Positions 1 through 64,000 of a stretch of DNA of 64,000 nt are shown here, one piece after another. This stretch comes from a virus, in the IMG/VR virus record IMGVR_UViG_3300044535_000374, positions 1 to 64,000 of that record. One strand, 5' to 3'. Under the pieces are notes generated by a model, which made no database searches, was not told the origin of the DNA, and saw nothing but the letters and a program-made list of their open reading frames with translations. The translations under genes were made by a program, and so were the position numbers. Within the stretch, counting starts at the first letter, position 1, and the number at the start of each line of letters is the position of its first letter.

Positions 1-3000
1 ACTCAATCTTTGATGCTTCTGTTACCTTTATAGTGTTTAATGTTTGAATGATTCCATCAATCTTGGCATCACTTCCGTTCATTTTAACAATCTGACTAAT
101 CATCTCATCCTTAGCTACATTTTTAACTCTAGACTTTAATTCGCCTTCTATTACACTTCTAGCTATTTGCTTTTGTTCTGGGCTAAGTTTTTGATAATCG
201 CCTTTCACAAACTCAGTTCTAACCTTTTTAAAAGCTTCTGGCCTGCTCATTGTTAAAAGAGCTGAATCTAACTTTGGCAATAATTGCTTTGTAAGTTCAT
301 TTTTAAACTCACCTCTATCTTTGGTTTCTTCAATTGATAATCCTGTAATACTTTGATTTATTTTGCTTCCTTCTTTAAAGTATCTATCAGTAATACCACT
401 TGCTTTTAATACCATATCTCTTGTATTCTTGCCATATCTTTCTTCAAATAAAGTCTTTTCAGAAGTCCCTGCTTCTGTTAAGAACATGGCAAATCCAGAT
501 AATGGGTTACTCTTGAAAGGCACACTTCCTGCTGCAGCTTCTAATCTTGCAGGAGATATACCTTCTGGTAATAATGGCATGTCTTTAGTAAGTTCTCCTG
601 CTTTTTGGAATAGCTTTGAAGATTGCTTTTTACCAACTTGAGCTCCTTCTAAATAATCTTTTGTAGCCTCTTCATACGGAACAACTTCTTCTTGTCTATA
701 TGGGTCTCTATTGAATTTATATTTAGCGATAGCAGAGTATAATGGGTTTCTTGAACCTACCTTTTCTAGATTGGCAAATTGTGTTAATGGGAACGCATCT
801 GCTACATTTACTGTAACCTCATAAGCATCCCTACTATTTAAAGTTTTACCTTCTAGGTATTGTCTTTCTGTAAGCCTTCTAGCTAATGAATGGATAGGTG
901 TTAAGAAGTCTGGTATCTTAACAGATACAAACTTTTCTTGTGATTCAACAAAGTATAATAAAACTCTGTTATCTCTATCAAACTCAGATAGTTTCATGTA
1001 GGCCTTTCTCTTCTTTTCTTTTAACTCGTCATCATCTCCAGCACCTAAAGCACTAAGAGTTAATAATGTAGCATAAGCAGCAAATTCCATAGAATATGCT
1101 AAAGCCTTTTTAGGGTTTGCTTTTGCTGATGAGAATACAGCTCTTTGAACCTGTATACCAGCATTTAAGTAAGGAACAATCTTGTTTATTTCTCCACCCC
1201 ATGTTCCTTTTCTATGGAAGTCAGCTGTGCCTCTAGCCATAGCGCCAGCTTCTATTTTAATATCTTCCATTTCCTGCTGGTTAGGCTCTCTATTATTATC
1301 TTTTTTAAACTCATTTATTTTGCTATCTCTAATAGATTTATACAAAGCCACTTTACTCATTTGCTCTGTGGTTTCTGTGATTCTTTTAGACCCCATCACA
1401 TATTGCTTAAGTCCTGGTACATTCCATTTCTCAATTACTTTTTCTAATGAGTTATCTTCCTTACCTAATAAACCTCTTTCAAAAGAAACCATACCTCCAT
1501 TATAGAAGTTAGTAGTAGCTCCATATTGCATAGCTTCTTGGAAATCTTTAGAGTTTCTCATTATATCTTTAGAAGCCATCAATGTCTTGGCAAAGAATAT
1601 AGGATAATCAATAAGTATAGGTAGCTTTCTTTCCTCTAATGTTGCAGTATAAGCAGATATAGTATCTGGTATAAGCTGAGCAATACCAAATACAGGATTT
1701 ATTCCTGTAGCAACTACTCTAAGTAAATTAGCTCCTGTTAACTTTCCTACAAAAGAAAGTGCACTCATTGATTTCACATTTCTGTTATACCATTGGTCAG
1801 CAAACCATTGAGGAACAATAAGGTCATATCTCTGACCATTAAAGTAAGTTTTAATATAATCTTCTCCTTCTTTTGCTTGCTCTTGTACTACTCTAAATTT
1901 ATTGCCATTACCATCAACTTCAATATCAACAGGAGCTACATAAGGCTTAATGCCCATTTCACCTGCTTTTTGCATTCCTTTATATGGCAATTGCTTTTGT
2001 CCACTAGGTAATTCTAATGCAGATTTTGCTTTACCTTCTTGTATTGCTTTAACCTTATCATCAATTACGTCAAATTTAACTGGCCCTTCTATTTCAATAG
2101 GAACTAATTTAGTACCAAGTCTAATTCCAGCTTCGTTAAACTTAGCTGGATTCTCAGAAACTAAATCATAGAATCTATTAGTAGCTCTATTTTCTGATAC
2201 TGAATACTCTGATGCATATGTCATAGCTCTCAATAAACCTTCATAGTCACTCATATTCAACTTCTCTGTACCACCAGCAAGTGTTCTCATTCTTAATATA
2301 GAATCCTGTCTGTAAGAAGCTGTCTTCTCAGATAATGACAATAATGGGTCTATCAATGCATCGCTAATATATCTAGCAGGCGCATAGAAAAATTTAACTA
2401 GATAGTCATATGTTTCTTGAGAAATCAATCCTGCATCTAGCCTATCTTTCATCATGCCATTAAAATGCTTGCTGTACTTTTCTGAGCTAGTCATTAATTT
2501 ATCAAAGGCATCTTCTCCTATTGATTCTCTTATCTCGTATAATAATGCTTTTGCCTGCGTAGCTGTTACGTTACCCATTGCAAACTCAACATCTAAGCTT
2601 TCTCCAATAAAATTTCCATCAACGTCAATCATGTTGTTATCAATAAGCTTTTTCTTACTCTTGTTATATTCTGGAGAACCAATCTCTGAATTTAACATAG
2701 TTTGATATGCTTGATTCATTTGCTCTTGAATAGATATAACTCTTTGATAACCAATCACCTGATTAAACAATTCATACTCGGTGAACTTAGCGCCATTAAT
2801 ATTGAATGTCTTTTTCTTAGACATATCACCATATATCTCTTTAACAGCAGCTTCCGCCTTTATTGTTGCAGTAGCTGATGCGCTATTCCTCGTAAGTAAA
2901 TATGCCTTAACTAATTGTCCTTGCTTCCCAATCTCTGCTAATCCTCTCAATACTCTATCTTGATTGTCTAACCAAGCTGTTCTTAATCTTGTATTGATTA

Positions 3001-6000
3001 CATTAAATAAAGAAGGCTTTGCTTTTTTAATTTCATTAAGCTTTCTATCTATGTCTGTCTTCTGGCCATTCATTGTTTCAATAGCAACATATCTACCAGT
3101 AGAAGTTTTAATCATTGTCTCTCCTGGCTCTGGCTTACCTGATGTGCCCTTTTCCCAAGAGTACTTTTTCTTTTCTGGGAGTCCTGATGGTTGCTGTTGT
3201 TCTTTTGGCATTCCAACCTCTCCTGTAGGGGGTACTATTCCAACCTCTGTAGATGGTTGTACTGGTTCAGCTTTTACTATTCCTGTTTCTTGCTGCGCTT
3301 CTTGAATTGGTGCTGTTTCTTTTGGTCTAGCATCTATTATCTTATCAAAATACTTTACAAGCTCCTTATTATAGCTAGCCTTTCTAAATAAATCAAGTAT
3401 CTTGTCTAATACTAATGATATCTTCTTAAATAATGTGTCAAACTGAGCATCAGTTATTTTATTTTCAATATAGTACTGACGGAATTGTTCTGCAAAGTAT
3501 TCCATAAAGTCTTCTGAAGCATTTGATTGAACAGTTGCTTCTGATACACCTCCTCCTTGTTTTTCTCTTGTAACCTTAAATGGTTTACCTAAAGCTTGCT
3601 CCTCTTCTAATGTAGTAGTTCCTTTTGCAAATCTTTCTGCTGAATATTTGAAGAACTCTACTCTTTCTTCTGGCGTTAGTATGTTAAAAAATCCCCAATG
3701 CCCAACCTCATGTATAAATGCAGATGGTTGTTTTGATTTTAATAAGTTTGTTGCAAATTGGTAGTAGTTTTGACTCTTTTCTTTTCCAGTAGAAATAAAA
3801 TTAAAAACATTCTCTGGTATGATATCATCAATCATACCGAATATTATTTCCTTTTCCTTATCCGTGTATTCACTATTAACTTCTACACTACGCTTAAGTT
3901 CTTCTTTAGTTGATTGATTTGCTCTATCTGTAAATAGACCATACATCCTTTCTACCGCATTAAGACTTGCTATAGTTTTTGATATATTAGCTTTACTTTT
4001 TGGAGTAGCTTTATACATGTTAACTATAAAGTTCCTTACCTGTTGTGCATCAATTTTACTCTTGTTCTGATTTATTAAATCATCAATACCTTTTCTTAAA
4101 GCACTAGCAGACCCCTTGAACTTGTTTTTATTTATTGAAAACAAATAATCTTTATATACATTAACAAGGTCTGGATTCTCTCTTATAAAATCTTGATTTA
4201 TTGTTATCATTTGAGAGCCTGGCGTATCGTCAAACCAAGATGGTTTTTCACCCATTTGGAACTGAGACTGAGTAGATGTATATTCAGCCCTCTGTGTTGA
4301 TATTGGTTTACCTGAAAGTATATCCTGCAATGCACCACCTAAAAAGTCCTGTAAAGACAAGTTTTGAACTTGCTCTGGAGTTAGTTTTCTTAAGTTAGGG
4401 AATATCTCTTGTAGGTATTTCCATACACCAACAAGCCATTCTTTAAACTGTGATTGCATAGCAGCATCAGCTATAGTTTCTCCCTTGTTCCCTATAAGCA
4501 TTGCTAATGCCTCTTTTCTAGCAAACACATTATCCCCTAGTCTAGCCTTAGCTGATTCAAATTCAGGCGTTCCTTCTACTAGCTTTAACCCCTGTGCAAA
4601 TAATGTAGGATTTGTATTCTCTATAAAATCTACCCATATGTGACCCATTTCGTGGATAGCTGTATTGTATGTTGCTTTCTCTGGATTTAAATATATATTA
4701 CCATCTTTTGTAACACCATAAATAACATCTCCATCTTTTAAATACTCCTTAACTCCTTCTGATGACAACACATCTTCAAATGATTGTTTATCTGTAAAGA
4801 ATGTTACATCAGGGAAAGATAAATTCAAGAATCCTATTAGCTTTGATAGGTTATCATTTGTAGCTAATGTTTTATTCTTAAATATAGCATTTGCTAATCC
4901 AGAAGGCAATGCTCTACTTACAGCCTCACTAGGTGTAATAGAACCCTCTTTAGCCACTACATCAGTTATTTTAGATACTACATTACCATAAGCTGTTGGC
5001 ATTACAGATGCGATATGTGCTGTATTTTCTACAACACCTAATCCTTGACCAGATAATGCGTATGGATAATTTTTATGCGTAGATGTTTGTACTGGCGCAT
5101 CTTTAGATACATCAATACCTACAAACCCAATAACATGTCTTGCAGGCACATTTTTGATTGATTCATCTCTTAATGGTTCTGTTATGTAACCTAGATGAAG
5201 CTTCTTTGCGCTTTCTTGAGGCAATGTATTTAATAAAGCCTTTACAACAGGGACAGTAGATTTTGTAACCTTTGGTTTTGCTGGCAATAAACCAACTTCG
5301 CCCATTGTTATTCTATCTGTAATAAGTGGTCTAGTATTAATATTAAGAGAACCTATGTTGTTAATAACGCTTTCAATATCTTTATTAGACTTTAAATACT
5401 CATTATATATAGTTTTATAACCATTTAATTTGTTGTTTAAAGAGGCAGATATATCCTTGCCTGCTTTTGTATTCTCATTTACAGTTTTCTGTGTTATATC
5501 TAACCTACTCTTTATATCTTGTACAAGCGCTTTGTATGCCGCTTTTTGGTTTGCCTTTGGAATAGATGCAACATTATCAGCAAGAACTCTAAATACAGCC
5601 TCATTGGATGTAATAGCGTCTACTCCCATTTTTACAACAGCAACAGGTATGTGATTCTGAGGTAACTTACCTTCAGCCCACAACTTATCAAACAGTTCTT
5701 TATTAGCTTGATAAATATTCTTTGCAGAATTAAGTGTATCAACAGCTGTTTTTTCATCTGTGTACGCCCATGCAAATTCAGTATTCCCTTCGCTATAATT
5801 AAATCCAATACCACCATTTAAATTATCTATTGTATTACCTGTTTCTGGGTTAACAATAGAACCAGTAGTCAATTCATCTGATATTGTAAGCATCATTGGA
5901 ATGCCGTTAAAATCAGTAATAGACAATACGTTTGGACTTTTAACAACACCCTCCCTTTGAGAAAGTGTACCAACATTTGCTTTAGATGTAGCATTAACGC

Positions 6001-8266
6001 TTGCATCTGCAGTAAATTCTACAGCTGCACCTCCAATGTCATTCATCTTATTTGTAATAGCTGATGTTTCTTTTTTATAAACACCTACATCCTGTTGACC
6101 TACTTGGAATTGCGCCTGGCCGCTGATAGGGCGATTGCTATCTTTTGCTTCATTGGTCGCTTGTTCTTGGACTGGTTGAGTTCCCTGATATTGGCTGATA
6201 CCGCCTTGTTCAGTGCTGATTTGCTCTTTCCTTGTGCTTTCTTTAATGGCATTTTCTTCTGAATTAAATATGTTTAAAATTTGTTCGTCTATTTGTTTTG
6301 CTTCTGCATTTGCTTTTTTCTTAAATGCATCATCTAATGTTTCTGCATTTGATATAATTTGGTTTCTTTGACCTATTAAATCAATAATATTAGCTGAACC
6401 ATCTATACTCATGCCAGTAGGAAGCTTATTCATCATACCTTTTGCGTAAGCAACCTGAGACTTCATTGCATTTGCTTGCTCTTCTGTTAGAATTCCAGCA
6501 CCTAAGTGCACGTCAATATTATTATTGATAAATCCTATATCATTCCTAGATACTATATCAACTAAATCTTTTGTTTTTAAAGGCTCATTTCTTTTAGCAA
6601 TTTCAAATGCACGACCAGTAACAATTTCTCCTGCGCTACCAAATGTTTCGCCAAGCATCTCCATTACTATGGCATTTGTGTCGTATATTTTACCTTTTTC
6701 TACCAATTGTCCTGCAGCTTCACCTGCACCTCCTAATGTAGATTGAACTCCTAATTCCGCAAATCCTCCTGCAACCTTTCTTCCAATAGATGGAGCTCCT
6801 GTTGTCATTATAGCTTTAGCGCTCTTTGAAACAAACTTACCAGCTATACCAGCAGATAGCATATCAAATAAAGCTACAGGCACCCCTTTTTCCCATCCAG
6901 CTTTTCTAGCCCTATCCATTAACTCTTCGTTAGCGAATGCATCTTTTAAGCTGTTAGCATTTGTAATATCAACACCTTCTTCTGAAAGTGTTTCCATTAT
7001 TTTTGATGAGTGTTCTAGATTTAATGATGTTAAACCAGAGCCAGCAATAAATCCTGTACTAGCTCCTGTTATTGTTCCAAATCCTGGGATTACAGAGCCT
7101 AATGCTGCACCTTCTGCTGCACCAGCTACCATTCTTGATGCTCCATGTTTATACATCGCAACTAAGCTTTCTAATGTAAGCTCAGCCATGATACCTATTG
7201 GATTCTTCATAAAGGTTTCAAAAGACATATTCTTTTGGAATTCCTCGTATGCTTTTGATTGCCTAGCCTCCTGTTGTAATCTGTTTACCTCTGCTAGTCT
7301 CTCTACTGGGATACCTGTGTTTTCTGATGTAACAGTAAGTATATCAGCACCTTCTGCGCTATATAAACCTCTTTCTGTAGCTCTTCCTACTATATCTTTA
7401 AAAGACTGAATAGTAAATGGATTGTCATACTCTATTTGAATCATTTTATTTGTAGCTTCTTTAGCTCCAAATGTTCCACTATTAAATAATTCAATACCAT
7501 TAGTATTACCTTCTTTACCCATTGCAGCACCAGCAGCAATATCAATATTAGAAGCTACTTTATCAAGTTTAGCTAATACTAAATCTTTTTCTGCCTGACT
7601 AGAATCTGGGTCTTGTAATGTGTTTATGTAATCGTTAAAGTCAGCTTTTTTACCATACGATAAAGAACGTAAGCCAGAAAATTGTTTTTGAGATAATTTA
7701 TCCTTTAAAGAAGACGCTTCATACTCTTCTTTTACAACGTTTGATTTAGAATAATACGCACCAGCATACTGGCTATTAATCCATGCATCTCTAGTTCTAT
7801 CATTCTCATTAATATCTGTGAAATTGCTAAGGAAATCATAGCTTTTTTCTACTCTTTGACTTAGTTGTTCTGGCTTATTTAATGAAGCTTGCTCACGTAA
7901 AAAATCTGATACAATAGGTTGTATCTCTGGCTTTTCTTGCTTTATCTTTTCTATAAAGCCATTTAAATAGCTAGTACCGCCTTTTACGGCATTGTTATAC
8001 GTCTCCTCTATAGCTAATTGTGATTGCTTAGCATCTGCAATAAGCTGCTCTTCAATCTTAGATGCATCTAAACCTTTTAAGGTTATTTCTTTTGGGGCTT
8101 TTGGAGATTTGTACTGACCTAGTTCTTTAAGTGTTATCGGCTTTTCTTCCTTTCTTTTCTCACCTTCTCCGCTAACGCCTGGTGCCATTTGTAGATACTC
8201 GTCACCGATTGATTGGTATTCTTCACTACTTGGGTCTAATGGACTAAAATTTTGTTCAAAATTCAT
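1..8266 (-). CDS. Giant polyvalent / internal virion protein with two zincin motifs, C-terminus cut by window edge
   Basis: One open frame runs from an ATG at 8266 to the window edge, at least 2755 residues with no stop. Two HExxH zinc-protease motifs are readable: HEMGH at residues 1205-1209 and HEVGH at 1519-1523. Around residues 330-470 there are Gly/Ala-rich stretches that could enter membranes. The last several hundred residues (near 2190, motif GINPVFGIAQ) resemble the LPD38-type domain of large polyvalent phage proteins. Such proteins are packaged and injected with DNA. It is last in the tail/internal protein operon, 35 bases after the preceding gene, with its own TAnnTTTG box at 8290-8283. 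The substrate of either zincin is unknown. Identification as a polyvalent protein is inference from motifs, size and position. Confidence 0.8.
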   Translation of the reverse strand, partial: MNFEQNFSPLDPSSEEYQSIGDEYLQMAPGVSGEGEKRKEEKPITLKELGQYKSPKAPKEITLKGLDASKIEEQLIADAKQSQLAIEETYNNAVKGGTSYLNGFIEKIKQEKPEIQPIVSDFLREQASLNKPEQLSQRVEKSYDFLSNFTDINENDRTRDAWINSQYAGAYYSKSNVVKEEYEASSLKDKLSQKQFSGLRSLSYGKKADFNDYINTLQDPDSSQAEKDLVLAKLDKVASNIDIAAGAAMGKEGNTNGIELFNSGTFGAKEATNKMIQIEYDNPFTIQSFKDIVGRATERGLYSAEGADILTVTSENTGIPVERLAEVNRLQQEARQSKAYEEFQKNMSFETFMKNPIGIMAELTLESLVAMYKHGASRMVAGAAEGAALGSVIPGFGTITGASTGFIAGSGLTSLNLEHSSKIMETLSEEGVDITNANSLKDAFANEELMDRARKAGWEKGVPVALFDMLSAGIAGKFVSKSAKAIMTTGAPSIGRKVAGGFAELGVQSTLGGAGEAAGQLVEKGKIYDTNAIVMEMLGETFGSAGEIVTGRAFEIAKRNEPLKTKDLVDIVSRNDIGFINNNIDVHLGAGILTEEQANAMKSQVAYAKGMMNKLPTGMSIDGSANIIDLIGQRNQIISNAETLDDAFKKKANAEAKQIDEQILNIFNSEENAIKESTRKEQISTEQGGISQYQGTQPVQEQATNEAKDSNRPISGQAQFQVGQQDVGVYKKETSAITNKMNDIGGAAVEFTADASVNATSKANVGTLSQREGVVKSPNVLSITDFNGIPMMLTISDELTTGSIVNPETGNTIDNLNGGIGFNYSEGNTEFAWAYTDEKTAVDTLNSAKNIYQANKELFDKLWAEGKLPQNHIPVAVVKMGVDAITSNEAVFRVLADNVASIPKANQKAAYKALVQDIKSRLDITQKTVNENTKAGKDISASLNNKLNGYKTIYNEYLKSNKDIESVINNIGSLNINTRPLITDRITMGEVGLLPAKPKVTKSTVPVVKALLNTLPQESAKKLHLGYITEPLRDESIKNVPARHVIGFVGIDVSKDAPVQTSTHKNYPYALSGQGLGVVENTAHIASVMPTAYGNVVSKITDVVAKEGSITPSEAVSRALPSGLANAIFKNKTLATNDNLSKLIGFLNLSFPDVTFFTDKQSFEDVLSSEGVKEYLKDGDVIYGVTKDGNIYLNPEKATYNTAIHEMGHIWVDFIENTNPTLFAQGLKLVEGTPEFESAKARLGDNVFARKEALAMLIGNKGETIADAAMQSQFKEWLVGVWKYLQEIFPNLRKLTPEQVQNLSLQDFLGGALQDILSGKPISTQRAEYTSTQSQFQMGEKPSWFDDTPGSQMITINQDFIRENPDLVNVYKDYLFSINKNKFKGSASALRKGIDDLINQNKSKIDAQQVRNFIVNMYKATPKSKANISKTIASLNAVERMYGLFTDRANQSTKEELKRSVEVNSEYTDKEKEIIFGMIDDIIPENVFNFISTGKEKSQNYYQFATNLLKSKQPSAFIHEVGHWGFFNILTPEERVEFFKYSAERFAKGTTTLEEEQALGKPFKVTREKQGGGVSEATVQSNASEDFMEYFAEQFRQYYIENKITDAQFDTLFKKISLVLDKILDLFRKASYNKELVKYFDKIIDARPKETAPIQEAQQETGIVKAEPVQPSTEVGIVPPTGEVGMPKEQQQPSGLPEKKKYSWEKGTSGKPEPGETMIKTSTGRYVAIETMNGQKTDIDRKLNEIKKAKPSLFNVINTRLRTAWLDNQDRVLRGLAEIGKQGQLVKAYLLTRNSASATATIKAEAAVKEIYGDMSKKKTFNINGAKFTEYELFNQVIGYQRVISIQEQMNQAYQTMLNSEIGSPEYNKSKKKLIDNNMIDVDGNFIGESLDVEFAMGNVTATQAKALLYEIRESIGEDAFDKLMTSSEKYSKHFNGMMKDRLDAGLISQETYDYLVKFFYAPARYISDALIDPLLSLSEKTASYRQDSILRMRTLAGGTEKLNMSDYEGLLRAMTYASEYSVSENRATNRFYDLVSENPAKFNEAGIRLGTKLVPIEIEGPVKFDVIDDKVKAIQEGKAKSALELPSGQKQLPYKGMQKAGEMGIKPYVAPVDIEVDGNGNKFRVVQEQAKEGEDYIKTYFNGQRYDLIVPQWFADQWYNRNVKSMSALSFVGKLTGANLLRVVATGINPVFGIAQLIPDTISAYTATLEERKLPILIDYPIFFAKTLMASKDIMRNSKDFQEAMQYGATTNFYNGGMVSFERGLLGKEDNSLEKVIEKWNVPGLKQYVMGSKRITETTEQMSKVALYKSIRDSKINEFKKDNNREPNQQEMEDIKIEAGAMARGTADFHRKGTWGGEINKIVPYLNAGIQVQRAVFSSAKANPKKALAYSMEFAAYATLLTLSALGAGDDDELKEKKRKAYMKLSEFDRDNRVLLYFVESQEKFVSVKIPDFLTPIHSLARRLTERQYLEGKTLNSRDAYEVTVNVADAFPLTQFANLEKVGSRNPLYSAIAKYKFNRDPYRQEEVVPYEEATKDYLEGAQVGKKQSSKLFQKAGELTKDMPLLPEGISPARLEAAAGSVPFKSNPLSGFAMFLTEAGTSEKTLFEERYGKNTRDMVLKASGITDRYFKEGSKINQSITGLSIEETKDRGEFKNELTKQLLPKLDSALLTMSRPEAFKKVRTEFVKGDYQKLSPEQKQIARSVIEGELKSRVKNVAKDEMISQIVKMNGSDAKIDGIIQTLNTIKVTEASKIE

Positions 8267-8282
8267 AACCTTGATATATGGA

Positions 8283-8290
8283 CAAAGTTA
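8283..8290 (-). promoter_or_regulatory. TAACTTTG box before the giant polyvalent gene
   Basis: Minus-strand TAACTTTG, 16 bases before the ATG at 8266, in the 35-base gap after the 429-residue gene. No clear -33 element. Confidence 0.5.
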
Positions 8291-8301
8291 TGGTATTATT
8301 T

Positions 8302-9591
8302 TTATTTCTTGTTCATTATAGACCTTCCACCTTTACCAATTGCACTCACATATTTATTTAAAAAATCCATTGCATTAGCTCTTGACTTATCATCTCCAGA
8401 TAGGTCAAATTCACCAATTATACCATCAGAATACTCATCCTTTGCTTTTTGATATACAATCTTATTACCAGACCTTGAAACATTCCATCCTTTTGTTTTT
8501 AAAGCTCCACTAATGTTATCAACTACTTTATTAATCTCTTTGTCTTTACCACCAAAAAGCATATTCATAAAGTTATTAGTAATATTCTCTGTATCGTAAT
8601 TCTTAGATTGAGTAGATGTAGCGAATGATTCAATTTCTTTAGCATTAGGCTTAAACTTAGCTGGCAATGATTCCATTAATGCGTAATCAGTCTCTGTAAA
8701 TTCTTCTGGTTGTTTTATTCCACCATACTGAGGGTCTTTTTTAACAGCATCCGTATTCATGTATGCAACATAGTACTTGTAATTAGAAGACTCTGCTGCA
8801 TTTTCCCCTGCCTTCCAAGTAGCTAGTTTATTTGTAATATCAATCGTTTCTCTAGGACTAGAATTAGTAAAGAAATTATCAATAGCAGCTATAGAACCAC
8901 TAAGTGACGGTACATATCTTGTTGTCTTAACAATTGATTTGCCATCTTTTCCAGCTTGATAATCAGCATCTACACTAGTTGTAAATGGTATTGCTGTAGA
9001 TATAGCTTTTATTGTAGATGATGCTGGCTTATATGAATTCATTACAACTTGCTGAGGAGTAACTAATCCCATTGATGGTTTATATGTTCCACTTAAAACA
9101 GCGGCTCTAGTATCTTTAACAGACTTCTCAATTGCAGGGTCTGTAATTAATCCAGCAGCATAGTTTTTAGCTATCTGGTCTGTTGTTTCATTAAGTTGTT
9201 TTACTAAACCTATCTCATCCAATACTGATTTCTTCTTAGCATTAACTTGATTATATAACTCATAGTAAGCAGGAGTACCTACTTTAACACCTTTGCTTAT
9301 AGCTTCTTGTAAACCTCTATAGCCATTTTTGACTTCATTGAATTTTTCTACAAACTTAACTCTAGCTTCTTGGTCTAAGCCATTTTCCATTTTGTTGACT
9401 TCATCCATCCATCCTGCATACAACTGTGCGCCACCAGCCATTCTAGCGTCTTCTTCTTGCTGGATACGTCTTTGTCTATCTTCTTCTGCGAATTGTATTC
9501 TTTTACCTTGTTCAAAAGCTTGATTAAAGCTTTCGCCTACTTTAGAGTAATCAACAAATCCAGTTTGTATATTTTCAAGTCTTCTACTCAT
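8302..9591 (-). CDS. Putative internal virion protein
   Basis: This 429-residue protein is mostly helical and rich in charged residues and Gln. Its N-terminus is a coiled-coil-like stretch (EEDRQRRIQQEEDARM, about residues 37-52), followed by repeated Lys/Asn-rich segments. There is no signal peptide or recognisable enzyme motif. It overlaps the stop of the 300-residue upstream gene by one base and precedes the giant polyvalent gene. That place, between tail-hub and giant protein genes, fits an ejected internal protein, like the T7 gp14-16 group in position only. No family recognised. Confidence 0.75.
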   Translation of the reverse strand: MSRRLENIQTGFVDYSKVGESFNQAFEQGKRIQFAEEDRQRRIQQEEDARMAGGAQLYAGWMDEVNKMENGLDQEARVKFVEKFNEVKNGYRGLQEAISKGVKVGTPAYYELYNQVNAKKKSVLDEIGLVKQLNETTDQIAKNYAAGLITDPAIEKSVKDTRAAVLSGTYKPSMGLVTPQQVVMNSYKPASSTIKAISTAIPFTTSVDADYQAGKDGKSIVKTTRYVPSLSGSIAAIDNFFTNSSPRETIDITNKLATWKAGENAAESSNYKYYVAYMNTDAVKKDPQYGGIKQPEEFTETDYALMESLPAKFKPNAKEIESFATSTQSKNYDTENITNNFMNMLFGGKDKEINKVVDNISGALKTKGWNVSRSGNKIVYQKAKDEYSDGIIGEFDLSGDDKSRANAMDFLNKYVSAIGKGGRSIMNKK

Positions 9592-10493
9592 TATGCTGAT
9601 TTAAACAATTTACTTAAAAATCCAGTCCCACCATTTCCTTTTACGCTAGCAAAAGAACCAGCTGCTGAGCCTAAAGCTCCTAAAGCTGAACTTTGCTGTG
9701 CTCTTGCGGCAGCTAAATCACCTCTTGCTGCTTGGTATTTATTAGCCCATGAATCCCATTGAGCTTGTGCTGTTCTTTCGTTTGCTCCTGCCATTTGCAA
9801 TCCAGCTTGAGAACCTAATTGGAACCCAGTAAGACCAGCTTGTTGTTGACCTTGAACTCCAGCAGCTTCTGCACCGAACCCTAATTGTCTAGCTTGAAGT
9901 CCTGTTTGATAAACTGTTCCAAGTGCATTAAGTCTAGCATTAGCTGCCTGTTGCTGTGCACCCATTAAAGCTCCCAACCCCTGAGTCTGAGCCTGATATC
10001 CTTGGCCAACTAATTGATTTATTCCTTGCATTTGATTTCTTGCTAATGCTCCTGCCATACCAGCTCCCATTCTTCTATCAGAAGCTCCTCTCATTGCTGT
10101 AGCTCCTGTTTGAGCAAGCGCATCCATTCCCATTACACCAGCTGCCCCTAATCCTCTTTGGAATGCCATCTGACCCAATCTTTCTGTTTGCCTAGCACCT
10201 TTTTCTGCAGTAGATTGAAAAGATTGACCAAATTGAGCTTGTTGAGCTGCTATGTCTTTAGAAAACGCAGTACCCATTCCAGCCAATTGGTTTGCATATT
10301 TCATTTGCTCTTGCCCAGCAGCTCCTGCTGCAGCTATATTTTGAGCATAAAATGGGTCTGTTTCAGCTTTTGGCTCCATAGAACCAAGCCTATCCATTTC
10401 AGCTTGCGCTTTCTTTTTAGCTTTACCGCCTCCTATTACTCCAGCTATACCACCTATTGCGCTTAAGCCAGCACCTATTAATTGACCAATCAT
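9591..10493 (-). CDS. Putative virion / DNA-transfer protein, Ala-Gly-Gln rich
   Basis: 300 residues. The N-terminus (MIGQLIGAGLSAIGGIAGVIGGG) is a Gly-rich hydrophobic stretch that could insert in a membrane. It is followed by a long Ala/Gln/Gly-rich helical region with few charges and a short basic tail. Low-complexity proteins of this kind with a Gly-rich N-terminus are common just after tail genes in podoviruses and are thought to be ejected to form a DNA channel. It starts one base past the stop of the 1297-residue gene. Function is inferred from composition and context only. Confidence 0.75.
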   Translation of the reverse strand: MIGQLIGAGLSAIGGIAGVIGGGKAKKKAQAEMDRLGSMEPKAETDPFYAQNIAAAGAAGQEQMKYANQLAGMGTAFSKDIAAQQAQFGQSFQSTAEKGARQTERLGQMAFQRGLGAAGVMGMDALAQTGATAMRGASDRRMGAGMAGALARNQMQGINQLVGQGYQAQTQGLGALMGAQQQAANARLNALGTVYQTGLQARQLGFGAEAAGVQGQQQAGLTGFQLGSQAGLQMAGANERTAQAQWDSWANKYQAARGDLAAARAQQSSALGALGSAAGSFASVKGNGGTGFLSKLFKSA

Positions 10494-10494
10494 G

Positions 10495-13400
10495 TTAGTT
10501 TATTTTAGATTCGTTATATGTGTATTTTAACATAAGCAAAGTTACGTAATTACTAGGTGTCGGAGAAGTTAATTCTACTACACATGAATTACCACGTATT
10601 GGTCTGCCTACTGTTGGTGTTGCAATTCCTCCATCTCTTAAGAAAGGAGCGTTATAAAATCCTTCCTGCTTTCTAAAGAAAGACGCTGGGATAGATGAGT
10701 CAACTGTGTTTGCAGAGCCTCTTACTAAACTAGCGTTCCAATGATAGTTACCTATCTGAGTCATAGTCATAAATATCTTTTTGGTCATAGGACTCTCATT
10801 CAACACAATTCTTATGCTTGTGTTTTGCTGTGTACCATAAAAATTACATCTTGGAACAGCACTAGAATGAATCCAGAATCCACCTCTATCATTTGTTGTA
10901 ATCAACTTATTATTTAGAGATATGATTGACTTTGGATAGTATGTATAGAATGATTCAAATCTGTCTTTTCTTTCTGAGAAAGCTATTGTAAATGTATCAG
11001 AACCTTTTACAGAAGAGAAGATGGCTAATCTATTTTCAGCATCATAACCAGCAGTATAAGTTGCATCATCTTTAATATTTGATGTAGCCCACTTATTCAT
11101 ATTGTTTGTAACCGTAATAGGAGTGATTCCTTCCTGTCCAAGTCTACAAATAGCCTTTCGTATGTCATCTACGAAATAGTCCGCATATGAGTCTGAAATA
11201 AGGCTTCCTGTGGCATTACCTATTGAGTAGTTGCCAGAGTAGTATTGAACATTGTTGAATAGCTCGGTAGATAGTGTTAAGTCTGTGCCACCACTAGCAT
11301 TAGTTATGATTGACTGATACACAGGTAACATACCTACTTTATCTTCTTGGTATACTCTCAACATCCTGTCTCTTACAGACAGCCTCTTGATAGCACCAAA
11401 AGAAGCATCTAAGTCTTTAAAGTCTAAGTATAAGAATCTATTAAGACCATTAATGTTGCTATTAAATTCTAAGTTCTGAGACCATCTAATGGTACCAGGG
11501 AATGTTCTTTGTCTAGCTTGTCTATCTTCTATAGATGGTCTTCCATGTTTATTAATCTTAGCCAAGAATAAAGGAGACCCCTCATCCTGTGATATTAAAT
11601 AACTTTTAGTAGGAACAGAGCTATAGAAAACTCTTTGAACAGTATCATTCTTACCTCCAATTTCAGTAGCAGAGCCTGCTGCACCCTCTCCTTCTAATAT
11701 AACATAATCAGACTTGTACACACAATCCCCTGCAGTATCCATTTGTATAACTGTATTCAATGTGTATGCAGTTGTCGCATAAGTTAATGGTATTTCATAA
11801 AAAACATCTCCTCCTGCGCCTATTGAAGCTGTTTTCTTTTGTCTTAATATTCTAGCCTTTAACCCTATAATCTGAGGAGTGGCAGATGTGTCTCCGCTTG
11901 TGTCTAAAAATGATTTAGCTGTTTCTTCTAATTGTATCCAAGAGCCTTCTAGAGTAGAAGTCGTACCATTAGATTCAATAAAATCTGGGTCTAGTAATTG
12001 GTCTATAATTCTAAACACGCTGTTGTTTACACCTCTGCCTAAGTATTGACCACTTGTTTGTTTATCCTTATAGTAATCGTATACAAAAGATACATAATCA
12101 CCATTTTCAAAAGTATAACCCATATTTGACACCCTAGCTATTAATTGCTTTGGTATAATTGCACCAGAACCAGGAAGTATTCCTGAGTCAGAAACAGATA
12201 CTGTAATGTCTGCATTAGTAGCAGAACCAGTTACTGTATTATATCTAAATGCGCTTACAGTATAACCTGAAGGCACATCAGTTGTTAGTGTTCCGCTTCC
12301 AGCGATAACGTACTTTGTACTATTTACATAAGCAAATAAATCAGATGTTGTACTATTTGTTATTGTAATATTTGGTTGTGTTGCGCCATAAGATGAAGTA
12401 AAGAAAAATGCTCCAGTTACAGTTGCAGTAGATGCAAACATTGTCACTGTAAAAGTATCATTTTGTGATAATGGGCCTGCTATTGTATATGTAAAATTTC
12501 CAGTTGATGGAACTCTTCCGAATGATGTATTAAATGCTATATTAAAACTAATATTAGAAACAACTGTAGTCCCTACATATCTAATTGTTGCAGTTTGTCC
12601 AGAAGCACTTACATACTGAAAATCTGTTGCTGGTATTGTTCCTCCCCCGCTCCCAGCTGAATTAACTGTTACTGTGTAATGAGTTCCTAAAACAGCAGCA
12701 GTTATTTTTCTATATTCAAATAAGAATCTAGTAGGGTCTGTGATTAATTTATTCCTATATCTTGCTATAAATGATACACTACTATTTGGATAATACAATG
12801 TAGCAGCAGCATTTGTATCGCAATTGTTGTAAGTTAACTTTAATGTATTACTTCCGCTATAAGGCAAGTAGGTTATCAAAGAACTATCTGGGCCGCTATT
12901 TGCAACTGCAGGGAATGTTATACTTGAAAGAGAGCAAGTCTCTCCAGCTGTAGAAGATACAGAGGCGTACTTAAAATCAATAATATCTGTTACAATTTCA
13001 GACTCATAGTTATTATCTTCTGTAATAGCAAGTCTAAAAAACTTAGCCCAAGATGGTGGTGCAGTTGAAATTGCAAGAGATGGAAGATGTGTTTTTCTAA
13101 CATTATTACCAGCTCCTAAATTCCAATGCTCATGTGGGACATCTACTACAAATTCTGGTTTTGTAAATACACCAGCATTTCTACCATACTCATCCATGTA
13201 AACAACTCCAATTTTATATTTGCCACCTGGGCTTAAAAACATATTTGAAGCCTTGTTTAATACAACCCCAGTTGAAAACATTGAGTTTGTACCAAAGTAA
13301 GTATCCGAATACAATGCAGTTGTGCCATTAATAGCAGTCTTATCATATCCTTCTGTAAAGTTTCCATAAGCAATAACATTACCATTTACAATTTCTTGAG

Positions 13401-14388
13401 CTCTTGCAGTATTTGGGACATAGTCAAACTGAAGCACATCTGGGGCCTCTGAGTTGTCTAATGGAATTTTTTGACCAGTTCCAGTAAACACATATGTAAT
13501 ATCCCCTGTAGTAGAAGCTATAGTATCTATGCTATAGAAGTTACTCCATATCCCATCAGAAAATTCTCTGTATATAATCTCAATATTTTTAACATTACCA
13601 GCTCCAGATTTTAATACCATAGATACAGAATTGTATGCCGTTGCATTGTCTGTAGGTATAATATTTGTCTCATTAAAAACATAGTAAGGAACTAACGCAT
13701 TTGATATAGGAGAAAATACAGACTTTTCATAGTCATCGTAAATGTATCTATAAGCAAATTGGTATACCTTACTTTGAACATTCAAGCTACCAGTAGTAGA
13801 CTTTATTAAATTTACACTCAAAGGAGCGTATAAAGGTGCTTTTTTAATAACGGTTGTATATTCCGCAGGTATAGTTGCACCATATCCTCCATTAGAAGCC
13901 TTTCTAAGGTTTATCTTTCTTGGAATGTAATCTTTATCCAACCAGAATAATAAGTCCCCCTCTTCGGCTGTATCTGCTCTATTTATAATTCTAACATTAT
14001 GGCTTTGAACTGATGCGTCTAAATTAAGTGCACCAGACTCAGCATTGCCACCAGTCCCACATTTTACTAATATCTTAGCTGTATTGGTCTGTTGCTTGTA
14101 CTCAACCAATAAATGATTACCTGTAGAATGTGCAATAAGGTATAGTACAGAATCTCTTAAAGAGTTAAGAACAGAACCTACAATTGTGTGAGATGTAGTT
14201 AAGGTAAAGTTTGTAGTACCATCTGTATCCTTTAATTGGATTTGGCTATTACCTGTGATATTATTTACTCCACCATGTGTGGTAACGTTTTTAGCATCAA
14301 TAAAATCACCTGACGGTAAAAATTCTACCTTATCTAAATCGGAGTTCAAGCCTCCTTCTATAACCTTAGTCTGTTGAAATTGAGCCAT
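10495..14388 (-). CDS. Tail hub / muzzle-like structural protein (P22 gp10-like stabilisation role)
   Basis: 1297 residues, rich in Thr, Ser, Gly, Tyr and Asn with beta-strand alternation throughout. The N-terminus reads TKVIEGGLNSDLD followed by an NVTTHGG segment, a start seen in large stabilisation/muzzle proteins of crAss-like phages. Residues about 560-790 look like a tandem insertion of small beta domains (repeats of TVT, TIT and TFTVT). It follows the ring-like genes and precedes the internal virion genes, as expected for the distal tail-tube/muzzle component. The stop lies directly before the next ATG. The class (virion structural) is secure; the exact role is inference. Confidence 0.75.
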   Translation of the reverse strand: MAQFQQTKVIEGGLNSDLDKVEFLPSGDFIDAKNVTTHGGVNNITGNSQIQLKDTDGTTNFTLTTSHTIVGSVLNSLRDSVLYLIAHSTGNHLLVEYKQQTNTAKILVKCGTGGNAESGALNLDASVQSHNVRIINRADTAEEGDLLFWLDKDYIPRKINLRKASNGGYGATIPAEYTTVIKKAPLYAPLSVNLIKSTTGSLNVQSKVYQFAYRYIYDDYEKSVFSPISNALVPYYVFNETNIIPTDNATAYNSVSMVLKSGAGNVKNIEIIYREFSDGIWSNFYSIDTIASTTGDITYVFTGTGQKIPLDNSEAPDVLQFDYVPNTARAQEIVNGNVIAYGNFTEGYDKTAINGTTALYSDTYFGTNSMFSTGVVLNKASNMFLSPGGKYKIGVVYMDEYGRNAGVFTKPEFVVDVPHEHWNLGAGNNVRKTHLPSLAISTAPPSWAKFFRLAITEDNNYESEIVTDIIDFKYASVSSTAGETCSLSSITFPAVANSGPDSSLITYLPYSGSNTLKLTYNNCDTNAAATLYYPNSSVSFIARYRNKLITDPTRFLFEYRKITAAVLGTHYTVTVNSAGSGGGTIPATDFQYVSASGQTATIRYVGTTVVSNISFNIAFNTSFGRVPSTGNFTYTIAGPLSQNDTFTVTMFASTATVTGAFFFTSSYGATQPNITITNSTTSDLFAYVNSTKYVIAGSGTLTTDVPSGYTVSAFRYNTVTGSATNADITVSVSDSGILPGSGAIIPKQLIARVSNMGYTFENGDYVSFVYDYYKDKQTSGQYLGRGVNNSVFRIIDQLLDPDFIESNGTTSTLEGSWIQLEETAKSFLDTSGDTSATPQIIGLKARILRQKKTASIGAGGDVFYEIPLTYATTAYTLNTVIQMDTAGDCVYKSDYVILEGEGAAGSATEIGGKNDTVQRVFYSSVPTKSYLISQDEGSPLFLAKINKHGRPSIEDRQARQRTFPGTIRWSQNLEFNSNINGLNRFLYLDFKDLDASFGAIKRLSVRDRMLRVYQEDKVGMLPVYQSIITNASGGTDLTLSTELFNNVQYYSGNYSIGNATGSLISDSYADYFVDDIRKAICRLGQEGITPITVTNNMNKWATSNIKDDATYTAGYDAENRLAIFSSVKGSDTFTIAFSERKDRFESFYTYYPKSIISLNNKLITTNDRGGFWIHSSAVPRCNFYGTQQNTSIRIVLNESPMTKKIFMTMTQIGNYHWNASLVRGSANTVDSSIPASFFRKQEGFYNAPFLRDGGIATPTVGRPIRGNSCVVELTSPTPSNYVTLLMLKYTYNESKIN

Positions 14389-14389
14389 A

Positions 14390-15124
14390 TTATTTTACTA
14401 TAAGCTTTTCGCTGTCAAATGTAACGCTTCTCGCATCAGATGGCAATACTTTCATAACTCTAGCTTTTAATAATCTCTTTTGATTATAAAACTCAGTTTT
14501 TCTCATAGCCTTCTCTGATAAATTCATCTTCCTTCCTGTAGGCATATATTGCGCATCCTTCCATGCAAGATAAGCAATAATAGTCTCTTCTGCAATCGCT
14601 TCTACATCTACATCTGTTTCGTCAACAGACATAATACCTTCTACTAATAAGTAGTCATATCCAAACTCTGGATTTAATATAATAAATCCGTCTTCTATTT
14701 TATAAGAACCAACAAAGCTAGTTTTTTCATAAGCGCCAAAAGCCTTATAAGATGCAGAACCTTCCATTGCATTGATATATGCAAAGTCTCTGATTCTAGT
14801 CGTATCAACCGCTACTTTGCCAAAGTCTTGTTCTAATCTTAAATCACTTTCTTTTCTATACCCAGTCATAGTTGGGTCTTTCTTTAGAACGGCTAATTGG
14901 CCAAGCCCATTCTCTACGCCTATATTAAGCACATTAAGGCAGTCATCTGGTAACTTAGCTGTTTTATTAGGCAATACAGATACTCTTGTAACTTTAGCAT
15001 CGCCAAGTACATCAAGTTCAGCTTCTTTAACTCCACGAACACCAATACTATAAAGCCTTCTATAGTGAGCATTTGTATGTCCAGCTTGGTTTATGTATTC
15101 GTATATTATTTTAGATAATTTCAT
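14390..15124 (-). CDS. Head-tail connector / ring-like protein (P22 gp4-like)
   Basis: 244 residues. It opens with MKLSKIIYEYINQAG and has a central segment VLPNKTAKLPDDCLNVLNI, the pattern of tail tubular/connector proteins that stack under the portal in podoviruses. The C-terminal third is helical and basic with a typical EKAMRKTEFYNQKRLLKARVMK stretch. It sits in a run of three adjacent connector-size genes between capsid and muzzle-like genes. Six bases separate it from the 196-residue gene upstream. Assignment rests on pattern and position; no search was run. Confidence 0.65.
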   Translation of the reverse strand: MKLSKIIYEYINQAGHTNAHYRRLYSIGVRGVKEAELDVLGDAKVTRVSVLPNKTAKLPDDCLNVLNIGVENGLGQLAVLKKDPTMTGYRKESDLRLEQDFGKVAVDTTRIRDFAYINAMEGSASYKAFGAYEKTSFVGSYKIEDGFIILNPEFGYDYLLVEGIMSVDETDVDVEAIAEETIIAYLAWKDAQYMPTGRKMNLSEKAMRKTEFYNQKRLLKARVMKVLPSDARSVTFDSEKLIVK

Positions 15125-15130
15125 TTTCTA

Positions 15131-15721
15131 TTATTTTGCTGTTCTTGATGCAATATCTTCTTGTCTTCTCTTATCTAGTAAGTTAATCACATACTCCATT
15201 GCAATTGATAATTGGTCTGAAGGCACATTCAACTCACTATTTAAATCATTTGTATCTGGCACACCAGCCATTCTTACGCTAACAGTTTTTGATGTTAGTG
15301 GTATTTTTGACAAGAACTTAATCTTACTTCCGTTAATGTGATACCCCGCTCTACCTTTCTCCATAGGAAGTTCATTCCATAAAAAAACATCTTTAGTTTC
15401 AATTGGTATAGGCTGTTTTTCTAAACCAGATACAGATAAACCAGAGATAACCATACCAACGCTTAATCCAATTGGAGTATAGTTTGTTTCAACTTCGTTA
15501 TTAGAATCAATAGCTAAATTGTTTAATGTAACATAAAATGCATCTCCAATAAACTCTTCATTGCTTACATTTACGCTTTCTCTGTAGTTACGAATAGCAG
15601 CCACAGAAATACCAATGTTTAACATAAGATTAACTTCTCTGTCTGAGTGAGATGCGTCAACAGGAACAAGCCCACCGTAGTGCGTTCTTTTAATTAACTC
15701 TATCGCCTGATTCCTTGTCAT
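15131..15721 (-). CDS. Connector / ring-like virion protein
   Basis: 196 residues, unknown family. The N-terminus MTRNQAIELIKRTHYGG is a short helix; the middle is beta-rich with several VSV/ISGLSVSG strands; the C-terminus is helical and charged (MEYVINLLDKRRQEDIASR). Size and position, between two other connector-like genes, suggest a ring or adaptor protein of the tail. Its ATG overlaps the stop codon of the 211-residue gene (TAATGAC arrangement), which implies translational coupling. Confidence 0.65.
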   Translation of the reverse strand: MTRNQAIELIKRTHYGGLVPVDASHSDREVNLMLNIGISVAAIRNYRESVNVSNEEFIGDAFYVTLNNLAIDSNNEVETNYTPIGLSVGMVISGLSVSGLEKQPIPIETKDVFLWNELPMEKGRAGYHINGSKIKFLSKIPLTSKTVSVRMAGVPDTNDLNSELNVPSDQLSIAMEYVINLLDKRRQEDIASRTAK

Positions 15722-16356
15722 TAATCATTCTTTTTAATGTTTCCGAATTGTATGATACTAGGGTCTTTTAAGTTGATTCCTAAGTATCCTATAGTTCTAA
15801 ATAATACTTGATTTATCTCTGTATCGTTCCACTCTACTGCTGTAGAGTCAACCGTAGTATAAACAGCTGGCCTTTTGTAGTAACTTAACCAAACACCAGT
15901 TTGCCCTGCTGGGTATATCTTAAAGTTATTAGTTGTCTCAATGAAGATAGGTTCTTCCACAATAGGAGTATCTATAGATGAGTTTAACTTGCTATCAAGC
16001 TCAGTTAAATCAACTCTTTGTGCAAATACTGAATTTCCTTGAGACGCAGAATTGTAAGCAACTCTTAAATATATCATTCTCCCAAAATTTGCTGGTCTAT
16101 TATAAGGAGAAGCTAAAGATAATTCATCAATCACAAATGGAGATAATGCTTCAGTTATGTAGTAGTCAGAGTTTGTAGCGGTATTGTAAATACCCATCTG
16201 ACTCATTTGAGCATAAGCCTTATCTGTTAGGAAATTGTAGTAGTCTAAAGCAGCCATATTGTATGCCTGTAAGAACTCCTGATTGTCCATGAATGACCCA
16301 TCGTACTTGTTAATCAAGAACTGGGCGTTGTCGTATAATTGTTGAGTTGTAGCCAT
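15721..16356 (-). CDS. Virion adaptor / ring-like protein
   Basis: 211 residues. The first 60 residues are helical and aromatic (YNNAQFLINKYDG, YNFLTDKAYAQM). The C-terminal half holds the segment SYYKRPAVYTT and a helical RTIGYLGINLKDPSIIQFG. This looks like a structural protein family I associate with Bacteroidota podoviruses, but no name can be given with confidence. It is the first gene after a strong terminator. A TAATTTTG box ends six bases before its ATG, so it probably starts a new, nearly leaderless mRNA that also covers the tail genes. Confidence 0.7.
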   Translation of the reverse strand: MATTQQLYDNAQFLINKYDGSFMDNQEFLQAYNMAALDYYNFLTDKAYAQMSQMGIYNTATNSDYYITEALSPFVIDELSLASPYNRPANFGRMIYLRVAYNSASQGNSVFAQRVDLTELDSKLNSSIDTPIVEEPIFIETTNNFKIYPAGQTGVWLSYYKRPAVYTTVDSTAVEWNDTEINQVLFRTIGYLGINLKDPSIIQFGNIKKND

Positions 16357-16362
16357 TTGTTA

Positions 16363-16370
16363 CAAAATTA
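16363..16370 (-). promoter_or_regulatory. TAATTTTG box, near-leaderless, before the 211-residue gene
   Basis: Minus-strand TAATTTTG ends six bases before the ATG at 16356. It follows the terminator at 16387-16408. If start follows usual rules, the mRNA begins at or next to the ATG. Confidence 0.5.
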
Positions 16371-16386
16371 CGCATTTTAAATAAAA

Positions 16387-16408
16387 GAGGTGCTAATTAC
16401 AGCACCTC
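16387..16408 (-). terminator. Terminator after the 308-residue gene
   Basis: Eight-base stem GAGGTGCT/AGCACCTC with a six-base loop, then TTTTATTT on the minus strand. Confidence 0.85.
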
Positions 16409-16438
16409 CTTAATATTTACCAAAAAAAACCTAAGAAA

Positions 16439-17365
16439 CTATTTTTCAGACTTAAGTCTATCGTAGAATCTTTGTCCATCTCCTTCCTTGAAACAGAACT
16501 TAACCAAATGGTCAATTGTGCTAATTCCAGAAGGGATTGTAGCTATTAGAGAACGAGTCTCAGACCAATGAACCTGGCCTAAAACAATAGACTCAGTGAT
16601 TTTACCACTAGCAAAAGCTCTCTTAATCAATGCAAACGCTTTTGTTGTAGGATTATTATATGATTTCAAGAATACATCTGGCTTATTTTCAGCTACAGCT
16701 ACATATTCTACACGAATCTCATCTTCATCCTTTTCAATACCCTGAGCGTTAACACTTGTAATACCTAAGTATTCAGCATGCTCCATCATTGTTTCATCAG
16801 ATGCAGAAAGCGCTACTTTCATAGCCTCATGCTTGGTTTTAACTGATTCTATTTTCTTCTTGCTCATAGCCTCAAAGTTCATCAACTCGTAAGTTGGTTG
16901 AACATTCTCGTCTCTGTTCTCGTTATTAATGCATCTATTACTAATAGTCAAGAACTTAACAAGCATAGTATCAGAAGATGGTACATACATGTATCCATCC
17001 ATAAATCCGATATTAGGCCTTTTGTTTACAACATTCTCAGGCAAAGAATCTTGCTCGTCAGCCCATAATGTGTTTACGCCAGGCAAGTATCTTACAGCTC
17101 TTTTCATTCCTGTTTTTTCGTCATACACAATATCTGTGTTTGCTACCATGAAACGAGGAGGGAATTGACGCTTATCACTTGGAGAGGCGTTTGTAATTAA
17201 CCTAAAAACATAAGTCTTAGGTTCTTCCTTTTTTACTTCTTTTTTCTTTACGATTGTGGCTTCTTCTACTGCGACTGCAGACAAAGCCTGTTCGGTTGTT
17301 GGTTCAGATTGGTCAATAATATCGCCATTCTCATCCAAAACCTTTTTGGTTTTTGATAGTGCCAT
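16439..17365 (-). CDS. Putative virion-associated protein downstream of capsid
   Basis: 308 residues, no recognised family. The N-terminal 60 residues are charged and low-complexity (AVAVEEATIVKKKEVKKEE), followed by a compact beta-containing domain starting at YVFRLITNASPSDK. The single-gene unit is bounded by terminators at both ends (17407-17426 upstream, 16387-16408 downstream) and has its own TATCTTTG box at 17389-17382. That arrangement suggests a product needed at a different dose from its neighbours, such as a head decoration or assembly protein. Role is inference from context. Confidence 0.7.
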   Translation of the reverse strand: MALSKTKKVLDENGDIIDQSEPTTEQALSAVAVEEATIVKKKEVKKEEPKTYVFRLITNASPSDKRQFPPRFMVANTDIVYDEKTGMKRAVRYLPGVNTLWADEQDSLPENVVNKRPNIGFMDGYMYVPSSDTMLVKFLTISNRCINNENRDENVQPTYELMNFEAMSKKKIESVKTKHEAMKVALSASDETMMEHAEYLGITSVNAQGIEKDEDEIRVEYVAVAENKPDVFLKSYNNPTTKAFALIKRAFASGKITESIVLGQVHWSETRSLIATIPSGISTIDHLVKFCFKEGDGQRFYDRLKSEK

Positions 17366-17381
17366 GTTTTATCCTTTTAGG

Positions 17382-17389
17382 CAAAGATA
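17382..17389 (-). promoter_or_regulatory. TATCTTTG box before the 308-residue gene
   Basis: Minus-strand TATCTTTG 16 bases before the ATG at 17365, just after the terminator at 17407-17426. Confidence 0.55.
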
Positions 17390-17406
17390 GGTATTTTAAT
17401 TAAAAA

Positions 17407-17426
17407 AGCCCTGTAGAAACAGGGCT
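17407..17426 (-). terminator. Terminator, one of two identical copies
   Basis: AGCCCTGT (17407-17414), loop AGAA, ACAGGGCT (17419-17426), with a T-run on the minus strand. An identical 28-base element is at 52328-52355. Confidence 0.85.
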
Positions 17427-17504
17427 CGTGGACAATTTAAATGAAAGTGAAAACCTAAGCACAACAAAAATAACCCCCAGTAATCAATTTACCAAATAAA
17501 AAAA

Positions 17505-17526
17505 GCCCCCCAGAGAACTGGAGGGC
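17505..17526 (-). terminator. Terminator after the major capsid gene
   Basis: Nine-base stem (17505-17513 with 17518-17526, one mismatch), loop AGAA, followed by seven Ts on the minus strand. Thirty-one bases after the capsid stop. A second terminator lies about 80 bases further. Confidence 0.88.
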
Positions 17527-17556
17527 CTTACATTGGGATTTAAAACTATAACACTA

Positions 17557-18906
17557 CTACTTCTTAACTACTAAGAATTGGTTAGCTGCGAACATTTGTA
17601 ATCCGCAATAACCCATGTGGTGTACATTTAATTCCATTTTGCTAGATGTAGGAACCTTAGCTAAAGCACCAGTTTCCCAAACCTTGATTTCTTTACCAGC
17701 TTCAACTTCATTGCTTACTACACGTAAAGCAGGGATTTTGTCACCAGTTTGAGCATCACGACCATCTTTCATTGGAATTAACGCACCGAAGAAGTCATAC
17801 TTGTTAGCATTGTTAGCTAAAGCTTGTCCGTAAACAGCTTCTGCGTTGAATGGTAAGTATTTCTTCAAGTGGAAAGTAACACCATCAATCTTGATTGAAT
17901 CAAAACCGTATTTGATAGCTACATCTTGAGAACCACCAACAGAAGCCCATTGGATAGCACCATTAGTGTACTTAGCAAATAAAGAATCATCAACTGCAGT
18001 TCTCAAGTAAGAATCCATTAAGAAATGGTACTCTTGAGCTCCACCATTGAAATCAATCTGACGAACTAAGTTATGGAAATCTTCAATACCGAAACCTGCA
18101 GTGTTACCAACTGTATCATATTGATAAGTTTGGCCATCAGCTTCAATTTGAGGAATTAAACCTTTAGAACCTACAGTACCTGCGATGTTATTAGCATCAG
18201 AACCGAAGATTAACTTGAACTCCTTGTTGTTCATGAAACGTCTTACAGCCTCATCTAAACCTTTGTAAGTGTAGAAAGAACCACCTGGGAAATCCAAGTA
18301 AATTTCTTCAATCTTAGCACGGTCTGTGATTTTGTAGTCTTCACGAATTTCAGTTGTTGTGAAAAGCTTCTTCTCAGTTAAGTTTGCAATTGTATCTGCA
18401 GCATCAGATGCTTCACCAGCTTCTGTAACACCACGGAACAATAAAACTTCACCTGCAGCCAAAGTAGAACTTGCATTCTTTAAAGGAACGATAGTTGCAG
18501 TGTGTGCACCTGAAGTACCTTTGTTTACTGCTGTAATTTTGTACTGAACTCCAGAGCTAGCAGCTTCAACAACCTCACCTACACGAATAGGAGATTGAGC
18601 ACCACTGTTGTAGTGAGAACCTGCAGTTAAAGTTACAGTTACTCCTGTATTAGTAACAGAAGTAGTGGTAGATGCAGTAATCTTTGCAGAAGAATGCAAT
18701 TTACCGTAAGACTCAAAGTGGAAAAATTCACGAGAAGGAACTACTGCTTTCAAACCTACCATCTCTAATAATTGAGTGTAGTTTTGGTTGCCATACTTCT
18801 CAACAAATTTTTCAAAATATTGAGGCTTCAAAAGTGACAAGTCACTTACAAACTGGCGACCTACGCCATTTGTTAGCTGTACACCAGCTGGTTGATTAAT
18901 AGCCAT
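17557..18906 (-). CDS. Major capsid protein (HK97-like fold inferred)
   Basis: 449 residues from the ATG at 18906 (MAINQPAGVQL). An in-frame ATG at 18972 would add 22 residues, but that stretch overlaps a folded leader element and looks non-coding. The protein has an N-terminal helical arm (FVEKYGNQNYTQLLEMVG), a Thr/Ala-rich beta segment near residues 75-150 and an EIREDYKITDRAKIEEIYLD helix. Length, position after portal and scaffold genes, strong promoter and strong terminator all fit the major capsid protein. The sequence style resembles crAss-like capsid proteins. The fold is inferred, not seen. Confidence 0.85.
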   Translation of the reverse strand: MAINQPAGVQLTNGVGRQFVSDLSLLKPQYFEKFVEKYGNQNYTQLLEMVGLKAVVPSREFFHFESYGKLHSSAKITASTTTSVTNTGVTVTLTAGSHYNSGAQSPIRVGEVVEAASSGVQYKITAVNKGTSGAHTATIVPLKNASSTLAAGEVLLFRGVTEAGEASDAADTIANLTEKKLFTTTEIREDYKITDRAKIEEIYLDFPGGSFYTYKGLDEAVRRFMNNKEFKLIFGSDANNIAGTVGSKGLIPQIEADGQTYQYDTVGNTAGFGIEDFHNLVRQIDFNGGAQEYHFLMDSYLRTAVDDSLFAKYTNGAIQWASVGGSQDVAIKYGFDSIKIDGVTFHLKKYLPFNAEAVYGQALANNANKYDFFGALIPMKDGRDAQTGDKIPALRVVSNEVEAGKEIKVWETGALAKVPTSSKMELNVHHMGYCGLQMFAANQFLVVKK

Positions 18907-18938
18907 TTTTATTTGACATTTTTGTTTTAAAAAAATAG

Positions 18939-18993
18939 AACATTCCTGAGAATTGAACTCATGGTGTGCCAAAGCACAAATACCAATAATGTT
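18939..18993 (-). ncRNA. Three-way-junction leader element upstream of the capsid gene
   Basis: Outer stem AACATT (18939-18944) with AATGTT (18988-18993). Inside are a TGAG/CTCA hairpin (18947-18961, 7-base loop) and a TGTGC/GCACA hairpin (18965-18978). Read on the minus strand, the second inner arm has a T-loop-like TTCAATT. It lies 32 bases before the capsid ATG, in the 5' leader. It resembles a tRNA missing its D-arm, but is not a tRNA. Possible ribosome or stability element. Confidence 0.45.
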
Positions 18994-19060
18994 GTGATGA
19001 TGTTGTTGACCGCACTTGGCCTGTAAGAACTTAGCGCACTGCTAAATAAAAAATCTAACA

Positions 19061-19093
19061 CAAAGATATATATATTTTTTTAATTGTTTACAA
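19061..19093 (-). promoter_or_regulatory. Capsid promoter TTG-N22-TATCTTTG
   Basis: Minus strand TTG (19093-19091) and TATCTTTG (19068-19061), spacer 22, within the range of Flavobacterium-type promoters. It follows the 19104-19126 hairpin and gives a capsid leader of about 150 bases. Confidence 0.65.
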
Positions 19094-19103
19094 TAAACAA
19101 GAA

Positions 19104-19126
19104 ACCCCTACTTTTTAGGTAGGGGT
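19104..19126 (-). terminator. Terminator-like hairpin after the scaffold-like gene
   Basis: ACCCCTAC (19104-19111) pairs exactly with GTAGGGGT (19119-19126) across a 7-base loop. The minus-strand tail is TTTCTTG, so the T-run is weak. It separates scaffold and capsid units. Confidence 0.65.
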
Positions 19127-19158
19127 CAAACCAAAGATACTATCTAAGGTGGGGTGCA

Positions 19159-20307
19159 TTACATGCTATATAGCTTATCTACAAAGCTATCCAATTCACT
19201 TCTACTAGATGTATTTGAAGATGATGAAGATGATGGGGCGTCACCAATGCTTACGCCTTTAATCTTTTTTAGCATGTCTGCTTTAGCCGAAGCTACTGCC
19301 TGAGATACGATTGACTTAACAATCTTCTCCCTGTTTTCTCTCCAGTATATATCTTCAGCTAATTTAGCTGTGTTATACTCTCCTTTTTCTTGATTATAAT
19401 ACTCTGGGCCAAAATAGTCTTCTAAGGTAAATGCTTTTAGCTTATCCTTCATTCCTTCCAAGTCTTCCTTGTTAGGCACAAAGTTCACTTTAAAGTTAAC
19501 CTCGTCATCCTTAAACTCTAGCTCAAATGGAGTAATTTTTTCTAAAGAAGGCTCAATAGAGTCTTCATACTTCTTTCTTTCAGTCTCCATATAAGCATTG
19601 TACTCCTCTATTTCTTTAGAATTGTCTGGGGCTTGTGGAGCTTTTGAGTTAATGTACTCGTTGATGTTAGGAATATCAATATCTTCTCTTTTTTCAGATA
19701 GAAACCTTACAGCATCTCTAGCGTCACGCTTTAACTCTTTTTCAAAAGACTTTCTTTCTTTCTCAACTCTTTTCTGATGGGCTTTAATTTCCTCTTCAGT
19801 CATGAATTCTGTGTCTACCTTCTCTTCTTCAAACTCGTATCTATCCTTAAACTCCTTCTCAATGTCTTCGCTAGTCATGTCAGGATTCTCATACTGCATT
19901 TGTAACTTAACGGCATCTTGAGGGCTTAGTTTATCTAAGTTTGATAACACAGACTGCTCATAGATAATAGGAGCAACATCTGCATAATTGCCAGATAAGA
20001 TAGCATCAAATACTCTTTTAGAAAGCTCATTCTTGAATGTTAGTTCAGGTTCAGCTTGCGTAGAAGTATCTCCAGATTCGCTCTCATCAGTCGTCTTATC
20101 AACTGCTTCGTTGTTAACGCCATCATCCTTCTTGGTGTCATCCACTGTGGTTGTGTCTGGTTTTGCTTCGCCATCTTCTGTGGGTTTGTCTTGTGTGTCT
20201 ACTTTTGTTTCGTCAGTAGTAGCTTGTTCACCATTATTCTCTGGGATGGTAGACTCATCGTCTTTCCATGCACCAGTATCAAATGGATTTACTTCATTTG
20301 TAGTCAT
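19159..20307 (-). CDS. Acidic scaffold-like / head assembly protein
   Basis: 382 residues. The first 100 residues are extremely rich in Asp, Glu, Thr and Lys (EQATTDETKVDTQDKPTEDG), the middle is charged and helical (EEEIKAHQKRVEKERKSFEKE), and the end holds a Ser run before SELDSFVDKLYSM. An unstructured acidic N-terminus with long helices and a short C-terminal capsid-binding tail is the usual picture of a scaffolding protein. It lies between portal and capsid genes, the classic scaffold position. No protease motif is visible. A hairpin follows its stop. Confidence 0.7.
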   Translation of the reverse strand: MTTNEVNPFDTGAWKDDESTIPENNGEQATTDETKVDTQDKPTEDGEAKPDTTTVDDTKKDDGVNNEAVDKTTDESESGDTSTQAEPELTFKNELSKRVFDAILSGNYADVAPIIYEQSVLSNLDKLSPQDAVKLQMQYENPDMTSEDIEKEFKDRYEFEEEKVDTEFMTEEEIKAHQKRVEKERKSFEKELKRDARDAVRFLSEKREDIDIPNINEYINSKAPQAPDNSKEIEEYNAYMETERKKYEDSIEPSLEKITPFELEFKDDEVNFKVNFVPNKEDLEGMKDKLKAFTLEDYFGPEYYNQEKGEYNTAKLAEDIYWRENREKIVKSIVSQAVASAKADMLKKIKGVSIGDAPSSSSSSNTSSRSELDSFVDKLYSM

Positions 20308-20325
20308 AGTTTTTTGTTTTTATGT

Positions 20326-22623
20326 TTATCCCTGTTGTTGTGCCTGTTGTTGAGCCATAGCCTCTTGTTGGGCTTGCTGTTCAGCCTGCTGTTGCAAAGC
20401 TAGTTGTTTTTGTTGTTCTTTCTGAAAATACATGTTAACTATATTCTGAAGCTCTGGAGTCAATGGTTTATCCATTTCAAATGATTTCTGTAAGATACCC
20501 ATAACAAATGTCTGCATATCATTGTCACCTCTCATTTCTTGCTCAACCTTAACAGCACCTACCTTGTACTCACCCTGCATTTGCTCTAATTGCATATCAG
20601 CTTGTGCCTTTAATTGCAATGACTCTTGCTGTGACTGAGCATTCATTTGTGCGTTTTGCTGAGCTTGCTGTTGAGATTCTTTTTGCTTCTTCTTAGTAGC
20701 TCTAGCTAAATAAAGTTCTCCTAGCTTAACATTCTTAATATTCCTAATATTAAACGCTGTCTCAAAGTCAATAGCTCCACCAGATAAGGCAGATTGTACC
20801 ATTTGCTCTAAGAATTGTCTGTAATCATCATCAGGCATCATCTCAACCTTGATGTCAAAGTATCTATTATCAACAGGAACCTTAATTAAATTAGAGTATT
20901 CTTTAACCTTATACTTAACAGCATCAGTCAATAAAATACCACATTTCATCATTGTGTTTTCAATGATATTGATATAAGAATCATAGATGAAGTCAGTAGC
21001 GTTGTTAGACGCTGCTATACCAGCCTGCATTTGTTTGTTTCCAAGTCTTGGGTTAACGCCTGCACCATCTCTTAATTCATTGATACCAGTTTCTTCTCTT
21101 AATCTACTTAAGTAGTAGTTGAATATATTAATAAGTTCTTGTAACTGAGCTACAGAACCACTATTTGTAAGCTCTTGTATTGGAGGCCCTTGTCTGTTAC
21201 CCTCTTCATCTTGACCACTATAGTACATGTTACCAGTCTGGTCGTAAATCTTTTGTAACTCTAATGGCTCAACTGTCTTTCCTTCACCTAAAGATATATT
21301 TCTAAGGTTGTTGATGTCAATCATTAAACCAGAAGGTCTCATCTTAGCAACTAATTGTTGAATCTTAAGATGTGTCAATGTCATTTGACGTATAGATGTT
21401 TCCATACGCTGAATCATTGGTAAGTTCTTTAACTCGTAGTTGTCTGGCATATAAAGAGAATAACTGAAATAAGCCTCAGCCATTCTTTCTGGCATAGAAG
21501 GTTTAATCATGTTCTTCTGCTTCTTCCATTCAATCATGATATTGCTATCAATAACATAAGCACCTTGATAGATTACGAAGATTGATTTGTCAATCATTTC
21601 TTTATTCTCTCCAAGTCTTTCAGGCATTCTTTCCTTCTTATCAACAGCTACAGAGCCGTTGGCAGTCTTTTTAACCTGATATAATAAATTATCAATTGTC
21701 TTTAATTCAAACATCAAGATGTCTACCGCTAACTCGTCATATGGTCTAGTCTCAGCGCTTCTCCATCTTTCATCCCATCTGCTAATAGATTGTCTATTCT
21801 TAGCCTTCTGAGATATTTGGAATAGCTTCTCCTCATCTAAATCTGGGTATAGTACACGAATCTCGCTAATCTTCATTGGCTGTACTTCACCTATAAATGA
21901 CGCATCTCTAAAGTCATCGTACTCAGAGAATGAGTAGATTAGATTTTGAGGAATACATCTCTTAAGTTTAATCTTTCCTTGCTCATCCATTATAGTTCTA
22001 GTTCCAGCATAACCAGCTGTAACTACATCAAATATTACTCTTCTTTTAATTACATTAGTTGAGTTGCTGTCCCATACGTACTGAATACCTTGTTCAAAGA
22101 ATATTTCTTCTGGTATTCTATGCTCTAGCTCGTAGTAAAGATTTAAGTCATCATTATCTTCTGGGATAAACTGATTCTCATCTACAAGCTTAGTATTTAG
22201 CTGTCCTTCTAATTCCTTTACAAAATCCATGTTCTCCATTAAGAACTTAGAGTCAGACTTGTCGTTAAACTTTTGTTGTAATGATACTGGGTCTACAGCT
22301 GATACTCTAGGCTTCTCCTCTCTTTTCATCAAGCTGCCTATGATTACCTCTACAAACTTAGGAGCGATAGGAGGTGGGGTTGTATCTATGTTAATATATA
22401 CATCCTTACCATCCAAGCTCATTTGAGATAGGTATTCTTGCATTGGTTGTTTTCCTGTAGCAAACTTGATATTTTTTTCAATTCTCTTGTTTCTATCAGT
22501 GTAGTACTCACTTTTCCAATGTTTTTCAATATGTTGGGCTATTTTCAACCCAAATTCCATAGTCCTCTTCTTTTCAGGAGAAGCGGAATGGAAATTCAAT
22601 AATGCATTACTGTTATTAGACAT
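20326..22623 (-). CDS. Portal protein
   Basis: 765 residues, directly downstream of large terminase. The N-terminal part (YTDRNKRIEKNIKFATGKQP and INIDTTPPPIAPKFVEVIIG) matches the style of crAss-like and other Bacteroidota podovirus portals. The central region has the long helical and beta wing/stem features (REETGINELRDGAGVNPRLG). The last 110 residues are extremely Gln-rich (repeated QQAQQ), like an extended portal barrel. A TATCTTTG box at 22648-22641 sits in the 25-base gap after the terminase stop. The Gln tail is unusually long for a portal. Confidence 0.85.
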   Translation of the reverse strand: MSNNSNALLNFHSASPEKKRTMEFGLKIAQHIEKHWKSEYYTDRNKRIEKNIKFATGKQPMQEYLSQMSLDGKDVYINIDTTPPPIAPKFVEVIIGSLMKREEKPRVSAVDPVSLQQKFNDKSDSKFLMENMDFVKELEGQLNTKLVDENQFIPEDNDDLNLYYELEHRIPEEIFFEQGIQYVWDSNSTNVIKRRVIFDVVTAGYAGTRTIMDEQGKIKLKRCIPQNLIYSFSEYDDFRDASFIGEVQPMKISEIRVLYPDLDEEKLFQISQKAKNRQSISRWDERWRSAETRPYDELAVDILMFELKTIDNLLYQVKKTANGSVAVDKKERMPERLGENKEMIDKSIFVIYQGAYVIDSNIMIEWKKQKNMIKPSMPERMAEAYFSYSLYMPDNYELKNLPMIQRMETSIRQMTLTHLKIQQLVAKMRPSGLMIDINNLRNISLGEGKTVEPLELQKIYDQTGNMYYSGQDEEGNRQGPPIQELTNSGSVAQLQELINIFNYYLSRLREETGINELRDGAGVNPRLGNKQMQAGIAASNNATDFIYDSYINIIENTMMKCGILLTDAVKYKVKEYSNLIKVPVDNRYFDIKVEMMPDDDYRQFLEQMVQSALSGGAIDFETAFNIRNIKNVKLGELYLARATKKKQKESQQQAQQNAQMNAQSQQESLQLKAQADMQLEQMQGEYKVGAVKVEQEMRGDNDMQTFVMGILQKSFEMDKPLTPELQNIVNMYFQKEQQKQLALQQQAEQQAQQEAMAQQQAQQQG

Positions 22624-22640
22624 TACAACTCTTTATTTTA

Positions 22641-22648
22641 CAAAGATA
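22641..22648 (-). promoter_or_regulatory. TATCTTTG box between terminase and portal genes
   Basis: It exactly fits the gap after the terminase stop (22649), 17 bases before the portal ATG. No clear -33 element. Confidence 0.45.
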
Positions 22649-24673
22649 TTACAATTTAAGCTTAAAGGTTTGAATTGGCAATGTTTTAACCATAGACTCC
22701 TGTTTTGTCCTATGACCCATCATTCCGAGGAGTGATATCATAAAACTAACTGTACGGTCATATTCCGTACGATTCATGTGGTCGTAAACAAGCATTTCCT
22801 CTAAAAGCTCTTCATAATATAATTTGTGTATGTGACTATTTGTGTACTGGATTGCTAATTCAAGCTGCTGCCCCATTGCGTATGGGTCAGAACTCTTAAC
22901 TCCCCACTCTTTATTTTTCTGTCCTTCCTTGCCAGGCTTGATAGCAGAATCTGGAGTTTTGCTTAAGTAGTTTAATAACTTAAGTTCCATCGCAGTCCTT
23001 ACAATATCGTCACTGGCATCCATCTCATATACTATCTTGCAACCATAGTAGATAGCCGCCTTTAACATTTCCTCATCAAACAATGTCTTTAGTCTTGGTC
23101 TTCCATAGTAATGGGCAACTGGCAATCCTGTGTTTTCTGGGTCTGCGGCATTGAATTTTTTCATCATCCATGCTGAACCCATAGAGCCATACTTTGAGTT
23201 TACGATAGAGTTTCTGAATGGGTCAACTCCCATCACATAGACAGGTGTGTTTCCTGGTACTCTACCCCTATCTCCGTGCTGTGATAAATTGGAAACATCT
23301 GGTAGTTCTATTACGCTCCACTCTCCGTCTGTAGCATCGCTGAATACAACATCTCCACCTTTTACCCCATCCTTCCATAAGAATCTACCTCTTCTTTTTC
23401 TGACAGGCTCTACTGCAAGTATATTCAACTGCTCGTATATCATCTCGCTATCAAAATAACATTTCTTGGCATCAATCTTAAATGCCTCCTCTACTGAGAA
23501 TGGGTTCATTCTAACCTCTTCAGATAAGGCAGTAGGGTCTTTGATAAGTGTTCTTTGTTGCATCAAAAAGTCCTTTGCTCCAACCTCTATATCAATACCA
23601 AACTTTTCTTTAATGTATTGCTGTTGTTCTTTCGTGGGCTTATCAATAATAGACATCCCATACTCATCTATAAAACCTTCATACCCATCGTATGCTGGGC
23701 AGAAGTATTGGTACAATCCTGTAGCCGTAAACTTGCTTGTTTCGCTAGCATAGCTACCATCAAATAATTCTTTAAACTCATTACCTCCATTATCAGAGTC
23801 ATTCACAGTAGATGGTATAACAGCAAAACCTACTTTAATCATACCCTTCGTTAGGGTCTTTCTTACAATAGGCCAGTACTTGTTAATAGGCACATCCTTT
23901 GGCCACTTGCCACCCTCGTCAATAAGTATTGCTGTAACACGACCAGAGTCATATGAGTTTAGTGCAGTGCTTCTGTAATCAATCACAGACTCTAATCCCA
24001 TGTCATCATCAAATACTTGACCCTTAGTTCTTGTATTACTTTTTGTTTTTCTTTTTGGAGGAGAGAATACTAAACTTGTTTTAGATGTCTCATCTTCCAC
24101 AGATGGCTTTAAGAATACTGGTAGGTTCTTGTATCCCCACACAACCATTTTCTGGAACACATCTCTAGCATCTGGATTACCTGTCTTACTTACTATTCCG
24201 CAGTTAGACTTAGGCTTCATAATCGCTTTGTAAACAAGCGCACATGCCTCTTGTGATGTGGCTCCCTCACGACGCTTCTTAATACGTATTACTCCAAAGC
24301 AGTATGGTAATGACTCGCAATGTTCTCTGTAAATAAACCATCTTCTATCCGCATCTCTATAATCTGGCCTAGAGCCATCCTCTAGTGTCCAATAGTTTAA
24401 ATAGAAGTAGTGGATACCTGTGATATAGGTTGGAACCCCATTGTTATAAAACCAATATCCATGCTTCATCTTTTCATACTCATCTGTGATGTATTGCACT
24501 TGCTCTTCGCTATACAGCGCAACTCCGTCTTCAGCAAATTCAATTGAGTAAAAGCTGTCTGGGAATTCAATCCTTTCAAACTTTTGGTCTCGTTTGTATT
24601 CTGAGCGCTTGTGAACTTTAAATCGTTCAGGTAGCTTAATCTTGATTCCGTATATTTCTACTGTCTCAACCAT
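22649..24673 (-). CDS. terL: Terminase large subunit
   Basis: 674 residues. It is the DNA-packaging motor, with an N-terminal ATPase and a C-terminal RNase-H-like nuclease. Visible motifs: a Walker-A-like KRREGATSQ (133-141), Walker B AILIDEGGKW (248-257) with the catalytic Glu, and nuclease acidic residues in YVMGVDPF (Asp484), IVYEMD (Glu550) and EYDRTVSF (Asp639). The segment GIHYFYLNYW (86-95) is typical of Bacteroidota and crAss-like phage terminases. Its start overlaps the preceding gene by eight bases. Both enzymatic domains look intact. Confidence 0.92.
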   Translation of the reverse strand: MVETVEIYGIKIKLPERFKVHKRSEYKRDQKFERIEFPDSFYSIEFAEDGVALYSEEQVQYITDEYEKMKHGYWFYNNGVPTYITGIHYFYLNYWTLEDGSRPDYRDADRRWFIYREHCESLPYCFGVIRIKKRREGATSQEACALVYKAIMKPKSNCGIVSKTGNPDARDVFQKMVVWGYKNLPVFLKPSVEDETSKTSLVFSPPKRKTKSNTRTKGQVFDDDMGLESVIDYRSTALNSYDSGRVTAILIDEGGKWPKDVPINKYWPIVRKTLTKGMIKVGFAVIPSTVNDSDNGGNEFKELFDGSYASETSKFTATGLYQYFCPAYDGYEGFIDEYGMSIIDKPTKEQQQYIKEKFGIDIEVGAKDFLMQQRTLIKDPTALSEEVRMNPFSVEEAFKIDAKKCYFDSEMIYEQLNILAVEPVRKRRGRFLWKDGVKGGDVVFSDATDGEWSVIELPDVSNLSQHGDRGRVPGNTPVYVMGVDPFRNSIVNSKYGSMGSAWMMKKFNAADPENTGLPVAHYYGRPRLKTLFDEEMLKAAIYYGCKIVYEMDASDDIVRTAMELKLLNYLSKTPDSAIKPGKEGQKNKEWGVKSSDPYAMGQQLELAIQYTNSHIHKLYYEELLEEMLVYDHMNRTEYDRTVSFMISLLGMMGHRTKQESMVKTLPIQTFKLKL

Positions 24674-25265
24674 TCATTCGTTTTTCTATGTACTTGTTAA
24701 TTCTTGCAATCATATCCTTGCCAGATGCTGATATGTAATAGTAGTACCTTTTATTATCCCACTTATTACATAGCCCTCTTTTATTCAGTGTAGTATTATA
24801 CTTAACAAAGTTTATTGGAGAGTCTGGGAAGTTGATGTTAAACTCTTTCTTAGAATAGTATTCATATCTCCCTGCCCATAAAAGTACTACAATTGTAGCT
24901 GGTGACTCGCCAAACACTTCTGACAGCTCAAGTATAGACATGTGGTACTTGCTAATATCAATCAGAGACTTTTCTTTGTTTACAATATTATTTGTAGCCT
25001 CTTCATACGCCTCATTCTTAGCTTGTGTCTTTATCTTGCTTGTTTTTAGCTTTTGCCCATAAAGTCTTTTCTCTAGTATAAATATGATTCCACTTTGCTT
25101 TCTTATCTTATCGTTCTTCCTAACAACTCTTCTCTCTAATACATCTATATTTCTTTTACGCTTTGCCTCAAGTGCATATAGCTGTTTCTTTAAATCTCTT
25201 ACAATCTCTATTAATTCAGTTCTAGTTAGTTGTATAAGACTAAGCATTCCTTGTAAGTGTTTCAA
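24666..25265 (-). CDS. Candidate terminase small subunit (coiled coil plus winged-helix-like)
   Basis: 199 residues (a second ATG lies six codons in). Residues 10-95 are a long basic coiled coil (LKKQLYALEAKRKRNIDVLERRVV); residues 105-130 have a helix-turn-helix feel (ISILELSEVFGESPATIVVLLWAG); the C-terminal third ends in a basic YYYISASGKDMIARI element like a winged helix. Placement immediately before and overlapping the large terminase gene is where a small terminase is expected. No family was recognised by sequence, so the call is positional plus architecture. Confidence 0.5.
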   Translation of the reverse strand: MKHLQGMLSLIQLTRTELIEIVRDLKKQLYALEAKRKRNIDVLERRVVRKNDKIRKQSGIIFILEKRLYGQKLKTSKIKTQAKNEAYEEATNNIVNKEKSLIDISKYHMSILELSEVFGESPATIVVLLWAGRYEYYSKKEFNINFPDSPINFVKYNTTLNKRGLCNKWDNKRYYYYISASGKDMIARINKYIEKRMNG

Positions 25266-25545
25266 TTAATGGTTTTCTAGAAGCATGTGACTTATCCTTA
25301 GCTTCATCTCCAGTAAGTGCAAACTCTGTGCGAAGCCATTTCATATTCTCAGCAATGTACTTACACTCTACCATGGCTTTCATAAGCCTGTCAAATGACT
25401 TGTCTTCTTTATCTGAGAAGTTGATGTCAGCTCCGTCAATAGCTTTAGTAAGCTCATTGAGTTTCTTGTTTAATGCGTAGTACATGCCTACGATACCATC
25501 TTGTCTGTAGAGACTAAGCTCTTCTTCTAAATTATATTTGCTCAT
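25240..25545 (-). CDS. Hypothetical protein upstream of terminase genes
   Basis: 101 residues, helical, with no Cys and no membrane segment. It begins MSKYNLEEELSLYRQDG and carries an ECKYIAENMKWLRTEFAL helix. It overlaps both neighbours (14 bases with the gene upstream, 26 with the gene downstream), so the three are translated as a coupled set. It may belong to the packaging module by position, but no function can be read from the sequence. Confidence 0.65.
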   Translation of the reverse strand: MSKYNLEEELSLYRQDGIVGMYYALNKKLNELTKAIDGADINFSDKEDKSFDRLMKAMVECKYIAENMKWLRTEFALTGDEAKDKSHASRKPLIETLTRNA

Positions 25546-26104
25546 TGTGTAATGCTAATATGTCTTCTTCTTTTAATCTAATTGCGGTTCCGTGTACTCC
25601 ATCAACAGCATAAGGTATTGCGTAGTCGCTGTATCTATATGCAACTACCCTTTGCCCAGCTTTGAACTTATCACAACCCTTGGGGGTCTTGACAATCTCA
25701 AAGATGTTGTCATAAACCTCTGTGGGCACGTTATCTGGTATATGCATAAACTTTGACTCAATTCTTGGCTTGTTGATTCTTTTGATGAGATAGTGATTAT
25801 CAAAGGGTATCGGTTCTCCATTGTCCATGTAGAAGTATATGAAAGGCCCATCTATTAAAAATATTTTATCGTCTATCTCATTGTCTTGAGTAGTAGCACG
25901 ATGGTTAAAAATAACTTCGGTACCTTTTGGTACGCCCTGAAAGCTTTCTAATAAAATTCCATTTGTAGACTCTTTGACTTTACTATCCCAAGAAAAGTCA
26001 GTAGCTAGGTGTAATTCAATATCCCCAAAAGGTGTGCTTATTTTTTTCTTAGCCTTTGCTTCTGGGTCTACCAACACCAATGCCTTGCCGTGTAGTATGT
26101 TCAT
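25532..26104 (-). CDS. Possible GroES-like co-chaperonin
   Basis: 190 residues from the ATG at 26104. An in-frame ATG at 26125 exists, but a TAACTTTG promoter box occupies 26130-26123, so that start would not be transcribed. The pattern ALVLVDPEA, GILLESFQGVPKGTEVIFNHR and a later KFKAGQRVVAYRYSDYAIP resembles the beta-barrel of GroES-type proteins (value-hydrophobic strand, 'exceeds-G-V-x-x-G-x-x-V-x-F' turn). If right, it would help fold capsid with host GroEL. The match is weak; a nucleic-acid-binding beta barrel is an alternative. Confidence 0.4.
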   Translation of the reverse strand: MNILHGKALVLVDPEAKAKKKISTPFGDIELHLATDFSWDSKVKESTNGILLESFQGVPKGTEVIFNHRATTQDNEIDDKIFLIDGPFIYFYMDNGEPIPFDNHYLIKRINKPRIESKFMHIPDNVPTEVYDNIFEIVKTPKGCDKFKAGQRVVAYRYSDYAIPYAVDGVHGTAIRLKEEDILALHNEQI

Positions 26105-26122
26105 TATCCCTTTGTTTAAAAG

Positions 26123-26130
26123 CAAAGTTA
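26123..26130 (-). promoter_or_regulatory. TAACTTTG box before the GroES-like gene
   Basis: Minus-strand box 18 bases before the ATG at 26104. It overlaps the alternative ATG at 26125, which decides the start. Confidence 0.55.
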
Positions 26131-26137
26131 GCGAACT

Positions 26138-26572
26138 TTATCCTAAGTTGTGCATGAAGTATAACATTTGTCTGCCACCATATGCGTACTCTGGGCCGTA
26201 TAACTTAAACCCACATGATATTAGATTGTTTACACTATTGTAGTTATCTGGTGTAGTATATGTGATTACAATTCTAGATATCTCTCTAGCTCTCTTAAGT
26301 CTTAGTCGTATCATCCTCTTCTGCATACCCCTGCCTCTTAACTTAGGTGATACCCATGCTCTGTTGAATATACAGATGCCTTCTGTATATATAGAACCAC
26401 AGTATGCAATAATCTCATTTTTATTGTTTACAGACACCCACCATTCCCTATTTTCATGGAATTCATTACCACATCCTTTAAAGCTAGGCGTAGTCTTATC
26501 TAGCACCTGCAAGGAGTCGTAGAGGCCTTTGTAAATTACTTTACCGAAACTAAAAATCTTAAATAGGTGCAT
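26138..26572 (-). CDS. GNAT-family acetyltransferase-like protein
   Basis: 144 residues. The acetyl-CoA-binding motif A is readable as WVSPKLRGRGMQKRMIRLRL (about residues 73-92, RGRGMQ matching the Q/RxxGxG/A pattern), followed by the motif B element NSVNNLISCGFKLYG. This is a compact single-domain GNAT. The substrate is unknown; phage GNATs can modify proteins or small molecules. A TAGCTTTG box ends four bases before the ATG and a terminator lies just upstream, so it heads its own probably leaderless transcript. Confidence 0.75.
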   Translation of the reverse strand: MHLFKIFSFGKVIYKGLYDSLQVLDKTTPSFKGCGNEFHENREWWVSVNNKNEIIAYCGSIYTEGICIFNRAWVSPKLRGRGMQKRMIRLRLKRAREISRIVITYTTPDNYNSVNNLISCGFKLYGPEYAYGGRQMLYFMHNLG

Positions 26573-26576
26573 GGCG

Positions 26577-26584
26577 CAAAGCTA
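26577..26584 (-). promoter_or_regulatory. TAGCTTTG box, leaderless, before the GNAT gene
   Basis: Ends four bases before the ATG at 26572. The terminator at 26639-26660 is 55 bases upstream. Confidence 0.55.
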
Positions 26585-26638
26585 CAAAATTGCATGAATT
26601 TCATTTCACTAGGAAATTGCAAGAATGCAATTAAAAAA

Positions 26639-26660
26639 CCCCTCCTTTGCGGTGGAGGGG
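26639..26660 (-). terminator. Terminator before the GNAT gene
   Basis: CCCCTCC (26639-26645) pairs with GGAGGGG (26654-26660), loop of eight, followed on the minus strand by TTTTTT. Confidence 0.88.
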
Positions 26661-26694
26661 CCTAACCAAAAATCAATATGAAAACCAGAAAAAT

Positions 26695-27003
26695 CTACCA
26701 TAGAACTCTCCTAGCCCAATAGTTGGCGGAGAATATATCATTTCTTGTCAAGGCACCTGACTTGTTTCTAATACCACCAGAACGAGCTAAGTAGTTTCTT
26801 CTTCTTTTTTCGTTCTTGTGCTTAGTAAAATCGCTCATGCCTCTATATCCAAATCCAATCTTTTTAACCTTGTTGCCTTTTCTAGCAAGTACCACCTTTT
26901 TCTTTGGGCTACCAGCAGGCGCATTCTTTGGCTTATTAAAGCCAGGGAATCTCTCCCCTCTATACATGATTCCTCCATTAACTCTTGTTACGCCTGGTAT
27001 CAT
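26695..27003 (-). CDS. Small basic protein, conserved style in Bacteroidota phages (possibly DUF5754-like)
   Basis: 102 residues, strongly basic. The N-terminus has GGIMYRGERFPGFNKPK, the middle KKKVVLARKGNKVKKIGFG, and the C-terminus RRNYLARSGGIRNKSGALT then SANYWARRVLW. The ARSxGI / YWARR ending is a pattern I associate with small basic proteins of crAss-like and related phages (DUF5754-like). It may bind DNA or sit in the virion. The next gene upstream ends one base before its ATG. A strong terminator follows at 26639-26660. Confidence 0.65.
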   Translation of the reverse strand: MIPGVTRVNGGIMYRGERFPGFNKPKNAPAGSPKKKVVLARKGNKVKKIGFGYRGMSDFTKHKNEKRRRNYLARSGGIRNKSGALTRNDIFSANYWARRVLW

Positions 27004-27004
27004 G

Positions 27005-27148
27005 CTATTTCCATTTACCTGTTTTCAACTTACTATAATCAGCCTTACTAACAGTAGACTTGGACTTAGGCTTTGATGTACCTGCCTTTTTCTTAGCGTT
27101 AATGTTATTAACCAAACTATTTTTTACTCCTAGCTTGTTTACTTTCAT
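27005..27148 (-). CDS. Tiny Lys-rich protein (47 aa)
   Basis: 47 residues: starts MKVNKLGVKNSL, ends YSKLKTGKWK. It is basic, without Cys, and has an AKKKAGTSKPKSKSTVSK middle. Its TAG stop is followed after one base by the next ATG (TAGCATG). The start lies inside the end of the 27117-27332 frame. Coding is supported by tight packing and by similarity in style to other short Lys-rich frames in this genome. Unknown function; possible DNA-binding or virion-packaged peptide. Confidence 0.5.
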   Translation of the reverse strand: MKVNKLGVKNSLVNNINAKKKAGTSKPKSKSTVSKADYSKLKTGKWK

Positions 27149-27332
27149 TCTTTTGTTTTTTAATATTAGGCTTAACCTTTTCTACCTTTTTAGCTTTAGG
27201 CTTCTTTACTGGTTTGAATTCAGTCCATTCACCTTTCTCCTCAATAGGAGCTGGTTCTTCAATCTTAACCTCTTCCTTGGCCTTTATAATCTTTAGGCTT
27301 AGGAGAATGTTTGTTATAAGTTTTTTTAGCAT
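27117..27332 (-). CDS. Lys/Glu/Pro-rich small protein, start uncertain
   Basis: 71 residues from the ATG at 27332 (a further ATG at 27353 is in the same frame). After a short hydrophobic start (LKKLITNILLSLKII), the rest is a Lys/Glu/Pro-rich tail with EEPAPIEEKGEW and repeated KPKAKKVEKVKP. It overlaps the preceding 42-residue gene in another frame by 68 bases, and no ATG exists downstream of that gene's stop. Either the reading frames overlap this much, or a +1 shift or non-ATG start is used. Confidence 0.4.
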   Translation of the reverse strand: MLKKLITNILLSLKIIKAKEEVKIEEPAPIEEKGEWTEFKPVKKPKAKKVEKVKPNIKKQKNESKQARSKK

Positions 27333-27393
27333 AACCTGTTTTTCGTTTACCAAATGTTATTTTCTGAGATGTTGTTCCTTTTACCTTTGCCAT
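27265..27393 (-). CDS. Tiny basic protein ending in KGQGRG (42 aa)
   Basis: 42 residues, starting MAKVKGTTSQKITFGKRKTG and ending PKDYKGQGRG. It is very basic. The KxYxGQGR-type ending is a pattern I associate with short conserved proteins of Bacteroidota phages, which supports a real stop here. It starts three bases after the stop of the 120-residue gene upstream. Function unknown. Confidence 0.55.
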   Translation of the reverse strand: MAKVKGTTSQKITFGKRKTGYAKKTYNKHSPKPKDYKGQGRG

Positions 27394-27395
27394 TT

Positions 27396-27758
27396 CTATT
27401 TATTCATAAATTTTTTCATTTCAGCCATCTTTCTCTCACCTCTTCTTGGAGATATTTCCTTGTCTACCTCTTTATACTTTACACCAAGTAATGGCTTGAA
27501 GTTCTTTTTCATTGAGTACTCTGGCCCATCTTCAGTTTCAATCTTAGTAAATGTTTTAACCTTTTGCTCACCATTCTTTTCTTTTGTTTTAGAATAGTAA
27601 GATGCATCTAAATCTTCATCCTCTACAGCTTCTGTTAGTGTGCTAGTTGTTTTCTTGCCATCAACAGTTTTTTCATCCATCTCAGTTTTTGACTTACTCA
27701 TTCCAGCAGACTTCTTTGAATCTATTGCCTCTTTGATTTTTTTTAAATTTACTGCCAT
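27396..27758 (-). CDS. Charged hypothetical protein
   Basis: 120 residues with almost no hydrophobic core: an N-terminal Lys-rich part (MAVNLKKIKEAIDSKKSAG), an acidic patch (VEDEDLDASYYSK) and a Lys-rich C-terminus (GERKMAEMKKFMNK). Probably unstructured or helical. A TATTTTTG box lies at 27794-27787, 28 bases before the ATG. First of a set of four small basic genes that end at the 26.64 kb terminator. Confidence 0.6.
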   Translation of the reverse strand: MAVNLKKIKEAIDSKKSAGMSKSKTEMDEKTVDGKKTTSTLTEAVEDEDLDASYYSKTKEKNGEQKVKTFTKIETEDGPEYSMKKNFKPLLGVKYKEVDKEISPRRGERKMAEMKKFMNK

Positions 27759-27786
27759 GCTAATACTTATTTATGATTGTATTATA

Positions 27787-27794
27787 CAAAAATA
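27787..27794 (-). promoter_or_regulatory. TATTTTTG box before the 120-residue gene
   Basis: Minus-strand TATTTTTG 28 bases before the ATG at 27758, in the short gap after the RepL-like gene. Confidence 0.4.
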
Positions 27795-27800
27795 ATGAAT

Positions 27801-28259
27801 TTATAATAGCCTCAGTCTATTCCCATTAAAATAAACATTTGGGTTCACCCAAAACTCTATAGTAGAGCCTAGCTTACGTGCTAATATCTTCTCAGCTACC
27901 AGCTCTGTGATTGCTGTTTTTATCGTAGACTCAGACTTGATTCCGCAGTGTTCCATTAAGTCAGGTGGGTTAAGTATAGTCACCTTAGCTAATGGCCTTA
28001 TGTGACACATAGAGTAAAGTACAATCTTTAGAGATGCTGGGCTAAGGTTCATGAATGCCTTAAAGCTGTCTTGGAATAACTTAGTGTAAGTCATTGAGTC
28101 GTGTAGCTGCATCTTATTCTTAGGTATCCTCCTGACTGCGTACAGGTCATCCCCATCTGTTAGTTGTAATATCTCCTCACTTTCTTTTGTTACGAAATGG
28201 CGTTCTTCTAGACCTAGCACCTTAAATGGTGAGTCTAGGTAGGCTTCATGGTTTCTCAT
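27801..28259 (-). CDS. RepL-like winged-helix replication/transcription protein
   Basis: 152 residues. The C-terminal half reads as a winged helix: IKSESTIKTAITELVAEKILARKLG then the wing and the terminal motif FWVNPNVYFNGNR. That ending (NP..xFNGxR) is characteristic of RepL-type plasmid replication initiators, and crAss-like phages carry such a gene near their structural block. It could bind an origin or act as a regulator. It follows the small nuclease gene by two bases and lies about 0.5 kb from the divergent control region. Its presence on the structural strand makes a regulatory role possible. Confidence 0.65.
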   Translation of the reverse strand: MRNHEAYLDSPFKVLGLEERHFVTKESEEILQLTDGDDLYAVRRIPKNKMQLHDSMTYTKLFQDSFKAFMNLSPASLKIVLYSMCHIRPLAKVTILNPPDLMEHCGIKSESTIKTAITELVAEKILARKLGSTIEFWVNPNVYFNGNRLRLL

Positions 28260-28261
28260 AC

Positions 28262-28720
28262 TTATATTTTAAAAAAATTAATATACTTCTTGTCTACGTA
28301 ATAGAATAGTAAATCTTTTTGCTTTACCCTATCAAAGGTTCTCCTAAGCTCCCATTTGTCAAATGTTTCATTTCTTATTGATATGTAGTGTGTCTTATCT
28401 TTATTTAGTATTATATGCACATCTGGTTTAACTATTTTTGATTGATAGCCAGGGTATGAGTTTACTATTACATCCTTATAAGGCCATGTTGTAGTAAATG
28501 GTGTATTTATATTCTTTATTTCTAGTTTAATCTCTTCCCCATCCTTTCTTAAGAACATATCTCCTTGGTCTGCATATTCTGAAAATGCCCCCACATTATA
28601 TGGAGCTATAACTAGTTCAGGTATATCTACCTCATACCCTTTGCTTTTAAAAAAATCCCCCATAAAAACCACTGCTTCCTGAGACTTTAATAAAGCTTTT
28701 TTGAAATTATATTCTTCCAT
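28262..28720 (-). CDS. Small PD-(D/E)XK-type nuclease-like protein
   Basis: 152 residues from the ATG at 28720. A longer frame from 28774 is rejected because a full promoter (TTTG-N20-TAGATTTG, 28775-28744) lies across it. The catalytic-type signature is GDMFLRK, six residues, then LEIKN (Asp, then Glu-x-Lys), preceded by a basic helix with EAVVFMGDFF. This fits a PD-(D/E)XK fold. A segment FTTTWPYKDVIVNSYPGY may recognise substrate. First gene of the leftward block. A role in host DNA breakdown or DNA processing is possible. Confidence 0.55.
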   Translation of the reverse strand: MEEYNFKKALLKSQEAVVFMGDFFKSKGYEVDIPELVIAPYNVGAFSEYADQGDMFLRKDGEEIKLEIKNINTPFTTTWPYKDVIVNSYPGYQSKIVKPDVHIILNKDKTHYISIRNETFDKWELRRTFDRVKQKDLLFYYVDKKYINFFKI

Positions 28721-28743
28721 ATATTTGTGCTTAGATTGAGTAA

Positions 28744-28775
28744 CAAATCTAGTTATTATACCCTCATAAAACAAA
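28744..28775 (-). promoter_or_regulatory. Leftward promoter, TTTG-N20-TAGATTTG
   Basis: On the minus strand TTTG (28775-28772) is followed after 20 bases by TAGATTTG (28751-28744). This matches the Bacteroidota -33/-7 consensus. The start codon at 28720 is 23 bases downstream. It drives the leftward block at the strand switch and rules out the longer start at 28774. Confidence 0.75.
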
Positions 28776-28894
28776 TTTTCCTTTTTATTTTTAAAAAAAT
28801 TGAGAAACAGTTATTGATTGTCAAAGAGTTATGAGGTTTCCTTCTTATATATATTACATAGTATTTCTCATAGTATAGCAATAGCTTTACTTAA

Positions 28895-28922
28895 GTCCAG
28901 TTTAGTAAAGTAATAACTGGAC
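28895..28922. repeat. Inverted repeat GTCCAGTT / AACTGGAC
   Basis: GTCCAGTT at 28895-28902 and its exact complement AACTGGAC at 28915-28922, with a 12-base AT-rich loop. It lies 120 bases upstream of the leftward promoter. It could be an operator or a hairpin in a transcript; there is no T-run after it. Confidence 0.6.
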
Positions 28923-28934
28923 ATTCGTATATCA

Positions 28935-28976
28935 ATTCGTATAATTACGAATATATACGTATCGTAGTATTACGAT
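28935..28976. promoter_or_regulatory. Two tandem operator-like palindromes
   Basis: ATTCGTA-TAAT-TACGAAT (28935-28952) and ATCGTA-GTAT-TACGAT (28961-28976) share the same half-site family (TCGTA) and the same 4-base spacer. Their centres are 25 bases apart. A lone half site (ATTCGTAT) precedes them at 28923-28930. Paired symmetric sites like this usually bind a dimeric repressor or initiator. The binding protein is unknown. Confidence 0.6.
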
Positions 28977-29000
28977 TTACACGTGCAAAAGTGCAGTGTT

Positions 29001-29028
29001 GGGCGGCCCGCCCTATTAGGGGGCGGCC
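29001..29028. repeat. GC-rich direct repeat GGGCGGCC with palindrome
   Basis: GGGCGGCC occurs at 29001-29008 and again at 29021-29028. The first copy is part of a near-perfect palindrome GGGCGGCCCGCCC. This 40-base patch is far more GC-rich than anything around it in an AT-rich genome. It may be a protein-binding or cleavage site. Confidence 0.6.
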
Positions 29029-29226
29029 GACCCTGGCCCAGCAACTTGCAGTTCTGCAGACTGGGTGGGTCAATCTATGCCTTTGCAATCTGCACACACA
29101 TTTGCCCATTCTAGCCTATTAAGAATAACCCCATCAATCTGATAGCGTAGGGTTCCAGTATTAATGACAGGCCATGCCTAACCTGTGGGAAACTGCTTTG
29201 CCTGAGTGGGTAGGTCAATCCTAATG

Positions 29227-29241
29227 TAGGTTAGTAACCTA
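29227..29241. repeat. Palindrome TAGGTTAGTAACCTA
   Basis: Seven-base arms TAGGTTA and TAACCTA around a single central G, at 29227-29241. Perfect symmetry and its place in the gene-free control region suggest an operator. No known regulator can be named. Confidence 0.5.
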
Positions 29242-29358
29242 ATTCATTATCAATCAATGTGTTATAGTGTTATCAGATGCCTATGTAAGCCTGTATGCGT
29301 AACATTACCCTTTCCCCATGTGTATCTGTGTGCTATGATTCTGTCATGCTTACCTATC

Positions 29359-29610
29359 TCCTGTGTATTTTGTCCCTGTGTAATAATCCGAAATGACCTT
29401 TGCCTGTCTTCCTGTGTCTCACCTGTATGTGACTAAGTTCTTAGTTATAACTATTCTCTCCTGTGTTTTCTCCTGTATGCATTGTGTCCTGTTTCTTTCT
29501 ATTGTCTGTTAACAATCACATACTATATATGTCCCTGATTTTGTCCTGTGTTTTTCTTCCGCAAATATTTCCGCAATCGTTTGCAATTATCCCTGTTTGC
29601 TGTCCTGATA
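29359..29610 (+). repeat. TCCTGTGT repeat family (iteron-like)
   Basis: Exact TCCTGTGT occurs at 29359, 29410, 29459 and 29544, with CCCTGTGT at 29374. Variants differing in the last bases lie at 29421, 29471, 29487, 29591 and 29603. All are on the same strand within 250 bases, with irregular spacing. The surrounding strand is rich in pyrimidines and GT. This could be an iteron set, a primosome-assembly region or a protein-loading site. Confidence 0.6.
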
Positions 29611-29781
29611 ACTTTTTTTTAAATTTTTTTTCTGTTGCATCTGATTGATTCCCATTGTGTTATCTGTGTCTAAAAAAATATCCTGAAAATATTTGGGTGC
29701 AATTGATGTTTGTATACATACATATCATATCATTGTGGTGCCATAGTGCAACAAATCAATCAAAAACTAACAATCATTAGT

Positions 29782-30189
29782 ATGAAAAACAAATCAAAAT
29801 TAATCGCAGGTTTATCATTCACAAAGATATCAGGTAGTGTACCTGCATACGAAAGTGAGCAAACAGATTATTCTATTTGGCAACAGGCATCACATTCCAC
29901 ACATGGATACACATTGTGGATGGTATCAGCTAATCAAGATGCTAGTGCAGAATTTTGGGGAACATTCAATGAATGTGTCAAGTATCTAGATAGCAAATTA
30001 TCAGCAGATGCGCCTAGCTTTAATGTCAATGATTCTGTATCATTCACAGATGATTACACACATGAATTTGATGTATTCACTATCCAATCTATACAGGAGA
30101 ATGGCACAATAAAATTGCAGGAGATTCTAGGTACATTTTTTCCTAAGCAATTCACATTAGTACACAATTTTATCAATCATAAATCTTAA
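29782..30189 (+). CDS. Hypothetical protein, first rightward gene
   Basis: 135 residues from the ATG at 29782 (MKNKSKLIAGLSFTKIS). An upstream in-frame ATG at 29710 is inside control sequence and is less likely. Trp/Tyr-rich middle (YSIWQQASHSTHGYTLWMVS, AEFWGTFNECVKYL) followed by a small beta domain (DSVSFTDDYTHEFDVFTI). No membrane segment. As the first gene of the early block next to the amidoligase, it could be its partner or substrate, but nothing in the sequence proves this. Confidence 0.65.
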   Translation: MKNKSKLIAGLSFTKISGSVPAYESEQTDYSIWQQASHSTHGYTLWMVSANQDASAEFWGTFNECVKYLDSKLSADAPSFNVNDSVSFTDDYTHEFDVFTIQSIQENGTIKLQEILGTFFPKQFTLVHNFINHKS

Positions 30190-30193
30190 TCAA

Positions 30194-30385
30194 ATGAGAA
30201 ATTATTACACAATCAACATGGTATTATCAGTTCTATTGTCAATCGTGACAATGTTTATTCCTGTATTAGGTTTCATGACAATGGAACCAACAGCTGTCAA
30301 TCTAGCAATCATATGCTTTGTGTTTACGACAGGTGCATTAGGAAGTTACATGTACTATGACAATGCTCAAAAATCAATCAAATAA
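30194..30385 (+). CDS. Small membrane protein, two transmembrane segments
   Basis: 63 residues with two hydrophobic helices (about residues 9-28 and 35-54) joined by a short loop (MTMEPTA) and a short basic tail. It lies between the first early gene and the amidoligase gene. It could anchor a partner at the inner membrane or act in superinfection control. No family recognised. Confidence 0.6.
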   Translation: MRNYYTINMVLSVLLSIVTMFIPVLGFMTMEPTAVNLAIICFVFTTGALGSYMYYDNAQKSIK

Positions 30386-30413
30386 TTTAACCAATAACCA
30401 AAAATTCACAGCC

Positions 30414-32570
30414 ATGAATCAAGTTAAAAAACAACCTAGAAAATTCTCTGTATTGACACCTGTAAATGAGAGAAGCAGAAACAAATTTTTATTACCATTG
30501 GATGCATTCTCTAACAAGTACATCCAAAAGTTTGTAGTCATGACATCAAGTTCAATGACAAGTGATGCAGTCTATGATTACGAGAGCGTTTACTCATCAG
30601 GAACGAATAGTGAAAGCAGATATGCTAACATGTTCAGACTAGCTAAAATGAACAGCGGAAGAATAATTGTGCCACAATTGTATTCAACACATTCAGGTGG
30701 AAGCAGAATAAGATTAAAGCTAAATGATACAGAAATTCATATCAGCAGTTCACTATTTGATTTGCTAGTAAATGAATTCGGTATGAAGTATTACATTGAT
30801 GAAAACAGAGAGCATAACGGATACAAGATTAAAGTTATTGTTATCAGTGATGACATGATTGCACCTGATTTAACAGAGTCATTGGTGGAAGTGGGAAGAC
30901 TTGTAAAGGTTACAGATGACAGCCAAATTTGGGGAACAGATACATTGCTAGGTTATCATTATTCAGCATGGCATCCAAAGATTGCATCTAATTTCACAAA
31001 GTACATGGACAAGACTTTAGGTGCAGTTAACTTTGGATTTGAAGCAGAGAAGCAAGACTACACATTCAGGGACAGAGAGAATGCTATTAAATTAGCTTTT
31101 GAGACAGGATTTAAGAAAGAGAGAGATGGCAGTTTAGGTGATGGAGGATTTGAATTGATTTCACCTGTATTACCATTGAACAATGATGCAGTCATCAATG
31201 AAGTACTTGCACCTGTTAGGGATATATTGGATGCGGAAACTAGCGACAGATGTGGTGGTCACATCAATGTATCAATCAATGGTGAAAATTCTAGAGACAT
31301 CCTTAAGAAAGTGAAAGGAAGTTTACCAATATTCTATTCAATCTATGAGAAGCGTTTAAACAACAGCTATTGCCAAGCACAGCAGTTTGGCACATACCTT
31401 CGCTCACCTAGAAAGTACCAATCATTCTATGTGAAGAACAATGAGATTCTTGAATTCAGAATATTCCCTGCAATCAAGAGCAACACCATCCTTAAGAACA
31501 GAATTGATTTGATGCGCATAGTATTGAATGACCTGTATGGTAAGACACATAACAAGGTTATCCTTGAGATGGCTAAAAAGAATTCTAAGTTATACAATTT
31601 CATGTTGAATGTAGTGTGCAATGGCGACATGGATAAGTTCAAAAACAAGTTCAAGACATTCATCACATTATCAGCTAAGTACAAATGTGGTATCGTTACA
31701 ATTAACACGATTAAGAAAGTTGAGCAGATGATGAGCATGAGTATCATTACTCCTACAGAAACTACACAGGAACCTACAGAGACTACACAAGCACCTAGAG
31801 AAAGAGTATTCCATGTAGACTTACCTGATACGACATCCACATGGGTAACAGATGCAGTGACTGAATTATCAAACGATGATTCATACAGACAGGAGCGTTC
31901 TAACGATGTGAGAGATGGCAGTATTGATGGTGTGAACGAGGATGTTATTGTTACATCATTCGCTCAGAATGTAGAAAGCTACAGAGGACTATCATCAAGC
32001 GCTAGAACAGAATTGAATACAGCATTCCTTTCAGATGAAATTTATGTAAACAATATGAGAGCGACAAATGAACAGCTATGTCAATTCTTTGCGCCAAACA
32101 GCATGGTATCATTAGGCACACCATGTGAATACAGCAGTAACTTTAGTATCATGGTGAAGAAAGCATTAAATACTATTGGTGGTGTGATTAGCTCTGTATT
32201 AAACTATGAGACATTGCCTGTATCGGTTATTAATTCACAGACAGAAAGATTGTTTGATTCATGCAGAGACAATGATATGCAAGTATGTCAAACATATTCT
32301 CAGAGCGAGATGTCATTTTTCAACAGAATATTTGCAATGCTAATTACCACATCTAGATTCACAGATACAACAAACATGTGTTTCAGGGCTGAATTTAAGC
32401 TATCTACTTTGTCATCTGAAAGGTACTACATGAACTTTATCAGACACGAGGATGGCACATATATATGCGCTCTAGCTAAGAGACTAGATGGTAATAGATT
32501 CGTGTATATATTCAATGAACATGAATTGAGTCTAAACTTATTAACTGATTCATCTCAAAATCCTTTTTAA
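30414..32570 (+). CDS. Amidoligase-type (COOH-NH2 ligase) enzyme
   Basis: 718 residues from the ATG at 30414. An in-frame ATG at 30357 overlaps the previous gene and is disfavoured. The core carries the ordered motifs of the Amidoligase_2 family, a glutamine-synthetase-like fold: NFGFEAE (206-212), ERDGSLGDGGFELISP (236-251), CGGHINV (280-286) and LEFRIFP (346-352). Such enzymes make amide or isopeptide bonds using ATP. There is a 200-residue unknown N-terminal region and a 300-residue C-terminal region with a Thr/Glu/Pro linker near 450. A class II amidotransferase gene follows, which fits ammonia supply or paired chemistry. The substrate is unknown. Confidence 0.8.
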   Translation: MNQVKKQPRKFSVLTPVNERSRNKFLLPLDAFSNKYIQKFVVMTSSSMTSDAVYDYESVYSSGTNSESRYANMFRLAKMNSGRIIVPQLYSTHSGGSRIRLKLNDTEIHISSSLFDLLVNEFGMKYYIDENREHNGYKIKVIVISDDMIAPDLTESLVEVGRLVKVTDDSQIWGTDTLLGYHYSAWHPKIASNFTKYMDKTLGAVNFGFEAEKQDYTFRDRENAIKLAFETGFKKERDGSLGDGGFELISPVLPLNNDAVINEVLAPVRDILDAETSDRCGGHINVSINGENSRDILKKVKGSLPIFYSIYEKRLNNSYCQAQQFGTYLRSPRKYQSFYVKNNEILEFRIFPAIKSNTILKNRIDLMRIVLNDLYGKTHNKVILEMAKKNSKLYNFMLNVVCNGDMDKFKNKFKTFITLSAKYKCGIVTINTIKKVEQMMSMSIITPTETTQEPTETTQAPRERVFHVDLPDTTSTWVTDAVTELSNDDSYRQERSNDVRDGSIDGVNEDVIVTSFAQNVESYRGLSSSARTELNTAFLSDEIYVNNMRATNEQLCQFFAPNSMVSLGTPCEYSSNFSIMVKKALNTIGGVISSVLNYETLPVSVINSQTERLFDSCRDNDMQVCQTYSQSEMSFFNRIFAMLITTSRFTDTTNMCFRAEFKLSTLSSERYYMNFIRHEDGTYICALAKRLDGNRFVYIFNEHELSLNLLTDSSQNPF

Positions 32571-32581
32571 TTTTTCATGGC

Positions 32582-32629
32582 TGTAGGGGAAGCGACATAT
32601 CTATTCCTAGATTAATTTAATCCCCTACA
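32582..32629 (+). terminator. Long-loop inverted repeat after the amidoligase gene
   Basis: TGTAGGGGA (32582-32590) pairs exactly with TCCCCTACA (32621-32629) across a 30-base loop, and AATTTT follows. It lies between the amidoligase stop and the next promoter. It may be a weak terminator or a processing hairpin; the loop is longer than normal for a terminator. Confidence 0.45.
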
Positions 32630-32632
32630 AAT

Positions 32633-32663
32633 TTTGTCAAACAAAATATTATAACTAACTTTG
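32633..32663 (+). promoter_or_regulatory. Promoter TTTG-N19-TAACTTTG before the amidotransferase gene
   Basis: TTTG at 32633-32636 and TAACTTTG at 32656-32663 with a 19-base spacer match the Bacteroidota consensus exactly. The amidotransferase ATG is 23 bases further on. The gene can therefore be expressed independently of the amidoligase. Confidence 0.8.
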
Positions 32664-32686
32664 TAAACAATCAAATAATCAAAACT

Positions 32687-33694
32687 ATGTGTACATTCTT
32701 TGTAAAAAAACCTAAGCAAGTCTTAAAGCAAGACCATTTCAACACCATCATAGAAAACAATCCTCAAGGATTCGGATTCGTATACACCACAGGTGACAGG
32801 CTAGTCATCGTTAAGTCAGCAAAGCCTGATGCAAAGCAATTATGGAATAAGTATCAGGATGCTGTTGCTAAATATCCTCAGTCACATTTCATCGGTCATG
32901 GCAGGATTGCCACAGGCAGTAATGTAGACTATGAGAATACACACCCATTTCTTATCAACAAAGGTTTGGTATTCGTTCACAATGGTATCATCAGACAATT
33001 CCCATCAACAGCCAAGCGCAGTGACACATACCAATACATGGAGCAGGTATTACGCAAGTTACCTAGAGACTTTTACAAACAGAAGGCTATCATGGATTTG
33101 ATAGGCAGAGACATTGTAGGTAGCAAGTTTGCATTCCTGACTATTGATAATAAGGTATACATCGTAAACGAACATGCATGTGTTACAGATACAGAGACAG
33201 GCGTATTATTCAGCAACAGCAACTACAAGCCTAGCGAATGGTTAGATTATGGTGGTACTAAGATTCACAAGTACGATACCAAAAAGACTAACAAGTACAG
33301 CTATGATTGGGACAAGGGAGCTACACAAAGCAAGTTAGACTTTCATATTGACAGAGACTCAGCAGAAATTAAACATCAGGCAGGTGACTACATCCATTGC
33401 CTAGATTGTGATGATTGGGTATACAAGACATCATACGAGAAGAAGTTTGATTGTTGCACATCATGTGCTAAGGATTACGGATACCTTACATTGATGGGTA
33501 CAGAGACAGGACAATTTGAAAAAGAAGTTGAAGGATTGTACCATTGCGATGAATGTAATGTAAATGTGGCATCACACAGATACGATGGATTCCATCTATG
33601 TAGTGAATGCGAGAAGATGTACATAGGTGCTAAGCCTATATACTCAGAGATAGAGGAGTATAACAATTCATTTGATAACTATGAAAACATATAA
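32687..33694 (+). CDS. Class II glutamine amidotransferase with two C-terminal zinc ribbons
   Basis: 335 residues. The Ntn-type glutaminase is clear: Cys2 directly after Met as nucleophile, GHGRIATG (70-77), NTHPF (84-88) and FVHNGII (96-102). It would hydrolyse glutamine and release ammonia for a synthase partner. The C-terminal third has two zinc-binding units: Cys238/Cys241 with Cys257/Cys260, and Cys287/Cys290 with Cys305/Cys308. No synthase domain is fused, so the acceptor enzyme must be separate; the upstream amidoligase is the natural candidate. It has its own promoter. Zinc ribbons on a free glutaminase domain are unusual. Confidence 0.85.
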   Translation: MCTFFVKKPKQVLKQDHFNTIIENNPQGFGFVYTTGDRLVIVKSAKPDAKQLWNKYQDAVAKYPQSHFIGHGRIATGSNVDYENTHPFLINKGLVFVHNGIIRQFPSTAKRSDTYQYMEQVLRKLPRDFYKQKAIMDLIGRDIVGSKFAFLTIDNKVYIVNEHACVTDTETGVLFSNSNYKPSEWLDYGGTKIHKYDTKKTNKYSYDWDKGATQSKLDFHIDRDSAEIKHQAGDYIHCLDCDDWVYKTSYEKKFDCCTSCAKDYGYLTLMGTETGQFEKEVEGLYHCDECNVNVASHRYDGFHLCSECEKMYIGAKPIYSEIEEYNNSFDNYENI

Positions 33695-33696
33695 AC

Positions 33697-33900
33697 ATGG
33701 AAAAATTTTTAACAGAGCAACAGCAGAAAGTATTAACTATTGGTAAGTGGGACATAGCTCCCACACCAAAGTATCTTACACTATATCCTGAAGATTTTGT
33801 ACAAGACATTGAGTCATGGAACCAAGTATGTGACCAATTGAATGTACCTTATGATTCACCTTATGTACATATTTTATTCATCGCAACAAAAACCAATTAA
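33697..33900 (+). CDS. Hypothetical small protein
   Basis: 67 residues, starting two bases after the amidotransferase stop. Contains an aromatic middle (TPKYLTLYPEDFVQDIESWNQ). No motif recognised; no membrane segment. Likely cotranscribed with the amidotransferase. Confidence 0.55.
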   Translation: MEKFLTEQQQKVLTIGKWDIAPTPKYLTLYPEDFVQDIESWNQVCDQLNVPYDSPYVHILFIATKTN

Positions 33901-33901
33901 C

Positions 33902-34117
33902 ATGGACAAAGTAAATTTAATTAAGATTGATACCAAAGAACATTTTGAAGTATCAATGGATGAGAACAAGTATTATGCTACACATGAATACAATAATCAT
34001 GGACATGATAAGTGGTGGGTGTTTAGTGACATGGGAGTTCATGAGAATGATGTGGTGTATTTTTCTGTAGTGAATTTATGTAACAACAAGTATAAAAAAA
34101 TAAATCATATCGTATGA
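33902..34117 (+). CDS. Hypothetical small protein
   Basis: 71 residues from the ATG at 33902, one base after the previous stop; an upstream in-frame ATG at 33842 would overlap that gene. It is beta-rich with a KWWVFSDMGVHENDVVYFSVV segment and a His/Asn-rich EYNNHGHD stretch. No family recognised. Confidence 0.55.
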   Translation: MDKVNLIKIDTKEHFEVSMDENKYYATHEYNNHGHDKWWVFSDMGVHENDVVYFSVVNLCNNKYKKINHIV

Positions 34118-34416
34118 GCATGAGCATGACAGGTCAGGAAGTCCTGATGAATATACTAACTAAGATTGTAGTAGATGTAGCTATACAGAATGATGATGAC
34201 TACAATGATTTCATGGATGCTGTAATAACATCCATCCTGTATGTGGCTAAGACAGAACAACTATGGGATGATGCAGAGATACAGACAGCCATAACTATCA
34301 TCAATCATCGTGCTAAAGAGTTAATCAATACAATTGATTTTGATGAGGATGAGCATAAGCCTAACATCCAAGCAATAAACGATATAATCAACAGAGCATT
34401 TGACAATTTAAATTAA
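34114..34416 (+). CDS. Acidic helical hypothetical protein
   Basis: 100 residues, overlapping the previous stop as ATGA. Acidic and helical (NDDDYNDFMDAVITSIL, IDFDEDEHKPNIQAINDII). Further Met codons at positions 3 and 5 make the start slightly uncertain. Unknown function; its acidity recalls small DNA-mimic or inhibitor proteins, but there is no direct support. Confidence 0.55.
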   Translation: MSMSMTGQEVLMNILTKIVVDVAIQNDDDYNDFMDAVITSILYVAKTEQLWDDAEIQTAITIINHRAKELINTIDFDEDEHKPNIQAINDIINRAFDNLN

Positions 34417-34422
34417 AAAACA

Positions 34423-34620
34423 ATGAGCATATTAAAACAACAGGTATCAACATTCACAGATTTGACACCTAGAGAAAGACAGATATTTATTGCAGAATTA
34501 TATCACAATGCGTGGTATTCAGAAGATAGATATAAACAACTAGAGGAGTTATATAACCTATGGGTGAGTGACCCTATCAAAGAAAAAGCATTCTTAAACG
34601 AAATAAACGAAACATCATGA
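34423..34620 (+). CDS. Hypothetical small helical protein
   Basis: 65 residues; helical with an RERQIFIAELYHNAWYSEDRY stretch. It ends with an ATGA overlap to the zinc-finger gene that follows. Function unknown. Confidence 0.55.
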   Translation: MSILKQQVSTFTDLTPRERQIFIAELYHNAWYSEDRYKQLEELYNLWVSDPIKEKAFLNEINETS

Positions 34621-34805
34621 AACAAGCGCATGTACAAATCACAATCACATGTCCCACATGCAGTGGTGATGGATTCTATTTAGACTATGCAGGAAGTGAG
34701 GAGCAAGGTTTGGATTATGAGAAAGCATACGAATGTAAAGATTGCAAAGGAACAGGATTAATTAATAACACAACATACAACAATGGAGAATTTGAAAGGC
34801 GTTGA
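34617..34805 (+). CDS. DnaJ-like zinc-finger peptide
   Basis: 62 residues. Two CxxCxGxG motifs (CPTCSGDG at 12-19 and CKDCKGTG at 40-47) form one complete DnaJ-type zinc site. There is no J domain. Stand-alone fingers of this type occur in phage and host proteins that bind peptides or partner enzymes. It overlaps both neighbours. Its specific role is unknown. Confidence 0.6.
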   Translation: MKQAHVQITITCPTCSGDGFYLDYAGSEEQGLDYEKAYECKDCKGTGLINNTTYNNGEFERR

Positions 34806-35073
34806 ACTAATTGTCAGCATAGCATCACAGCTAACACTAGAAGCAGTTATGTCAAAAGACGAGCAGTTTAAAAAGGTAAGATGTTTACAAGCATCACATC
34901 TAATCAAAGGATGTAGTGATTTATCAGGTAAGAGCGTAATTGATTTGCTAGTATTAAGCAAAGCAATGACACTATCTATGAACGATGGCTATAGACAATT
35001 TGAAAGAGAGATGGAAGGTGAGGAAATTTTAAAAAACATATTTAAGGATGAAGAAAATAAAAAAGGTGATTGA
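34783..35073 (+). CDS. Hypothetical protein
   Basis: 96 residues, helical, with two Cys (KVRCLQASHLIKGCSDL) and an acidic C-terminus (FKDEENKKGD). It overlaps the zinc-finger gene by 23 bases and the next membrane peptide by 26 bases. Unknown function. Confidence 0.55.
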   Translation: MENLKGVELIVSIASQLTLEAVMSKDEQFKKVRCLQASHLIKGCSDLSGKSVIDLLVLSKAMTLSMNDGYRQFEREMEGEEILKNIFKDEENKKGD

Positions 35074-35200
35074 GGTTACAATAGCATTGGGTATTGGTGC
35101 GTTTCTATGGGACAAAGACATAAGCGCATCTGATAATATATGGATGATGATACCCATGTATTTCATATTCGGATTGATGTACTATTTCTTAAAACAATAA
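35048..35200 (+). CDS. Small membrane peptide (50 aa)
   Basis: 50 residues: basic N-terminus MKKIKKVIEV, one hydrophobic stretch TIALGIGAFLW, then a second IWMMIPMYFIFGLMYYFL near the end. Likely two membrane spans. The start overlaps the end of the preceding gene, supporting coupled translation. Confidence 0.5.
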   Translation: MKKIKKVIEVTIALGIGAFLWDKDISASDNIWMMIPMYFIFGLMYYFLKQ

Positions 35201-35227
35201 TTTTCATTAACCAAAAAATAAAAACAA

Positions 35228-35521
35228 ATGAAAAATCTGAGAACAAAAAATGGTTTACAAGTTAACCAAATCGGAGAGACAAAAGACCTAATTTTAGGTT
35301 TAGTAGCAGGACAAAAATCATTCCTAGCATGGAATAAGTCTGATGGCAAACAGCACCACAACAAGCATAGGAGCAAGTTTGACCTGATGTTTGAGGAACC
35401 TGTGAGCAATGAAAGGTTTGTGGTGGTTAAAAAATGGGGTAACAGGCTATCAGCTAATATCCTAGAAAGAGAGCCAAAGAAAACCAAGTCTGTAGTTAAA
35501 TGTATCAAAATTACAATCTAA
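35228..35521 (+). CDS. Basic hypothetical protein
   Basis: 97 residues, basic (KQHHNKHRSKFDL, EREPKKTKSVVKC), with short beta strands and no known motif. Its charge suggests nucleic-acid binding. Its stop overlaps the next ATG by one base. Confidence 0.55.
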   Translation: MKNLRTKNGLQVNQIGETKDLILGLVAGQKSFLAWNKSDGKQHHNKHRSKFDLMFEEPVSNERFVVVKKWGNRLSANILEREPKKTKSVVKCIKITI

Positions 35522-35928
35522 TGTCAGACAAAATCCAAAGGCTAATTGATGAGCTAAAGCAAGAATGCCTAAAGGATAATAAAAGATGTGTTGTCATCCT
35601 CAAGAAAATTGGGGATGATGACATTCATCAAAAAATTATTCACTATGTTGTCAATCGTATTACTCAAATTTATAATGTATCTGTGGAAGAAATCATTTCA
35701 TGGAGAAAATCATCAGATGCTAAGCAAGCAAAAAAGATGATAGTTTTTATCCTTATAAATAGGTACGCCATAAAAGTTTCCCATTTGGCTAACTATTTAG
35801 GAGTGAGCTGTCAATCAATTAGTTACATGGCATCTAACCCTAATTCAGTGTATGCGATTAATAATTATAAATTATTTGTGTCTAAAATAGAAGATGAATT
35901 AAGCAATGCATTAGATTTGCAATCTTAA
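35521..35928 (+). CDS. Helix-turn-helix protein resembling DnaA domain IV
   Basis: 135 residues from the ATG at 35521, which shares a base with the previous stop; an earlier ATG at 35500 is less likely. The C-terminal half VSVEEIISWRKSSDAKQAKKM then ANYLGVSCQSISYM resembles the DNA-binding domain IV of DnaA or an HTH of that class. The first 60 residues are helical. It could bind the replication origin or regulate early genes. The match is weaker than for the 39.8 kb protein. Confidence 0.5.
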   Translation: MSDKIQRLIDELKQECLKDNKRCVVILKKIGDDDIHQKIIHYVVNRITQIYNVSVEEIISWRKSSDAKQAKKMIVFILINRYAIKVSHLANYLGVSCQSISYMASNPNSVYAINNYKLFVSKIEDELSNALDLQS

Positions 35929-35937
35929 TTTTTTGAT

Positions 35938-36048
35938 ATGAATATAGACATGAACGACATTGAGCAGGTAAAAAAGGCATTGGCAATCCTAGAAGCACAA
36001 AGAGAGATTCTAATTAAACAACTAAGGAAACTAATTTATCAATCATGA
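35938..36048 (+). CDS. Tiny helical peptide (36 aa)
   Basis: 36 residues forming one heptad-like helix (NDIEQVKKALAILEAQREIL). The stop overlaps the next ATG (ATGA). Short but well packed between genes; coding is likely. Confidence 0.45.
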   Translation: MNIDMNDIEQVKKALAILEAQREILIKQLRKLIYQS

Positions 36049-36398
36049 AATCATTTACCGAAAGAGAGGTATTGCTACAGGTAAAACGAGTATACTCAAA
36101 GGATGAGGTCATTGCAGAGTTACATAGGCAGATAAAGGATTATGGTTTTCAGGTAGGCATTCTAGAATCAGAGATAGCAGAACTAAAGGATGAGAACGAA
36201 AAACTTCGTAAACTAGGCACCTTAAACAGACAGGAGGAGTACACTAAAAATATTCTAAATCAGTTAAAAGGGGAAAGAGAAAGGAAGAATAAGTTCAAAA
36301 GAAATTCCGAACTATGGATGACAAAGTACCATCAATTGCTTAATTTTCAAACCACATCACCACATCTACAACCATTGGACATAGATGATGATGAATAA
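36045..36398 (+). CDS. Coiled-coil protein
   Basis: 117 residues. A long coiled coil covers about residues 20-90 (LESEIAELKDENEKLRKLG, LNQLKGERERKNKF). It ends with an acidic tail DIDDDE. No enzyme motif. It may act as a dimeric adaptor; function unknown. Confidence 0.55.
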   Translation: MKSFTEREVLLQVKRVYSKDEVIAELHRQIKDYGFQVGILESEIAELKDENEKLRKLGTLNRQEEYTKNILNQLKGERERKNKFKRNSELWMTKYHQLLNFQTTSPHLQPLDIDDDE

Positions 36399-36409
36399 AA
36401 AAACAAACA

Positions 36410-37030
36410 ATGGTTTTAAATTCAAACATACCAAGTTTTAAAGGTGTAGTAAGGAAATCTTACTTTACGAAAGAAGATGCGGACATGAACGAGTATTACA
36501 ATGTGTATGTATTTGGCATCCAATCATGTGGAGGTAAGATACTTACATTCCATGTGTTAACTGATTCAGGCATGTTAAGGAGTAGAGTTCCAATATCAGA
36601 GATATACACTAGAGTTCCCACAAACGACATCCCATTCAACTACAAACAGCTATGGGATTGCTTTAGCGAGAATGTATCTGTTATTGAGTATGATTTCTTA
36701 GCTTATCACAGGTGTCAAGTAGTTTTAAGGGATGGCAGTAAGGTATGGGCTACATACATATTGACTATTGATTGGTATAACAATCCTTACAGCGATGAAC
36801 CTTCTGACTACAAATGCGGTCACTTACTTGAGTCTGATGATGGGTATCTCATGTGCATGCCTAACAACAGAATATTTTGGAAGGATAGCAATTGGGTTAC
36901 AAAGCAGTTACCTGAAGATTTAAAACAATTTAAGGTTGACACTAACCTAGATTCCGTTGAGAATCAATCAGATAAATGGATAGTAGAGGATACGAATTCC
37001 TTTTACTACGATATAATAGAAAACAAATAA
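36410..37030 (+). CDS. Hypothetical protein, aromatic and beta-rich
   Basis: 206 residues with many Tyr, Trp and Asp and alternating strands (GVVRKSYFTKEDADMNEYYN, WIVEDTNSFYYDI). No signal peptide. It is the largest unknown protein of the early small-gene cluster. No family recognised. Confidence 0.6.
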   Translation: MVLNSNIPSFKGVVRKSYFTKEDADMNEYYNVYVFGIQSCGGKILTFHVLTDSGMLRSRVPISEIYTRVPTNDIPFNYKQLWDCFSENVSVIEYDFLAYHRCQVVLRDGSKVWATYILTIDWYNNPYSDEPSDYKCGHLLESDDGYLMCMPNNRIFWKDSNWVTKQLPEDLKQFKVDTNLDSVENQSDKWIVEDTNSFYYDIIENK

Positions 37031-37033
37031 CCT

Positions 37034-37234
37034 ATGACACCAAAAGAAAAAGCAAAAGAATTATTTGATAAATATTTTGAGGTAACAAATAATTATTATC
37101 AAGCTAAAGAATGTGCATTAATAGCAGTAGATGAAATATTAGATTTAAAGCATATAGTAACATTAAGAAGGAATATGCACGAAATGGAATTAGAATATTG
37201 GATGGAAGTTAAACAAGAAATAGAAAACCTATAA
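37034..37234 (+). CDS. Small helical protein, conserved style
   Basis: 66 residues beginning TPKEKAKELFDKYFEV and continuing with KECALIAVDEIL. This KAKELxxK...AKxxALIxVDEIL pattern is frequent in short proteins of Bacteroidota phages. Role unknown. Confidence 0.6.
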   Translation: MTPKEKAKELFDKYFEVTNNYYQAKECALIAVDEILDLKHIVTLRRNMHEMELEYWMEVKQEIENL

Positions 37235-37250
37235 CCAAAACAAATAACCT

Positions 37251-37478
37251 ATGGATTGCGAAAATGGATGGAAAGGAAATTGCTGTTGTAATTGCACAAG
37301 ACAAATACCATTATTTAAACACCCAATGAATAAAGGAGAAGGTAAAGGAAGTATTTCAGAAAGTATGGGGTTTGCTTGTACTGCATTTTGGGATATGGAT
37401 AAGACAGAAGGAATGATATTTTTTGATAACCCACATGGAATATGCGAAATGCATAATAGAAAAAACCAAAATAAATAA
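37251..37478 (+). CDS. Cys-rich small protein
   Basis: 75 residues with a dense N-terminal Cys cluster (Cys3, Cys11, Cys12, Cys13, Cys15), Cys43 and a C-terminal CEMH. It probably binds a metal. The N-terminal pattern GNCCCNCTRQIPLFKHP recalls small phage proteins of unknown function that bind zinc. No enzyme motif. Confidence 0.6.
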   Translation: MDCENGWKGNCCCNCTRQIPLFKHPMNKGEGKGSISESMGFACTAFWDMDKTEGMIFFDNPHGICEMHNRKNQNK

Positions 37479-37481
37479 CAT

Positions 37482-37811
37482 ATGGAAAAGTCGTACTATG
37501 CTATTATACCTGCATCTGTCAGGTATGATAAGAAGCTAACGCCCAATTCTAAGCTATTGTATGGGGAAATCACAGCCCTATGCAATGAGAAAGGCTATTG
37601 TTGGGCAAATAACACATACTTTAGCACATTATACAAGGTATCTAACAGAACCATCACAAATTGGATTAACGAACTAAAAGGAGCAGGTCATATCATTGTA
37701 AACTATGAGAGGGCAGATGTAGAAGGATACTCAAAAAGGTATATTATGTTGGCTGATACAAGCATCCATGCTAAGCCAATGGGTAGGAAAAAATCTTCTA
37801 GTACCCCCTGA
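37482..37811 (+). CDS. Helix-turn-helix replication-type protein
   Basis: 109 residues. The start YYAIIPASVRYDKKLTPNSK followed by LLYGEITALCNEKGYCW and an HTH (TYFSTLYKVSNRTITNWINELKGAG) matches the HTH_36-type N-terminal domain found in phage and plasmid replication proteins. It ends at the first copy of a TACCCCC repeat array, and the helicase gene follows 140 bases later. It is therefore the natural candidate to bind that array. Confidence 0.7.
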   Translation: MEKSYYAIIPASVRYDKKLTPNSKLLYGEITALCNEKGYCWANNTYFSTLYKVSNRTITNWINELKGAGHIIVNYERADVEGYSKRYIMLADTSIHAKPMGRKKSSSTP

Positions 37812-37891
37812 AAATAATTTCTATACCCCCATGAAGAAATTTTCTATACCCCCCTGAAAAAAACTTCATACCCCCATGAAAAAATTTTCTA
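37802..37891 (+). repeat. Four iteron-like TACCCCC repeats, 22-23 bp apart
   Basis: TACCCCC begins at 37802, 37824, 37847 and 37869. Each copy is followed by a related TGAAAAAATTTTC-like segment. The spacing of 22, 23 and 22 bases is about two helical turns, so proteins bound at each would lie on one face of DNA. The first copy overlaps the end of the HTH gene. This is the usual form of replication iterons. Confidence 0.75.
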
Positions 37892-37895
37892 CCAT

Positions 37896-37942
37896 AATAA
37901 TACAATGAATAATACAAGGAATAATACATTAATAATAATACA
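37896..37942 (+). repeat. Four AT-rich AATAATACA repeats, unwinding-element-like
   Basis: AATAATACA occurs at 37896, 37908, 37920 and 37934. The first three are exactly 12 bases apart, the last 14. They lie directly after the iterons and end 9 bases before the helicase ATG. Tandem AT-rich 12- or 13-mers next to iterons are typical of DNA unwinding elements in replication origins. Confidence 0.7.
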
Positions 37943-37951
37943 TACTATACT

Positions 37952-39754
37952 ATGAGTAATACTATAACAGAGAACAATATTTTAGAGAGTTTAATAAGCA
38001 TTTATCCTAGTATGTTGAAGACTAATGATGTGAAATATATATCAGTAGCCAATGCCTTGACATGGATTAAGATAGGTAGATGGGCTGATAAGGTTTCTCA
38101 GGTTAAGAATGGTGTACTCAATAAGAAAGAACTTCCTGCAATTATATGGGGAGGTCAGTTCAAGGCAGGAGATAGAACTAACGAAGGTATCAGTCACTAC
38201 TCAGGGTTAGCTCCATTAGACTTTGACATGAAGGATTCTACAGATGAAGAGATACAGGATAAGATAGATATGCTAAAGGCAGACCCATTTATCTTAGCTA
38301 TCTGGCGTTCATCTTCTGGGAAAGGTATCCATTGCTTAATGAGAATACAATCACAGGAGGATTACTCAGCACATTACAGAGCTATTATCAGTAAGTATGA
38401 TGGCATTGACCCTGCATGTAGTAACATATCTAGATTATTATTTGTGAGCCATGACCCTGATATCCATGTGAATGAGGAGAGCTTAATATTCACAGATATA
38501 ATCAGAGAGGAGAGATTGATATTACCATCAGAGCCAACACTAGCTACTAAAACAGACTTTAGAAAGCTAGAGATGGTATGTAATCTATTCCTGAATGCTA
38601 AGGAAGGAGAGCGAAATCATAAGATGTTGAAGGCAGGAAGGTTACTTGGTGGATTCATAGCAGGTGGTTTAGTTCAGGAGGATATAGGCGTACAAGCCCT
38701 TTTAGGCGCATTAGAGACACGCAGGCAGGAATTAGGTGAAGATGACTACAGAGCCGCTAAAATCACTTTAAATAACGGATTAGAGCATGGCTTACTATCT
38801 CCTTTGGTAGAGATACAAGATGAGTTTATAAAGATGTCCCTTCAAGAGTCTATGAGAGAGGAGGATTTATATAAGTTCATACAGACAGAACAGGAAGGCT
38901 TAGACTTTCTTCTAAAGTACAAGAGAGGTGAGTTTGATAAAGGATTAGATTGTGGTTATCAAGAGTTAGACCCACACTTTAAGTTTATAAAGAAGGCGTT
39001 GACGGTAGTTTTAGGTCATGGGCATAGCGGTAAGACTTCTTTTGCGTTATGGTTTTTGAACTTGGCCGCTAGACTACACAATTGGAAATGGGCTGTTTAT
39101 TGTGGTGAGAATTCTGTTGAGAGCGTTAGATTGATTCTTAATCAATACTATCTAGGAAAGAGAATTGAAGATAGTAAAGAGGAGGAGATTATAAAATCTA
39201 ATAAGTGGGTAAGTAATAGATTCATCATCCTAAAGAATGAGGATTTACTTGAGCCGTATCAAGTGCTTGATTTAATTGATAAGGTTAGACAGGTGCATTC
39301 AATTGATGGTGCATTGATTGACCCATTCAATTATCTTAAGCTAGCAGGTAAGGAAAGATATAACGCTGTGATTGATGCGTATACTCAGTTCAGGAACTAC
39401 TCATTGAAGACAGGTATAAACCTTTGGTTAACAGCACATACGAATACCGAGTCTCAGAGAGAGGACAGGATGCCTACACCTGCACATGCAGAGATGGGTT
39501 CAATGCTATACAACAAGGCAGACCAATTCATATGCGTACACAGACACAGCTATGATGATGTGGATGGAGGTATAAAGAATAATGGATGTTCTGTTTATGT
39601 AGCTAAGACTGATAGAGACCAATTGTATGGATTAGTAAAAGGTAAATACAAAGAGCCTATTGAGTTCAGATACACACGTGTTGGATTCATTGACCAATAT
39701 GGACTATTCCCATTAGCATCGCATAACAATATACAATCTGAAATAAATTTCTAG
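37952..39754 (+). CDS. Primase-helicase: BT4734-like N-domain plus DnaB-type helicase
   Basis: 600 residues. The N-terminal 180 residues match the BT4734-like primase-associated domain: acidic LDFDMK (89-94), SSSGKGIHCLMR (120-131) and SNISRLLFVSHDP. The C-terminal RecA-like ATPase has Walker A GHGHSGKT (355-362), Walker B ALIDPFN (454-460) and LWLTAHTNTE. It would unwind and prime phage DNA. It starts at the edge of the iteron/AT-repeat cluster. Both core motifs look intact. No DNA polymerase is seen in the window, so replication probably uses the host polymerase or one outside it. Confidence 0.88.
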   Translation: MSNTITENNILESLISIYPSMLKTNDVKYISVANALTWIKIGRWADKVSQVKNGVLNKKELPAIIWGGQFKAGDRTNEGISHYSGLAPLDFDMKDSTDEEIQDKIDMLKADPFILAIWRSSSGKGIHCLMRIQSQEDYSAHYRAIISKYDGIDPACSNISRLLFVSHDPDIHVNEESLIFTDIIREERLILPSEPTLATKTDFRKLEMVCNLFLNAKEGERNHKMLKAGRLLGGFIAGGLVQEDIGVQALLGALETRRQELGEDDYRAAKITLNNGLEHGLLSPLVEIQDEFIKMSLQESMREEDLYKFIQTEQEGLDFLLKYKRGEFDKGLDCGYQELDPHFKFIKKALTVVLGHGHSGKTSFALWFLNLAARLHNWKWAVYCGENSVESVRLILNQYYLGKRIEDSKEEEIIKSNKWVSNRFIILKNEDLLEPYQVLDLIDKVRQVHSIDGALIDPFNYLKLAGKERYNAVIDAYTQFRNYSLKTGINLWLTAHTNTESQREDRMPTPAHAEMGSMLYNKADQFICVHRHSYDDVDGGIKNNGCSVYVAKTDRDQLYGLVKGKYKEPIEFRYTRVGFIDQYGLFPLASHNNIQSEINF

Positions 39755-39760
39755 ATATAT

Positions 39761-39791
39761 TTTGTTTGTATACAACATTTACTTAATTTTG
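39761..39791 (+). promoter_or_regulatory. Promoter TTTG-N19-TAATTTTG
   Basis: TTTG at 39761-39764 and TAATTTTG at 39784-39791, 19 bases apart, match the Bacteroidota consensus. The DnaA-domain-IV-like gene starts at 39803, 11 bases after the box. Confidence 0.75.
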
Positions 39792-39802
39792 AAAAAAAAG
39801 CG

Positions 39803-40396
39803 ATGATTAGTGAAAATGAGTACTTAGAAGAAGTTACTAAGCTGTACAAAAAAACACTAGAAGACAGGTTAATTAGCAGGTTTAAAAAAGAGTTCCATGA
39901 AAAGATAGGATACACGCCCCATGTTATTACTCTGTATGATGACAGGAGTTATTTGCCTAGAATAAAATTATATGAATTGGTAAATGTAATCAATGATATA
40001 ATGGAGCGTGAGTTTGGTAATAGAAAAATAAACAGGAAGCTAATTAGAATAACATCTATATTAAGAAGTAGAGATGCTACTGAGTATAGATTTATCTACT
40101 TTAAAATAGGTAGATTAATGGGCTATAACCTTAAGGAAATAGGTTCAGAGTTGCAATCAAAATTCTATAAAGGATATGACCATACAACTGTTATTCATGG
40201 GATAAAAACTTTTGATGACCTATTGTCAACTAGTCAATCATTTGCACTTAGGTATCAGCACGTAATTGATAACATTAGAAAAATATACGAAAAAGAAAAT
40301 GAAAATGATGGAAGTAAAGGGATTGGAGAACAGTATACCTGTGAGGAAAATATACTTGGACACGAAGCAGGAAGTGAGCTACAAGTCAATATGTGA
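39803..40396 (+). CDS. DnaA-domain-IV-like DNA-binding protein
   Basis: 197 residues. Residues about 70-155 match the DnaA C-terminal DNA-binding domain: RKLIRITSILRSRDATEYRF, FKIGRLMGYNLKEIGSEL and the signature YDHTTVIHGIKTF (DnaA consensus DHTTVLHA). There is no AAA+ ATPase domain, so it cannot replace full DnaA. It probably binds DnaA-box-like sites or regulates replication. It has its own promoter directly after the helicase gene. Confidence 0.7.
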   Translation: MISENEYLEEVTKLYKKTLEDRLISRFKKEFHEKIGYTPHVITLYDDRSYLPRIKLYELVNVINDIMEREFGNRKINRKLIRITSILRSRDATEYRFIYFKIGRLMGYNLKEIGSELQSKFYKGYDHTTVIHGIKTFDDLLSTSQSFALRYQHVIDNIRKIYEKENENDGSKGIGEQYTCEENILGHEAGSELQVNM

Positions 40397-40511
40397 TGCT
40401 AGTAGAAGAACAGGCATAAACCATGAGACTATTAAGAATTCATTAAACCCAATAAAACGAAAGAGGTTCATTGAAGAAAACAGAGAGTTCATATTCAGAA
40501 TAATAAAATAA
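40299..40511 (+). CDS. Small basic DNA-binding-like protein (NUMOD1-like)
   Basis: About 70 residues; the start is uncertain (ATG at 40299, 40305 or 40308; a further one at 40266). The segment VSYKSICDASRRTGINHETIKNSLN is a helix-turn-helix of the NUMOD1 type that accompanies homing endonucleases, but here without a nuclease. It overlaps the end of the DnaA-domain-like gene in another frame. It may be a remnant of a homing endonuclease or a small regulator. Confidence 0.5.
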   Translation: MKMMEVKGLENSIPVRKIYLDTKQEVSYKSICDASRRTGINHETIKNSLNPIKRKRFIEENREFIFRIIK

Positions 40512-40517
40512 ACACAA

Positions 40518-40643
40518 ATGAAAAACCTATTAAACACAAAGAAAGTAGCCATTGACATCGTAAAAGGATTTGGATTCCATGTAGTATATTGGGATTCTTG
40601 GCATATTATGATTGGGTGTTTTGTATTCACAATTGAAATCTAA
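40518..40643 (+). CDS. Tiny protein (41 aa)
   Basis: 41 residues starting MKNLLNTKKVAIDIVKGFG, hydrophobic towards the end (HIMIGCFVFTIEI). Gaps of six and four bases to its neighbours support coding. Unknown function. Confidence 0.45.
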   Translation: MKNLLNTKKVAIDIVKGFGFHVVYWDSWHIMIGCFVFTIEI

Positions 40644-40647
40644 GACT

Positions 40648-40776
40648 ATGAAACATCTTATAAAGAAAGCAGGACAACTATCATTTTTCCTTCTAGTATC
40701 TGTGCCATTGGCTTGTACCTTGTATTTGACAGCACATGTTATCTTTGAAGTTAAACGGATAATCAAGTCTATATGA
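40648..40776 (+). CDS. Small membrane peptide (42 aa)
   Basis: 42 residues with one clear transmembrane helix (SFFLLVSVPLACTLYLTA) flanked by basic ends. Overlaps the next gene as ATGA. Likely an inner-membrane peptide of unknown role. Confidence 0.5.
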   Translation: MKHLIKKAGQLSFFLLVSVPLACTLYLTAHVIFEVKRIIKSI

Positions 40777-41048
40777 AAATAAATTCAAAATATTTTTGGC
40801 TAATTATATGCATTGTGTTTTTGATAAGCTGTTACTCAGAAATGACTAGCAAAAAGCTAGAAGCTAAAATAGCTGAGCTAGAGGCTGAAAATAACAGGCT
40901 TATATCTGTAAACGATTCACTATTCAATGAGAATTTTGTTAACAGACAGATAATTAGCAGATATGAGATTGGCATTGACATGTACAAGGAACAGCACCCA
41001 AGAGAGGCTCTTGAAATATTAGAAATCATTTTAAATAAAACAGAATAA
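40773..41048 (+). CDS. Putative lipoprotein with coiled coil
   Basis: 91 residues. An N-terminal signal with lipobox-like end (FWLIICIVFLISC) is followed by a coiled coil (SKKLEAKIAELEAENNRLISV). The Cys at about residue 20 could be lipidated. An outer-membrane-anchored coiled coil resembles small spanin components, but it lies far from the lysis genes. Function uncertain. Confidence 0.55.
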   Translation: MKINSKYFWLIICIVFLISCYSEMTSKKLEAKIAELEAENNRLISVNDSLFNENFVNRQIISRYEIGIDMYKEQHPREALEILEIILNKTE

Positions 41049-41050
41049 TT

Positions 41051-41158
41051 ATGGAATGGCTTAAGTATCTACAAATAACACTAGCAGTAATATGTTGGAT
41101 TTTTATGGGAATCTATGTTTATCTAAGAGTAAAAGAAATTCGCAATGAACGTAAATAA
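41051..41158 (+). CDS. Tiny membrane peptide (35 aa)
   Basis: 35 residues with a single transmembrane helix (YLQITLAVICWIFMGIYVYL) and a basic tail. Overlaps the next gene by 14 bases. Unknown role. Confidence 0.45.
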   Translation: MEWLKYLQITLAVICWIFMGIYVYLRVKEIRNERK

Positions 41159-41459
41159 AATAGGAGCAGAAATAGCGTCTCTAATGAGACTGATGAAAGC
41201 ATCAGCTTTATATGCAGAAAGCGTAAGGCAGTATCCGATATCTACAGAGTACAAGAATATATGTTACTCAATTATAAAGGATTATAACAAGTTATCTAAC
41301 GCAATTAGGTTTATGAATCCTGGGGCTAAGGCGTTAATAGAGTCAGATATGGAAGATGATAGAGTTCATTACATATCGGAGGTGGTTTTATTGATGAGTC
41401 TAGTCACAGAAGAAGATTGTAAGGATATATTAGAATCTTTGAAAAAATACATAGATTAA
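41145..41459 (+). CDS. Hypothetical helical protein
   Basis: 104 residues, all-helical (IASLMRLMKASALYAESVRQ, VLLMSLVTEEDCKDILESL). No motif recognised. Last gene before the promoter at 41460. Confidence 0.55.
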   Translation: MNVNKIGAEIASLMRLMKASALYAESVRQYPISTEYKNICYSIIKDYNKLSNAIRFMNPGAKALIESDMEDDRVHYISEVVLLMSLVTEEDCKDILESLKKYID

Positions 41460-41491
41460 TTTGGATGTTTACAATCAAGTAACTATATTTG
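41460..41491 (+). promoter_or_regulatory. Promoter TTTG-N20-TATATTTG before the recombination genes
   Basis: TTTG at 41460-41463 and TATATTTG at 41484-41491, 20 bases apart. The DUF3310-like gene starts at 41511. It drives the DUF3310-ERF-exonuclease unit. Confidence 0.75.
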
Positions 41492-41510
41492 TATACCTAA
41501 ACCAAAAGCT

Positions 41511-41750
41511 ATGATGTTTTTTGATGAAAATGAACAAATAACACCAACAAAGGTACAAGTAGGAGGAACGCATTACAATAAAATGAAGATTCAGCCTATT
41601 GAGTTTATATACGAGAACAATATACCATACATGGAGGCAAATGTTATCAAGTATGTATGCAGACACAAGTCTAAGAATGGGTTGCAGGATTTAGAGAAGG
41701 CAAAGCACTATATTGATTTATTAATTGAGAAAGAATATAAAACCAAGTAA
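41511..41750 (+). CDS. DUF3310-type protein
   Basis: 79 residues. The pattern GGTHYNKMKIQPIEFIYENN, EANVIKYVCRHKSKNG and DLEKAKHYIDLLI matches DUF3310, a short family widespread in phages and often placed with nucleotide or recombination genes. Biochemical role is unproven. The stop adjoins the next ATG directly. Confidence 0.85.
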   Translation: MMFFDENEQITPTKVQVGGTHYNKMKIQPIEFIYENNIPYMEANVIKYVCRHKSKNGLQDLEKAKHYIDLLIEKEYKTK

Positions 41751-42164
41751 ATGAAAAACCTAATGAAAGCGTTGGGAGATTTCCAACAAGAATGCCCTGT
41801 TATCCATAAAGATACTATAGGACACAAGTACACATATGCAGATTTACCTAAAATCTACAGCGTTATCAACCCATTACTAAAAAAGCATGGATTAGTTGTA
41901 TCTCAGCCATTACAGGATAATACGATTAAGACAATTCTATACCATGTACCATCAGAAGAATTCTTAGAGTCATCTACGCCAATACCATATGTACAATTAT
42001 TAGGAGGCATGAATGAATACCAAGCATATGGCTCAGGTGTAACTTACTTTAGAAGATACGCCCTATCTAGTATGTTAGGCTTAGTTACTGATAAAGACAC
42101 AGACGCATCAGGAGAGCAGGCATCTTCTAGTAAGACTATACCTACACCACAAAACTTTTTCTAA
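41751..42164 (+). CDS. erf: ERF-family single-strand annealing recombinase
   Basis: 137 residues. Matches ERF/Rad52-like annealing proteins: LGDFQQECPVIHKDT, YTYADLPKIYSVINPLLKKHGLVV, then MNEYQAYGSGVTYFRRYALSSMLGL. It anneals complementary strands in phage recombination and end repair. The short Ser/Thr-rich C-terminus (DASGEQASSS) is typical. Overlaps the exonuclease gene by one base, the usual exonuclease/annealase pairing. Confidence 0.88.
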   Translation: MKNLMKALGDFQQECPVIHKDTIGHKYTYADLPKIYSVINPLLKKHGLVVSQPLQDNTIKTILYHVPSEEFLESSTPIPYVQLLGGMNEYQAYGSGVTYFRRYALSSMLGLVTDKDTDASGEQASSSKTIPTPQNFF

Positions 42165-42955
42165 TGATTGATATTAATGAAAGACCATTGTCGTTTAGCT
42201 CGTTATCTAACTTTGCTATATCGCCACTACACTACATAAAGTATATTACCCAACCTAAAACAACATCCCCTCAGATGCAGTTAGGTAGCCTTGTCCATAC
42301 CCTCATATTGGAACCACAAGAGGCTTCTAAATACATCGTGTCTCCTAAGTTTGACCTTCGTAAGAAGGCAGACAAGGAGGCAAAGGAGGAGTTTGAATTA
42401 GCTAACAAAGGATTAGAGGTTATTGACCCTGATGTTTGGCAACAAGCAAAGGATATGCAAGAGTCAGTGTATTCTTATAAGAAAGCTAAGTCTGTGCTTG
42501 ATAACATGAAAGAAACAGAGAAGCAGTTCGTTATTAATATAATGACTATGCCAATGAGAGGATTCATTGATGGTATTGGGTACATGCTAGATAATCCATA
42601 CATAGTAGAGTTGAAGACATCTAAGACAGCAGACCCTAATGAGGTGCCTAAAGATTTCTTTAATAAGAAGTATTATATCCAAGCGGCTGTGTATACATTA
42701 GCTCTTAGAGAGCTTAAGATGATAGGGATAGATGAATATCCTCCATTCATGTACATCGTAGTTGAAAGTGCTTACCCATATATTACAACAGTTTTTCAAG
42801 CAGACAGAGCTTATGTTGATTATGGAATTCAAGAACTAACTAGATTGCTCGGTGAATTTAAGATGTGGATGGATGCAGGATATCCTGTAAGTGGATACTC
42901 AAAGACAGGTGTTGAAGAGATTCATACACTTGGCTTACCAATGTGGATAAAATAG
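42164..42955 (+). CDS. PD-(D/E)XK exonuclease (DUF3799 / RecE-like), partner of ERF
   Basis: 263 residues. Visible motifs: His45 in GSLVHTLILEP, Asp136 in FIDGIGYML, Glu149-Lys151 in IVELKTS, and QAAVYTLAL (173-181), all in the correct order for RecE/lambda-exo-type nucleases of the DUF3799 family. It would produce 3' single strands for ERF annealing. The active site appears complete. Translation is coupled to erf. Confidence 0.85.
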   Translation: MIDINERPLSFSSLSNFAISPLHYIKYITQPKTTSPQMQLGSLVHTLILEPQEASKYIVSPKFDLRKKADKEAKEEFELANKGLEVIDPDVWQQAKDMQESVYSYKKAKSVLDNMKETEKQFVINIMTMPMRGFIDGIGYMLDNPYIVELKTSKTADPNEVPKDFFNKKYYIQAAVYTLALRELKMIGIDEYPPFMYIVVESAYPYITTVFQADRAYVDYGIQELTRLLGEFKMWMDAGYPVSGYSKTGVEEIHTLGLPMWIK

Positions 42956-42979
42956 GTAGAAAATGTTAATGTTTGTGGG

Positions 42980-42987
42980 TAGTTTTG
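42980..42987 (+). promoter_or_regulatory. TAGTTTTG promoter box
   Basis: A TAnnTTTG box 25 bases before the gene at 43013, in the 57-base gap after the exonuclease gene. No good -33 TTTG is at the expected distance, so it may be weak or activator dependent. Confidence 0.5.
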
Positions 42988-43012
42988 TAAACGAACAAAT
43001 ACAGCAAACAAG

Positions 43013-43390
43013 ATGTCTAGATATGACACAATTAGCATACCTACAGAATGGCTACCTGAAATAATTAAGAAGGATGAATTTTGGGATAGCATTTCTGAAT
43101 GGCAGACCAAGGATTTGAATAACGAGTATGATATATACATATTCAATCCTAAGTCAAAGCAAATGTTCATGCAGGATTATGAATTAGAATTGGTAGATAA
43201 GCCACATTCTATATTTGGTAAGACCATGGAGATGCGTTTAACTAGCAAGATAAAGCAGTTGTTTGATGATACTATATCTTGTTCGTCTATGCCAGGCACA
43301 CATTTTTACCAAATAAAGTTGAGTATCGTAAAGGGAGTATTGACAGATATTAAGATAATAAAAATATTCAATTTTAAAAGAGAATTATAA
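43013..43390 (+). CDS. Hypothetical protein
   Basis: 125 residues, mixed alpha/beta with DKPHSIFGKTMEMRLTSKI and a Cys near residue 91. No family recognised. Its final base overlaps the next gene start. Context suggests a replication or recombination accessory. Confidence 0.6.
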   Translation: MSRYDTISIPTEWLPEIIKKDEFWDSISEWQTKDLNNEYDIYIFNPKSKQMFMQDYELELVDKPHSIFGKTMEMRLTSKIKQLFDDTISCSSMPGTHFYQIKLSIVKGVLTDIKIIKIFNFKREL

Positions 43391-43620
43391 TGGCAAAAGA
43401 AGGATTTACACAAGGCTCATTAAAGAAAGCTTACCCTAGCTTGTATGATTCAATGATGGAAACAAAGGGTGAAAGGGCTCCTGAAGGATGTTACAATACT
43501 TATGTAAACTTTTTCAGAGAGTATACAACAGCTAGTGGGGAAAGAAGAAAGGTCTCACTACAATCTATAATAGACTATCTAGAAAAATCAGGATACTCTA
43601 TTAAGATAACAGCAAAGTAA
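43390..43620 (+). CDS. Hypothetical small protein
   Basis: 76 residues; a basic helical protein with CYNTYVNFFREYTTASGERR and a C-terminal LQSIIDYLEKSGYSIKI. No known motif. Sits between the unknown 125-residue gene and the SSB-like gene. Confidence 0.6.
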   Translation: MAKEGFTQGSLKKAYPSLYDSMMETKGERAPEGCYNTYVNFFREYTTASGERRKVSLQSIIDYLEKSGYSIKITAK

Positions 43621-43644
43621 TTTTAAACCAAAAATAAAATCAAC

Positions 43645-43896
43645 ATGGCAGAAGTAAAAAACCAAAACACGATTGCGATTTTCAAAAACGCAGACAAGAA
43701 ATCAGAAAAGAGTCCTGACTACAGCGGAAGCTTAGAAATCAATGGAGTAAAGTACAGAACAGCTTTATGGCTAAAGCAATCTAAGACAGGTACAGCCTTC
43801 TTAGGTGGATTAGTTGAGTTAGCTGAAGAGAAGCAAGCACCTGCTGCAGCTAAGCCTGCTTATCAGCCTGTAGTTAACGATGACTTGGGGTTCTAA
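43645..43896 (+). CDS. SSB-like protein with DDLGF C-terminal tip
   Basis: 83 residues. The body GSLEINGVKYRTALWLKQSKTG resembles a mini beta-barrel, with a Pro/Ala-rich linker (APAAAKPAYQP) and an acidic hydrophobic tip DDLGF, matching the form of SSB C-terminal tails (DDxxF) that recruit replication proteins. Position in the recombination cluster fits. It is shorter than classical SSB. A similarity to DUF736-type proteins is also possible. Confidence 0.55.
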   Translation: MAEVKNQNTIAIFKNADKKSEKSPDYSGSLEINGVKYRTALWLKQSKTGTAFLGGLVELAEEKQAPAAAKPAYQPVVNDDLGF

Positions 43897-43960
43897 TTAA
43901 AAGCTATCCATTGATACAACAATTAATAGATAGACTACAGTTAACTAAAATTTAAGTAAT

Positions 43961-43988
43961 GGGGGTGCTTTGGCATCCCCTTCTTTTT
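43961..43988 (+). terminator. Rho-independent terminator abutting the RusA-like start codon
   Basis: GGGGGTGC (43961-43968), loop TTTG, GCATCCCC (43973-43980), then TTCTTTTT to 43988. The next base starts the ATG of the RusA-like gene. It stops the early/recombination transcript or attenuates entry to the resolvase gene. Confidence 0.8.
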
Positions 43989-44438
43989 ATGAGAAAATTT
44001 AATGTCACTATAAGCAATATACCTAGCTACTTTATCGTTAGCAGGAAGAAGAGATACACATCTATGAATCTTTTCTATTCTAATACTCATTGGAGTGTAA
44101 GGAAAGGTGTTGTTGACAAGGCAAAGAAAGCTCTATCATTATTTATAGACAGGAAATTATTTAATAAGAAGACAAAGAACAAGTTACTAATCAAGTATAC
44201 GTATTCATCAAATAAGACTACATTTGATATAGAGAATAGATTAGGTTTTTGGAGTAAGGTGTTTTTAGATTATGCAAAAGGCTCTAGCCTTGTAAAGGAT
44301 GATAATGTAAAGCACATAAGCTCTATTGTTTATGAATCGTACTACCATAAAGAAAAGGAAGACATACTTCAAATAGAAATATATGATATACCTAGCAAAG
44401 GTGACATTGGGGATACCATCGGAGAAGATAGTATCTGA
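43989..44438 (+). CDS. RusA-like Holliday junction resolvase
   Basis: 149 residues from the ATG at 43989; the longer frame from 43959 would translate the terminator hairpin. The RusA pattern is visible: KTTFDIENRLGFWSKVFLDY (74-95) and then LVKDDNVKHI (101-110), giving Asp80, Asp94, Asp104 and Asp105 as candidate metal ligands. RusA resolves branched DNA before packaging. The N-terminal VTISNIPSYFIVSRKKR resembles the first strand of the fold. Confidence 0.7.
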   Translation: MRKFNVTISNIPSYFIVSRKKRYTSMNLFYSNTHWSVRKGVVDKAKKALSLFIDRKLFNKKTKNKLLIKYTYSSNKTTFDIENRLGFWSKVFLDYAKGSSLVKDDNVKHISSIVYESYYHKEKEDILQIEIYDIPSKGDIGDTIGEDSI

Positions 44439-44613
44439 GATAGTTTTGACAGAAAAGTCTTTAATAGACTACGAACTGACGGAATACCAAAGGAACAGGG
44501 CTTTATCCTGTGCAGGAATAGAGAGAAAGACAAAGACAAAATATGATAAGTGGAAGGATGCTAGGCTCTTAAAAATAGATATAATCAAAGAGATAAAAGG
44601 CATAAAAACATGA
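44383..44613 (+). CDS. Hypothetical small basic protein
   Basis: 76 residues, overlapping the end of the RusA-like gene by 56 bases and the next gene by four (ATGA). Basic and helical (LTEYQRNRALSCAGIERKTKT). Start codon is not certain because of the long overlap. Confidence 0.5.
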   Translation: MIYLAKVTLGIPSEKIVSEIVLTEKSLIDYELTEYQRNRALSCAGIERKTKTKYDKWKDARLLKIDIIKEIKGIKT

Positions 44614-45029
44614 TTCAACAAGAACCAGATGTGAAGTTCAGCGGATATGACATAAAGAATACCGCTCCAAAGAAAAAGTATGGCAACTTCAGGACTGACC
44701 TTAAAAGAGGCAGAGAACAAGAGCAGATGGTAGCTGATGTATTTAATGGTAGCAAGTTTGAGGTTAAGTCAGACTACATGGCACACAGGACAGGCAACAT
44801 AGCTATTGAGCTAATGAGCAGAGGTAAAGACTCTGGCATCAATACTACAGAGGCTTGTCATTGGGTGTATAAGATTGTGTCGGCAGACTTGATACTAGTT
44901 ATTACAACAGAAAAGTTGAAACGTTTTATAGAAGAAAATATGGATAAGTATAAGATTGTGATGGGTGGAGATAACAACACATCTAAGATGATTCTTATAC
45001 CTATAAAAGATTTGATACTAATTAAGTAA
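44610..45029 (+). CDS. PD-(D/E)XK-like nuclease, last rightward gene
   Basis: 139 residues. A putative catalytic core reads FEVKSDYMAHRTGNIAIEL (Glu-x-Lys, then Asp, and a following Glu), with CHWVYKIVSADLILVIT. This resembles small PD-(D/E)XK nucleases of phage replication modules. It ends one base before the convergent stop of the minus-strand block. Confidence 0.6.
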   Translation: MIQQEPDVKFSGYDIKNTAPKKKYGNFRTDLKRGREQEQMVADVFNGSKFEVKSDYMAHRTGNIAIELMSRGKDSGINTTEACHWVYKIVSADLILVITTEKLKRFIEENMDKYKIVMGGDNNTSKMILIPIKDLILIK

Positions 45030-45030
45030 T

Positions 45031-45312
45031 TTACTTACGAGAGCTAAGTCCATTCCTACCATTCCTTGCTCTATTCTTAGATTGACTTTCTCTAGTCAAT
45101 GCGCCTCCTTTAGTGTGAGACATATCTTTCCCATCCCCATTACCATAGGTTCCTGCCTTTCTATTAGCTCTGTTAAGCTCAGCTCTATACTTCTTTCTTT
45201 CTTTGGTTGCATGGTATTTCTTGTCGTATTTTTTCTTACGTTCAATAGATTCCTTTGACCAATTAAGAGCGTTATAGCTTGGATGCTTACCTGCTAACTT
45301 ATTTTTAGACAT
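45031..45312 (-). CDS. Basic protein of a phage family of unknown function
   Basis: 93 residues, strongly basic. The segment KYHATKERKKYRAELNRANRK then GTYGNGDGKDMSHTKGG and NRARNGRNG is a pattern I recognise from small conserved proteins of diverse tailed phages. Role unknown; charge suggests nucleic acid or virion binding. Last gene of the leftward lysis/fibre block. Confidence 0.7.
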   Translation of the reverse strand: MSKNKLAGKHPSYNALNWSKESIERKKKYDKKYHATKERKKYRAELNRANRKAGTYGNGDGKDMSHTKGGALTRESQSKNRARNGRNGLSSRK

Positions 45313-45497
45313 TACTTATTTTTAAGTTTTTTACTAACCCATCCTCCTATCTGTATGACTAGCCACACAAAGGATAACAATGTTACTAAGAATTGTAACA
45401 CAGGGGTCATAGTCATTATGTTCATGTAATTAAGCCATGTTAATATGGTTGCTGGCACACCTACCATTCCTGATGCTTCTGATACTCCTTGACTCAT
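45312..45497 (-). CDS. Small holin-like membrane protein
   Basis: 61 residues with one strong hydrophobic helix (VLQFLVTLLSFVWLVIQIGG) and a weaker one (VPATILTWLNYMNIM), ending in basic KKLKNK. Placed directly after the endolysin gene. A holin or antiholin is plausible; no catalytic features. Confidence 0.55.
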   Translation of the reverse strand: MSQGVSEASGMVGVPATILTWLNYMNIMTMTPVLQFLVTLLSFVWLVIQIGGWVSKKLKNK

Positions 45498-45499
45498 TG

Positions 45500-46099
45500 T
45501 TAAGCTTTTAATAGATTATAATATTCTTTAAAATGAGCTATTCTATCAGCAAGACCGATAGTGCCTCCGTTAACCCTTTTTGTAATTTTAGTTACCACAT
45601 CTTCTCCTGCACCTGTATCAGCTATTGCATTTAATCCGTTCTTACTCCAAAACCATGCAGCTGATAATAAAGGATATTTTGTAGCAACCAAATCAGGATT
45701 TGCTTCAATGTTATCTTCTACTGTTTTATCAAATGCTTGGTAGTTATTTTTACCTGTTAATTGGATATAACCTCTACCACGAAACTTAAACCCATCTCCA
45801 CTAGCCTGATTACCATTACCCATTCTGTTTGCGTACACAATATTAGCAATCTTTTCTGGCTTACGTTGATATTCTTGTGCGCTTTCTGGTGTAAAATACT
45901 TTTTGAAAATATTTGTTAATCCTTTTGCGCTGTAGTTTAAATTCTCTGTTGTTACTCTGAATCCACCACTTTCATGCCCTGTCTGAGCTAAGAAATGAGC
46001 TAGTCTTTGTGGCGTGTTTACGCCAAATTTACTTGATACTTCTGGTATCTGATTTATAACTGTATCTGGGATGTGACCCTTTAATTTCTCTAAATTCAT
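45500..46099 (-). CDS. GH19-family endolysin (chitinase/lysozyme fold)
   Basis: 199 residues. Cell-wall hydrolase of glycoside hydrolase family 19. Catalytic-type residues are Glu43 in FLAQTGHESGGF and Glu52 in TTENLNYSAKG; the signature GRGYIQLTGKNNY is at 108-120. There is no signal peptide and no separate binding domain, so export would need a holin. It is flanked by two small membrane proteins. All key motifs are intact. Confidence 0.92.
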   Translation of the reverse strand: MNLEKLKGHIPDTVINQIPEVSSKFGVNTPQRLAHFLAQTGHESGGFRVTTENLNYSAKGLTNIFKKYFTPESAQEYQRKPEKIANIVYANRMGNGNQASGDGFKFRGRGYIQLTGKNNYQAFDKTVEDNIEANPDLVATKYPLLSAAWFWSKNGLNAIADTGAGEDVVTKITKRVNGGTIGLADRIAHFKEYYNLLKA

Positions 46100-46344
46100 T
46101 ACTTATCTTTTATATTCTTGTTACCAAATACAGCCTCTACTCCTGTAATACCACACATAGTTAATGCTGTATACATAAGGCCATTAAATACTATAGGTTC
46201 TATTACAAATGCAACACCAACAGCTCCTGTCACTATATCGGTAAGTGCGTATAAAGCCATCAATACAAATGATACGAATCCTAATACTGCCTTTTGATTT
46301 ACGTCAGACTTATCGCTGAACATTCTAAGTAAAAACTCTTTCAT
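46099..46344 (-). CDS. Putative holin with two transmembrane helices
   Basis: 81 residues. Two membrane helices are visible (VLGFVSFVLMALYALTDIV and VFNGLMYTALTMCGITGV) with a basic C-terminus (NKNIKDK). Its ATG overlaps the endolysin frame boundary (one base). This is the best holin candidate by size and position. Confidence 0.65.
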   Translation of the reverse strand: MKEFLLRMFSDKSDVNQKAVLGFVSFVLMALYALTDIVTGAVGVAFVIEPIVFNGLMYTALTMCGITGVEAVFGNKNIKDK

Positions 46345-46346
46345 AA

Positions 46347-46949
46347 TTATTTAATTTTCCAATATATGGATGCGTTAACAAATGGTGTTTTATTGATATC
46401 AATTCCTGCTCCTACATTATATAGCTTGTCACACTTTGTGTTTAAAAGTAGATTTACTTGTACATTGTTTACAAAGTTTACCTTGTCAAACGAAGCTCCT
46501 ACACCCCAAAATAATTTGGTCTTAGGTAGTTCTTTAACAATAGTAGTCTCTTTAATAGTTCTTTGCTTCACATTAGCTGTGAACATTCTAGCTTCAATAG
46601 TATTCTTACTAATGGTATCCAATAGTACAACATATCCTAAGCTGTCAGGTAAACGTAAAGTATCCTTATATACGTTCTTAGCAAAATACATTTTAATAAT
46701 TTCTAATGTGTCCACGTTCATTGGAACCTGCACGAATATTGTTGTATCATGGTAGATATCTTTACCCTCTTTTGTGATTACCTTAGTCTTTATGATATCA
46801 ATTGTATCTATATCATGCTTGATAACCTCGTAGGGTTTCCCAGCAACATATTTGATATTGGGTTTCAATGGGTTATAAAGCCCATTCTTTAAAAAGCTGT
46901 AGGCAAAGGCAACTATCACCAAGACAGCTATGATTTTAATTATTTTCAT
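46347..46949 (-). CDS. Membrane-anchored periplasmic protein, spanin-like role possible
   Basis: 200 residues. An N-terminal transmembrane helix (IIAVLVIVAFAYSFL) is followed by a beta-rich periplasmic part (DTLRLPDSLGYVVLLDTIS) and a C-terminal domain LFWGVGASFDKVNF ending in SIYWKIK. The latter looks like an outer-membrane beta-strand signal. Similar sequences (DUF6808-like) occur in lysis regions of Bacteroidota phages. It could bridge the two membranes. A leaderless-type TAAATTTG box ends four bases before its ATG. Confidence 0.55.
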   Translation of the reverse strand: MKIIKIIAVLVIVAFAYSFLKNGLYNPLKPNIKYVAGKPYEVIKHDIDTIDIIKTKVITKEGKDIYHDTTIFVQVPMNVDTLEIIKMYFAKNVYKDTLRLPDSLGYVVLLDTISKNTIEARMFTANVKQRTIKETTIVKELPKTKLFWGVGASFDKVNFVNNVQVNLLLNTKCDKLYNVGAGIDINKTPFVNASIYWKIK

Positions 46950-46953
46950 ACTG

Positions 46954-46961
46954 CAAATTTA
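46954..46961 (-). promoter_or_regulatory. TAAATTTG box, leaderless, before the lysis-region gene
   Basis: Ends four bases before the ATG at 46949 and overlaps the stop codon of the beta-barrel gene. Confidence 0.5.
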
Positions 46962-48182
46962 CAAATTAAATTTTGACCCTATCTGTATTCCGATGGTATG
47001 AAGCGGCCCCATATATTTGACATTAGTTGCAAGTCTAAATCTTTTAGACAATGCTATGTCAAATGATGAGCCTAATATGTAGCTTAATTGACTCATAGAT
47101 GTCAAATCCTTTGATTTACTTGTATAACTCAGTGGGTTAGACATTAAAAAAACCTCTGGTGTTATAGTCAATCTTTTGCTGTAAACGTATGGCTTCATCC
47201 CAAATAACACTATAGAAGAAGTCCAGAATTGTTGTTTTACAGCCTCAAATGGGATAGATGTATTAATAATAGTCAAGGCATAGCCATAAATGTATGACTT
47301 ATGAGACATCACATATGATTTACCTAGTATATGTATGATGCCTCCATCATTATATGCCATTGTGTAAGAAGTTGTCCCTACGCCACATAAAGTCCCATTC
47401 TGAATATCCATCTTAGAATACCTTGTAGATAGGGCAAATTGTCTTAAATTTGAGAAGATTGTCAATGTAGAGCCGTAAGACACGTCTCCTGCCATAGATG
47501 CTCTAGAAACGCCTAAATTTGCCATTAAATTAAAGTCACCTTGAAACTGCTGAACCGCACTCAAATCAGACGAAAAAATCAATGGGGTTTGGCCTGCCTT
47601 TGCGGAAGACTTTTTCTTTTCCTCTTTCTTCTCTTCTTTCTTTTCTTCTTTTTTATCCTCGGATTTACTCTCAGATTTACTTTCAGAGGACTCAGAACTG
47701 CTTTCGCTAGAACTACCCTCACTCTGAGACGAACTGGAGCTAGAATTACCCTCACTTTGAGACGAAGCTGGTTGGCTAGAAGGTGCAGAAGATGGCGCAG
47801 GCGCAGGAGTAGGAGTTGGAACACTTACACTGCTAGCAGCACTCGCAGCGGCACTTGATGCTGCTGAACTTACTGCTGCTGAAACTGAATTTGTTACCGT
47901 TTGCTGTGTTAATTGTTGAGTCAGTTGTGTTACTGGACATGGCGCTGAATACTCTGCGTATACTTGACTTACCCAAGTCATTAAAGCTCCTGACCTTACA
48001 TCTTGAGCTGTTATATATCTAGACTTACCCATAAACACAATTGTAGTGCCTTGGATTGGCACCACAAATACTGTAACCTTCTTGCTACATGGGTCTATAA
48101 ATGTACTTGTAAGTATCTGAGCGTTCACGTTTACGTGAAACAAGAATAAAAGTGAACAGAGTAAGCTAGTTTTTAAATACAT
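46959..48182 (-). CDS. Exported outer-membrane beta-barrel-like protein with Ser/Glu/Lys linker
   Basis: 407 residues. Signal peptide ending HVNVNAQ; residues 23-90 form a small domain with two Cys; 90-200 is low complexity (Ala/Ser/Pro, then Ser/Glu, then Lys/Glu repeats KKEEKKEEKKEEKKK); residues 200-407 are alternating beta strands ending in a Phe-Asn-Leu outer-membrane signature. The charged linker may span the periplasm or bind partners. It overlaps the CsgG-like gene upstream by 17 bases, suggesting a joint function. It may act on host surface or egress. Confidence 0.65.
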   Translation of the reverse strand: MYLKTSLLCSLLFLFHVNVNAQILTSTFIDPCSKKVTVFVVPIQGTTIVFMGKSRYITAQDVRSGALMTWVSQVYAEYSAPCPVTQLTQQLTQQTVTNSVSAAVSSAASSAAASAASSVSVPTPTPAPAPSSAPSSQPASSQSEGNSSSSSSQSEGSSSESSSESSESKSESKSEDKKEEKKEEKKEEKKKSSAKAGQTPLIFSSDLSAVQQFQGDFNLMANLGVSRASMAGDVSYGSTLTIFSNLRQFALSTRYSKMDIQNGTLCGVGTTSYTMAYNDGGIIHILGKSYVMSHKSYIYGYALTIINTSIPFEAVKQQFWTSSIVLFGMKPYVYSKRLTITPEVFLMSNPLSYTSKSKDLTSMSQLSYILGSSFDIALSKRFRLATNVKYMGPLHTIGIQIGSKFNL

Positions 48183-48882
48183 TCTTTTTAATCATTCTTG
48201 ATAGGATGCGAGCACACGCAATATCTAGTGCTTTCTTTGTTGCAGTTCCTATCGTTGACTGATTAAATTTAACTTCACTAAGGTTATCGTCATTCAATAG
48301 GCTTGCCTCTCGTGTAGTTTTAGCTTCCCCCAATCCAGATGCAGCTATAATTTCTCCTGTCTGCGCATCTGTAAATCTTACTTGTAATCCTATTCTTGTG
48401 ACAACAGTCTCTTTAATGCCATCTTTTACTCTAATCTCTTCATCTTCTGAAACAGAATAATCATAGCACTCAATCTCAACAAAGTAATGAGCTAGTCTAA
48501 TCTTCCCTCTTCCGTCTAGCTTGTCTTGAGAAATTCCAGCTTGAGAGGCCTGAAATTGTTTGACCATTCTGTTCTTAATCTCCGTTTTATCTTCGGTGAA
48601 AGTGAAACGATTAAGATTTTCAAGGTATTCCATTGAGATGTTCGCAACTCCAAGACCAACCCTCTTTTCTTTAAGTTCAGGATACATCTCGTACATTTCG
48701 TCATTGATTCCGCATTTAAGTATTTGAATTGGTATAGTCGGCCCATCATAGTCCATGTATTGACTGATGTCAATCTTAGTCTCAAAGCTAGCCTTGTAAT
48801 TCTCTGTCTTAGTTGTCGCTACTTGAGAGATACCACTAACAGATAGCAACAACAATACAATAATATGAGTCAGTTTTTGCAT
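48166..48882 (-). CDS. CsgG-like outer-membrane lipoprotein/channel-type protein
   Basis: 238 residues from the ATG at 48882 (MQKLTHIIVLLLLSVSGISQ, a signal peptide); a start at 48933 would overlap the upstream gene. The central part RVGLGVANISMEYLENLNRF and the end GTATKKALDIACARILSRMI with GEIIAASGLGEAKTTRE match the CsgG family (curli secretion channel). CsgG forms multimeric pores in the outer membrane. In a phage this may insert a pore or surface assembly. It is coupled to the beta-barrel protein gene. Confidence 0.65.
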   Translation of the reverse strand: MQKLTHIIVLLLLSVSGISQVATTKTENYKASFETKIDISQYMDYDGPTIPIQILKCGINDEMYEMYPELKEKRVGLGVANISMEYLENLNRFTFTEDKTEIKNRMVKQFQASQAGISQDKLDGRGKIRLAHYFVEIECYDYSVSEDEEIRVKDGIKETVVTRIGLQVRFTDAQTGEIIAASGLGEAKTTREASLLNDDNLSEVKFNQSTIGTATKKALDIACARILSRMIKKNVFKN

Positions 48883-48899
48883 TTTTTGACTTATGTTTT

Positions 48900-49463
48900 T
48901 TACTTGTCTTTCAATAATCCACATTTCTGACACTCAAGTTCTCCGTCTCCGTCAGAATCTCCCCACTCATGCTCACATTGTCTGTGTGCCTGGTATTCAA
49001 ACTCTAACTTCTCCATCTCTTGTTCGTGTTCTTGTTGGTCTCTCTTAAGTTCAAAGTTTTGTCTGTTTTCTGTAACAGCTAAATCTCTAGCTGCAGCAGC
49101 TCCTTGAACAAATGCATCAGGGATGGTAGGGCCAAATGGCTTGTTAGTTTCTTTCATGTCATTTGTGTGAGACATAGAAACACCATCTTCTTCATCCATC
49201 TTCTGTACTAACATCTTGTCTTTGTCTGTGTCTGAGAACCAATAGTCTATAATCTTACCATAGCTACCAATAAAGGCACCCAATAATAACATTAATAACT
49301 CTTTCCATTCCCCTGCCATAGAGGCATTGTTAGATACTGCTACAAATATCCCTGCGATAATTAAAATAAACCCACCAAGAACAGCAGCGGTAATGTACCA
49401 TCTGCGTTCCATCATTGCGTTTAATAACTCTTTAAAGCCTGTTGGCTGTTTAGCGTTGTCCAT
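48900..49463 (-). CDS. Holin-like protein with C-terminal zinc ribbon
   Basis: 187 residues. Two transmembrane helices (WYITAAVLGGFILIIAGIFV and LLMLLLGAFIGSYGKIIDYWF) with a following SDTDKDKML motif, as in phage holins. The C-terminal 60 residues are a charged coiled coil and a CEHEWGDSDGDGELECQKCG zinc-ribbon-like end. A soluble metal-binding tail is unusual for a holin, so a regulatory role is also possible. Confidence 0.6.
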   Translation of the reverse strand: MDNAKQPTGFKELLNAMMERRWYITAAVLGGFILIIAGIFVAVSNNASMAGEWKELLMLLLGAFIGSYGKIIDYWFSDTDKDKMLVQKMDEEDGVSMSHTNDMKETNKPFGPTIPDAFVQGAAAARDLAVTENRQNFELKRDQQEHEQEMEKLEFEYQAHRQCEHEWGDSDGDGELECQKCGLLKDK

Positions 49464-49564
49464 ACGTTATATATTACTTCTTGATTTTGTTTTACTAATT
49501 TACTCTTTTTAACACCTGAGCGAATACTTCGTTTCGCTTTAGGCTTTGACGTCTTCTTTGCCAT
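49421..49564 (-). CDS. Tiny basic protein (47 aa)
   Basis: 47 residues beginning MAKKTSKPKAKRSIRSGVKK, then a less basic tail ending QQALKSY. Its end overlaps the following gene by 43 bases in another frame. Style matches the other very short Lys-rich proteins of this genome. Coding is probable but not certain. Confidence 0.45.
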   Translation of the reverse strand: MAKKTSKPKAKRSIRSGVKKSKLVKQNQEVIYNVWTTLNSQQALKSY

Positions 49565-49567
49565 ATA

Positions 49568-49867
49568 TTACCATTTAGGAGCCTCTTCCTTAAAATCATC
49601 GCCCTCTTTTTTCTTAGGAGTTGCAGCTGGCTTTGCAGGTTCTGACGCCTTTTCTTTAATGATAACAGTCTTACCACCTCCTGCAGCTTGTTGTTGCGTT
49701 TGATTGATATTAATGACTGGAGCCGCTGTTTGTGTTGGGGTTTCTTTCTCATCTCCTCCTGTTAATTTTGTTGTAATCCAACCACCCACTCCTAGAGTGA
49801 TTGTGCTAATGAATCCTATGATAACATTTTTCATAGAACTACCTGTGCTTTCTTGTTCTTCTGCCAT
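49568..49867 (-). CDS. Small membrane protein with Ala/Pro/Lys tail
   Basis: 99 residues. One transmembrane helix (VIIGFISTITLGVGGWITT) near residues 14-33 followed by a Thr/Gln/Pro/Ala/Lys-rich tail (EPAKPAATPKKKEG). No enzyme motif. Lies between the exported lipoprotein and the holin-like gene; may help lysis or membrane targeting. Confidence 0.6.
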   Translation of the reverse strand: MAEEQESTGSSMKNVIIGFISTITLGVGGWITTKLTGGDEKETPTQTAAPVININQTQQQAAGGGKTVIIKEKASEPAKPAATPKKKEGDDFKEEAPKW

Positions 49868-49873
49868 TGTATT

Positions 49874-50227
49874 TTATTTTATAATTATTGGGGTTCTAGT
49901 TTCTGAGCCATTTATATTCATCAAAATTAAGTCATATGTTCCACTTGATAATCCAGTTAGGTTATCCTGCTTTATTAATAAGCCATCTATTGAGCTTACC
50001 CCATAAGATTTGTATACTTTTCCACTCATATCCTTGATTGTAACATTATACTTGATAGATGGTTGTAGGTTAAAACTCATTGTAATTTGACCTAATGTAG
50101 GTACAGGAGACACATTAACATACCCCTGTTTTTCAGGTGTTTTAGCTTGTTGCTCTGGATAATATTGTATTTTTTTGCACGATACTACAACCAAAGCCAA
50201 GCACATGATGATACTGATTCTTTTCAT
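49874..50227 (-). CDS. Lipoprotein with type 9 secretion sorting-domain-like fold
   Basis: 117 residues. Lipoprotein signal (MKRISIIMCLALVVVSC). The remaining 90 residues, VSPVPTLGQITMSFNLQPS then KDMSGKVYKSYG and TGLSSGTYDLILMNINGSE, follow the pattern of the type A C-terminal sorting domain (NPxxGxxxIxF ... G.xVxxx ... GxYxxxI). Normally this domain ends large surface proteins; here it stands alone as a lipoprotein. It could bind the secretion machinery or be a surface adhesin. The ATG overlaps the cohesin-like gene by one base. Confidence 0.6.
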   Translation of the reverse strand: MKRISIIMCLALVVVSCKKIQYYPEQQAKTPEKQGYVNVSPVPTLGQITMSFNLQPSIKYNVTIKDMSGKVYKSYGVSSIDGLLIKQDNLTGLSSGTYDLILMNINGSETRTPIIIK

Positions 50228-51873
50228 TATTTAAAATTATTTATACCGATTAAACGAATCTGTGCAGTGTTTAACTTAATCCCAACTTGATTACCTCTGT
50301 TATCAGACGCATCCATGTTATCTGTTACCCATATATGTGTATTTAGGTCAGTTCCAGGAGCCAATGATTTAAATCTAATCGTGAAAGGAGTGATATTACC
50401 AGTAATACCCTCTTTCAATGTTTTATCTATTCCACCAAACTTAACATAGCCATTATCGTTTGTATAGAAGTTTAACCATGATGGGTTTGTATTAGACTTT
50501 ATCTCTTGCAACTGAATTTTAGTTGCATCATAAGAAAACTCAAACTGAAGCCCACATATGCTTAACCCATCTGTGTTTATACTTACAGGGATAGATATAT
50601 TGTCAGATTCAACTACAGCATTTTCTAAACTAACAGATACTGCCTTTTTTGCAATTGGAGTATTTACCAATGAGAATGATTGTATTGTCCCATCTGTGGC
50701 AACCACCTGTGAGCTATGGCTTCTATTAATATCACCTGCAATTAGGTAGTTTAAATCTAATACTTGATTGGTAGTAGTAGTACGGAAATAGATAAAATTC
50801 TGAACTGGTAAAGTATCTTTACTAAAGTCAGCTCTTTTATACGTGTATACATTAGGAACCATTGTCAGTGTGTTAGCCACATGAGCTAATATCAAGTATG
50901 GGTCGGCAGCATCAAAAGACCCATTATAGTTAGCATCAGCAGCTAGCCAAGCAGCACCTGTTTTTAGGTTAGTTTTATTAAAAGTACCATTTAGGTTAAC
51001 AGAACCAAACTCATTTAAGGCGGCTGTAGCATCTGATACCGTAATAGCATTTTTAGCTATACTAGCGATACTATCTATACCAACTGATACTTTGTATGTT
51101 CTATTTGATGCAAGCTCCGTAGAAGCTTTAAAAACACCGTTTACATCAGGGTATAATAAAGTAGATATTCCTGAAGCGGAGTCGGTAAACTTGATATTAG
51201 TCTGAACAGAAGGACTTTTATATATATTACCAGTAACCAAAGTATTAGCATTAGCGTCTAGTGTTATGAACGTGCTTTTAGGTAGAGGCATATACGTATT
51301 AATATAAGCACCATCTGATTTCCAGCCAGATACAAAGTTCATATACAAACTATCATAAGCTGTTCCAGCTGTAGTTGCATTTACTCTAATACGTATCCTG
51401 ATATATTTCCCATTACGTAGATTGCTATTTGAAGTAACTGTAGTATAGATTCTCTGGATAGCATTATTGCTAGTTGCTGAATACGTATAGTTAGCATAGT
51501 TATAGTTCTGTGAACCATTTGTTGTTGTGTTTTGAGCTGTTCTTTGATAGGTAAAGCCTGGATGGAAGTTATTCTGAATACTCATTGTAGCACCTGTAGG
51601 CATAGCACTGCTGTCTCCACTAAAACTAGTTACACCTAATATTGTAAATGTTCTATAGTTATACTGAAAGTCAAAGTATAGCGTTCTGGTAGAAGATAGT
51701 TCCTCTTTATACATAACCACCATATCAACAGTGTCCCCCTTTAATATAGACGTGTCCTTTATATTCTTGGTTATATTAGACTTTTCTAAATATATTGTAG
51801 GAATCTGCGCATTTGTCACAAATATTCCAAAAATAGTGACAAGACTAAGGATTAATTTTCTCAATGAGTTCAT
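50227..51873 (-). CDS. Exported cohesin/dockerin-like protein
   Basis: 548 residues with signal peptide (LVTIFGIFVTNAQ). Residues about 27-200 and 410-540 read as cohesin-like beta sandwiches (GLQFEFSYDATKIQLQEI). Residues 276-335 are dockerin-like, with the Ca2+ loop AADANYNGSFDAADPYLIL and a partner stretch ITVSDATAALNEFG. Such modules form tight protein pairs on cell surfaces. It overlaps the upstream secreted gene by 29 bases and precedes the sorting-domain lipoprotein. Confidence 0.65.
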   Translation of the reverse strand: MNSLRKLILSLVTIFGIFVTNAQIPTIYLEKSNITKNIKDTSILKGDTVDMVVMYKEELSSTRTLYFDFQYNYRTFTILGVTSFSGDSSAMPTGATMSIQNNFHPGFTYQRTAQNTTTNGSQNYNYANYTYSATSNNAIQRIYTTVTSNSNLRNGKYIRIRIRVNATTAGTAYDSLYMNFVSGWKSDGAYINTYMPLPKSTFITLDANANTLVTGNIYKSPSVQTNIKFTDSASGISTLLYPDVNGVFKASTELASNRTYKVSVGIDSIASIAKNAITVSDATAALNEFGSVNLNGTFNKTNLKTGAAWLAADANYNGSFDAADPYLILAHVANTLTMVPNVYTYKRADFSKDTLPVQNFIYFRTTTTNQVLDLNYLIAGDINRSHSSQVVATDGTIQSFSLVNTPIAKKAVSVSLENAVVESDNISIPVSINTDGLSICGLQFEFSYDATKIQLQEIKSNTNPSWLNFYTNDNGYVKFGGIDKTLKEGITGNITPFTIRFKSLAPGTDLNTHIWVTDNMDASDNRGNQVGIKLNTAQIRLIGINNFK

Positions 51874-52309
51874 AGCAAGCCTTTTTGATTGCAGTTGTTA
51901 AATTTTGTTGATTGAACTTGCCGTCTGTTCCGACAAGTATTGTTGATGTTGACACCTCAGATGCGCTACCTTCTACCAAGATTGGCTTGCTTTTACTTCC
52001 GTCTTTGGAAATATAACCCTTGATTCTTATCACGACATCTGTATTGTCTTTATGGAATACTGATAGATTGCTTTTAGTCTTCACTACATCCATATAAATC
52101 AACTCGGCAAAGATAATATTTTTAGATTTTGGGTTAATTGAGTATCCTTTCTCTTGGATTATCTCTTCAATGATATTAGCTACACCAAATTCTATCTTTC
52201 TATTACCTACCAAATCACCTAATTTAATGCTGTTTTGGACAGATATAGTCACATCTTGAGCCATACTAGATGTGCTCAATATTAACAATAAATATAATAA
52301 GTACTTCAT
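51845..52309 (-). CDS. Exported protein with weak CsgG-like features
   Basis: 154 residues. Signal peptide (LLYLLLILSTSSMAQ). It has the segment IEFGVANIIEEIIQEKGYSI and the end FNQQNLTTAIKKACYELIEKI, the latter like the C-terminal helix of the CsgG-like gene at 48.2 kb. It heads the exported-protein unit. A TACCTTTG box ends four bases before the ATG, so its mRNA is predicted to be leaderless. Confidence 0.6.
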   Translation of the reverse strand: MKYLLYLLLILSTSSMAQDVTISVQNSIKLGDLVGNRKIEFGVANIIEEIIQEKGYSINPKSKNIIFAELIYMDVVKTKSNLSVFHKDNTDVVIRIKGYISKDGSKSKPILVEGSASEVSTSTILVGTDGKFNQQNLTTAIKKACYELIEKINP

Positions 52310-52313
52310 GATG

Positions 52314-52321
52314 CAAAGGTA
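52314..52321 (-). promoter_or_regulatory. TACCTTTG box, leaderless, before the exported-protein unit
   Basis: Ends four bases before the ATG at 52309. The strong terminator at 52334-52353 is 12 bases upstream. Confidence 0.6.
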
Positions 52322-52333
52322 CTAAAATAAAAA

Positions 52334-52353
52334 AGCCCTGTAGAAACAGGGCT
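52334..52353 (-). terminator. Terminator, second identical copy
   Basis: AGCCCTGT (52334-52341), loop AGAA, ACAGGGCT (52346-52353), T-run on the minus strand. Same 28-base sequence as at 17401-17428. Confidence 0.88.
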
Positions 52354-52382
52354 CGGAAATAACCATATGTATGTCAGTCGTA

Positions 52383-52841
52383 CTAGCTCATAGGTACAAC
52401 AGTTGCTTCTTCAACTGCTGCAGTAGGTTCAGCTTTAGCCTCTTCCTTTTTCCCTAATAATACCTCAAGTAAGATTGGGAAATAGTCATCAGTCTCAATA
52501 CTAAACAATTCTTCTACCTTTAATTTAGGTACATTAATCGTCTTTTCAATAGACTCAAGTTCTTGGATTCTCTTAATAAGTTCTTCCTGATTTTCAGGAG
52601 CCACTACATAAGAATCACCTTCTTGTTTACCTAAATCCTTAAAGATTTCAAGACGTGCTTCTTCATAAGACTTAACTTCTTCAGCTACAGCCTTGTTTAA
52701 CTCAGTGTTTAACAAGTACTTAGCTCTGATGCTTAGCTTGTGAGATAATACACCTTTGCTTCTTTCGCCAGTCTCTCTGTTAAGTAGACGGCCATTTAAT
52801 TCTTCAAATAGTGTTACAATTTGACCTAACGTTAGTTTCAT
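52383..52841 (-). CDS. Hypothetical protein
   Basis: 152 residues, helical and acidic (SIRAKYLLNTELNKAVAEEV, EELIKRIQELESIEKTINV) with an Ala/Glu/Val-rich end (AVEEATVVPMS). No motif recognised. It has a full consensus promoter and a strong terminator, so it is a single-gene unit. Possibly an abundant virion or assembly protein. Confidence 0.6.
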   Translation of the reverse strand: MKLTLGQIVTLFEELNGRLLNRETGERSKGVLSHKLSIRAKYLLNTELNKAVAEEVKSYEEARLEIFKDLGKQEGDSYVVAPENQEELIKRIQELESIEKTINVPKLKVEELFSIETDDYFPILLEVLLGKKEEAKAEPTAAVEEATVVPMS

Positions 52842-52860
52842 AGAAATATATATTTGTTTA

Positions 52861-52892
52861 CAAAGTTATAGTACTACAAAGATTGTACCAAA
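52861..52892 (-). promoter_or_regulatory. Promoter TTTG-N20-TAACTTTG
   Basis: Minus strand TTTG (52892-52889), 20-base spacer, TAACTTTG (52868-52861). Drives the 152-residue gene whose ATG is at 52841. Confidence 0.8.
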
Positions 52893-52969
52893 TTTTTACC
52901 ACTTTTTATATTTTCACATTCAAATACTGCTACAATATGAATGTCAAAAACATATTAACATAGCGTGGA

Positions 52970-53926
52970 TTACACAGGCTCTTCACCACCGCCTCCTCCA
53001 AAGTTTCCACCTGAACAGGTGCTAGCATTAAACAATTCTCCAGATAAATAATTAAAAGGAGTTGGTGTATAAGCAGCTGAACCCACTATATTTAAGGAAC
53101 CATTTTGGGCATTAAGCCAAACGTTTGGAGGTATAGAAGTTAAAGCATATACTCCCGTAGATTCATACTGGCAATTTCTATTATACCTATCAACAGTATA
53201 GTAGTAATACCGTTCTCCAAGAATTATAACTTTTTTAGCAGGGAATCCTCGGTAACCTACTTTGTAAAGAAAGTTTCCAGCATTATCATATATAGAGTAA
53301 CGAGCAAAATATGTTCCTACAAGTATAGAACTAGTTATATAAAACGTATTACTATAAGTACCATTTTGAGCAAATACTTGCCCTCCACCATTGGTGTACA
53401 AAGCAAAACCTTCTACATGCATTGTAGGAGAAGTCGTAAACGTAAAGTAACTATTCTGATACTGAGGACTTTCAGGTAAAGGATAACCTAAGCCCGCATT
53501 TTCTGGAAAACAAACACCTACCTGACTAATACTATAAAGATTCCATTGGTTATTTCTAAATGAATCTTCTTCCATACAAAACCTACCTACGTATCCATAA
53601 CTATTTTGTAAAATAGTTTCGGTAGTTCCTGTAGCAGATGTATAAGTAAAATAACCACCATCAGCTCCAGGTATACTATTTCTAGTTACATCATATTCAT
53701 AAAATCCAGGTAAAGGGCCTATAGCACTAGTTAGTGCATCTTGATATTTTATACACCTATTATCTGTGTATATACTCATTGGAAAAGCACTTACATCAAT
53801 GTAATAATTTGACTTTAACCAACCTTTAGTAACTAACCTATTGCTATCAGCAGGAGTTGCACTTAAAGGATATAGTCCCATAAGACGAGCATCAGTCCTA
53901 GTAATTATACCATTGGTCTCTCTCAT
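52970..53926 (-). CDS. Virion-associated fibre or fibre-tip protein
   Basis: 318 residues, Tyr/Asn/Gly/Ser-rich, beta in character (YSIYDNAGNFLYKVGYRG) and ending in GGNFGGGGGEEP. It follows the 904-residue tail fibre gene with three bases between, so it is probably a fibre tip or receptor-contact protein. No S74 or enzymatic motif. Role inferred from position. Confidence 0.6.
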   Translation of the reverse strand: MRETNGIITRTDARLMGLYPLSATPADSNRLVTKGWLKSNYYIDVSAFPMSIYTDNRCIKYQDALTSAIGPLPGFYEYDVTRNSIPGADGGYFTYTSATGTTETILQNSYGYVGRFCMEEDSFRNNQWNLYSISQVGVCFPENAGLGYPLPESPQYQNSYFTFTTSPTMHVEGFALYTNGGGQVFAQNGTYSNTFYITSSILVGTYFARYSIYDNAGNFLYKVGYRGFPAKKVIILGERYYYYTVDRYNRNCQYESTGVYALTSIPPNVWLNAQNGSLNIVGSAAYTPTPFNYLSGELFNASTCSGGNFGGGGGEEPV

Positions 53927-53929
53927 TAA

Positions 53930-56644
53930 TTATTTTAATTTAGCTTCAAGTTCTGCAATACGTTTTTCTAAAGATGCAATCTTTAAAGTATGGACATCCA
54001 TATAATTTACCGTTAGTACATCTTTGCCTTCTACAGCATCTGGTATAACTGATTGTACTTGCTGTGCAGAATAACCATATCTTACTATATCACTTCCGTG
54101 TCTAGTAAATTTAATCACATCAATGCCAAGCGCACTTATTTCTGGATTAGTTTCAATTACATTTTTGTATCTAATATCTGATGCTTCAAAGAATGCGTTA
54201 GCAGTAAGATGTCCTGATGTATTTAATGACATTAATATATTAACAGCATTAGCACTATACCATCTATATGAATTTGCCTGTGTTGCCATTCCAACCTCAG
54301 CCATATCAACAATTTCAACCAATCCATTACCAGATAATGTTCCATTACCATTAAATCTATATTTATTTACACGTATACTATTACTGTTAATAAAAACAGC
54401 CTCGCTGTTTGCGGCAACAAGACATAATTCACCTGTAGCGTAATTACCTATTGAAGCAGTAAAGCCACCTGTAGGATACATTCTAAAAGATGTAGAATTC
54501 GTTGCTCCTGTTGCCTGAAGTTGTATGTAAGGCTCTACAGAAAGAACATGCAATGGCAAGTTATTTCCACCACTATTAATAGTAAGTCTACCTGTTAAAG
54601 AACCTCCAGCTAATGGTAGCTTACTAGAATCTGTAGCACTACCAGCAGTAGTAGCATAATTTACAGAAAAGTTTGCTGGATTCCATACATATATGTCTGT
54701 ACCATTATTACTACCCCATAACCATGTAGGTTGACCTGATTGTCCAGACCAATAAAACGTCATCTCTGCGTTTCTTGCACCAAGAGCAGTATAGTTTCTT
54801 ACATAAAATCCAATCTCAGCAAATGTAGTCCTAAGCGAATCAGTTGCATACTTTACATGTAAAGCAGATGGTTCCTTATATCCAACGCTTCCGCCATTTA
54901 ATCCAGAATCATAAGCATATCTTCCATATGTTGCAGTGTCTGCAGTGTCTGCATAACCTACTCTAACTGGAGAAGGATGATTTACAGTCAAATACCAATG
55001 ACTACCAGTCCAACTATGAGTCATGAAATAATCATTTGGATGCGTTACAGCCCACAGCCTCATAGCTCCATCTGCTTTACCACTAATATTTACTTGGTCT
55101 CCTGTATTTGTTCCTGAAGAAGTACCACTATGTGAACCACTAAAATTGGCTGCAGATATATTTCCACTTGTCCATATTCCAGAACCCATTGCTGCAGTAG
55201 TAACACCTGCTTGCATTAATAGAAGCTGATGATTTAACCCTGCTTTTGATTGCGGATTATTACCTGCGCCTCCGTAGTCTGGATTATATGACCAAGCTAG
55301 TCCGTAAAGATTGCCTATATTATTTGAAGCACCTCCATCAGTTAAAACATATGCAGCACCCATAGCAAATATTGCTTGAGTCTGTGATGCATCATAAACA
55401 CCTACAAGGCCTTTTCTTCCATTACTAAAAACAATATTTTGTGCTGTAGAATTTCCTCTATTTGTAACAGTAGATAATGTGTCAGTGTAAGCTGTTAAAA
55501 ATGAACCATAGTTTCCTAAGTCATTTGTAAACTGAGATAATGCAGTTGGTCTCCCAGTAATACTAGTCCAAGCTAATGATGTTACAATTGTATCTGGTGG
55601 TATTACCCATGTCCCATCCTCTCTTAAATAACGAGTAGTTGAAGAGCCTCCTGGGTTTGGTACTAAGCCTGCAACCGTTCTGGTAAAATTGCTATAAGTT
55701 GTATTTACTGAACTAATTATACCATTCGCATCTATTGACACATTTGTTCCTGCGCTAAAAGATGCCCTAGCTCTAGCTGTAGTAAAATATAAGTTACCTG
55801 ATTCGGTAACTTGAGATGTATTATAATCTCCAGTATTAGCTACTACAACACCCTGCCTTCCGTATACAGAAACAACAGATGAACTGTTATCAATTTTAAT
55901 CCAACCAGCTGCTGTTTTAACAGCTAAGTCATTAACATTCCAAGTAGTAATCCCGCCTAAATTAGTTGAACCAGCTACTGAAACCCTCCATGTAAATCCA
56001 GTAGTAGTAGTGCCTGATATATTAGGAGTATTGGTATTTGCATTCCAATCACCTTGTATGTTTACTCCACCAGTCACAGCAGAATCAACATAAGATTTTA
56101 CTGCGGCTTGCGTTGGATATAATGTACTAGAATTACCTAAAGCAGCATTATTTGATTTGTTGGATGCAATTTCATAACCTGCAGATGCATGGTTCCCCCA
56201 TCCAAATGCAGCATCCCAGTCGCTTATCTTAGTAGTAGTAATAGCTTTTACATGAGATGGGACTGTTGGGTCTGTCTCTGTAAATGATGTAAGGTATCCA
56301 GCTAACGCATGATTACCCCATCCAAACGCAGTATTCCAATTTGCTGAATTGTTTGTAATAGAAGTTCCCCAGCCAGTACCGCTTGATAAAGCGATTCCAG
56401 CTGACGGATATACCATAGAATCTATAGTCCAACTTCTATTTGCTGATAAGTCAAATGTAACTCCATTAATAGTCAATGTTCTAGATTGTAGAATCTGACC
56501 ACTATTCTGAGCGTCTACGTATTCTTTTGTAGCTACTTCCTTGTTGACAAAAATAGACAAACTAGCAGGTAACGAAATGTTACCGATGTTATCGTATGAA
56601 ACTAAATTCCTGAGAAACCCAGTATCTATTGCTTTTAAACTCAT
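53930..56644 (-). CDS. Tail fibre with S74 intramolecular chaperone domain
   Basis: 904 residues. N-terminal motif RTLTINGVTFDLSANRSWTI, then repeats such as AFGWGNHASAGY, and a long beta-helical middle. The C-terminal S74 peptidase/chaperone domain starts at Ser822 (SDIRYK, with the Ser and Lys of the catalytic dyad) and ends in a coiled coil (LEKRIAELEAKLK). S74 domains trimerise fibres and then cut themselves off. Shares a near-identical 30-residue block (SWTGSHWYLTVNHPSPVRVG) with the 1026-residue fibre. Confidence 0.88.
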   Translation of the reverse strand: MSLKAIDTGFLRNLVSYDNIGNISLPASLSIFVNKEVATKEYVDAQNSGQILQSRTLTINGVTFDLSANRSWTIDSMVYPSAGIALSSGTGWGTSITNNSANWNTAFGWGNHALAGYLTSFTETDPTVPSHVKAITTTKISDWDAAFGWGNHASAGYEIASNKSNNAALGNSSTLYPTQAAVKSYVDSAVTGGVNIQGDWNANTNTPNISGTTTTGFTWRVSVAGSTNLGGITTWNVNDLAVKTAAGWIKIDNSSSVVSVYGRQGVVVANTGDYNTSQVTESGNLYFTTARARASFSAGTNVSIDANGIISSVNTTYSNFTRTVAGLVPNPGGSSTTRYLREDGTWVIPPDTIVTSLAWTSITGRPTALSQFTNDLGNYGSFLTAYTDTLSTVTNRGNSTAQNIVFSNGRKGLVGVYDASQTQAIFAMGAAYVLTDGGASNNIGNLYGLAWSYNPDYGGAGNNPQSKAGLNHQLLLMQAGVTTAAMGSGIWTSGNISAANFSGSHSGTSSGTNTGDQVNISGKADGAMRLWAVTHPNDYFMTHSWTGSHWYLTVNHPSPVRVGYADTADTATYGRYAYDSGLNGGSVGYKEPSALHVKYATDSLRTTFAEIGFYVRNYTALGARNAEMTFYWSGQSGQPTWLWGSNNGTDIYVWNPANFSVNYATTAGSATDSSKLPLAGGSLTGRLTINSGGNNLPLHVLSVEPYIQLQATGATNSTSFRMYPTGGFTASIGNYATGELCLVAANSEAVFINSNSIRVNKYRFNGNGTLSGNGLVEIVDMAEVGMATQANSYRWYSANAVNILMSLNTSGHLTANAFFEASDIRYKNVIETNPEISALGIDVIKFTRHGSDIVRYGYSAQQVQSVIPDAVEGKDVLTVNYMDVHTLKIASLEKRIAELEAKLK

Positions 56645-56659
56645 TGCTTACTATTTAAG

Positions 56660-56667
56660 CAAAGATA
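56660..56667 (-). promoter_or_regulatory. TATCTTTG box before the 904-residue fibre gene
   Basis: Fifteen bases before the ATG at 56644, directly after the remnant stop. No clear -33 element. Confidence 0.5.
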
Positions 56668-56689
56668 CTAACAATCTACTACGTTCTCA
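56665..56689. repeat. 25-bp direct repeat, copy 1
   Basis: Exact 25-base match to 57032-57056. It covers the stop and last codons of the remnant and the edge of a promoter box. Confidence 0.85.
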
Positions 56690-56715
56690 CCCTTGAATAA
56701 ATGAGATAATATCAT
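56668..56715 (-). pseudogene. Remnant of the 160-residue protein's C-terminus
   Basis: A 15-codon frame (MILSHLFKGENVVDC) reproduces the ending of the protein at 57035-57517 (GLFGAENVVDC) with the same stop. The last 25 bases are an exact copy. This looks like a leftover from duplication or deletion of a second copy of that gene. Confidence 0.55.
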
Positions 56716-56722
56716 CTTAATA

Positions 56723-56998
56723 TTATTGCCTTATTTTTAAAAATTTATCATCTACTTCAGCCCATTTGCCTGCTGGGCAAGCCCCATTTACAGGAGAAAA
56801 TACTTTTGCTTTTAAAGCACACCCACACATTCCACAATGTATAACAGGTTCATTACGCTTATTTTCACACATGTTACAAATCTGTATTCTTTCTGTTGCT
56901 AGTTCTGCCTGAGCATCGTTAGGGTTAAACATTATACCCCATGCTGAGAATATTTCCTTTACTTTAGCCATCGTCTTAAAGGCCTCATTTAAATTCAT
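56723..56998 (-). CDS. Small Cys-rich zinc-binding protein
   Basis: 91 residues with Cys41, Cys44, Cys55, Cys58, Cys60 and Cys74 (CNMC, CGMCGC, CPAGKW). It would hold one or more zinc ions in a rubredoxin-like way. Proteins ending CPxGKW are frequent short members of Bacteroidota phage genomes. Function unknown. Confidence 0.65.
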   Translation of the reverse strand: MNLNEAFKTMAKVKEIFSAWGIMFNPNDAQAELATERIQICNMCENKRNEPVIHCGMCGCALKAKVFSPVNGACPAGKWAEVDDKFLKIRQ

Positions 56999-57031
56999 AT
57001 AGGCATGCCTTTTGGTTAAAAAATATAAGAA

Positions 57032-57056
57032 ATACTAACAATCTACTACGTTCTCA
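57032..57056. repeat. 25-bp direct repeat, copy 2
   Basis: Exact match to 56665-56689. Here it encodes the real C-terminus (ENVVDC) of the 160-residue protein. Confidence 0.85.
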
Positions 57057-57517
57057 GCCCCAAATAAGCCTACTAATTTATCTTTAAGTTTAGCATAACC
57101 GAATTCAAAGATAGTCTCGTCTTCTAAAGGAGTCAAGTCAGGAACTGTAGCTGTGTATGTTTCTTCCACATCTTGCATCTCCCAAGTAGAACTTGCAGGA
57201 GTTATAACCTCTCCCTCTGAATCTAAAACAGCTTCTGTTACTACTTCTACATTTCTTTGTACTGTTCTTGTAGCTTCTACTTCTTTAGTCATAGCAACCC
57301 ATAGGTTATCACCTACTTGTTGGTTACGAGCTTGTCCTGCACCTAGCGGCATAGGGTAATTACCGTTATTAGCTAATGATTCAGCTTGAGTTTGAAATAA
57401 TTCAATTCTAAAGCTAGCATTACCGTATTTAGATACTTGGTAATCAGCGATTCTTACGTAAGCCTCAGATGTGATACCTTTATCTGTACCAATCTGTGTT
57501 GTGATTTTTAGTGCCAT
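57035..57517 (-). CDS. Virion-associated hypothetical protein
   Basis: 160 residues, beta-rich and acidic (TPLEDETIFEFGYAKLKD), ending NVVDC. It sits between fibre genes and may be structural. A TATCTTTG box at 57544-57537 precedes it by 19 bases. The last codons are duplicated 0.37 kb away as a remnant. Confidence 0.6.
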   Translation of the reverse strand: MALKITTQIGTDKGITSEAYVRIADYQVSKYGNASFRIELFQTQAESLANNGNYPMPLGAGQARNQQVGDNLWVAMTKEVEATRTVQRNVEVVTEAVLDSEGEVITPASSTWEMQDVEETYTATVPDLTPLEDETIFEFGYAKLKDKLVGLFGAENVVDC

Positions 57518-57536
57518 TTTATTTTATTTTAATTTA

Positions 57537-57544
57537 CAAAGATA
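57537..57544 (-). promoter_or_regulatory. TATCTTTG box before the 160-residue gene
   Basis: Nineteen bases before the ATG at 57517. No clear -33 element. Confidence 0.5.
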
Positions 57545-57559
57545 ACTATTAAATAGTAT

Positions 57560-57781
57560 TTATAATAAAGATTTTACATTATTTAAAAAACTAGTAAAAC
57601 TAGGCTCATCAGCTGATTCAAGATTAGCACCCTGAACTCTAGTTAAAGCGTCGTTATAAAGCTTTTCATCTCTAATTTCTGTAATACGCTTCTGCGTATT
57701 AGAAATAAACGCTTCACGATAAGTAAGCGTAACAGGGTCAAATTGGTAATAAATACTGTCGTTTTTTTTGTAGTAAATCAT
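57560..57781 (-). CDS. Hypothetical small protein
   Basis: 73 residues starting MIYYKKNDSIYYQFDPVTLT, then a charged helical part (NTQKRITEIRDEKLYNDAL). No motif. It may be a small fibre accessory. Confidence 0.55.
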   Translation of the reverse strand: MIYYKKNDSIYYQFDPVTLTYREAFISNTQKRITEIRDEKLYNDALTRVQGANLESADEPSFTSFLNNVKSLL

Positions 57782-57806
57782 ATTTTTATTTTTTTATATA
57801 TATTAA

Positions 57807-58256
57807 TTAGCAATAAGTACAGTCTACAAATGGCGGGTCTTGATAATATCCACAGTTTCCATCGTGGTATGAAAATGTTGTGATACATCCAGAGCACATA
57901 ACAAAAGCAAGTTGACCATATGGAGGACAAGAGCCACAACCACAAGCAGGTGAATCAGAGCTCGCTTGACCAAATGAACCACAATACCCATTTGCAAAAA
58001 ATTCGTATAATGTACAACCTGAGCAATAAGAATAAAGAAATGTTCCATATGGGTCGCAACTAGCAGTATGATTATAATTATACCACTCACTCATCCTAGC
58101 TGGCTTGCTAGAAGAAGGCCTACTAGCAGAGTTTGTATTAATAGCTCCATATCCTCCATCTTCGGCACTACCCAAGCTTATAGTAGAAGTAGCAGACCTT
58201 TGAAGTTCTGTATTAATTTGACCCATTGAGATAGTTCCGCTACTTTGTAATGCCAT
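57807..58256 (-). CDS. Cys-rich fibre-associated protein
   Basis: 149 residues. The N-terminus MALQSSGTISMGQINTELQR with SEWYNYNH resembles the start of short tail/fibre-associated proteins. The C-terminal 80 residues are packed with Cys in two repeats of the form CSGC-x(8-10)-GxCG followed by a Cys pair. The repeats suggest a disulphide-stabilised or metal-binding tip. It overlaps the end of the large fibre gene by 17 bases. Confidence 0.6.
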   Translation of the reverse strand: MALQSSGTISMGQINTELQRSATSTISLGSAEDGGYGAINTNSASRPSSSKPARMSEWYNYNHTASCDPYGTFLYSYCSGCTLYEFFANGYCGSFGQASSDSPACGCGSCPPYGQLAFVMCSGCITTFSYHDGNCGYYQDPPFVDCTYC

Positions 58257-61200
58257 TGATTATAGATTTAAGTTCACTAATCTGTTCGGCTTGTTCTTTT
58301 ATTTGTTTTTGCTGTTCTTTGAATGCCTCAATGAATAAACCACCAAGGTTACCGTATTTAACACCATACTCGTCTATGTCTTTTGCGTATGAAACAGCTT
58401 CTGGCAATACTTCATCTACTTCTTGGGCAATTACACCAAGCTGTCTACCGCTTTCTTCTTCACCTATTTTATTATAAAATACCCCACGCATTTTAGTAAC
58501 AGTTTCAAGTGCTTTGTCTATAGTTACTACATTAATCTTTTTACGAGCATCAGAATAAGCAACAACATCTCCAGTTGCATAAATTGCACCACCTACATAC
58601 ATTTGATAAGAACCTGATGTAGTTGAAGTACCAATACCCATACAGTTATTACCTATATGGTAATAGAAATACCACAATCCATTAGCTTCTCTGTAAACAC
58701 CTCCATTACCAGCACCGTCATACATTATGCCAGAAACTGCACTATAATTATCATATATACCACCATAACCATTCTTATTACCAATTATTTCCATTTGGGT
58801 GTATGAAGAAGTAATATTTGGTCTTATGTGAAAGCTATAATAACTAGGCCAAAAAATACCATGAGCCCCATTCATTTGCATCCAATTATTTACATTATAA
58901 TACCCATTAGGGTTACCTACTGCATTAGGTGCATTAACAAAAGATGTAAAATTACCAGAATGCATCATTTCTACCCAACTTTGTATACCAGGCCATGCAT
59001 TTCTCCAAAAATATCTATTTGATGCTTCCCCAGCACATGCCATCTGAAAACCATATGCATTTGCACTATTTTCAAAATTATAATGTAATGATTGAAATCC
59101 TACATAGTGACTTGAGCCACCTGGTGCATTACCTGGATTACTCCACGTATCAATAAAACCAGAACCCCAATTAGAAAATATAGTATTAAAATCAACAGTT
59201 CCCCATCCCATTGTTCCATTTTGATAGTTTCTTGCTTGAGCTGCTCTAGTTCCATATGGAGAATTAATACTAAGATAATTCATAGCATTTCTAGTCATAG
59301 TAGCAGATGTAAATCTATTCAGATTAGATTCACTATTTGGGTCTAGATAGAATCCTGTATCATTAGAATCGTAGAATATAGGAGAACGCATTGACCCAAT
59401 TGCAAACATACTACCGCCTGGGTCTATACCACCAACAGTAGCTCCTGCTTCTTCTGAATAAAAATGGAATGATTGTGTACCAACTAATTGTGCACTGGTT
59501 CTTTTTCCAACATACCAACTACTACCAGAACCTCCTATATAGCGAACCATTGCCTCGTATCCATTACCAGGATTAATAGTAAGGTATTTATGAGCAGCTC
59601 CTGTAATTGATAAATCTGAAAAATTAGTTTGTGACGTTGTTCCAGAATTATCTGCATATCCTACTCTTACAGGAGATGGATGATTTACAGTTAGATACCA
59701 GTGTGAACCTGTCCAGTTGTGAACCATATAGTAATCACTTGGATGCGTTACAGCCCATAGTTTCATTGACCCATCTACTTTTTGAGAACCTATATTACCA
59801 GAAGTAATAAATTCCCTCCAAGGATTAAATGTTCCAGCATCTCCATTTCTAGTTCTAAATGCAATTAAGTTACCTCCTCCTCCATATGCTGCATTTAATT
59901 GTAAAGAATATCCTGTTTCACTAAATCTAGCGATAGGGCCTGTATATGGTGCATTTACAGAATAAGTAAATCCAGTAGAGTTGCCATCCATTGTATTAGC
60001 ATCAAGTGTAAATCCTTGATAATACATTATTAAAGATGGTTTACTAGATACATTACCCCATGCTACAGCATTTGCAGTAGATGCTGTAGTTGCTGTTGCT
60101 GCATTTCCATTATATTGTGAACCATTAGCGCTAATAAAATATGTAGCACCATTTAAATAAATTATACCATTACGATAAAAATTTAAATACATGCTTTTCC
60201 CAGTACCACTATCCATATGTAAATTACCATCTGTAGCTTGAACCACAGCAATGTTAGCAATAGCTCCTGGGTCGCCATTACCACCTATTTGTAATCTAGC
60301 TCCCCATGTAGCATTAGCTTGTGTTAAAAAAGTTGCACCTGCAGCTGCGGTAGCTGTAGTGGCATTACCAGATAAAGCTCCACTGAATGTAGGTGCAGTA
60401 ACTGTACCTGACATAGTAAGATTACCAGATTGGTCAAGTATAAAAACTTGAGTACCACCAACGTTTCTTATTTGAAAGTTAGTTTGAGAAACTATATTAT
60501 AAGAACCTGCACCTGTGGCTCCACTTGTATTAAATGATATTACTGCAGTTGAACCTGGAAGTCTAACATTTTCATTATAGTTTCCTCCAGGGCCTTGAGC
60601 TATTAATAATCCTGTTGTTATTGCTGCAGTAGTTGTTGCTCCTCTTGCAGTAACAGTAGCTAATGTATCTGTTTCTGATGCAGTAACAGTAAAACTTCTA
60701 TTAGCTGATAAATCTAAAGTAGTACCATTAATTGTAATAGTTCTAGCGTTTGTTACAGGAGTGTATCCTAAAGCTGTAGTAACCAATGTGCTAGATATAC
60801 CACTTGCAACAATTGCGCTTGGTAAAACAAGAAGAGATACTCCACTACCAATAATTGCACCAGTACCACCAGTAACAGTAATTAAGTTTGTATCATTGCT
60901 TACGATATTTCCAATCGTTAAAGCGTTCTGTTTTCCATTAAATGTATTCCAATCTGTTGAGCTTAAAAATCCATTAGTAGACGTATTAGCTTGAGATATA
61001 GAAACTGTTGCAGCTCCTGATGTAGTTGATACATTTATTGGAGAAGTTCCTGAAACAGAAACAATACCAGCAGCTATTGTCCAAGACCTATTAGCGCTTA
61101 AATCAAATGTTGTACCATTGATTGTTATAGTCCTAGATGTAGGCACATAAGAACTCAGAGCAGATGACAATGCATAAGAACCCAAAGCTGTAGTTACCCA

Positions 61201-61320
61201 TGCTTGGGATGCTACTAGCTGATTTGTATGCATAGTAATTCCAGCAGGAACTGTTATATGGTTTTCTGCATCGTATGCTACTATGTGTGCTAAGTGCCCT
61301 AAATCTTTTGTCTTACCCAT
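58240..61320 (-). CDS. Large tail fibre with S74 chaperone domain
   Basis: 1026 residues. Two copies of the R-T-I-T-I-N-G-T motif with DLSANRSW/F-T near residues 62-81 and 193-212, a long Ser/Thr/Gly-rich beta region, the HPSPVRVGYAD block shared with the 904-residue fibre, and a C-terminal S74 domain from Ser923 (SDARKK) with GVIAQEVDEVLPEAV. Heptads at the end form the coiled coil. A TAACTTTG box ends four bases before the ATG, predicting a leaderless mRNA. Confidence 0.88.
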   Translation of the reverse strand: MGKTKDLGHLAHIVAYDAENHITVPAGITMHTNQLVASQAWVTTALGSYALSSALSSYVPTSRTITINGTTFDLSANRSWTIAAGIVSVSGTSPINVSTTSGAATVSISQANTSTNGFLSSTDWNTFNGKQNALTIGNIVSNDTNLITVTGGTGAIIGSGVSLLVLPSAIVASGISSTLVTTALGYTPVTNARTITINGTTLDLSANRSFTVTASETDTLATVTARGATTTAAITTGLLIAQGPGGNYNENVRLPGSTAVISFNTSGATGAGSYNIVSQTNFQIRNVGGTQVFILDQSGNLTMSGTVTAPTFSGALSGNATTATAAAGATFLTQANATWGARLQIGGNGDPGAIANIAVVQATDGNLHMDSGTGKSMYLNFYRNGIIYLNGATYFISANGSQYNGNAATATTASTANAVAWGNVSSKPSLIMYYQGFTLDANTMDGNSTGFTYSVNAPYTGPIARFSETGYSLQLNAAYGGGGNLIAFRTRNGDAGTFNPWREFITSGNIGSQKVDGSMKLWAVTHPSDYYMVHNWTGSHWYLTVNHPSPVRVGYADNSGTTSQTNFSDLSITGAAHKYLTINPGNGYEAMVRYIGGSGSSWYVGKRTSAQLVGTQSFHFYSEEAGATVGGIDPGGSMFAIGSMRSPIFYDSNDTGFYLDPNSESNLNRFTSATMTRNAMNYLSINSPYGTRAAQARNYQNGTMGWGTVDFNTIFSNWGSGFIDTWSNPGNAPGGSSHYVGFQSLHYNFENSANAYGFQMACAGEASNRYFWRNAWPGIQSWVEMMHSGNFTSFVNAPNAVGNPNGYYNVNNWMQMNGAHGIFWPSYYSFHIRPNITSSYTQMEIIGNKNGYGGIYDNYSAVSGIMYDGAGNGGVYREANGLWYFYYHIGNNCMGIGTSTTSGSYQMYVGGAIYATGDVVAYSDARKKINVVTIDKALETVTKMRGVFYNKIGEEESGRQLGVIAQEVDEVLPEAVSYAKDIDEYGVKYGNLGGLFIEAFKEQQKQIKEQAEQISELKSIINGITK

Positions 61321-61324
61321 TATA

Positions 61325-61332
61325 CAAAGTTA
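61325..61332 (-). promoter_or_regulatory. TAACTTTG box, leaderless, before the 1026-residue fibre gene
   Basis: Ends four bases before the ATG at 61320, in the short gap after the 843-residue fibre stop. Confidence 0.6.
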
Positions 61333-61335
61333 TTA

Positions 61336-63867
61336 TTATTTATTCTCTAATGCGTCTATTTCTGCTTTAAGTTCTTGTATTGCGTTTACTAATGTAACTA
61401 TAATTACGTTGTAGTTAATACCAATAAAATCTTCGTTTTGTTCAAATGCTTGTGGGATATGTTCTTTTACTTCTTGTGCAATTAAACCTATTTGCTTTTC
61501 ATCCCCATCTTCTTGAAAGTCCATATTATATCTTTTAGGCTTTAATCCTAAAATTGCATCAAGACCTAAACTATATGTTTCAAAGTTTCTTTTTCTTTTA
61601 GCATCAGAAGCAGCTACCCAAACAGATGAAGCATTTAAAAGAACATAACCACCATTATTAGAATAAGCATATAAAGCTGAAGATGCAGCACCCATATATC
61701 CATGAATTGTGCCTCCAAAAGCAAATGCTAATGGAAGAGAATTGTCAGGAGAGTTAACTACTACAGTATTCCCGTTTTGTTGTATTTTAAGAGCAGTATG
61801 CGTAGTGCCACCTGAATTAAACATATCAAAATTAATCCCATTTGAAGTATCCATCCTCATTTGTGCATTACCTCCAGAAAAAACTAAAATTCCATTACCA
61901 CTTCCTGGCGAAACTGTATTTGTATTTGCTCTTGTAAATTGTATTGCAGATGAGGCATAACTATAAGCACTCATAGTTAATGTACTTGCGAATGTAGCAG
62001 CACCAGTAGTAGTCATGTTAAATAAAGTAGATAAGCTGCCGTTTTTAATGTTAAAATCTCCAGTTATTAAAAGCCTTGTATTATCTGTGCCACTTTCAAT
62101 TCCAAGCAAATCTATAAGTAAATTACCGCTACTTCTTCTTGCTTTATAAAATTGACCATTACCAACTTCAAAACTTGTTGCCGTTACACTACTTGAGAAT
62201 GTAGCAGCACCAGTTGTTCTATTAAATACTAAATTATTAACCCCAGTTGTTGTATTTCTTATTACAAAATCCCCATTATTTTGTCCAGTTCTACCAGATG
62301 TTATGTTATATGCCGTTCCTTCGGTAGCATCTGTATTTATAATTCTTAAACCTCTATTATCTCCAGTTGATATATCTGCATAAACTATCGTTAATAAATT
62401 ACTTGTTGATATACTTGTACTAAACGTAGCACTTGTACCACTTAAAGCACCAGTAAGTGTACCGCCTGTTAAGGGCAAATAAGCTGATAAGTTTGATGTT
62501 AGTGCAATAGTACCACTCGCATCAGGTAATTGTATTGTTCTATTTTGTGTTGCAAGAGAGCCAAACAATTCAACATAGTTTGAAGTTTCATTTGTTGCTC
62601 CATACAATCTTAAAAGAGGCGCTAATAGTCTATTAATGCCTGAATTAAAAACCATTGTAATTGATGGAGTAGTTCCCCCACTCCCATCCATCCTTGTAGT
62701 TCCTGTAAAAATACCACCAGATAAAGGCATGTAAGTACTAAGTGCAGAACTTGTTGTTAAGTATGTACTATTGTCATAAGAAACAGTTGTTCCTGATACT
62801 TTTACAAAACCAGTACCATTTAGCTGAGGCTGTGCTCCTAAACTTGTATTATCAATTGTCCAGCTTCTATTAGCAGATAAATCATAAGCAGTACCATTTA
62901 TTGTAAGTGTTCTGCTATTAGCAACGCCACCCCCAGTCTCCCAAGCTACTACTTCAACAACCTGTCCACTTGGAGGAGTAAATGCTAAAGTAACGCTAGT
63001 TCCATTTGTAGCTGTAAATTCTGCAGATGATAATTTAGAACCATTATAAAACACATCAACTTGCCCAACAGTATATGTTGCGCTATAAGTTGCTGTACTA
63101 CCATTTGTAGTGAACTCGTATTCTGTTCTTGCGTTTTGATTTGCAGATACAGTCCAAGACCTATCTGCACTTAAATCATAAGTAGTTCCGTTAATTGTAA
63201 TTGTTCTAGAATTTGGAACAGGAGTGTATCCTAATGCTGCAGGTATAGCTGTAGATAATGGAGTAGCTATAGGGTAAGAATTTGAATTACCTATCCATAC
63301 ATTACCCTCTGGTACATTAGGTAGGTCTTGATATTGACCTGCTCCAAAAGCTCCACCAGACCCATTATTTTGTTGTATCCTGCCTACTTTAAAAACAGCT
63401 TGTATTAAATTATTACCAGTTGGTCTTGTTGTTGCCCATCCGCCTGTTGGGGCTACATATAAAGTATCACCTGTTGCGTAAGGCGTTGTATTAACTCCTT
63501 CTAGTTTCCCATATAGTAATACATCTGTTCTGTTGTTATTTCCTACAGAAGATTGTGTTATACCAATTGCAGGCATAAACAAAGGGTTGTCCGCTCTAGC
63601 TAATGCTATTTCAGGAGTTCCGTCTGAATGTATGCCTACGCAACAAACTGGTCTAAATGCACTTATAGAAGAACCTGACGCATTAATCATTTCACATACA
63701 AGTCTCTGAGCATCCTCTGCAGTAGAAGCAATAGCAGAACCGAATGAAAGATTTCCATTTCCGTCTGTTACGATTGCTTGATTTGCAGAGCCATCAGCTA
63801 TTGGAAATGTATATTCACCCCCAACAGCGGTAGCTATAGTTATACCTGTAAGAAATTTTTTAGCCAT
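61336..63867 (-). CDS. Tail fibre with S74 chaperone domain
   Basis: 843 residues. The N-terminal 150 residues form a distinct attachment-type domain (TGITIATAVGGEYTF, MPAIGITQSSVG). Two copies of the INGT-x-YDLSANRSWT motif follow. The S74 domain starts at Ser754 (SDAKRK) and includes GLIAQEVKEHIPQAF, ending in a coiled coil (LKAEIDALENK). Its long conserved N-terminus suggests direct contact with the tail. Stop is 16 bases before the next fibre gene. Confidence 0.88.
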   Translation of the reverse strand: MAKKFLTGITIATAVGGEYTFPIADGSANQAIVTDGNGNLSFGSAIASTAEDAQRLVCEMINASGSSISAFRPVCCVGIHSDGTPEIALARADNPLFMPAIGITQSSVGNNNRTDVLLYGKLEGVNTTPYATGDTLYVAPTGGWATTRPTGNNLIQAVFKVGRIQQNNGSGGAFGAGQYQDLPNVPEGNVWIGNSNSYPIATPLSTAIPAALGYTPVPNSRTITINGTTYDLSADRSWTVSANQNARTEYEFTTNGSTATYSATYTVGQVDVFYNGSKLSSAEFTATNGTSVTLAFTPPSGQVVEVVAWETGGGVANSRTLTINGTAYDLSANRSWTIDNTSLGAQPQLNGTGFVKVSGTTVSYDNSTYLTTSSALSTYMPLSGGIFTGTTRMDGSGGTTPSITMVFNSGINRLLAPLLRLYGATNETSNYVELFGSLATQNRTIQLPDASGTIALTSNLSAYLPLTGGTLTGALSGTSATFSTSISTSNLLTIVYADISTGDNRGLRIINTDATEGTAYNITSGRTGQNNGDFVIRNTTTGVNNLVFNRTTGAATFSSSVTATSFEVGNGQFYKARRSSGNLLIDLLGIESGTDNTRLLITGDFNIKNGSLSTLFNMTTTGAATFASTLTMSAYSYASSAIQFTRANTNTVSPGSGNGILVFSGGNAQMRMDTSNGINFDMFNSGGTTHTALKIQQNGNTVVVNSPDNSLPLAFAFGGTIHGYMGAASSALYAYSNNGGYVLLNASSVWVAASDAKRKRNFETYSLGLDAILGLKPKRYNMDFQEDGDEKQIGLIAQEVKEHIPQAFEQNEDFIGINYNVIIVTLVNAIQELKAEIDALENK

Positions 63868-63870
63868 TTA

Positions 63871-64000
63871 TTATTTTTTAATTACTACACGATAAGCATT
63901 TGTTGAAGGAGCTACTGCGAAAGATACTATAACTTGAATTGAGTCAACATTAACAATATCTACCATTACTTCTTCGCCTGTCGCATTATCGTATACAGCA
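63871..64000 (-). CDS. C-terminal fragment of a virion/fibre protein (cut by window edge)
   Basis: 42 residues before the stop: VYDNATGEEVMVDI then VIVSFAVAPSTNAYRVVI. This beta pattern is the usual C-terminal domain of phage fibre or baseplate proteins. It ends three bases before the next ATG. The rest lies outside the window. Confidence 0.55.
   Translation of the reverse strand, partial: AVYDNATGEEVMVDIVNVDSIQVIVSFAVAPSTNAYRVVIKK

What the first reader, a model, noticed from the sequence alone, without database searches (positions are those of the whole stretch)
29782..33694. Early phage unit with an amidoligase and a class II glutamine amidotransferase
Seen: an Amidoligase_2-type enzyme (motifs GFEAE, DGSL..FELISP, CGGHI, LEFRIF) next to a free-standing Ntn glutaminase (Cys2, GHGRIATG, VHNGII) carrying two zinc ribbons. 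Known: amidoligases of this fold form amide or isopeptide bonds and have been predicted to modify peptides or proteins, sometimes next to amidotransferases. Inferred: at the start of the early block, the pair could make an amide-bearing modification of a host protein, cell-wall peptide or small molecule during takeover. The zinc ribbons could target it. The 135-residue gene and the two-span membrane protein before it are candidate partners. The pair has two separate promoter regions.
Basis: partly seen in the sequence, partly recalled or inferred. Interest (0 to 1): 0.8.

Follow-up and report, generated by a model that had tools for sequence, protein, structure and literature searches.

The report
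Phage amidoligase and glutaminase gene pair
A virus of (probably) Bacteroidota bacteria carries two neighbouring genes for an amide-bond-forming enzyme and a glutamine-splitting enzyme; the pair is real, ancient and inherited together in dozens of phages, but pairs of this kind were already described in other phages and their target molecule is still unknown.

Summary
The 718-residue protein (30414-32570) is a divergent amidoligase. It scores below the Pfam cut-off for PF12224. But a profile comparison with five named phage amidoligases gives 98% probability (E 3e-13), and its predicted fold matches glutamine-synthetase-like ligases. The 335-residue protein (32687-33694) is a class II glutaminase with all catalytic residues and two CxxC-pair zinc ribbons. 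The genome is a complete circle of about 67,084 bases with no gamma-glutamyl cyclotransferase or COOH-NH2 ligase.

The pair is a conserved module. In all 59 distinct viral loci with enough flank, a class II glutaminase lies downstream on the same strand, usually fused to a gamma-glutamyl cyclotransferase. The two gene trees agree (Mantel r 0.973). Three related phages keep a hairpin terminator and a Bacteroidota-type promoter between the genes, so "two promoters" holds. The 135-residue and membrane genes are not conserved partners.

Amidoligase-amidotransferase pairs are already published (phiEco32, LUZ24-like phages, tf, Marvin, OM43 phages), so this is a new member of a known kind. Most likely the glutaminase supplies ammonia to, or acts on the gamma-glutamyl product of, the ATP-using amidoligase. 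The target is unknown; the literature's guess is the cell wall.

The parts
30414..32570 (+). Divergent amidoligase (718 aa); GS-like catalytic core about residues 190-442; variable N-terminal (1-190) and C-terminal (443-718) extensions
32687..33694 (+). Class II (Ntn) glutamine amidotransferase-like glutaminase (335 aa), residues 1-190, with two C-terminal CxxC-pair zinc ribbons (C238/241-C257/260, C287/290-C305/308)
32582..32631 (+). Terminator-like hairpin between the two genes (GTAGGGGA...TCCCCTAC; MFE -19.3 kcal/mol for 32571-32640, z -3.0), stem kept with different bases in L006 and followed by a T-run in L006/L007
32633..32663 (+). Bacteroidota-type promoter for the glutaminase gene: TTTG-N19-TAACTTTG, conserved in L006 and L007
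34114..34416 (+). 100-aa protein of unknown function downstream, kept in L006 (52%) and L007 (48%): conserved neighbour, possibly of the same transcript as the glutaminase
29782..30189 (+). 135-aa unknown protein upstream; only its last 56 residues match (64%) in the closest phage L001, absent from L006/L007: probably not a partner
30194..30385 (+). 63-aa two-span membrane protein upstream; kept in L001 (95%), absent from L006/L007: probably not a required partner

Best explanation
This is a two-gene phage amide-forming module. The amidoligase uses ATP to activate a carboxylate (as glutamine synthetase and gamma-glutamyl ligases do) and joins it to an amine or ammonia. The class II glutaminase splits glutamine with its N-terminal cysteine and most likely feeds the released ammonia, in trans, to the amidoligase, so the two act as a split glutamine-dependent amide synthetase. 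Zinc ribbons, carried on either subunit in different phages, most likely dock the enzyme on its target or hold the two subunits together. Shown here by computation: fold family, catalytic residues, conservation, co-inheritance and separate transcription signals. Inferred: the reactions, the ammonia hand-over, complex formation and the role of the ribbons. The target is not determined; a host cell-wall peptide or host protein is the leading guess from the literature.
For: Amidoligase fold: the eleven best PDB matches are all GS-like enzymes (gamma-glutamylmethylamide synthetase 9qur, Dop 4b0r, plant glutamate-cysteine ligase 2gwc, glutamine synthetase 4is4, YbdK 1r8g), and most named matches at E<=1e-3 in the viral library are phage amidoligases, including tf and CW02. 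Profile comparison with phiEco32 gp84, UFV-P2 ORF23, Marvin gp105, MEP402 gp06 and UOF81161: 98%, E 3e-13. Glutaminase fold: GlmS glutaminase domain 1xff E 1.2e-7, EgtC, PurF, with C2, R73, T76, N99, G100, D113 invariant. Linkage: a glutaminase lies downstream on the same strand in 59 of 69 distinct loci, and the other 10 have at most 1,081 bases of downstream sequence; gaps are as small as 2-5 bases in some phages; Mantel r 0.973, 0 of 2000 permutations. Ribbons sit on the glutaminase in 48 of 60 pairs and on the amidoligase in 2 pairs whose glutaminase has none, and on the amidoligase in MEP402 and MW202733. Purifying selection.
Against: In this clade a hairpin and a promoter separate the two genes, so they need not be made together or in equal amounts. 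In most GGACT-type relatives the glutaminase is 1-5 kb away. Co-inheritance alone does not show physical contact. The fused cyclotransferase of many relatives points as well to gamma-glutamyl chemistry as to ammonia supply. No complex could be modelled.
Confidence: 0.5

Rival explanations
1. Gamma-glutamyl attach-and-release pair: the amidoligase adds a gamma-glutamyl group to an amine, and the Ntn enzyme (with the cyclotransferase in relatives) takes gamma-glutamyl groups off again, as EgtA/EgtC in ergothioneine synthesis or BtrJ/BtrG in butirosin synthesis (both pairs from general knowledge).
For: EgtC (an Ntn gamma-glutamyl hydrolase) is among the best fold matches and a weak NCBIfam match. 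In most relatives the same protein carries a gamma-glutamyl cyclotransferase domain, PF06094, E down to 3e-23. The amidoligase fold matches are mostly gamma-glutamyl ligases.
Against: The window genome has no cyclotransferase. Adding and removing the same group needs an intermediate step, and no other enzyme of a pathway was recognised in the genome. The glutamine-binding Arg and Asp are conserved, but these bind any gamma-glutamyl group and do not discriminate.
Confidence: 0.25
2. Cell-wall modification cassette (a claim about the target, compatible with either chemistry): the pair puts unusual amide or isopeptide links on peptidoglycan side chains to block superinfection, as proposed for phiEco32 and PSA-HP1.
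For: Published proposal for related cassettes (PMC5498523, PMC10580990). The same enzyme classes are found next to replication genes there and here.
Against: No experimental support was found in the papers read. The cytoplasmic early location fits proteins or small molecules as well. The other enzymes of the published cassette (COOH-NH2 ligase, cyclotransferase) are missing here.
Confidence: 0.2
3. The two genes are neighbours without a shared reaction: the glutaminase is a free enzyme (for example glutamine or gamma-glutamyl scavenging) and the amidoligase works alone with host ammonia or an amine.
For: Terminator and promoter between the genes; distances of 1-5 kb in many relatives.
Against: A glutaminase in every one of 59 loci with enough flank, near-identical tree shapes, and the same combination in named phages of other families.
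Confidence: 0.07
4. DNA hypermodification: the pair decorates a phage DNA base with an amide, like the glutaminase-QueC route to 7-deazaguanines (general knowledge).
For: Class II glutaminases take part in some phage DNA modification routes (general knowledge); zinc ribbons often bind nucleic acids.
Against: No base-modification, deazapurine or nucleotide-hydroxylating family was found among 54 other proteins of the genome, which is complete.
Confidence: 0.03

Closest known systems
Mycobacterium phage Marvin gp105-gp106 and Methylophilales phage MEP402 gp06-gp07 (amidoligase + class II glutaminase)
   Same: Two genes, same order and strand, adjacent or nearly so; amidoligase with the same GxExE, DGS, E, H, R, ExR motifs; free-standing class II glutaminase; zinc ribbon(s) on one or both partners
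   Different: Overall identity is low (glutaminase about 29%). Ribbons sit on the amidoligase in MEP402 and on both in Marvin. Hosts are other bacteria.
phiEco32 / LUZ24-like (UFV-P2, tf) / PSA-HP1 amidoligase cassettes
   Same: Amidoligase_2 enzyme plus class II glutaminase in the early or replication region (PMC3890496, PMC5498523)
   Different: Those cassettes add an ATP-grasp ligase, a COOH-NH2 ligase and a separate cyclotransferase; the cyclotransferase and COOH-NH2 ligase are absent from the whole window genome, and no ATP-grasp family was seen among 54 other proteins.
MW202828.1 (podovirus of Manatee Spring) UOF82541-UOF82491 and the GGACT-type viral loci L027-L086
   Same: Homologous amidoligase (27.6% over 197 residues) followed by a homologous glutaminase domain
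   Different: The glutaminase is fused to a gamma-glutamyl cyclotransferase; in most of these loci the amidoligase is short (about 300 aa) and the glutaminase 1-5 kb downstream.
GlmS glutaminase domain and EgtC (Ntn class II)
   Same: Fold and catalytic residues
   Different: No isomerase domain as in GlmS; zinc ribbons added; substrate unknown.

Membership tests
Amidoligase superfamily (Pfam PF12224 Amidoligase_2) | Score above Pfam's curated cut-off (22 bits) | tested here: not met
   14.8 bits, E 0.026; relatives L006 15.7, L007 18.6. By Pfam's own rule it is not a PF12224 member. MEP402 gp06, called amidoligase in print, and Marvin gp105 also fall short (19.6, 19.5).
Amidoligase superfamily (Pfam PF12224 Amidoligase_2) | Profile-level homology to accepted members | tested here: met
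   hhalign of 46 homologues with five named phage amidoligases: 98.0%, E 3e-13, all motifs aligned
Amidoligase superfamily (Pfam PF12224 Amidoligase_2) | Conserved acidic, His and Arg catalytic motifs (GxExE, DGS..E, CGxH, ExR) | tested here: met
   Invariant in 46 of 46 homologues (the G of DGS varies) and, apart from the CG before the His, in the five named ones
Glutamine-synthetase-like COOH-NH2 ligase fold | Three-dimensional fold | tested here: met
   AlphaFold core 190-442 pLDDT mostly 82-98; the eleven best PDB matches are all GS-like enzymes, best E 2.6e-5, prob 0.99; TM-scores are low because the whole 718-residue model was searched
Glutamine-synthetase-like COOH-NH2 ligase fold | ATP-dependent amide or isopeptide formation | not testable with these tools
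   Needs enzyme assay
Class II glutamine amidotransferase (GATase_4/GATase_6) | Cys at position 2, Arg and Asp for the glutamine backbone, Asn-Gly oxyanion hole | tested here: met
   C2, R73, N99-G100, D113 invariant in 28 of 28
Class II glutamine amidotransferase (GATase_4/GATase_6) | Score above Pfam's curated cut-off (PF13230: 23 bits) | tested here: not met
   22.7 bits, just short; orthologues L006 24.0 and L007 24.8 pass
Class II glutamine amidotransferase (GATase_4/GATase_6) | Ntn glutaminase fold | tested here: met
   GlmS glutaminase 1xff E 1.2e-7, EgtC, PurF, prob 1.00
Class II glutamine amidotransferase (GATase_4/GATase_6) | A synthase partner that uses the ammonia | tested here: inconclusive
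   No synthase domain in the same chain; the amidoligase is the constant neighbour but physical coupling is not shown
phiEco32-type amidoligase cassette | Amidoligase together with class II glutaminase | tested here: met
phiEco32-type amidoligase cassette | Also ATP-grasp ligase, COOH-NH2 ligase and gamma-glutamyl cyclotransferase | tested here: not met
   No PF06094 or PF14395 in the genome record; no ATP-grasp family among 54 other proteins. It is not this full cassette; it shares only the core pair.

The most novel reading that the evidence does not exclude
A phage-only split enzyme, glutaminase plus amidoligase, that puts an amide on a host macromolecule during takeover, with exchangeable zinc ribbons (on either subunit) recruiting it to that target; the gamma-glutamyl cyclotransferase of sister lineages would be an eraser of the same mark.
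Probability: 0.15. Interest if true: 0.75.

Novelty: new member of a known kind. Interest (0 to 1): 0.4.

Why it matters
Amidoligase-glutaminase pairs have been predicted in phages since 2009, and I found no published function. This genome carries a reduced version (two enzymes, no cyclotransferase or COOH-NH2 ligase), which makes it a convenient set to express and test. The survey here shows that the pair is inherited as a unit across many phages and splits cleanly into a zinc-ribbon type and a cyclotransferase-fused type, which narrows the possible chemistry to gamma-glutamyl or amide transfer.

Tried and rejected
Megablast of 29000-41000 against named phages: no match. PDB sequence search with the amidoligase profile: no match, so fold search was used. 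Two scans of bacterial and archaeal genomes for the amidoligase: no relative; degenerate patterns can miss distant ones, so this is only weak evidence that the family is confined to phages. PADLOC: no match for either protein. Considered and rejected: alternative genetic code (searches show no gain for these genes), DNA hypermodification (no such genes), and the 135-residue and membrane genes as partners. The palindrome TTTTGTCAAACAAAA over the -33 box is not repeated elsewhere in the window beyond chance, so no operator is claimed. The 2009 Iyer paper and the Marvin paper are not held and could not be read.
Full report
WHAT IS THERE. The window is bases 1-64000 of a 67,211-base virus record. 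Its first 127 bases are repeated at its end, so the genome is most likely a complete circle of about 67,084 bases. Genes up to 28,774 run on the minus strand (terminase, structural proteins). A non-coding stretch of about 1 kb follows. From 29,782 to 45,029 the genes run on the plus strand and include a primase/helicase, ERF recombinase and nucleases. That this is the early block is inferred from this layout. TAnnTTTG boxes are found 24 times in 70 upstream regions against about 6 expected, and the primase carries a BT4734-like N-terminal domain. Both point to a Bacteroidota host (inference from known promoter types).

THE AMIDOLIGASE. 30414-32570 gives 718 residues. Single-sequence Pfam search is weak (PF12224, 14.8 bits, E 0.026, cut-off 22), and only 2 of 46 homologues reach even E 0.01. 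Three further tests nevertheless place it. First, a profile of 46 homologues aligns with five named phage amidoligases at 98% probability, E 3e-13, through all motifs. Second, the AlphaFold core (190-442, pLDDT mostly 82-98) finds only glutamine-synthetase-like enzymes among its best eleven PDB matches. Overall TM-scores are low because 315 residues of the model have pLDDT below 50. Third, the viral library returns phage amidoligases, including tf, CW02, Vp_R1 and the Marvin-group protein. Catalytic-type positions are invariant in 46 of 46. The core is under strong purifying selection (dN/dS 0.05), while the C-terminal extension is much less constrained (0.58).

THE GLUTAMINASE. 32687-33694 gives 335 residues. 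It is a class II Ntn domain (GATase_4, 22.7 bits against a cut-off of 23, with orthologues just above it). Its fold matches the GlmS glutaminase domain, EgtC and PurF. Cys2, R73, T76, N99-G100 and D113 are invariant. Two CxxC-pair ribbons follow. They are conserved in the two diverged relatives, but their fold is not confirmed.

THE PAIR AS A UNIT. L006 and L007 keep both genes (amidoligase 38 and 37%, glutaminase 58 and 56%). A profile search of viral contigs for the amidoligase alone brought in 78 loci. After removing near-duplicates, 59 of 69 have the glutaminase downstream on the same strand; the other ten end within 1,081 bases. The loci listed there were brought in by the amidoligase search, apart from L006 and L007, so this is not circular. 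Distances run from 2 to 4,875 bases. The trees of the two proteins agree closely (58 pairs, Mantel r 0.973, best of 2000 permutations 0.315), and the amidoligase tree splits into one clade whose glutaminases carry only ribbons (the window is here) and one whose glutaminases are fused to a gamma-glutamyl cyclotransferase. Ribbons are on the glutaminase in 48 of 60 pairs and on the amidoligase in two pairs whose glutaminase has none. In named phages they sit on the amidoligase (MEP402, MW202733) or on both (Marvin). This exchange fits an accessory domain serving one complex, but it is an inference.

TRANSCRIPTION. The 116 bases between the two genes hold a hairpin (GTAGGGGA...TCCCCTAC, MFE -19.3, z -3.0) whose stem is kept in L006 and L007, in L006 with other bases, and there followed by a run of T. 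Alone, the L006 and L007 hairpins are only modestly better than shuffles (z -1.7 and -1.5). Then comes TTTG-N19-TAACTTTG, conserved although the amidoligases are only 38% identical. Other relatives have gaps of only 2-5 bases, so separate transcription is a feature of this clade.

PROPOSED PARTNERS. The 63-residue membrane protein is kept in the close phage L001 (95%) and the 135-residue protein only in its last 56 residues (64%); neither is found in L006 or L007. They are not required partners. The 100-residue protein at 34114-34416 and the 65-residue one at 34423-34620 are kept in all of them and are better candidates, with no known family for the former.

MECHANISM. From the folds, the amidoligase should activate a carboxylate with ATP and form an amide, and the glutaminase should release ammonia from glutamine or hydrolyse a gamma-glutamyl amide (established knowledge of these families). 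The most economical reading is a split glutamine-dependent amide synthetase (about 50%). The cyclotransferase of the sister clade keeps a gamma-glutamyl attach-and-release cycle open (about 25%). The target is unknown. The cell-wall idea is the published guess (PMC5498523, PMC10580990). The other enzymes of those cassettes, the cyclotransferase and COOH-NH2 ligase, are absent here, and no ATP-grasp family was seen. No DNA-modification genes were found.

KNOWN OR NEW. The combination is on record: phiEco32 gp83-gp84, UFV-P2 (PMC3890496), tf (PMC3517423), PSA-HP1 and relatives (PMC5498523), MEP401/402 and more than 30 metagenome relatives (PMC10580990), and Marvin. The window is a new, divergent, two-gene member. 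The co-inheritance statistics and the ribbon/cyclotransferase split are new only as far as the papers searched here go.

Noticed in passing
28775-29781: One kilobase of non-coding DNA between the divergent gene blocks, with a G+C-rich inverted-repeat stretch (TGGGCGGCCCGCCC...GGGGGCGGCCGACCC, about 29000-29045) and many CCTGTGT/TCCTGT-like words from about 29340 to 29660; could be an origin or control region.
   Followed up: no
window, upstream of minus-strand genes (e.g. 8266, 10493, 17365, 22623, 56644, 57517, 61320): TAnnTTTG (often TAACTTTG or TATCTTTG) lies close to many late-gene starts but mostly without the TTTG -33 box seen before some plus-strand genes (32687, 39803, 41511), suggesting two promoter classes.
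   Followed up: partly
L027-L086 (GGACT-type loci), L010: These phages of about 60 kb also carry GroEL- and GroES-like genes a few genes upstream on the opposite strand (45 and 39 of 71 loci) and a conserved 212-aa protein of no known Pfam family immediately before the amidoligase (45 loci).
   Followed up: partly
L014, L015, L024, L051: Two amidoligase genes flank or lie near a single glutaminase gene, so the module has been duplicated on the amidoligase side.
   Followed up: no
50227-51873 (-): 548-aa protein on the minus strand near the lysis region; a Cohesin domain (PF00963, E 3e-7) was found among the scanned proteins and this one is the likely bearer.
   Followed up: no
34617-34805 (+): 62-aa DnaJ-type CxxCxGxG zinc-binding protein shortly downstream of the pair, weakly kept in L006/L007.
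   Followed up: no

What the first reader, a model, noticed from the sequence alone, without database searches (positions are those of the whole stretch)
46959..52309. Phage cassette of exported proteins for the host envelope
Seen: signal peptides on four proteins and a lipoprotein box on one; CsgG-like channel features (48166-48882 and weakly 51845-52309), a beta-barrel with a long charged linker, a cohesin/dockerin-like protein and a stand-alone type 9 sorting-domain-like lipoprotein. Known: virion proteins are not normally exported. Inferred: the set may build an outer-membrane pore or surface structure for superinfection exclusion, egress or surface display. I do not know a described phage system with this combination.
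Basis: partly seen in the sequence, partly recalled or inferred. Interest (0 to 1): 0.7.

Follow-up and report, generated by a model that had tools for sequence, protein, structure and literature searches.

The report
Phage module remodelling Flavobacterium cell surface
Hundreds of viruses of flavobacteria-like aquatic bacteria carry the same ordered set of genes for proteins sent into the host's outer envelope, including sugar-binding proteins predicted for the cell surface; this points to a virus-specific system, of unproven purpose, for rebuilding the surface of the infected cell.

Summary
The window is 64 kb of a 67-kb Bacteroidota podovirus-like phage. Four signal-peptide proteins and one lipoprotein lie in one tight operon that runs on into holin-like and endolysin genes. 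The same co-directional, ordered module recurs in more than 160 inspected loci, from phages of about 46 to 308 kb with unrelated terminases; about 530 and 490 IMG/VR loci encode relatives of its two best-conserved proteins. It is practically absent from bacterial genomes. Core parts: two CsgG/PelC-fold periplasmic proteins, a 12-strand outer-membrane barrel on a 100-230 residue flexible tether, small inner-membrane proteins, and one to three variable exported cohesin/C-type-lectin/PA14 proteins. Those carry a type 9 (T9SS) sorting domain, either fused or as a neighbouring lipoprotein; the two states are almost mutually exclusive, so the pair acts as one unit. The CsgG-like protein is probably not a curli-type pore; the barrel is the channel candidate. 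Most likely the module displays phage lectin/adhesin-like proteins on the infected cell late in infection and thereby limits re-adsorption (role inferred). Rival: an outer-membrane step of lysis. No paper describing this combination was found.

The parts
51845..52309 (-). sp154: small exported CsgG-fold-like protein, first gene of the operon
   Evidence: Signal peptide MKYLLYLLLILSTSSMAQ; profile comparison with the 238-aa protein gives 91% probability over 41 columns with shared K-F-N-Q...KKA motif; retrained profiles of both families hit each other's members
50227..51873 (-). coh548: exported cohesin-type surface protein with dockerin-like Ca-loop motif (invariant GD..); relatives carry C-type lectin, PA14, ConA-like and T9SS sorting domains
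   Evidence: Pfam Cohesin 3.1e-7; family alignment; profile hits cohesins and a dockerin in PDB sequences, weakly; Pfam scan of 76 relatives
50287..50604 (-). cohesin domain of coh548 (residues 424-529)
49874..50227 (-). lipo117: outer-membrane lipoprotein candidate carrying a T9SS C-terminal-domain-like fold
   Evidence: Lipobox, Cys17 invariant in family; Por_Secre_tail 1.8e-4, below cut-off; fused to coh in the other clade
49568..49867 (-). tm99: small single-TM protein with Lys/Pro-rich tail
   Evidence: Conserved in 74 of 81 loci, always upstream of the CsgG-like gene
49421..49564 (-). 47-codon basic small ORF in the only larger gap of the operon (may be chance)
   Evidence: Translation MAKKTSKPKAKRSIRSGVKKSKLVKQNQEVIYNVWTTLNSQQALKSY*
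48900..49463 (-). tm187: two-TM protein with invariant GAFIGSYGKI.DY..SD.DKDKMLVQK region and C-terminal C.H.W.D.D.DG..EC..CG zinc-ribbon-like motif
   Evidence: 24-sequence alignment; 488 IMG/VR loci; occurs with hol81 and endolysin even without the CsgG-like gene
48166..48882 (-). csgg238: exported CsgG/PelC-fold protein, most conserved part of the module
   Evidence: AlphaFold pLDDT 74; Foldseek CsgG E 1.4e-6; VIA Z 11.7 over 171 residues; 526 IMG/VR loci
46959..48182 (-). bar407: exported protein with small N-terminal domain (invariant Cys32, Cys82), long Ser/Ala/Lys/Glu tether and C-terminal barrel
   Evidence: AlphaFold; linker 99-234 residues across family
46965..47582 (-). 12-stranded outer-membrane beta-barrel of bar407 (residues 201-406)
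   Evidence: amphipathic low-charge strands; VIA Z 20.8 NalP, 17.8 KdgM, 16.7 FapF
46347..46949 (-). N-terminal-TM periplasmic protein between barrel and lysis genes (spanin-like by position only)
   Evidence: 21 loci next to holin-like and endolysin genes
46099..46344 (-). hol81: two-TM holin-like protein
   Evidence: 74 of 81 loci, usually inside the module or beside the endolysin; no Pfam or PHROG match for this copy
45500..46099 (-). GH19-type endolysin
   Evidence: PHROG 181 endolysin 5.3e-73
52333..52354 (-). intrinsic-terminator-like hairpin separating the operon from the upstream gene
   Evidence: 9-bp stem with T run
52314..52321 (-). TACCTTTG, match to the Bacteroidota -7 promoter motif TAnnTTTG (motif from own knowledge), 4 nt before the first ATG
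   Evidence: also upstream of this gene in L006, L008, L010, L012

Best explanation
A phage-specific envelope module builds an assembly in the infected flavobacterium-type cell and puts variable phage-encoded lectin/cohesin proteins on its surface. Shown by sequence or model: export signals, conserved order, CsgG/PelC fold, 12-strand barrel on a long tether, lectin and cohesin domains, sorting domain fused or split, co-operonic lysis genes in this phage. Inferred: the two CsgG/PelC-like proteins form a periplasmic ring or scaffold under the barrel; small inner-membrane proteins couple it to the inner membrane; the cohesin/lectin proteins reach the surface through the host T9SS (fused sorting domain) or are held there by the sorting-domain lipoprotein. 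Most likely purpose, inferred: coating the cell late in infection to block re-adsorption of phages to the infected cell and its debris (superinfection exclusion in the wide sense).
For: Signal-peptide density peaks at the module. Gene order is nearly perfect: coh before lipo 62/62, lipo before tm99 67/67, tm187 before CsgG-like 55/55, CsgG-like before barrel 72/79. In loci where it could be scored, coh and lipo copy numbers match, (1,1) in 25 and (2,2) in 24, with 5 loci lacking lipo; the sorting domain is fused in 69 loci and separate in 62, a Rosetta-stone link. Of 76 exported coh-family proteins, 34 have Lectin_C, 20 Cohesin, 19 the T9SS sorting domain, 7 ConA-like, 7 PA14. The scaffold part is constrained and the surface part variable: the CsgG-like protein is 74-95% identical across clade 1, the cohesin proteins 18-93%. 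dN/dS is 0.04-0.10 for the CsgG-like gene with near-saturated dS in most comparisons, so not recent transfer. It is found in 15 of 15 phage records, while the window's terminase is recognisable in only one of the 14 others. Full-length homologues are absent from about 298 further Flavobacterium-genus and 394 Bacteroidota genomes sampled. An exported nuclease family accompanies 36 of 164 loci.
Against: No experiment bears on function. Proximity to holin-like and endolysin genes (72 of 164 loci, median 3.7 kb) fits a lysis role as well. Exclusion systems are often expressed early, whereas here the operon continues into lysis genes. The window's own lipoprotein scores below the sorting-domain cut-off. 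No complex was modelled; ring formation and T9SS use are inferred. Loci are partly redundant samples of the same populations.
Confidence: 0.42

Rival explanations
1. Lysis/egress: the module is the outer-membrane arm of lysis. The tethered barrel and CsgG/PelC-like ring, coupled to small inner-membrane proteins, open or weaken the outer membrane after holin and endolysin act, in place of or beside a spanin.
For: One tight operon with holin-like and endolysin genes in the window (gaps -29 to +17 nt, one of 104 nt); bar-sp154-hol81-endolysin abut in many clade-2 loci; tm187-hol81-endolysin occur together even without the CsgG-like gene; a lysis-timing role was proposed for the unrelated phage CsgGF of Melnitz (PMC9004378).
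Against: Large variable lectin/cohesin proteins with sorting domains have no evident use in lysis; in the cultured phage immuto the module (11.6-16.4 kb) lies beside replication genes, about 28 kb from its holin and GH19 endolysin, although another gene annotated endolysin is about 6 kb away; separate coiled-coil TM proteins that could be spanins occur near some endolysins.
Confidence: 0.27
2. Adhesion or resource capture: the displayed lectins, exported nuclease, lipase and occasional TonB-dependent receptor help the infected cell hold on to particles, neighbouring cells or extracellular nucleic acid, raising phage yield or spread ('sibling capture' type idea).
For: Lectin, PA14 and ConA-like domains; exported Endonuclease_NS and a TonB-dependent receptor beside some modules; sibling capture was proposed for pelagimyophage curli genes (PMC7029224).
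Against: The accessory genes are not constant (nuclease 36 of 164 loci); no amyloid subunit was recognised.
Confidence: 0.17
3. The proteins are virion parts (for example decoration lectins) that merely look exported.
For: Neighbouring genes upstream in the window are tail-fibre-like (by inspection); lectin and Ig-like domains occur in phage particles (own knowledge).
Against: Canonical signal peptides or lipoboxes persist in nearly all family members, and an outer-membrane barrel is not a plausible capsid or tail part.
Confidence: 0.05

Closest known systems
CsgF-CsgG operon of pelagimyophages and methylophage Melnitz (PMC7029224, PMC9004378)
   Same: Phage-encoded CsgG-fold exported protein in a small envelope operon, not present in the host
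   Different: Those are true CsgG/CsgF homologues with the curli pore; here no Pfam CsgG match, no lipid anchor, no CsgF recognised, and a two-paralogue pair plus barrel, inner-membrane proteins and surface lectins in Bacteroidota phages
Phage-encoded T9SS cargo of Cryophage (PMC7468147)
   Same: Phage proteins bearing a T9SS type A sorting domain, one with PA14
   Different: There single variable enzymes or PA14 cargo; here an ordered module in which the sorting domain is either fused or split onto a lipoprotein and is coupled to a conserved scaffold
FapF and related 12-strand outer-membrane channels; NalP-type translocators
   Same: C-terminal 12-strand barrel with N-terminal soluble part (VIA Z 16.7-20.8)
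   Different: 7-8% identity; tether of 99-234 residues; fold alone does not show amyloid or autotransport function
TraT/Llp-type surface exclusion lipoproteins (own knowledge; TraT 9fsm listed at Z 6.4)
   Same: Envelope proteins of a mobile element proposed to limit a second entry
   Different: Single lipoproteins, not a multi-gene module; the structural similarity to TraT is too weak to be used

Membership tests
CsgG curli secretion channel | CsgG domain fold | tested here: met
   Foldseek 4uv2 E 1.4e-6; VIA Z 11.7, rmsd 4.4, 171 residues, best of all rows; PelC, FlgT and LptE-type folds also match
CsgG curli secretion channel | Sequence match to the CsgG family model | tested here: not met
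   No Pfam family at E up to 1 for the window protein; no PDB sequence at E up to 10 with the family profile
CsgG curli secretion channel | N-terminal lipid anchor | tested here: not met
   Lipobox in 1 of 80 members
CsgG curli secretion channel | Two membrane-spanning beta hairpins per subunit | tested here: inconclusive
   Hairpin 1 is of similar length but carries the run S-E-D-E-E with invariant D147, E148; region 2 is about 30 versus 38 residues and modelled as strand plus helix. E. coli strands also hold charges, so this argues against a pore without proving it
CsgG curli secretion channel | Linked CsgE, CsgF or curlin genes | tested here: not met
   None recognised by Pfam or PHROGs in the cassette
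Cohesin (PF00963) | Domain score above the curated cut-off | tested here: met
   31.1 bits versus 24.1 in the window protein
T9SS cargo | C-terminal sorting domain on the exported protein (relatives) | tested here: met
   In clade-2 relatives, for example L122 38.1 bits versus 27
T9SS cargo | C-terminal sorting domain on the window protein 50227-51873 itself | tested here: not met
   No sorting domain in coh548; a sub-threshold one (22.1 bits) is on the neighbouring lipoprotein
FapF amyloid secretion channel | 12-strand barrel | tested here: met
   generic to several barrel families
FapF amyloid secretion channel | Trimer with periplasmic coiled coil, Fap amyloid genes nearby | not testable with these tools
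   Oligomer not modelled; no Fap genes were recognised by Pfam in the cassette
Superinfection exclusion system | Blocks entry or adsorption of a second phage | not testable with these tools
   Needs infection experiments
Phage lysis cassette | Endolysin and holin-like genes in the same operon | tested here: met
   In the window: PHROG 181 5.3e-73 and a 2-TM protein; holin function of hol81 unproven
Diversity-generating retroelement target | Reverse transcriptase in the genome beside the C-type lectin | tested here: not met
   No RVT_1 in 17 records, several of them fragments

The most novel reading that the evidence does not exclude
The module is a virus-built secretion and display apparatus of the Gram-negative envelope: the paired CsgG/PelC-like proteins and the tethered barrel form a dedicated phage outer-membrane machine that works with the host T9SS to place virus-encoded lectins on the infected cell, a category of viral system not previously described.
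Probability: 0.3. Interest if true: 0.9.

Novelty: new variant of a known kind. Interest (0 to 1): 0.7.

Why it matters
Phages are usually thought to touch the host envelope with one or two small proteins. A conserved multi-gene module, restricted to phages and shared by several hundred environmental contigs with unrelated terminases, implies a strong and general benefit from rebuilding the infected cell's surface. The CsgG-like gene is more conserved than the phage's terminase. If the surface-display reading holds, it gives a testable viral use of the T9SS and a source of phage lectins; if the lysis reading holds, it may supply the poorly known outer-membrane step in Bacteroidota phages. A cultured phage with the module (immuto on Flavobacterium sp. 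LMO8) makes tests possible.

Tried and rejected
Curli pore: dropped as the leading reading for lack of lipid anchor, family match and curli partners. Recent horizontal transfer as the cause of the high CsgG-like identity: not needed, since synonymous sites are close to saturation in most comparisons while protein identity is 87-95%. Host origin: no full-length homologue in sampled Flavobacterium or Bacteroidota genomes; one chromosomal tandem pair in an Ignavibacteriales MAG. Diversity-generating retroelement acting on the lectins: none found. Isolate phages with tm187, the barrel N-domain or the 46347-46949 protein: none in 50,697 records; the N-domain query joined the window domain to a relative's signal peptide, so it is a weak negative. 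Sigma-70 promoter scan: no more hits than shuffles. TAnnTTTG upstream of the first gene is seen in the window and its nearest relatives but in only 5 of 39 loci overall, with start sites not curated.
Full report
What is there. The window is bases 1-64000 of a 67,211-base virus record. Its terminase is 28-33% identical to those of Cellulophaga phages phi46:3 and phi18:3, Flavobacterium elemo phages and related records, so this is a Bacteroidota phage. On the minus strand, from 52309 down to 45031, twelve listed genes follow one another with gaps of -29 to +17 nt and one gap of 104 nt, which holds a possible 47-codon basic ORF. A terminator-like hairpin (52354-52333) and the motif TACCTTTG (52321-52314) lie just before the first gene, so a separate transcription unit is likely. 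The last genes include a protein with an N-terminal membrane anchor, a two-TM protein and a GH19-type endolysin (PHROG 181, 5.3e-73).

Four signal peptides and one lipobox are present. Among relatives, export signals are kept almost without exception, and the share of exported ORFs falls from about 0.75 at the module to 0.02-0.06 at 6-9 kb downstream in 164 loci (crude own predictor).

A widespread ordered module. A scan of IMG/VR with the 238-aa protein gave 526 loci, of which 80 were kept, at 75-96% identity, in contigs up to 287 kb. A second scan with the phage immuto homologue gave 113, and one with the two-TM protein tm187 gave 488. In clade 1 the order sp154 - coh (one or two) - sorting-domain lipoprotein (one or two) - tm99 - tm187 - hol81 - CsgG-like - barrel is nearly invariant; in the window hol81 lies instead beside the endolysin. 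In clade 2 it is coh with fused sorting domain - tm99 - CsgG-like - (tm187) - barrel - CsgG-like small paralogue - lectin, often followed by hol81 and endolysin. Counts are of contigs, partly from the same populations, not of independent events.

Constraint rather than recent spread. In 15 phage records the CsgG-like protein is 55-100% identical, while the window terminase is found in just one other record, at 55% against 95% for the CsgG-like protein. Synonymous differences are large to saturated where the protein is 87-95% identical, and dN/dS is 0.04-0.10; cohesin, lipoprotein and barrel genes evolve faster but also below 1. Full-length homologues were not found in about 298 further genomes of the Flavobacterium genus group or 394 of the phylum. 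The hits in bacterial bins are a 12.6-kb contig and a 254-kb contig carrying the module, possibly phage, and one Ignavibacteriales chromosome-like contig with a tandem CsgG-like pair.

Parts. The CsgG-like protein models with pLDDT 74 and matches CsgG best (Foldseek 1.4e-6; VIA Z 11.7, rmsd 4.4, 171 residues), then PelC, FlgT and LptE-type folds. It lacks a lipobox in 79 of 80 members. Its first hairpin has an acidic run with invariant D147 and E148, and its second hairpin region is short. I therefore read it as a periplasmic CsgG/PelC-type scaffold, though a pore is not formally excluded. The small first-gene protein is its likely paralogue. The barrel protein has a small N-domain with invariant Cys32 and Cys82, a tether of 99-234 residues made mainly of Ser, Ala, Lys and Glu, and a 12-strand barrel with pLDDT 83-91 over most of its length and amphipathic strands. 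It resembles NalP, KdgM and FapF at 7-13% identity, so the fold is clear but the specific function is not. The helix drawn near the barrel pore is in a low-confidence region.

Surface proteins and the split sorting domain. The window protein has a Pfam cohesin domain. Of 76 relatives, 34 carry a C-type lectin, 20 cohesin, 19 the T9SS sorting domain, 7 ConA-like and 7 PA14. In clade 2 the sorting domain is at the end of the cohesin protein; in clade 1 the cohesin protein ends without it and a small lipoprotein with a sorting-domain-like fold follows. Copy numbers match, (1,1) 25 times and (2,2) 24 times, with 5 loci lacking the lipoprotein. Fused 69 loci, separate 62; the nine scored 'both' have only a 56-75-aa second hit; 102 of 105 separate ones have a lipobox. 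Fusion in one lineage and adjacency in the other argues that the two act together.

How it most likely works. Shown: export signals, order, folds, domains, fusion pattern, operon layout, purifying selection. Inferred: the two CsgG/PelC-like proteins form a ring or scaffold beneath the barrel, inner-membrane proteins connect it inward, and lectin/cohesin proteins are displayed outside through the T9SS or held by the lipoprotein. The purpose I judge most likely (0.42) is coating the infected cell so that phages do not re-adsorb to it or to its debris. The main rival (0.27) is an outer-membrane role in lysis, because the endolysin is close in 72 of 164 loci and holin-like and endolysin genes share the operon here. 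Immuto weakens this: the module sits among replication genes, about 28 kb from its holin and GH19 endolysin, although another gene called endolysin is about 6 kb away.

Known comparisons. Phage CsgG/CsgF operons are described in pelagimyophages (PMC7029224) and Melnitz (PMC9004378), with uptake, sibling capture or lysis timing suggested; csgG was reported as an abundant phage gene in a marine survey (PMC7003362). Phage T9SS cargo is described in Cryophage (PMC7468147). Ten literature searches found no account of the present combination; the library holds open-licence papers only. I call it a new variant of a known kind (phage-encoded envelope modification), with a 0.3 chance that it deserves a category of its own.

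Noticed in passing
L032:10684-13167, L036:4168-6651, L041:10680-13163, L044:10688-13171, L047:10680-13163; partial L065:9448-11827: Phage contigs encode complete 827-aa TonB-dependent receptor-like proteins with signal peptide close to the module; the related L065 partial protein has Plug (1.6e-7) and outer-membrane barrel (9e-25) domains.
   Followed up: partly
L053:15468-16109, L086:6139-6714 and 34 further loci: Endonuclease_NS family, mostly with signal peptides, lies within about 8 kb of the module in 36 of 164 loci; could act on incoming or extracellular DNA.
   Followed up: partly
L089:9977-11280: An Ignavibacteriales MAG contig carries a tandem pair of CsgG-like genes (one a lipoprotein) before an 825-aa protein and a CHASE2-cyclase-like gene, a possible cellular cousin of the phage pair.
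   Followed up: partly
L019:7149-7982 and relatives; L059:9294-9596 and relatives; L063:9936-10106: Further recurrent exported families of unknown function beside the module: a Trp/Gly-rich secreted protein, a lipoprotein with Gly-Phe-Arg tail, and a 56-aa Thr/Asp-rich lipoprotein.
   Followed up: no
window 2-8266 (minus): A single open frame of at least 2755 aa runs off the window end; it looks like a giant internal virion protein gene but was not studied.
   Followed up: no
L193, L234, L235: tm187, hol81 and a GH19 endolysin occur together without the CsgG-like gene in the fetched flank, suggesting tm187 may be a lysis protein with a zinc-ribbon-like tail.
   Followed up: partly
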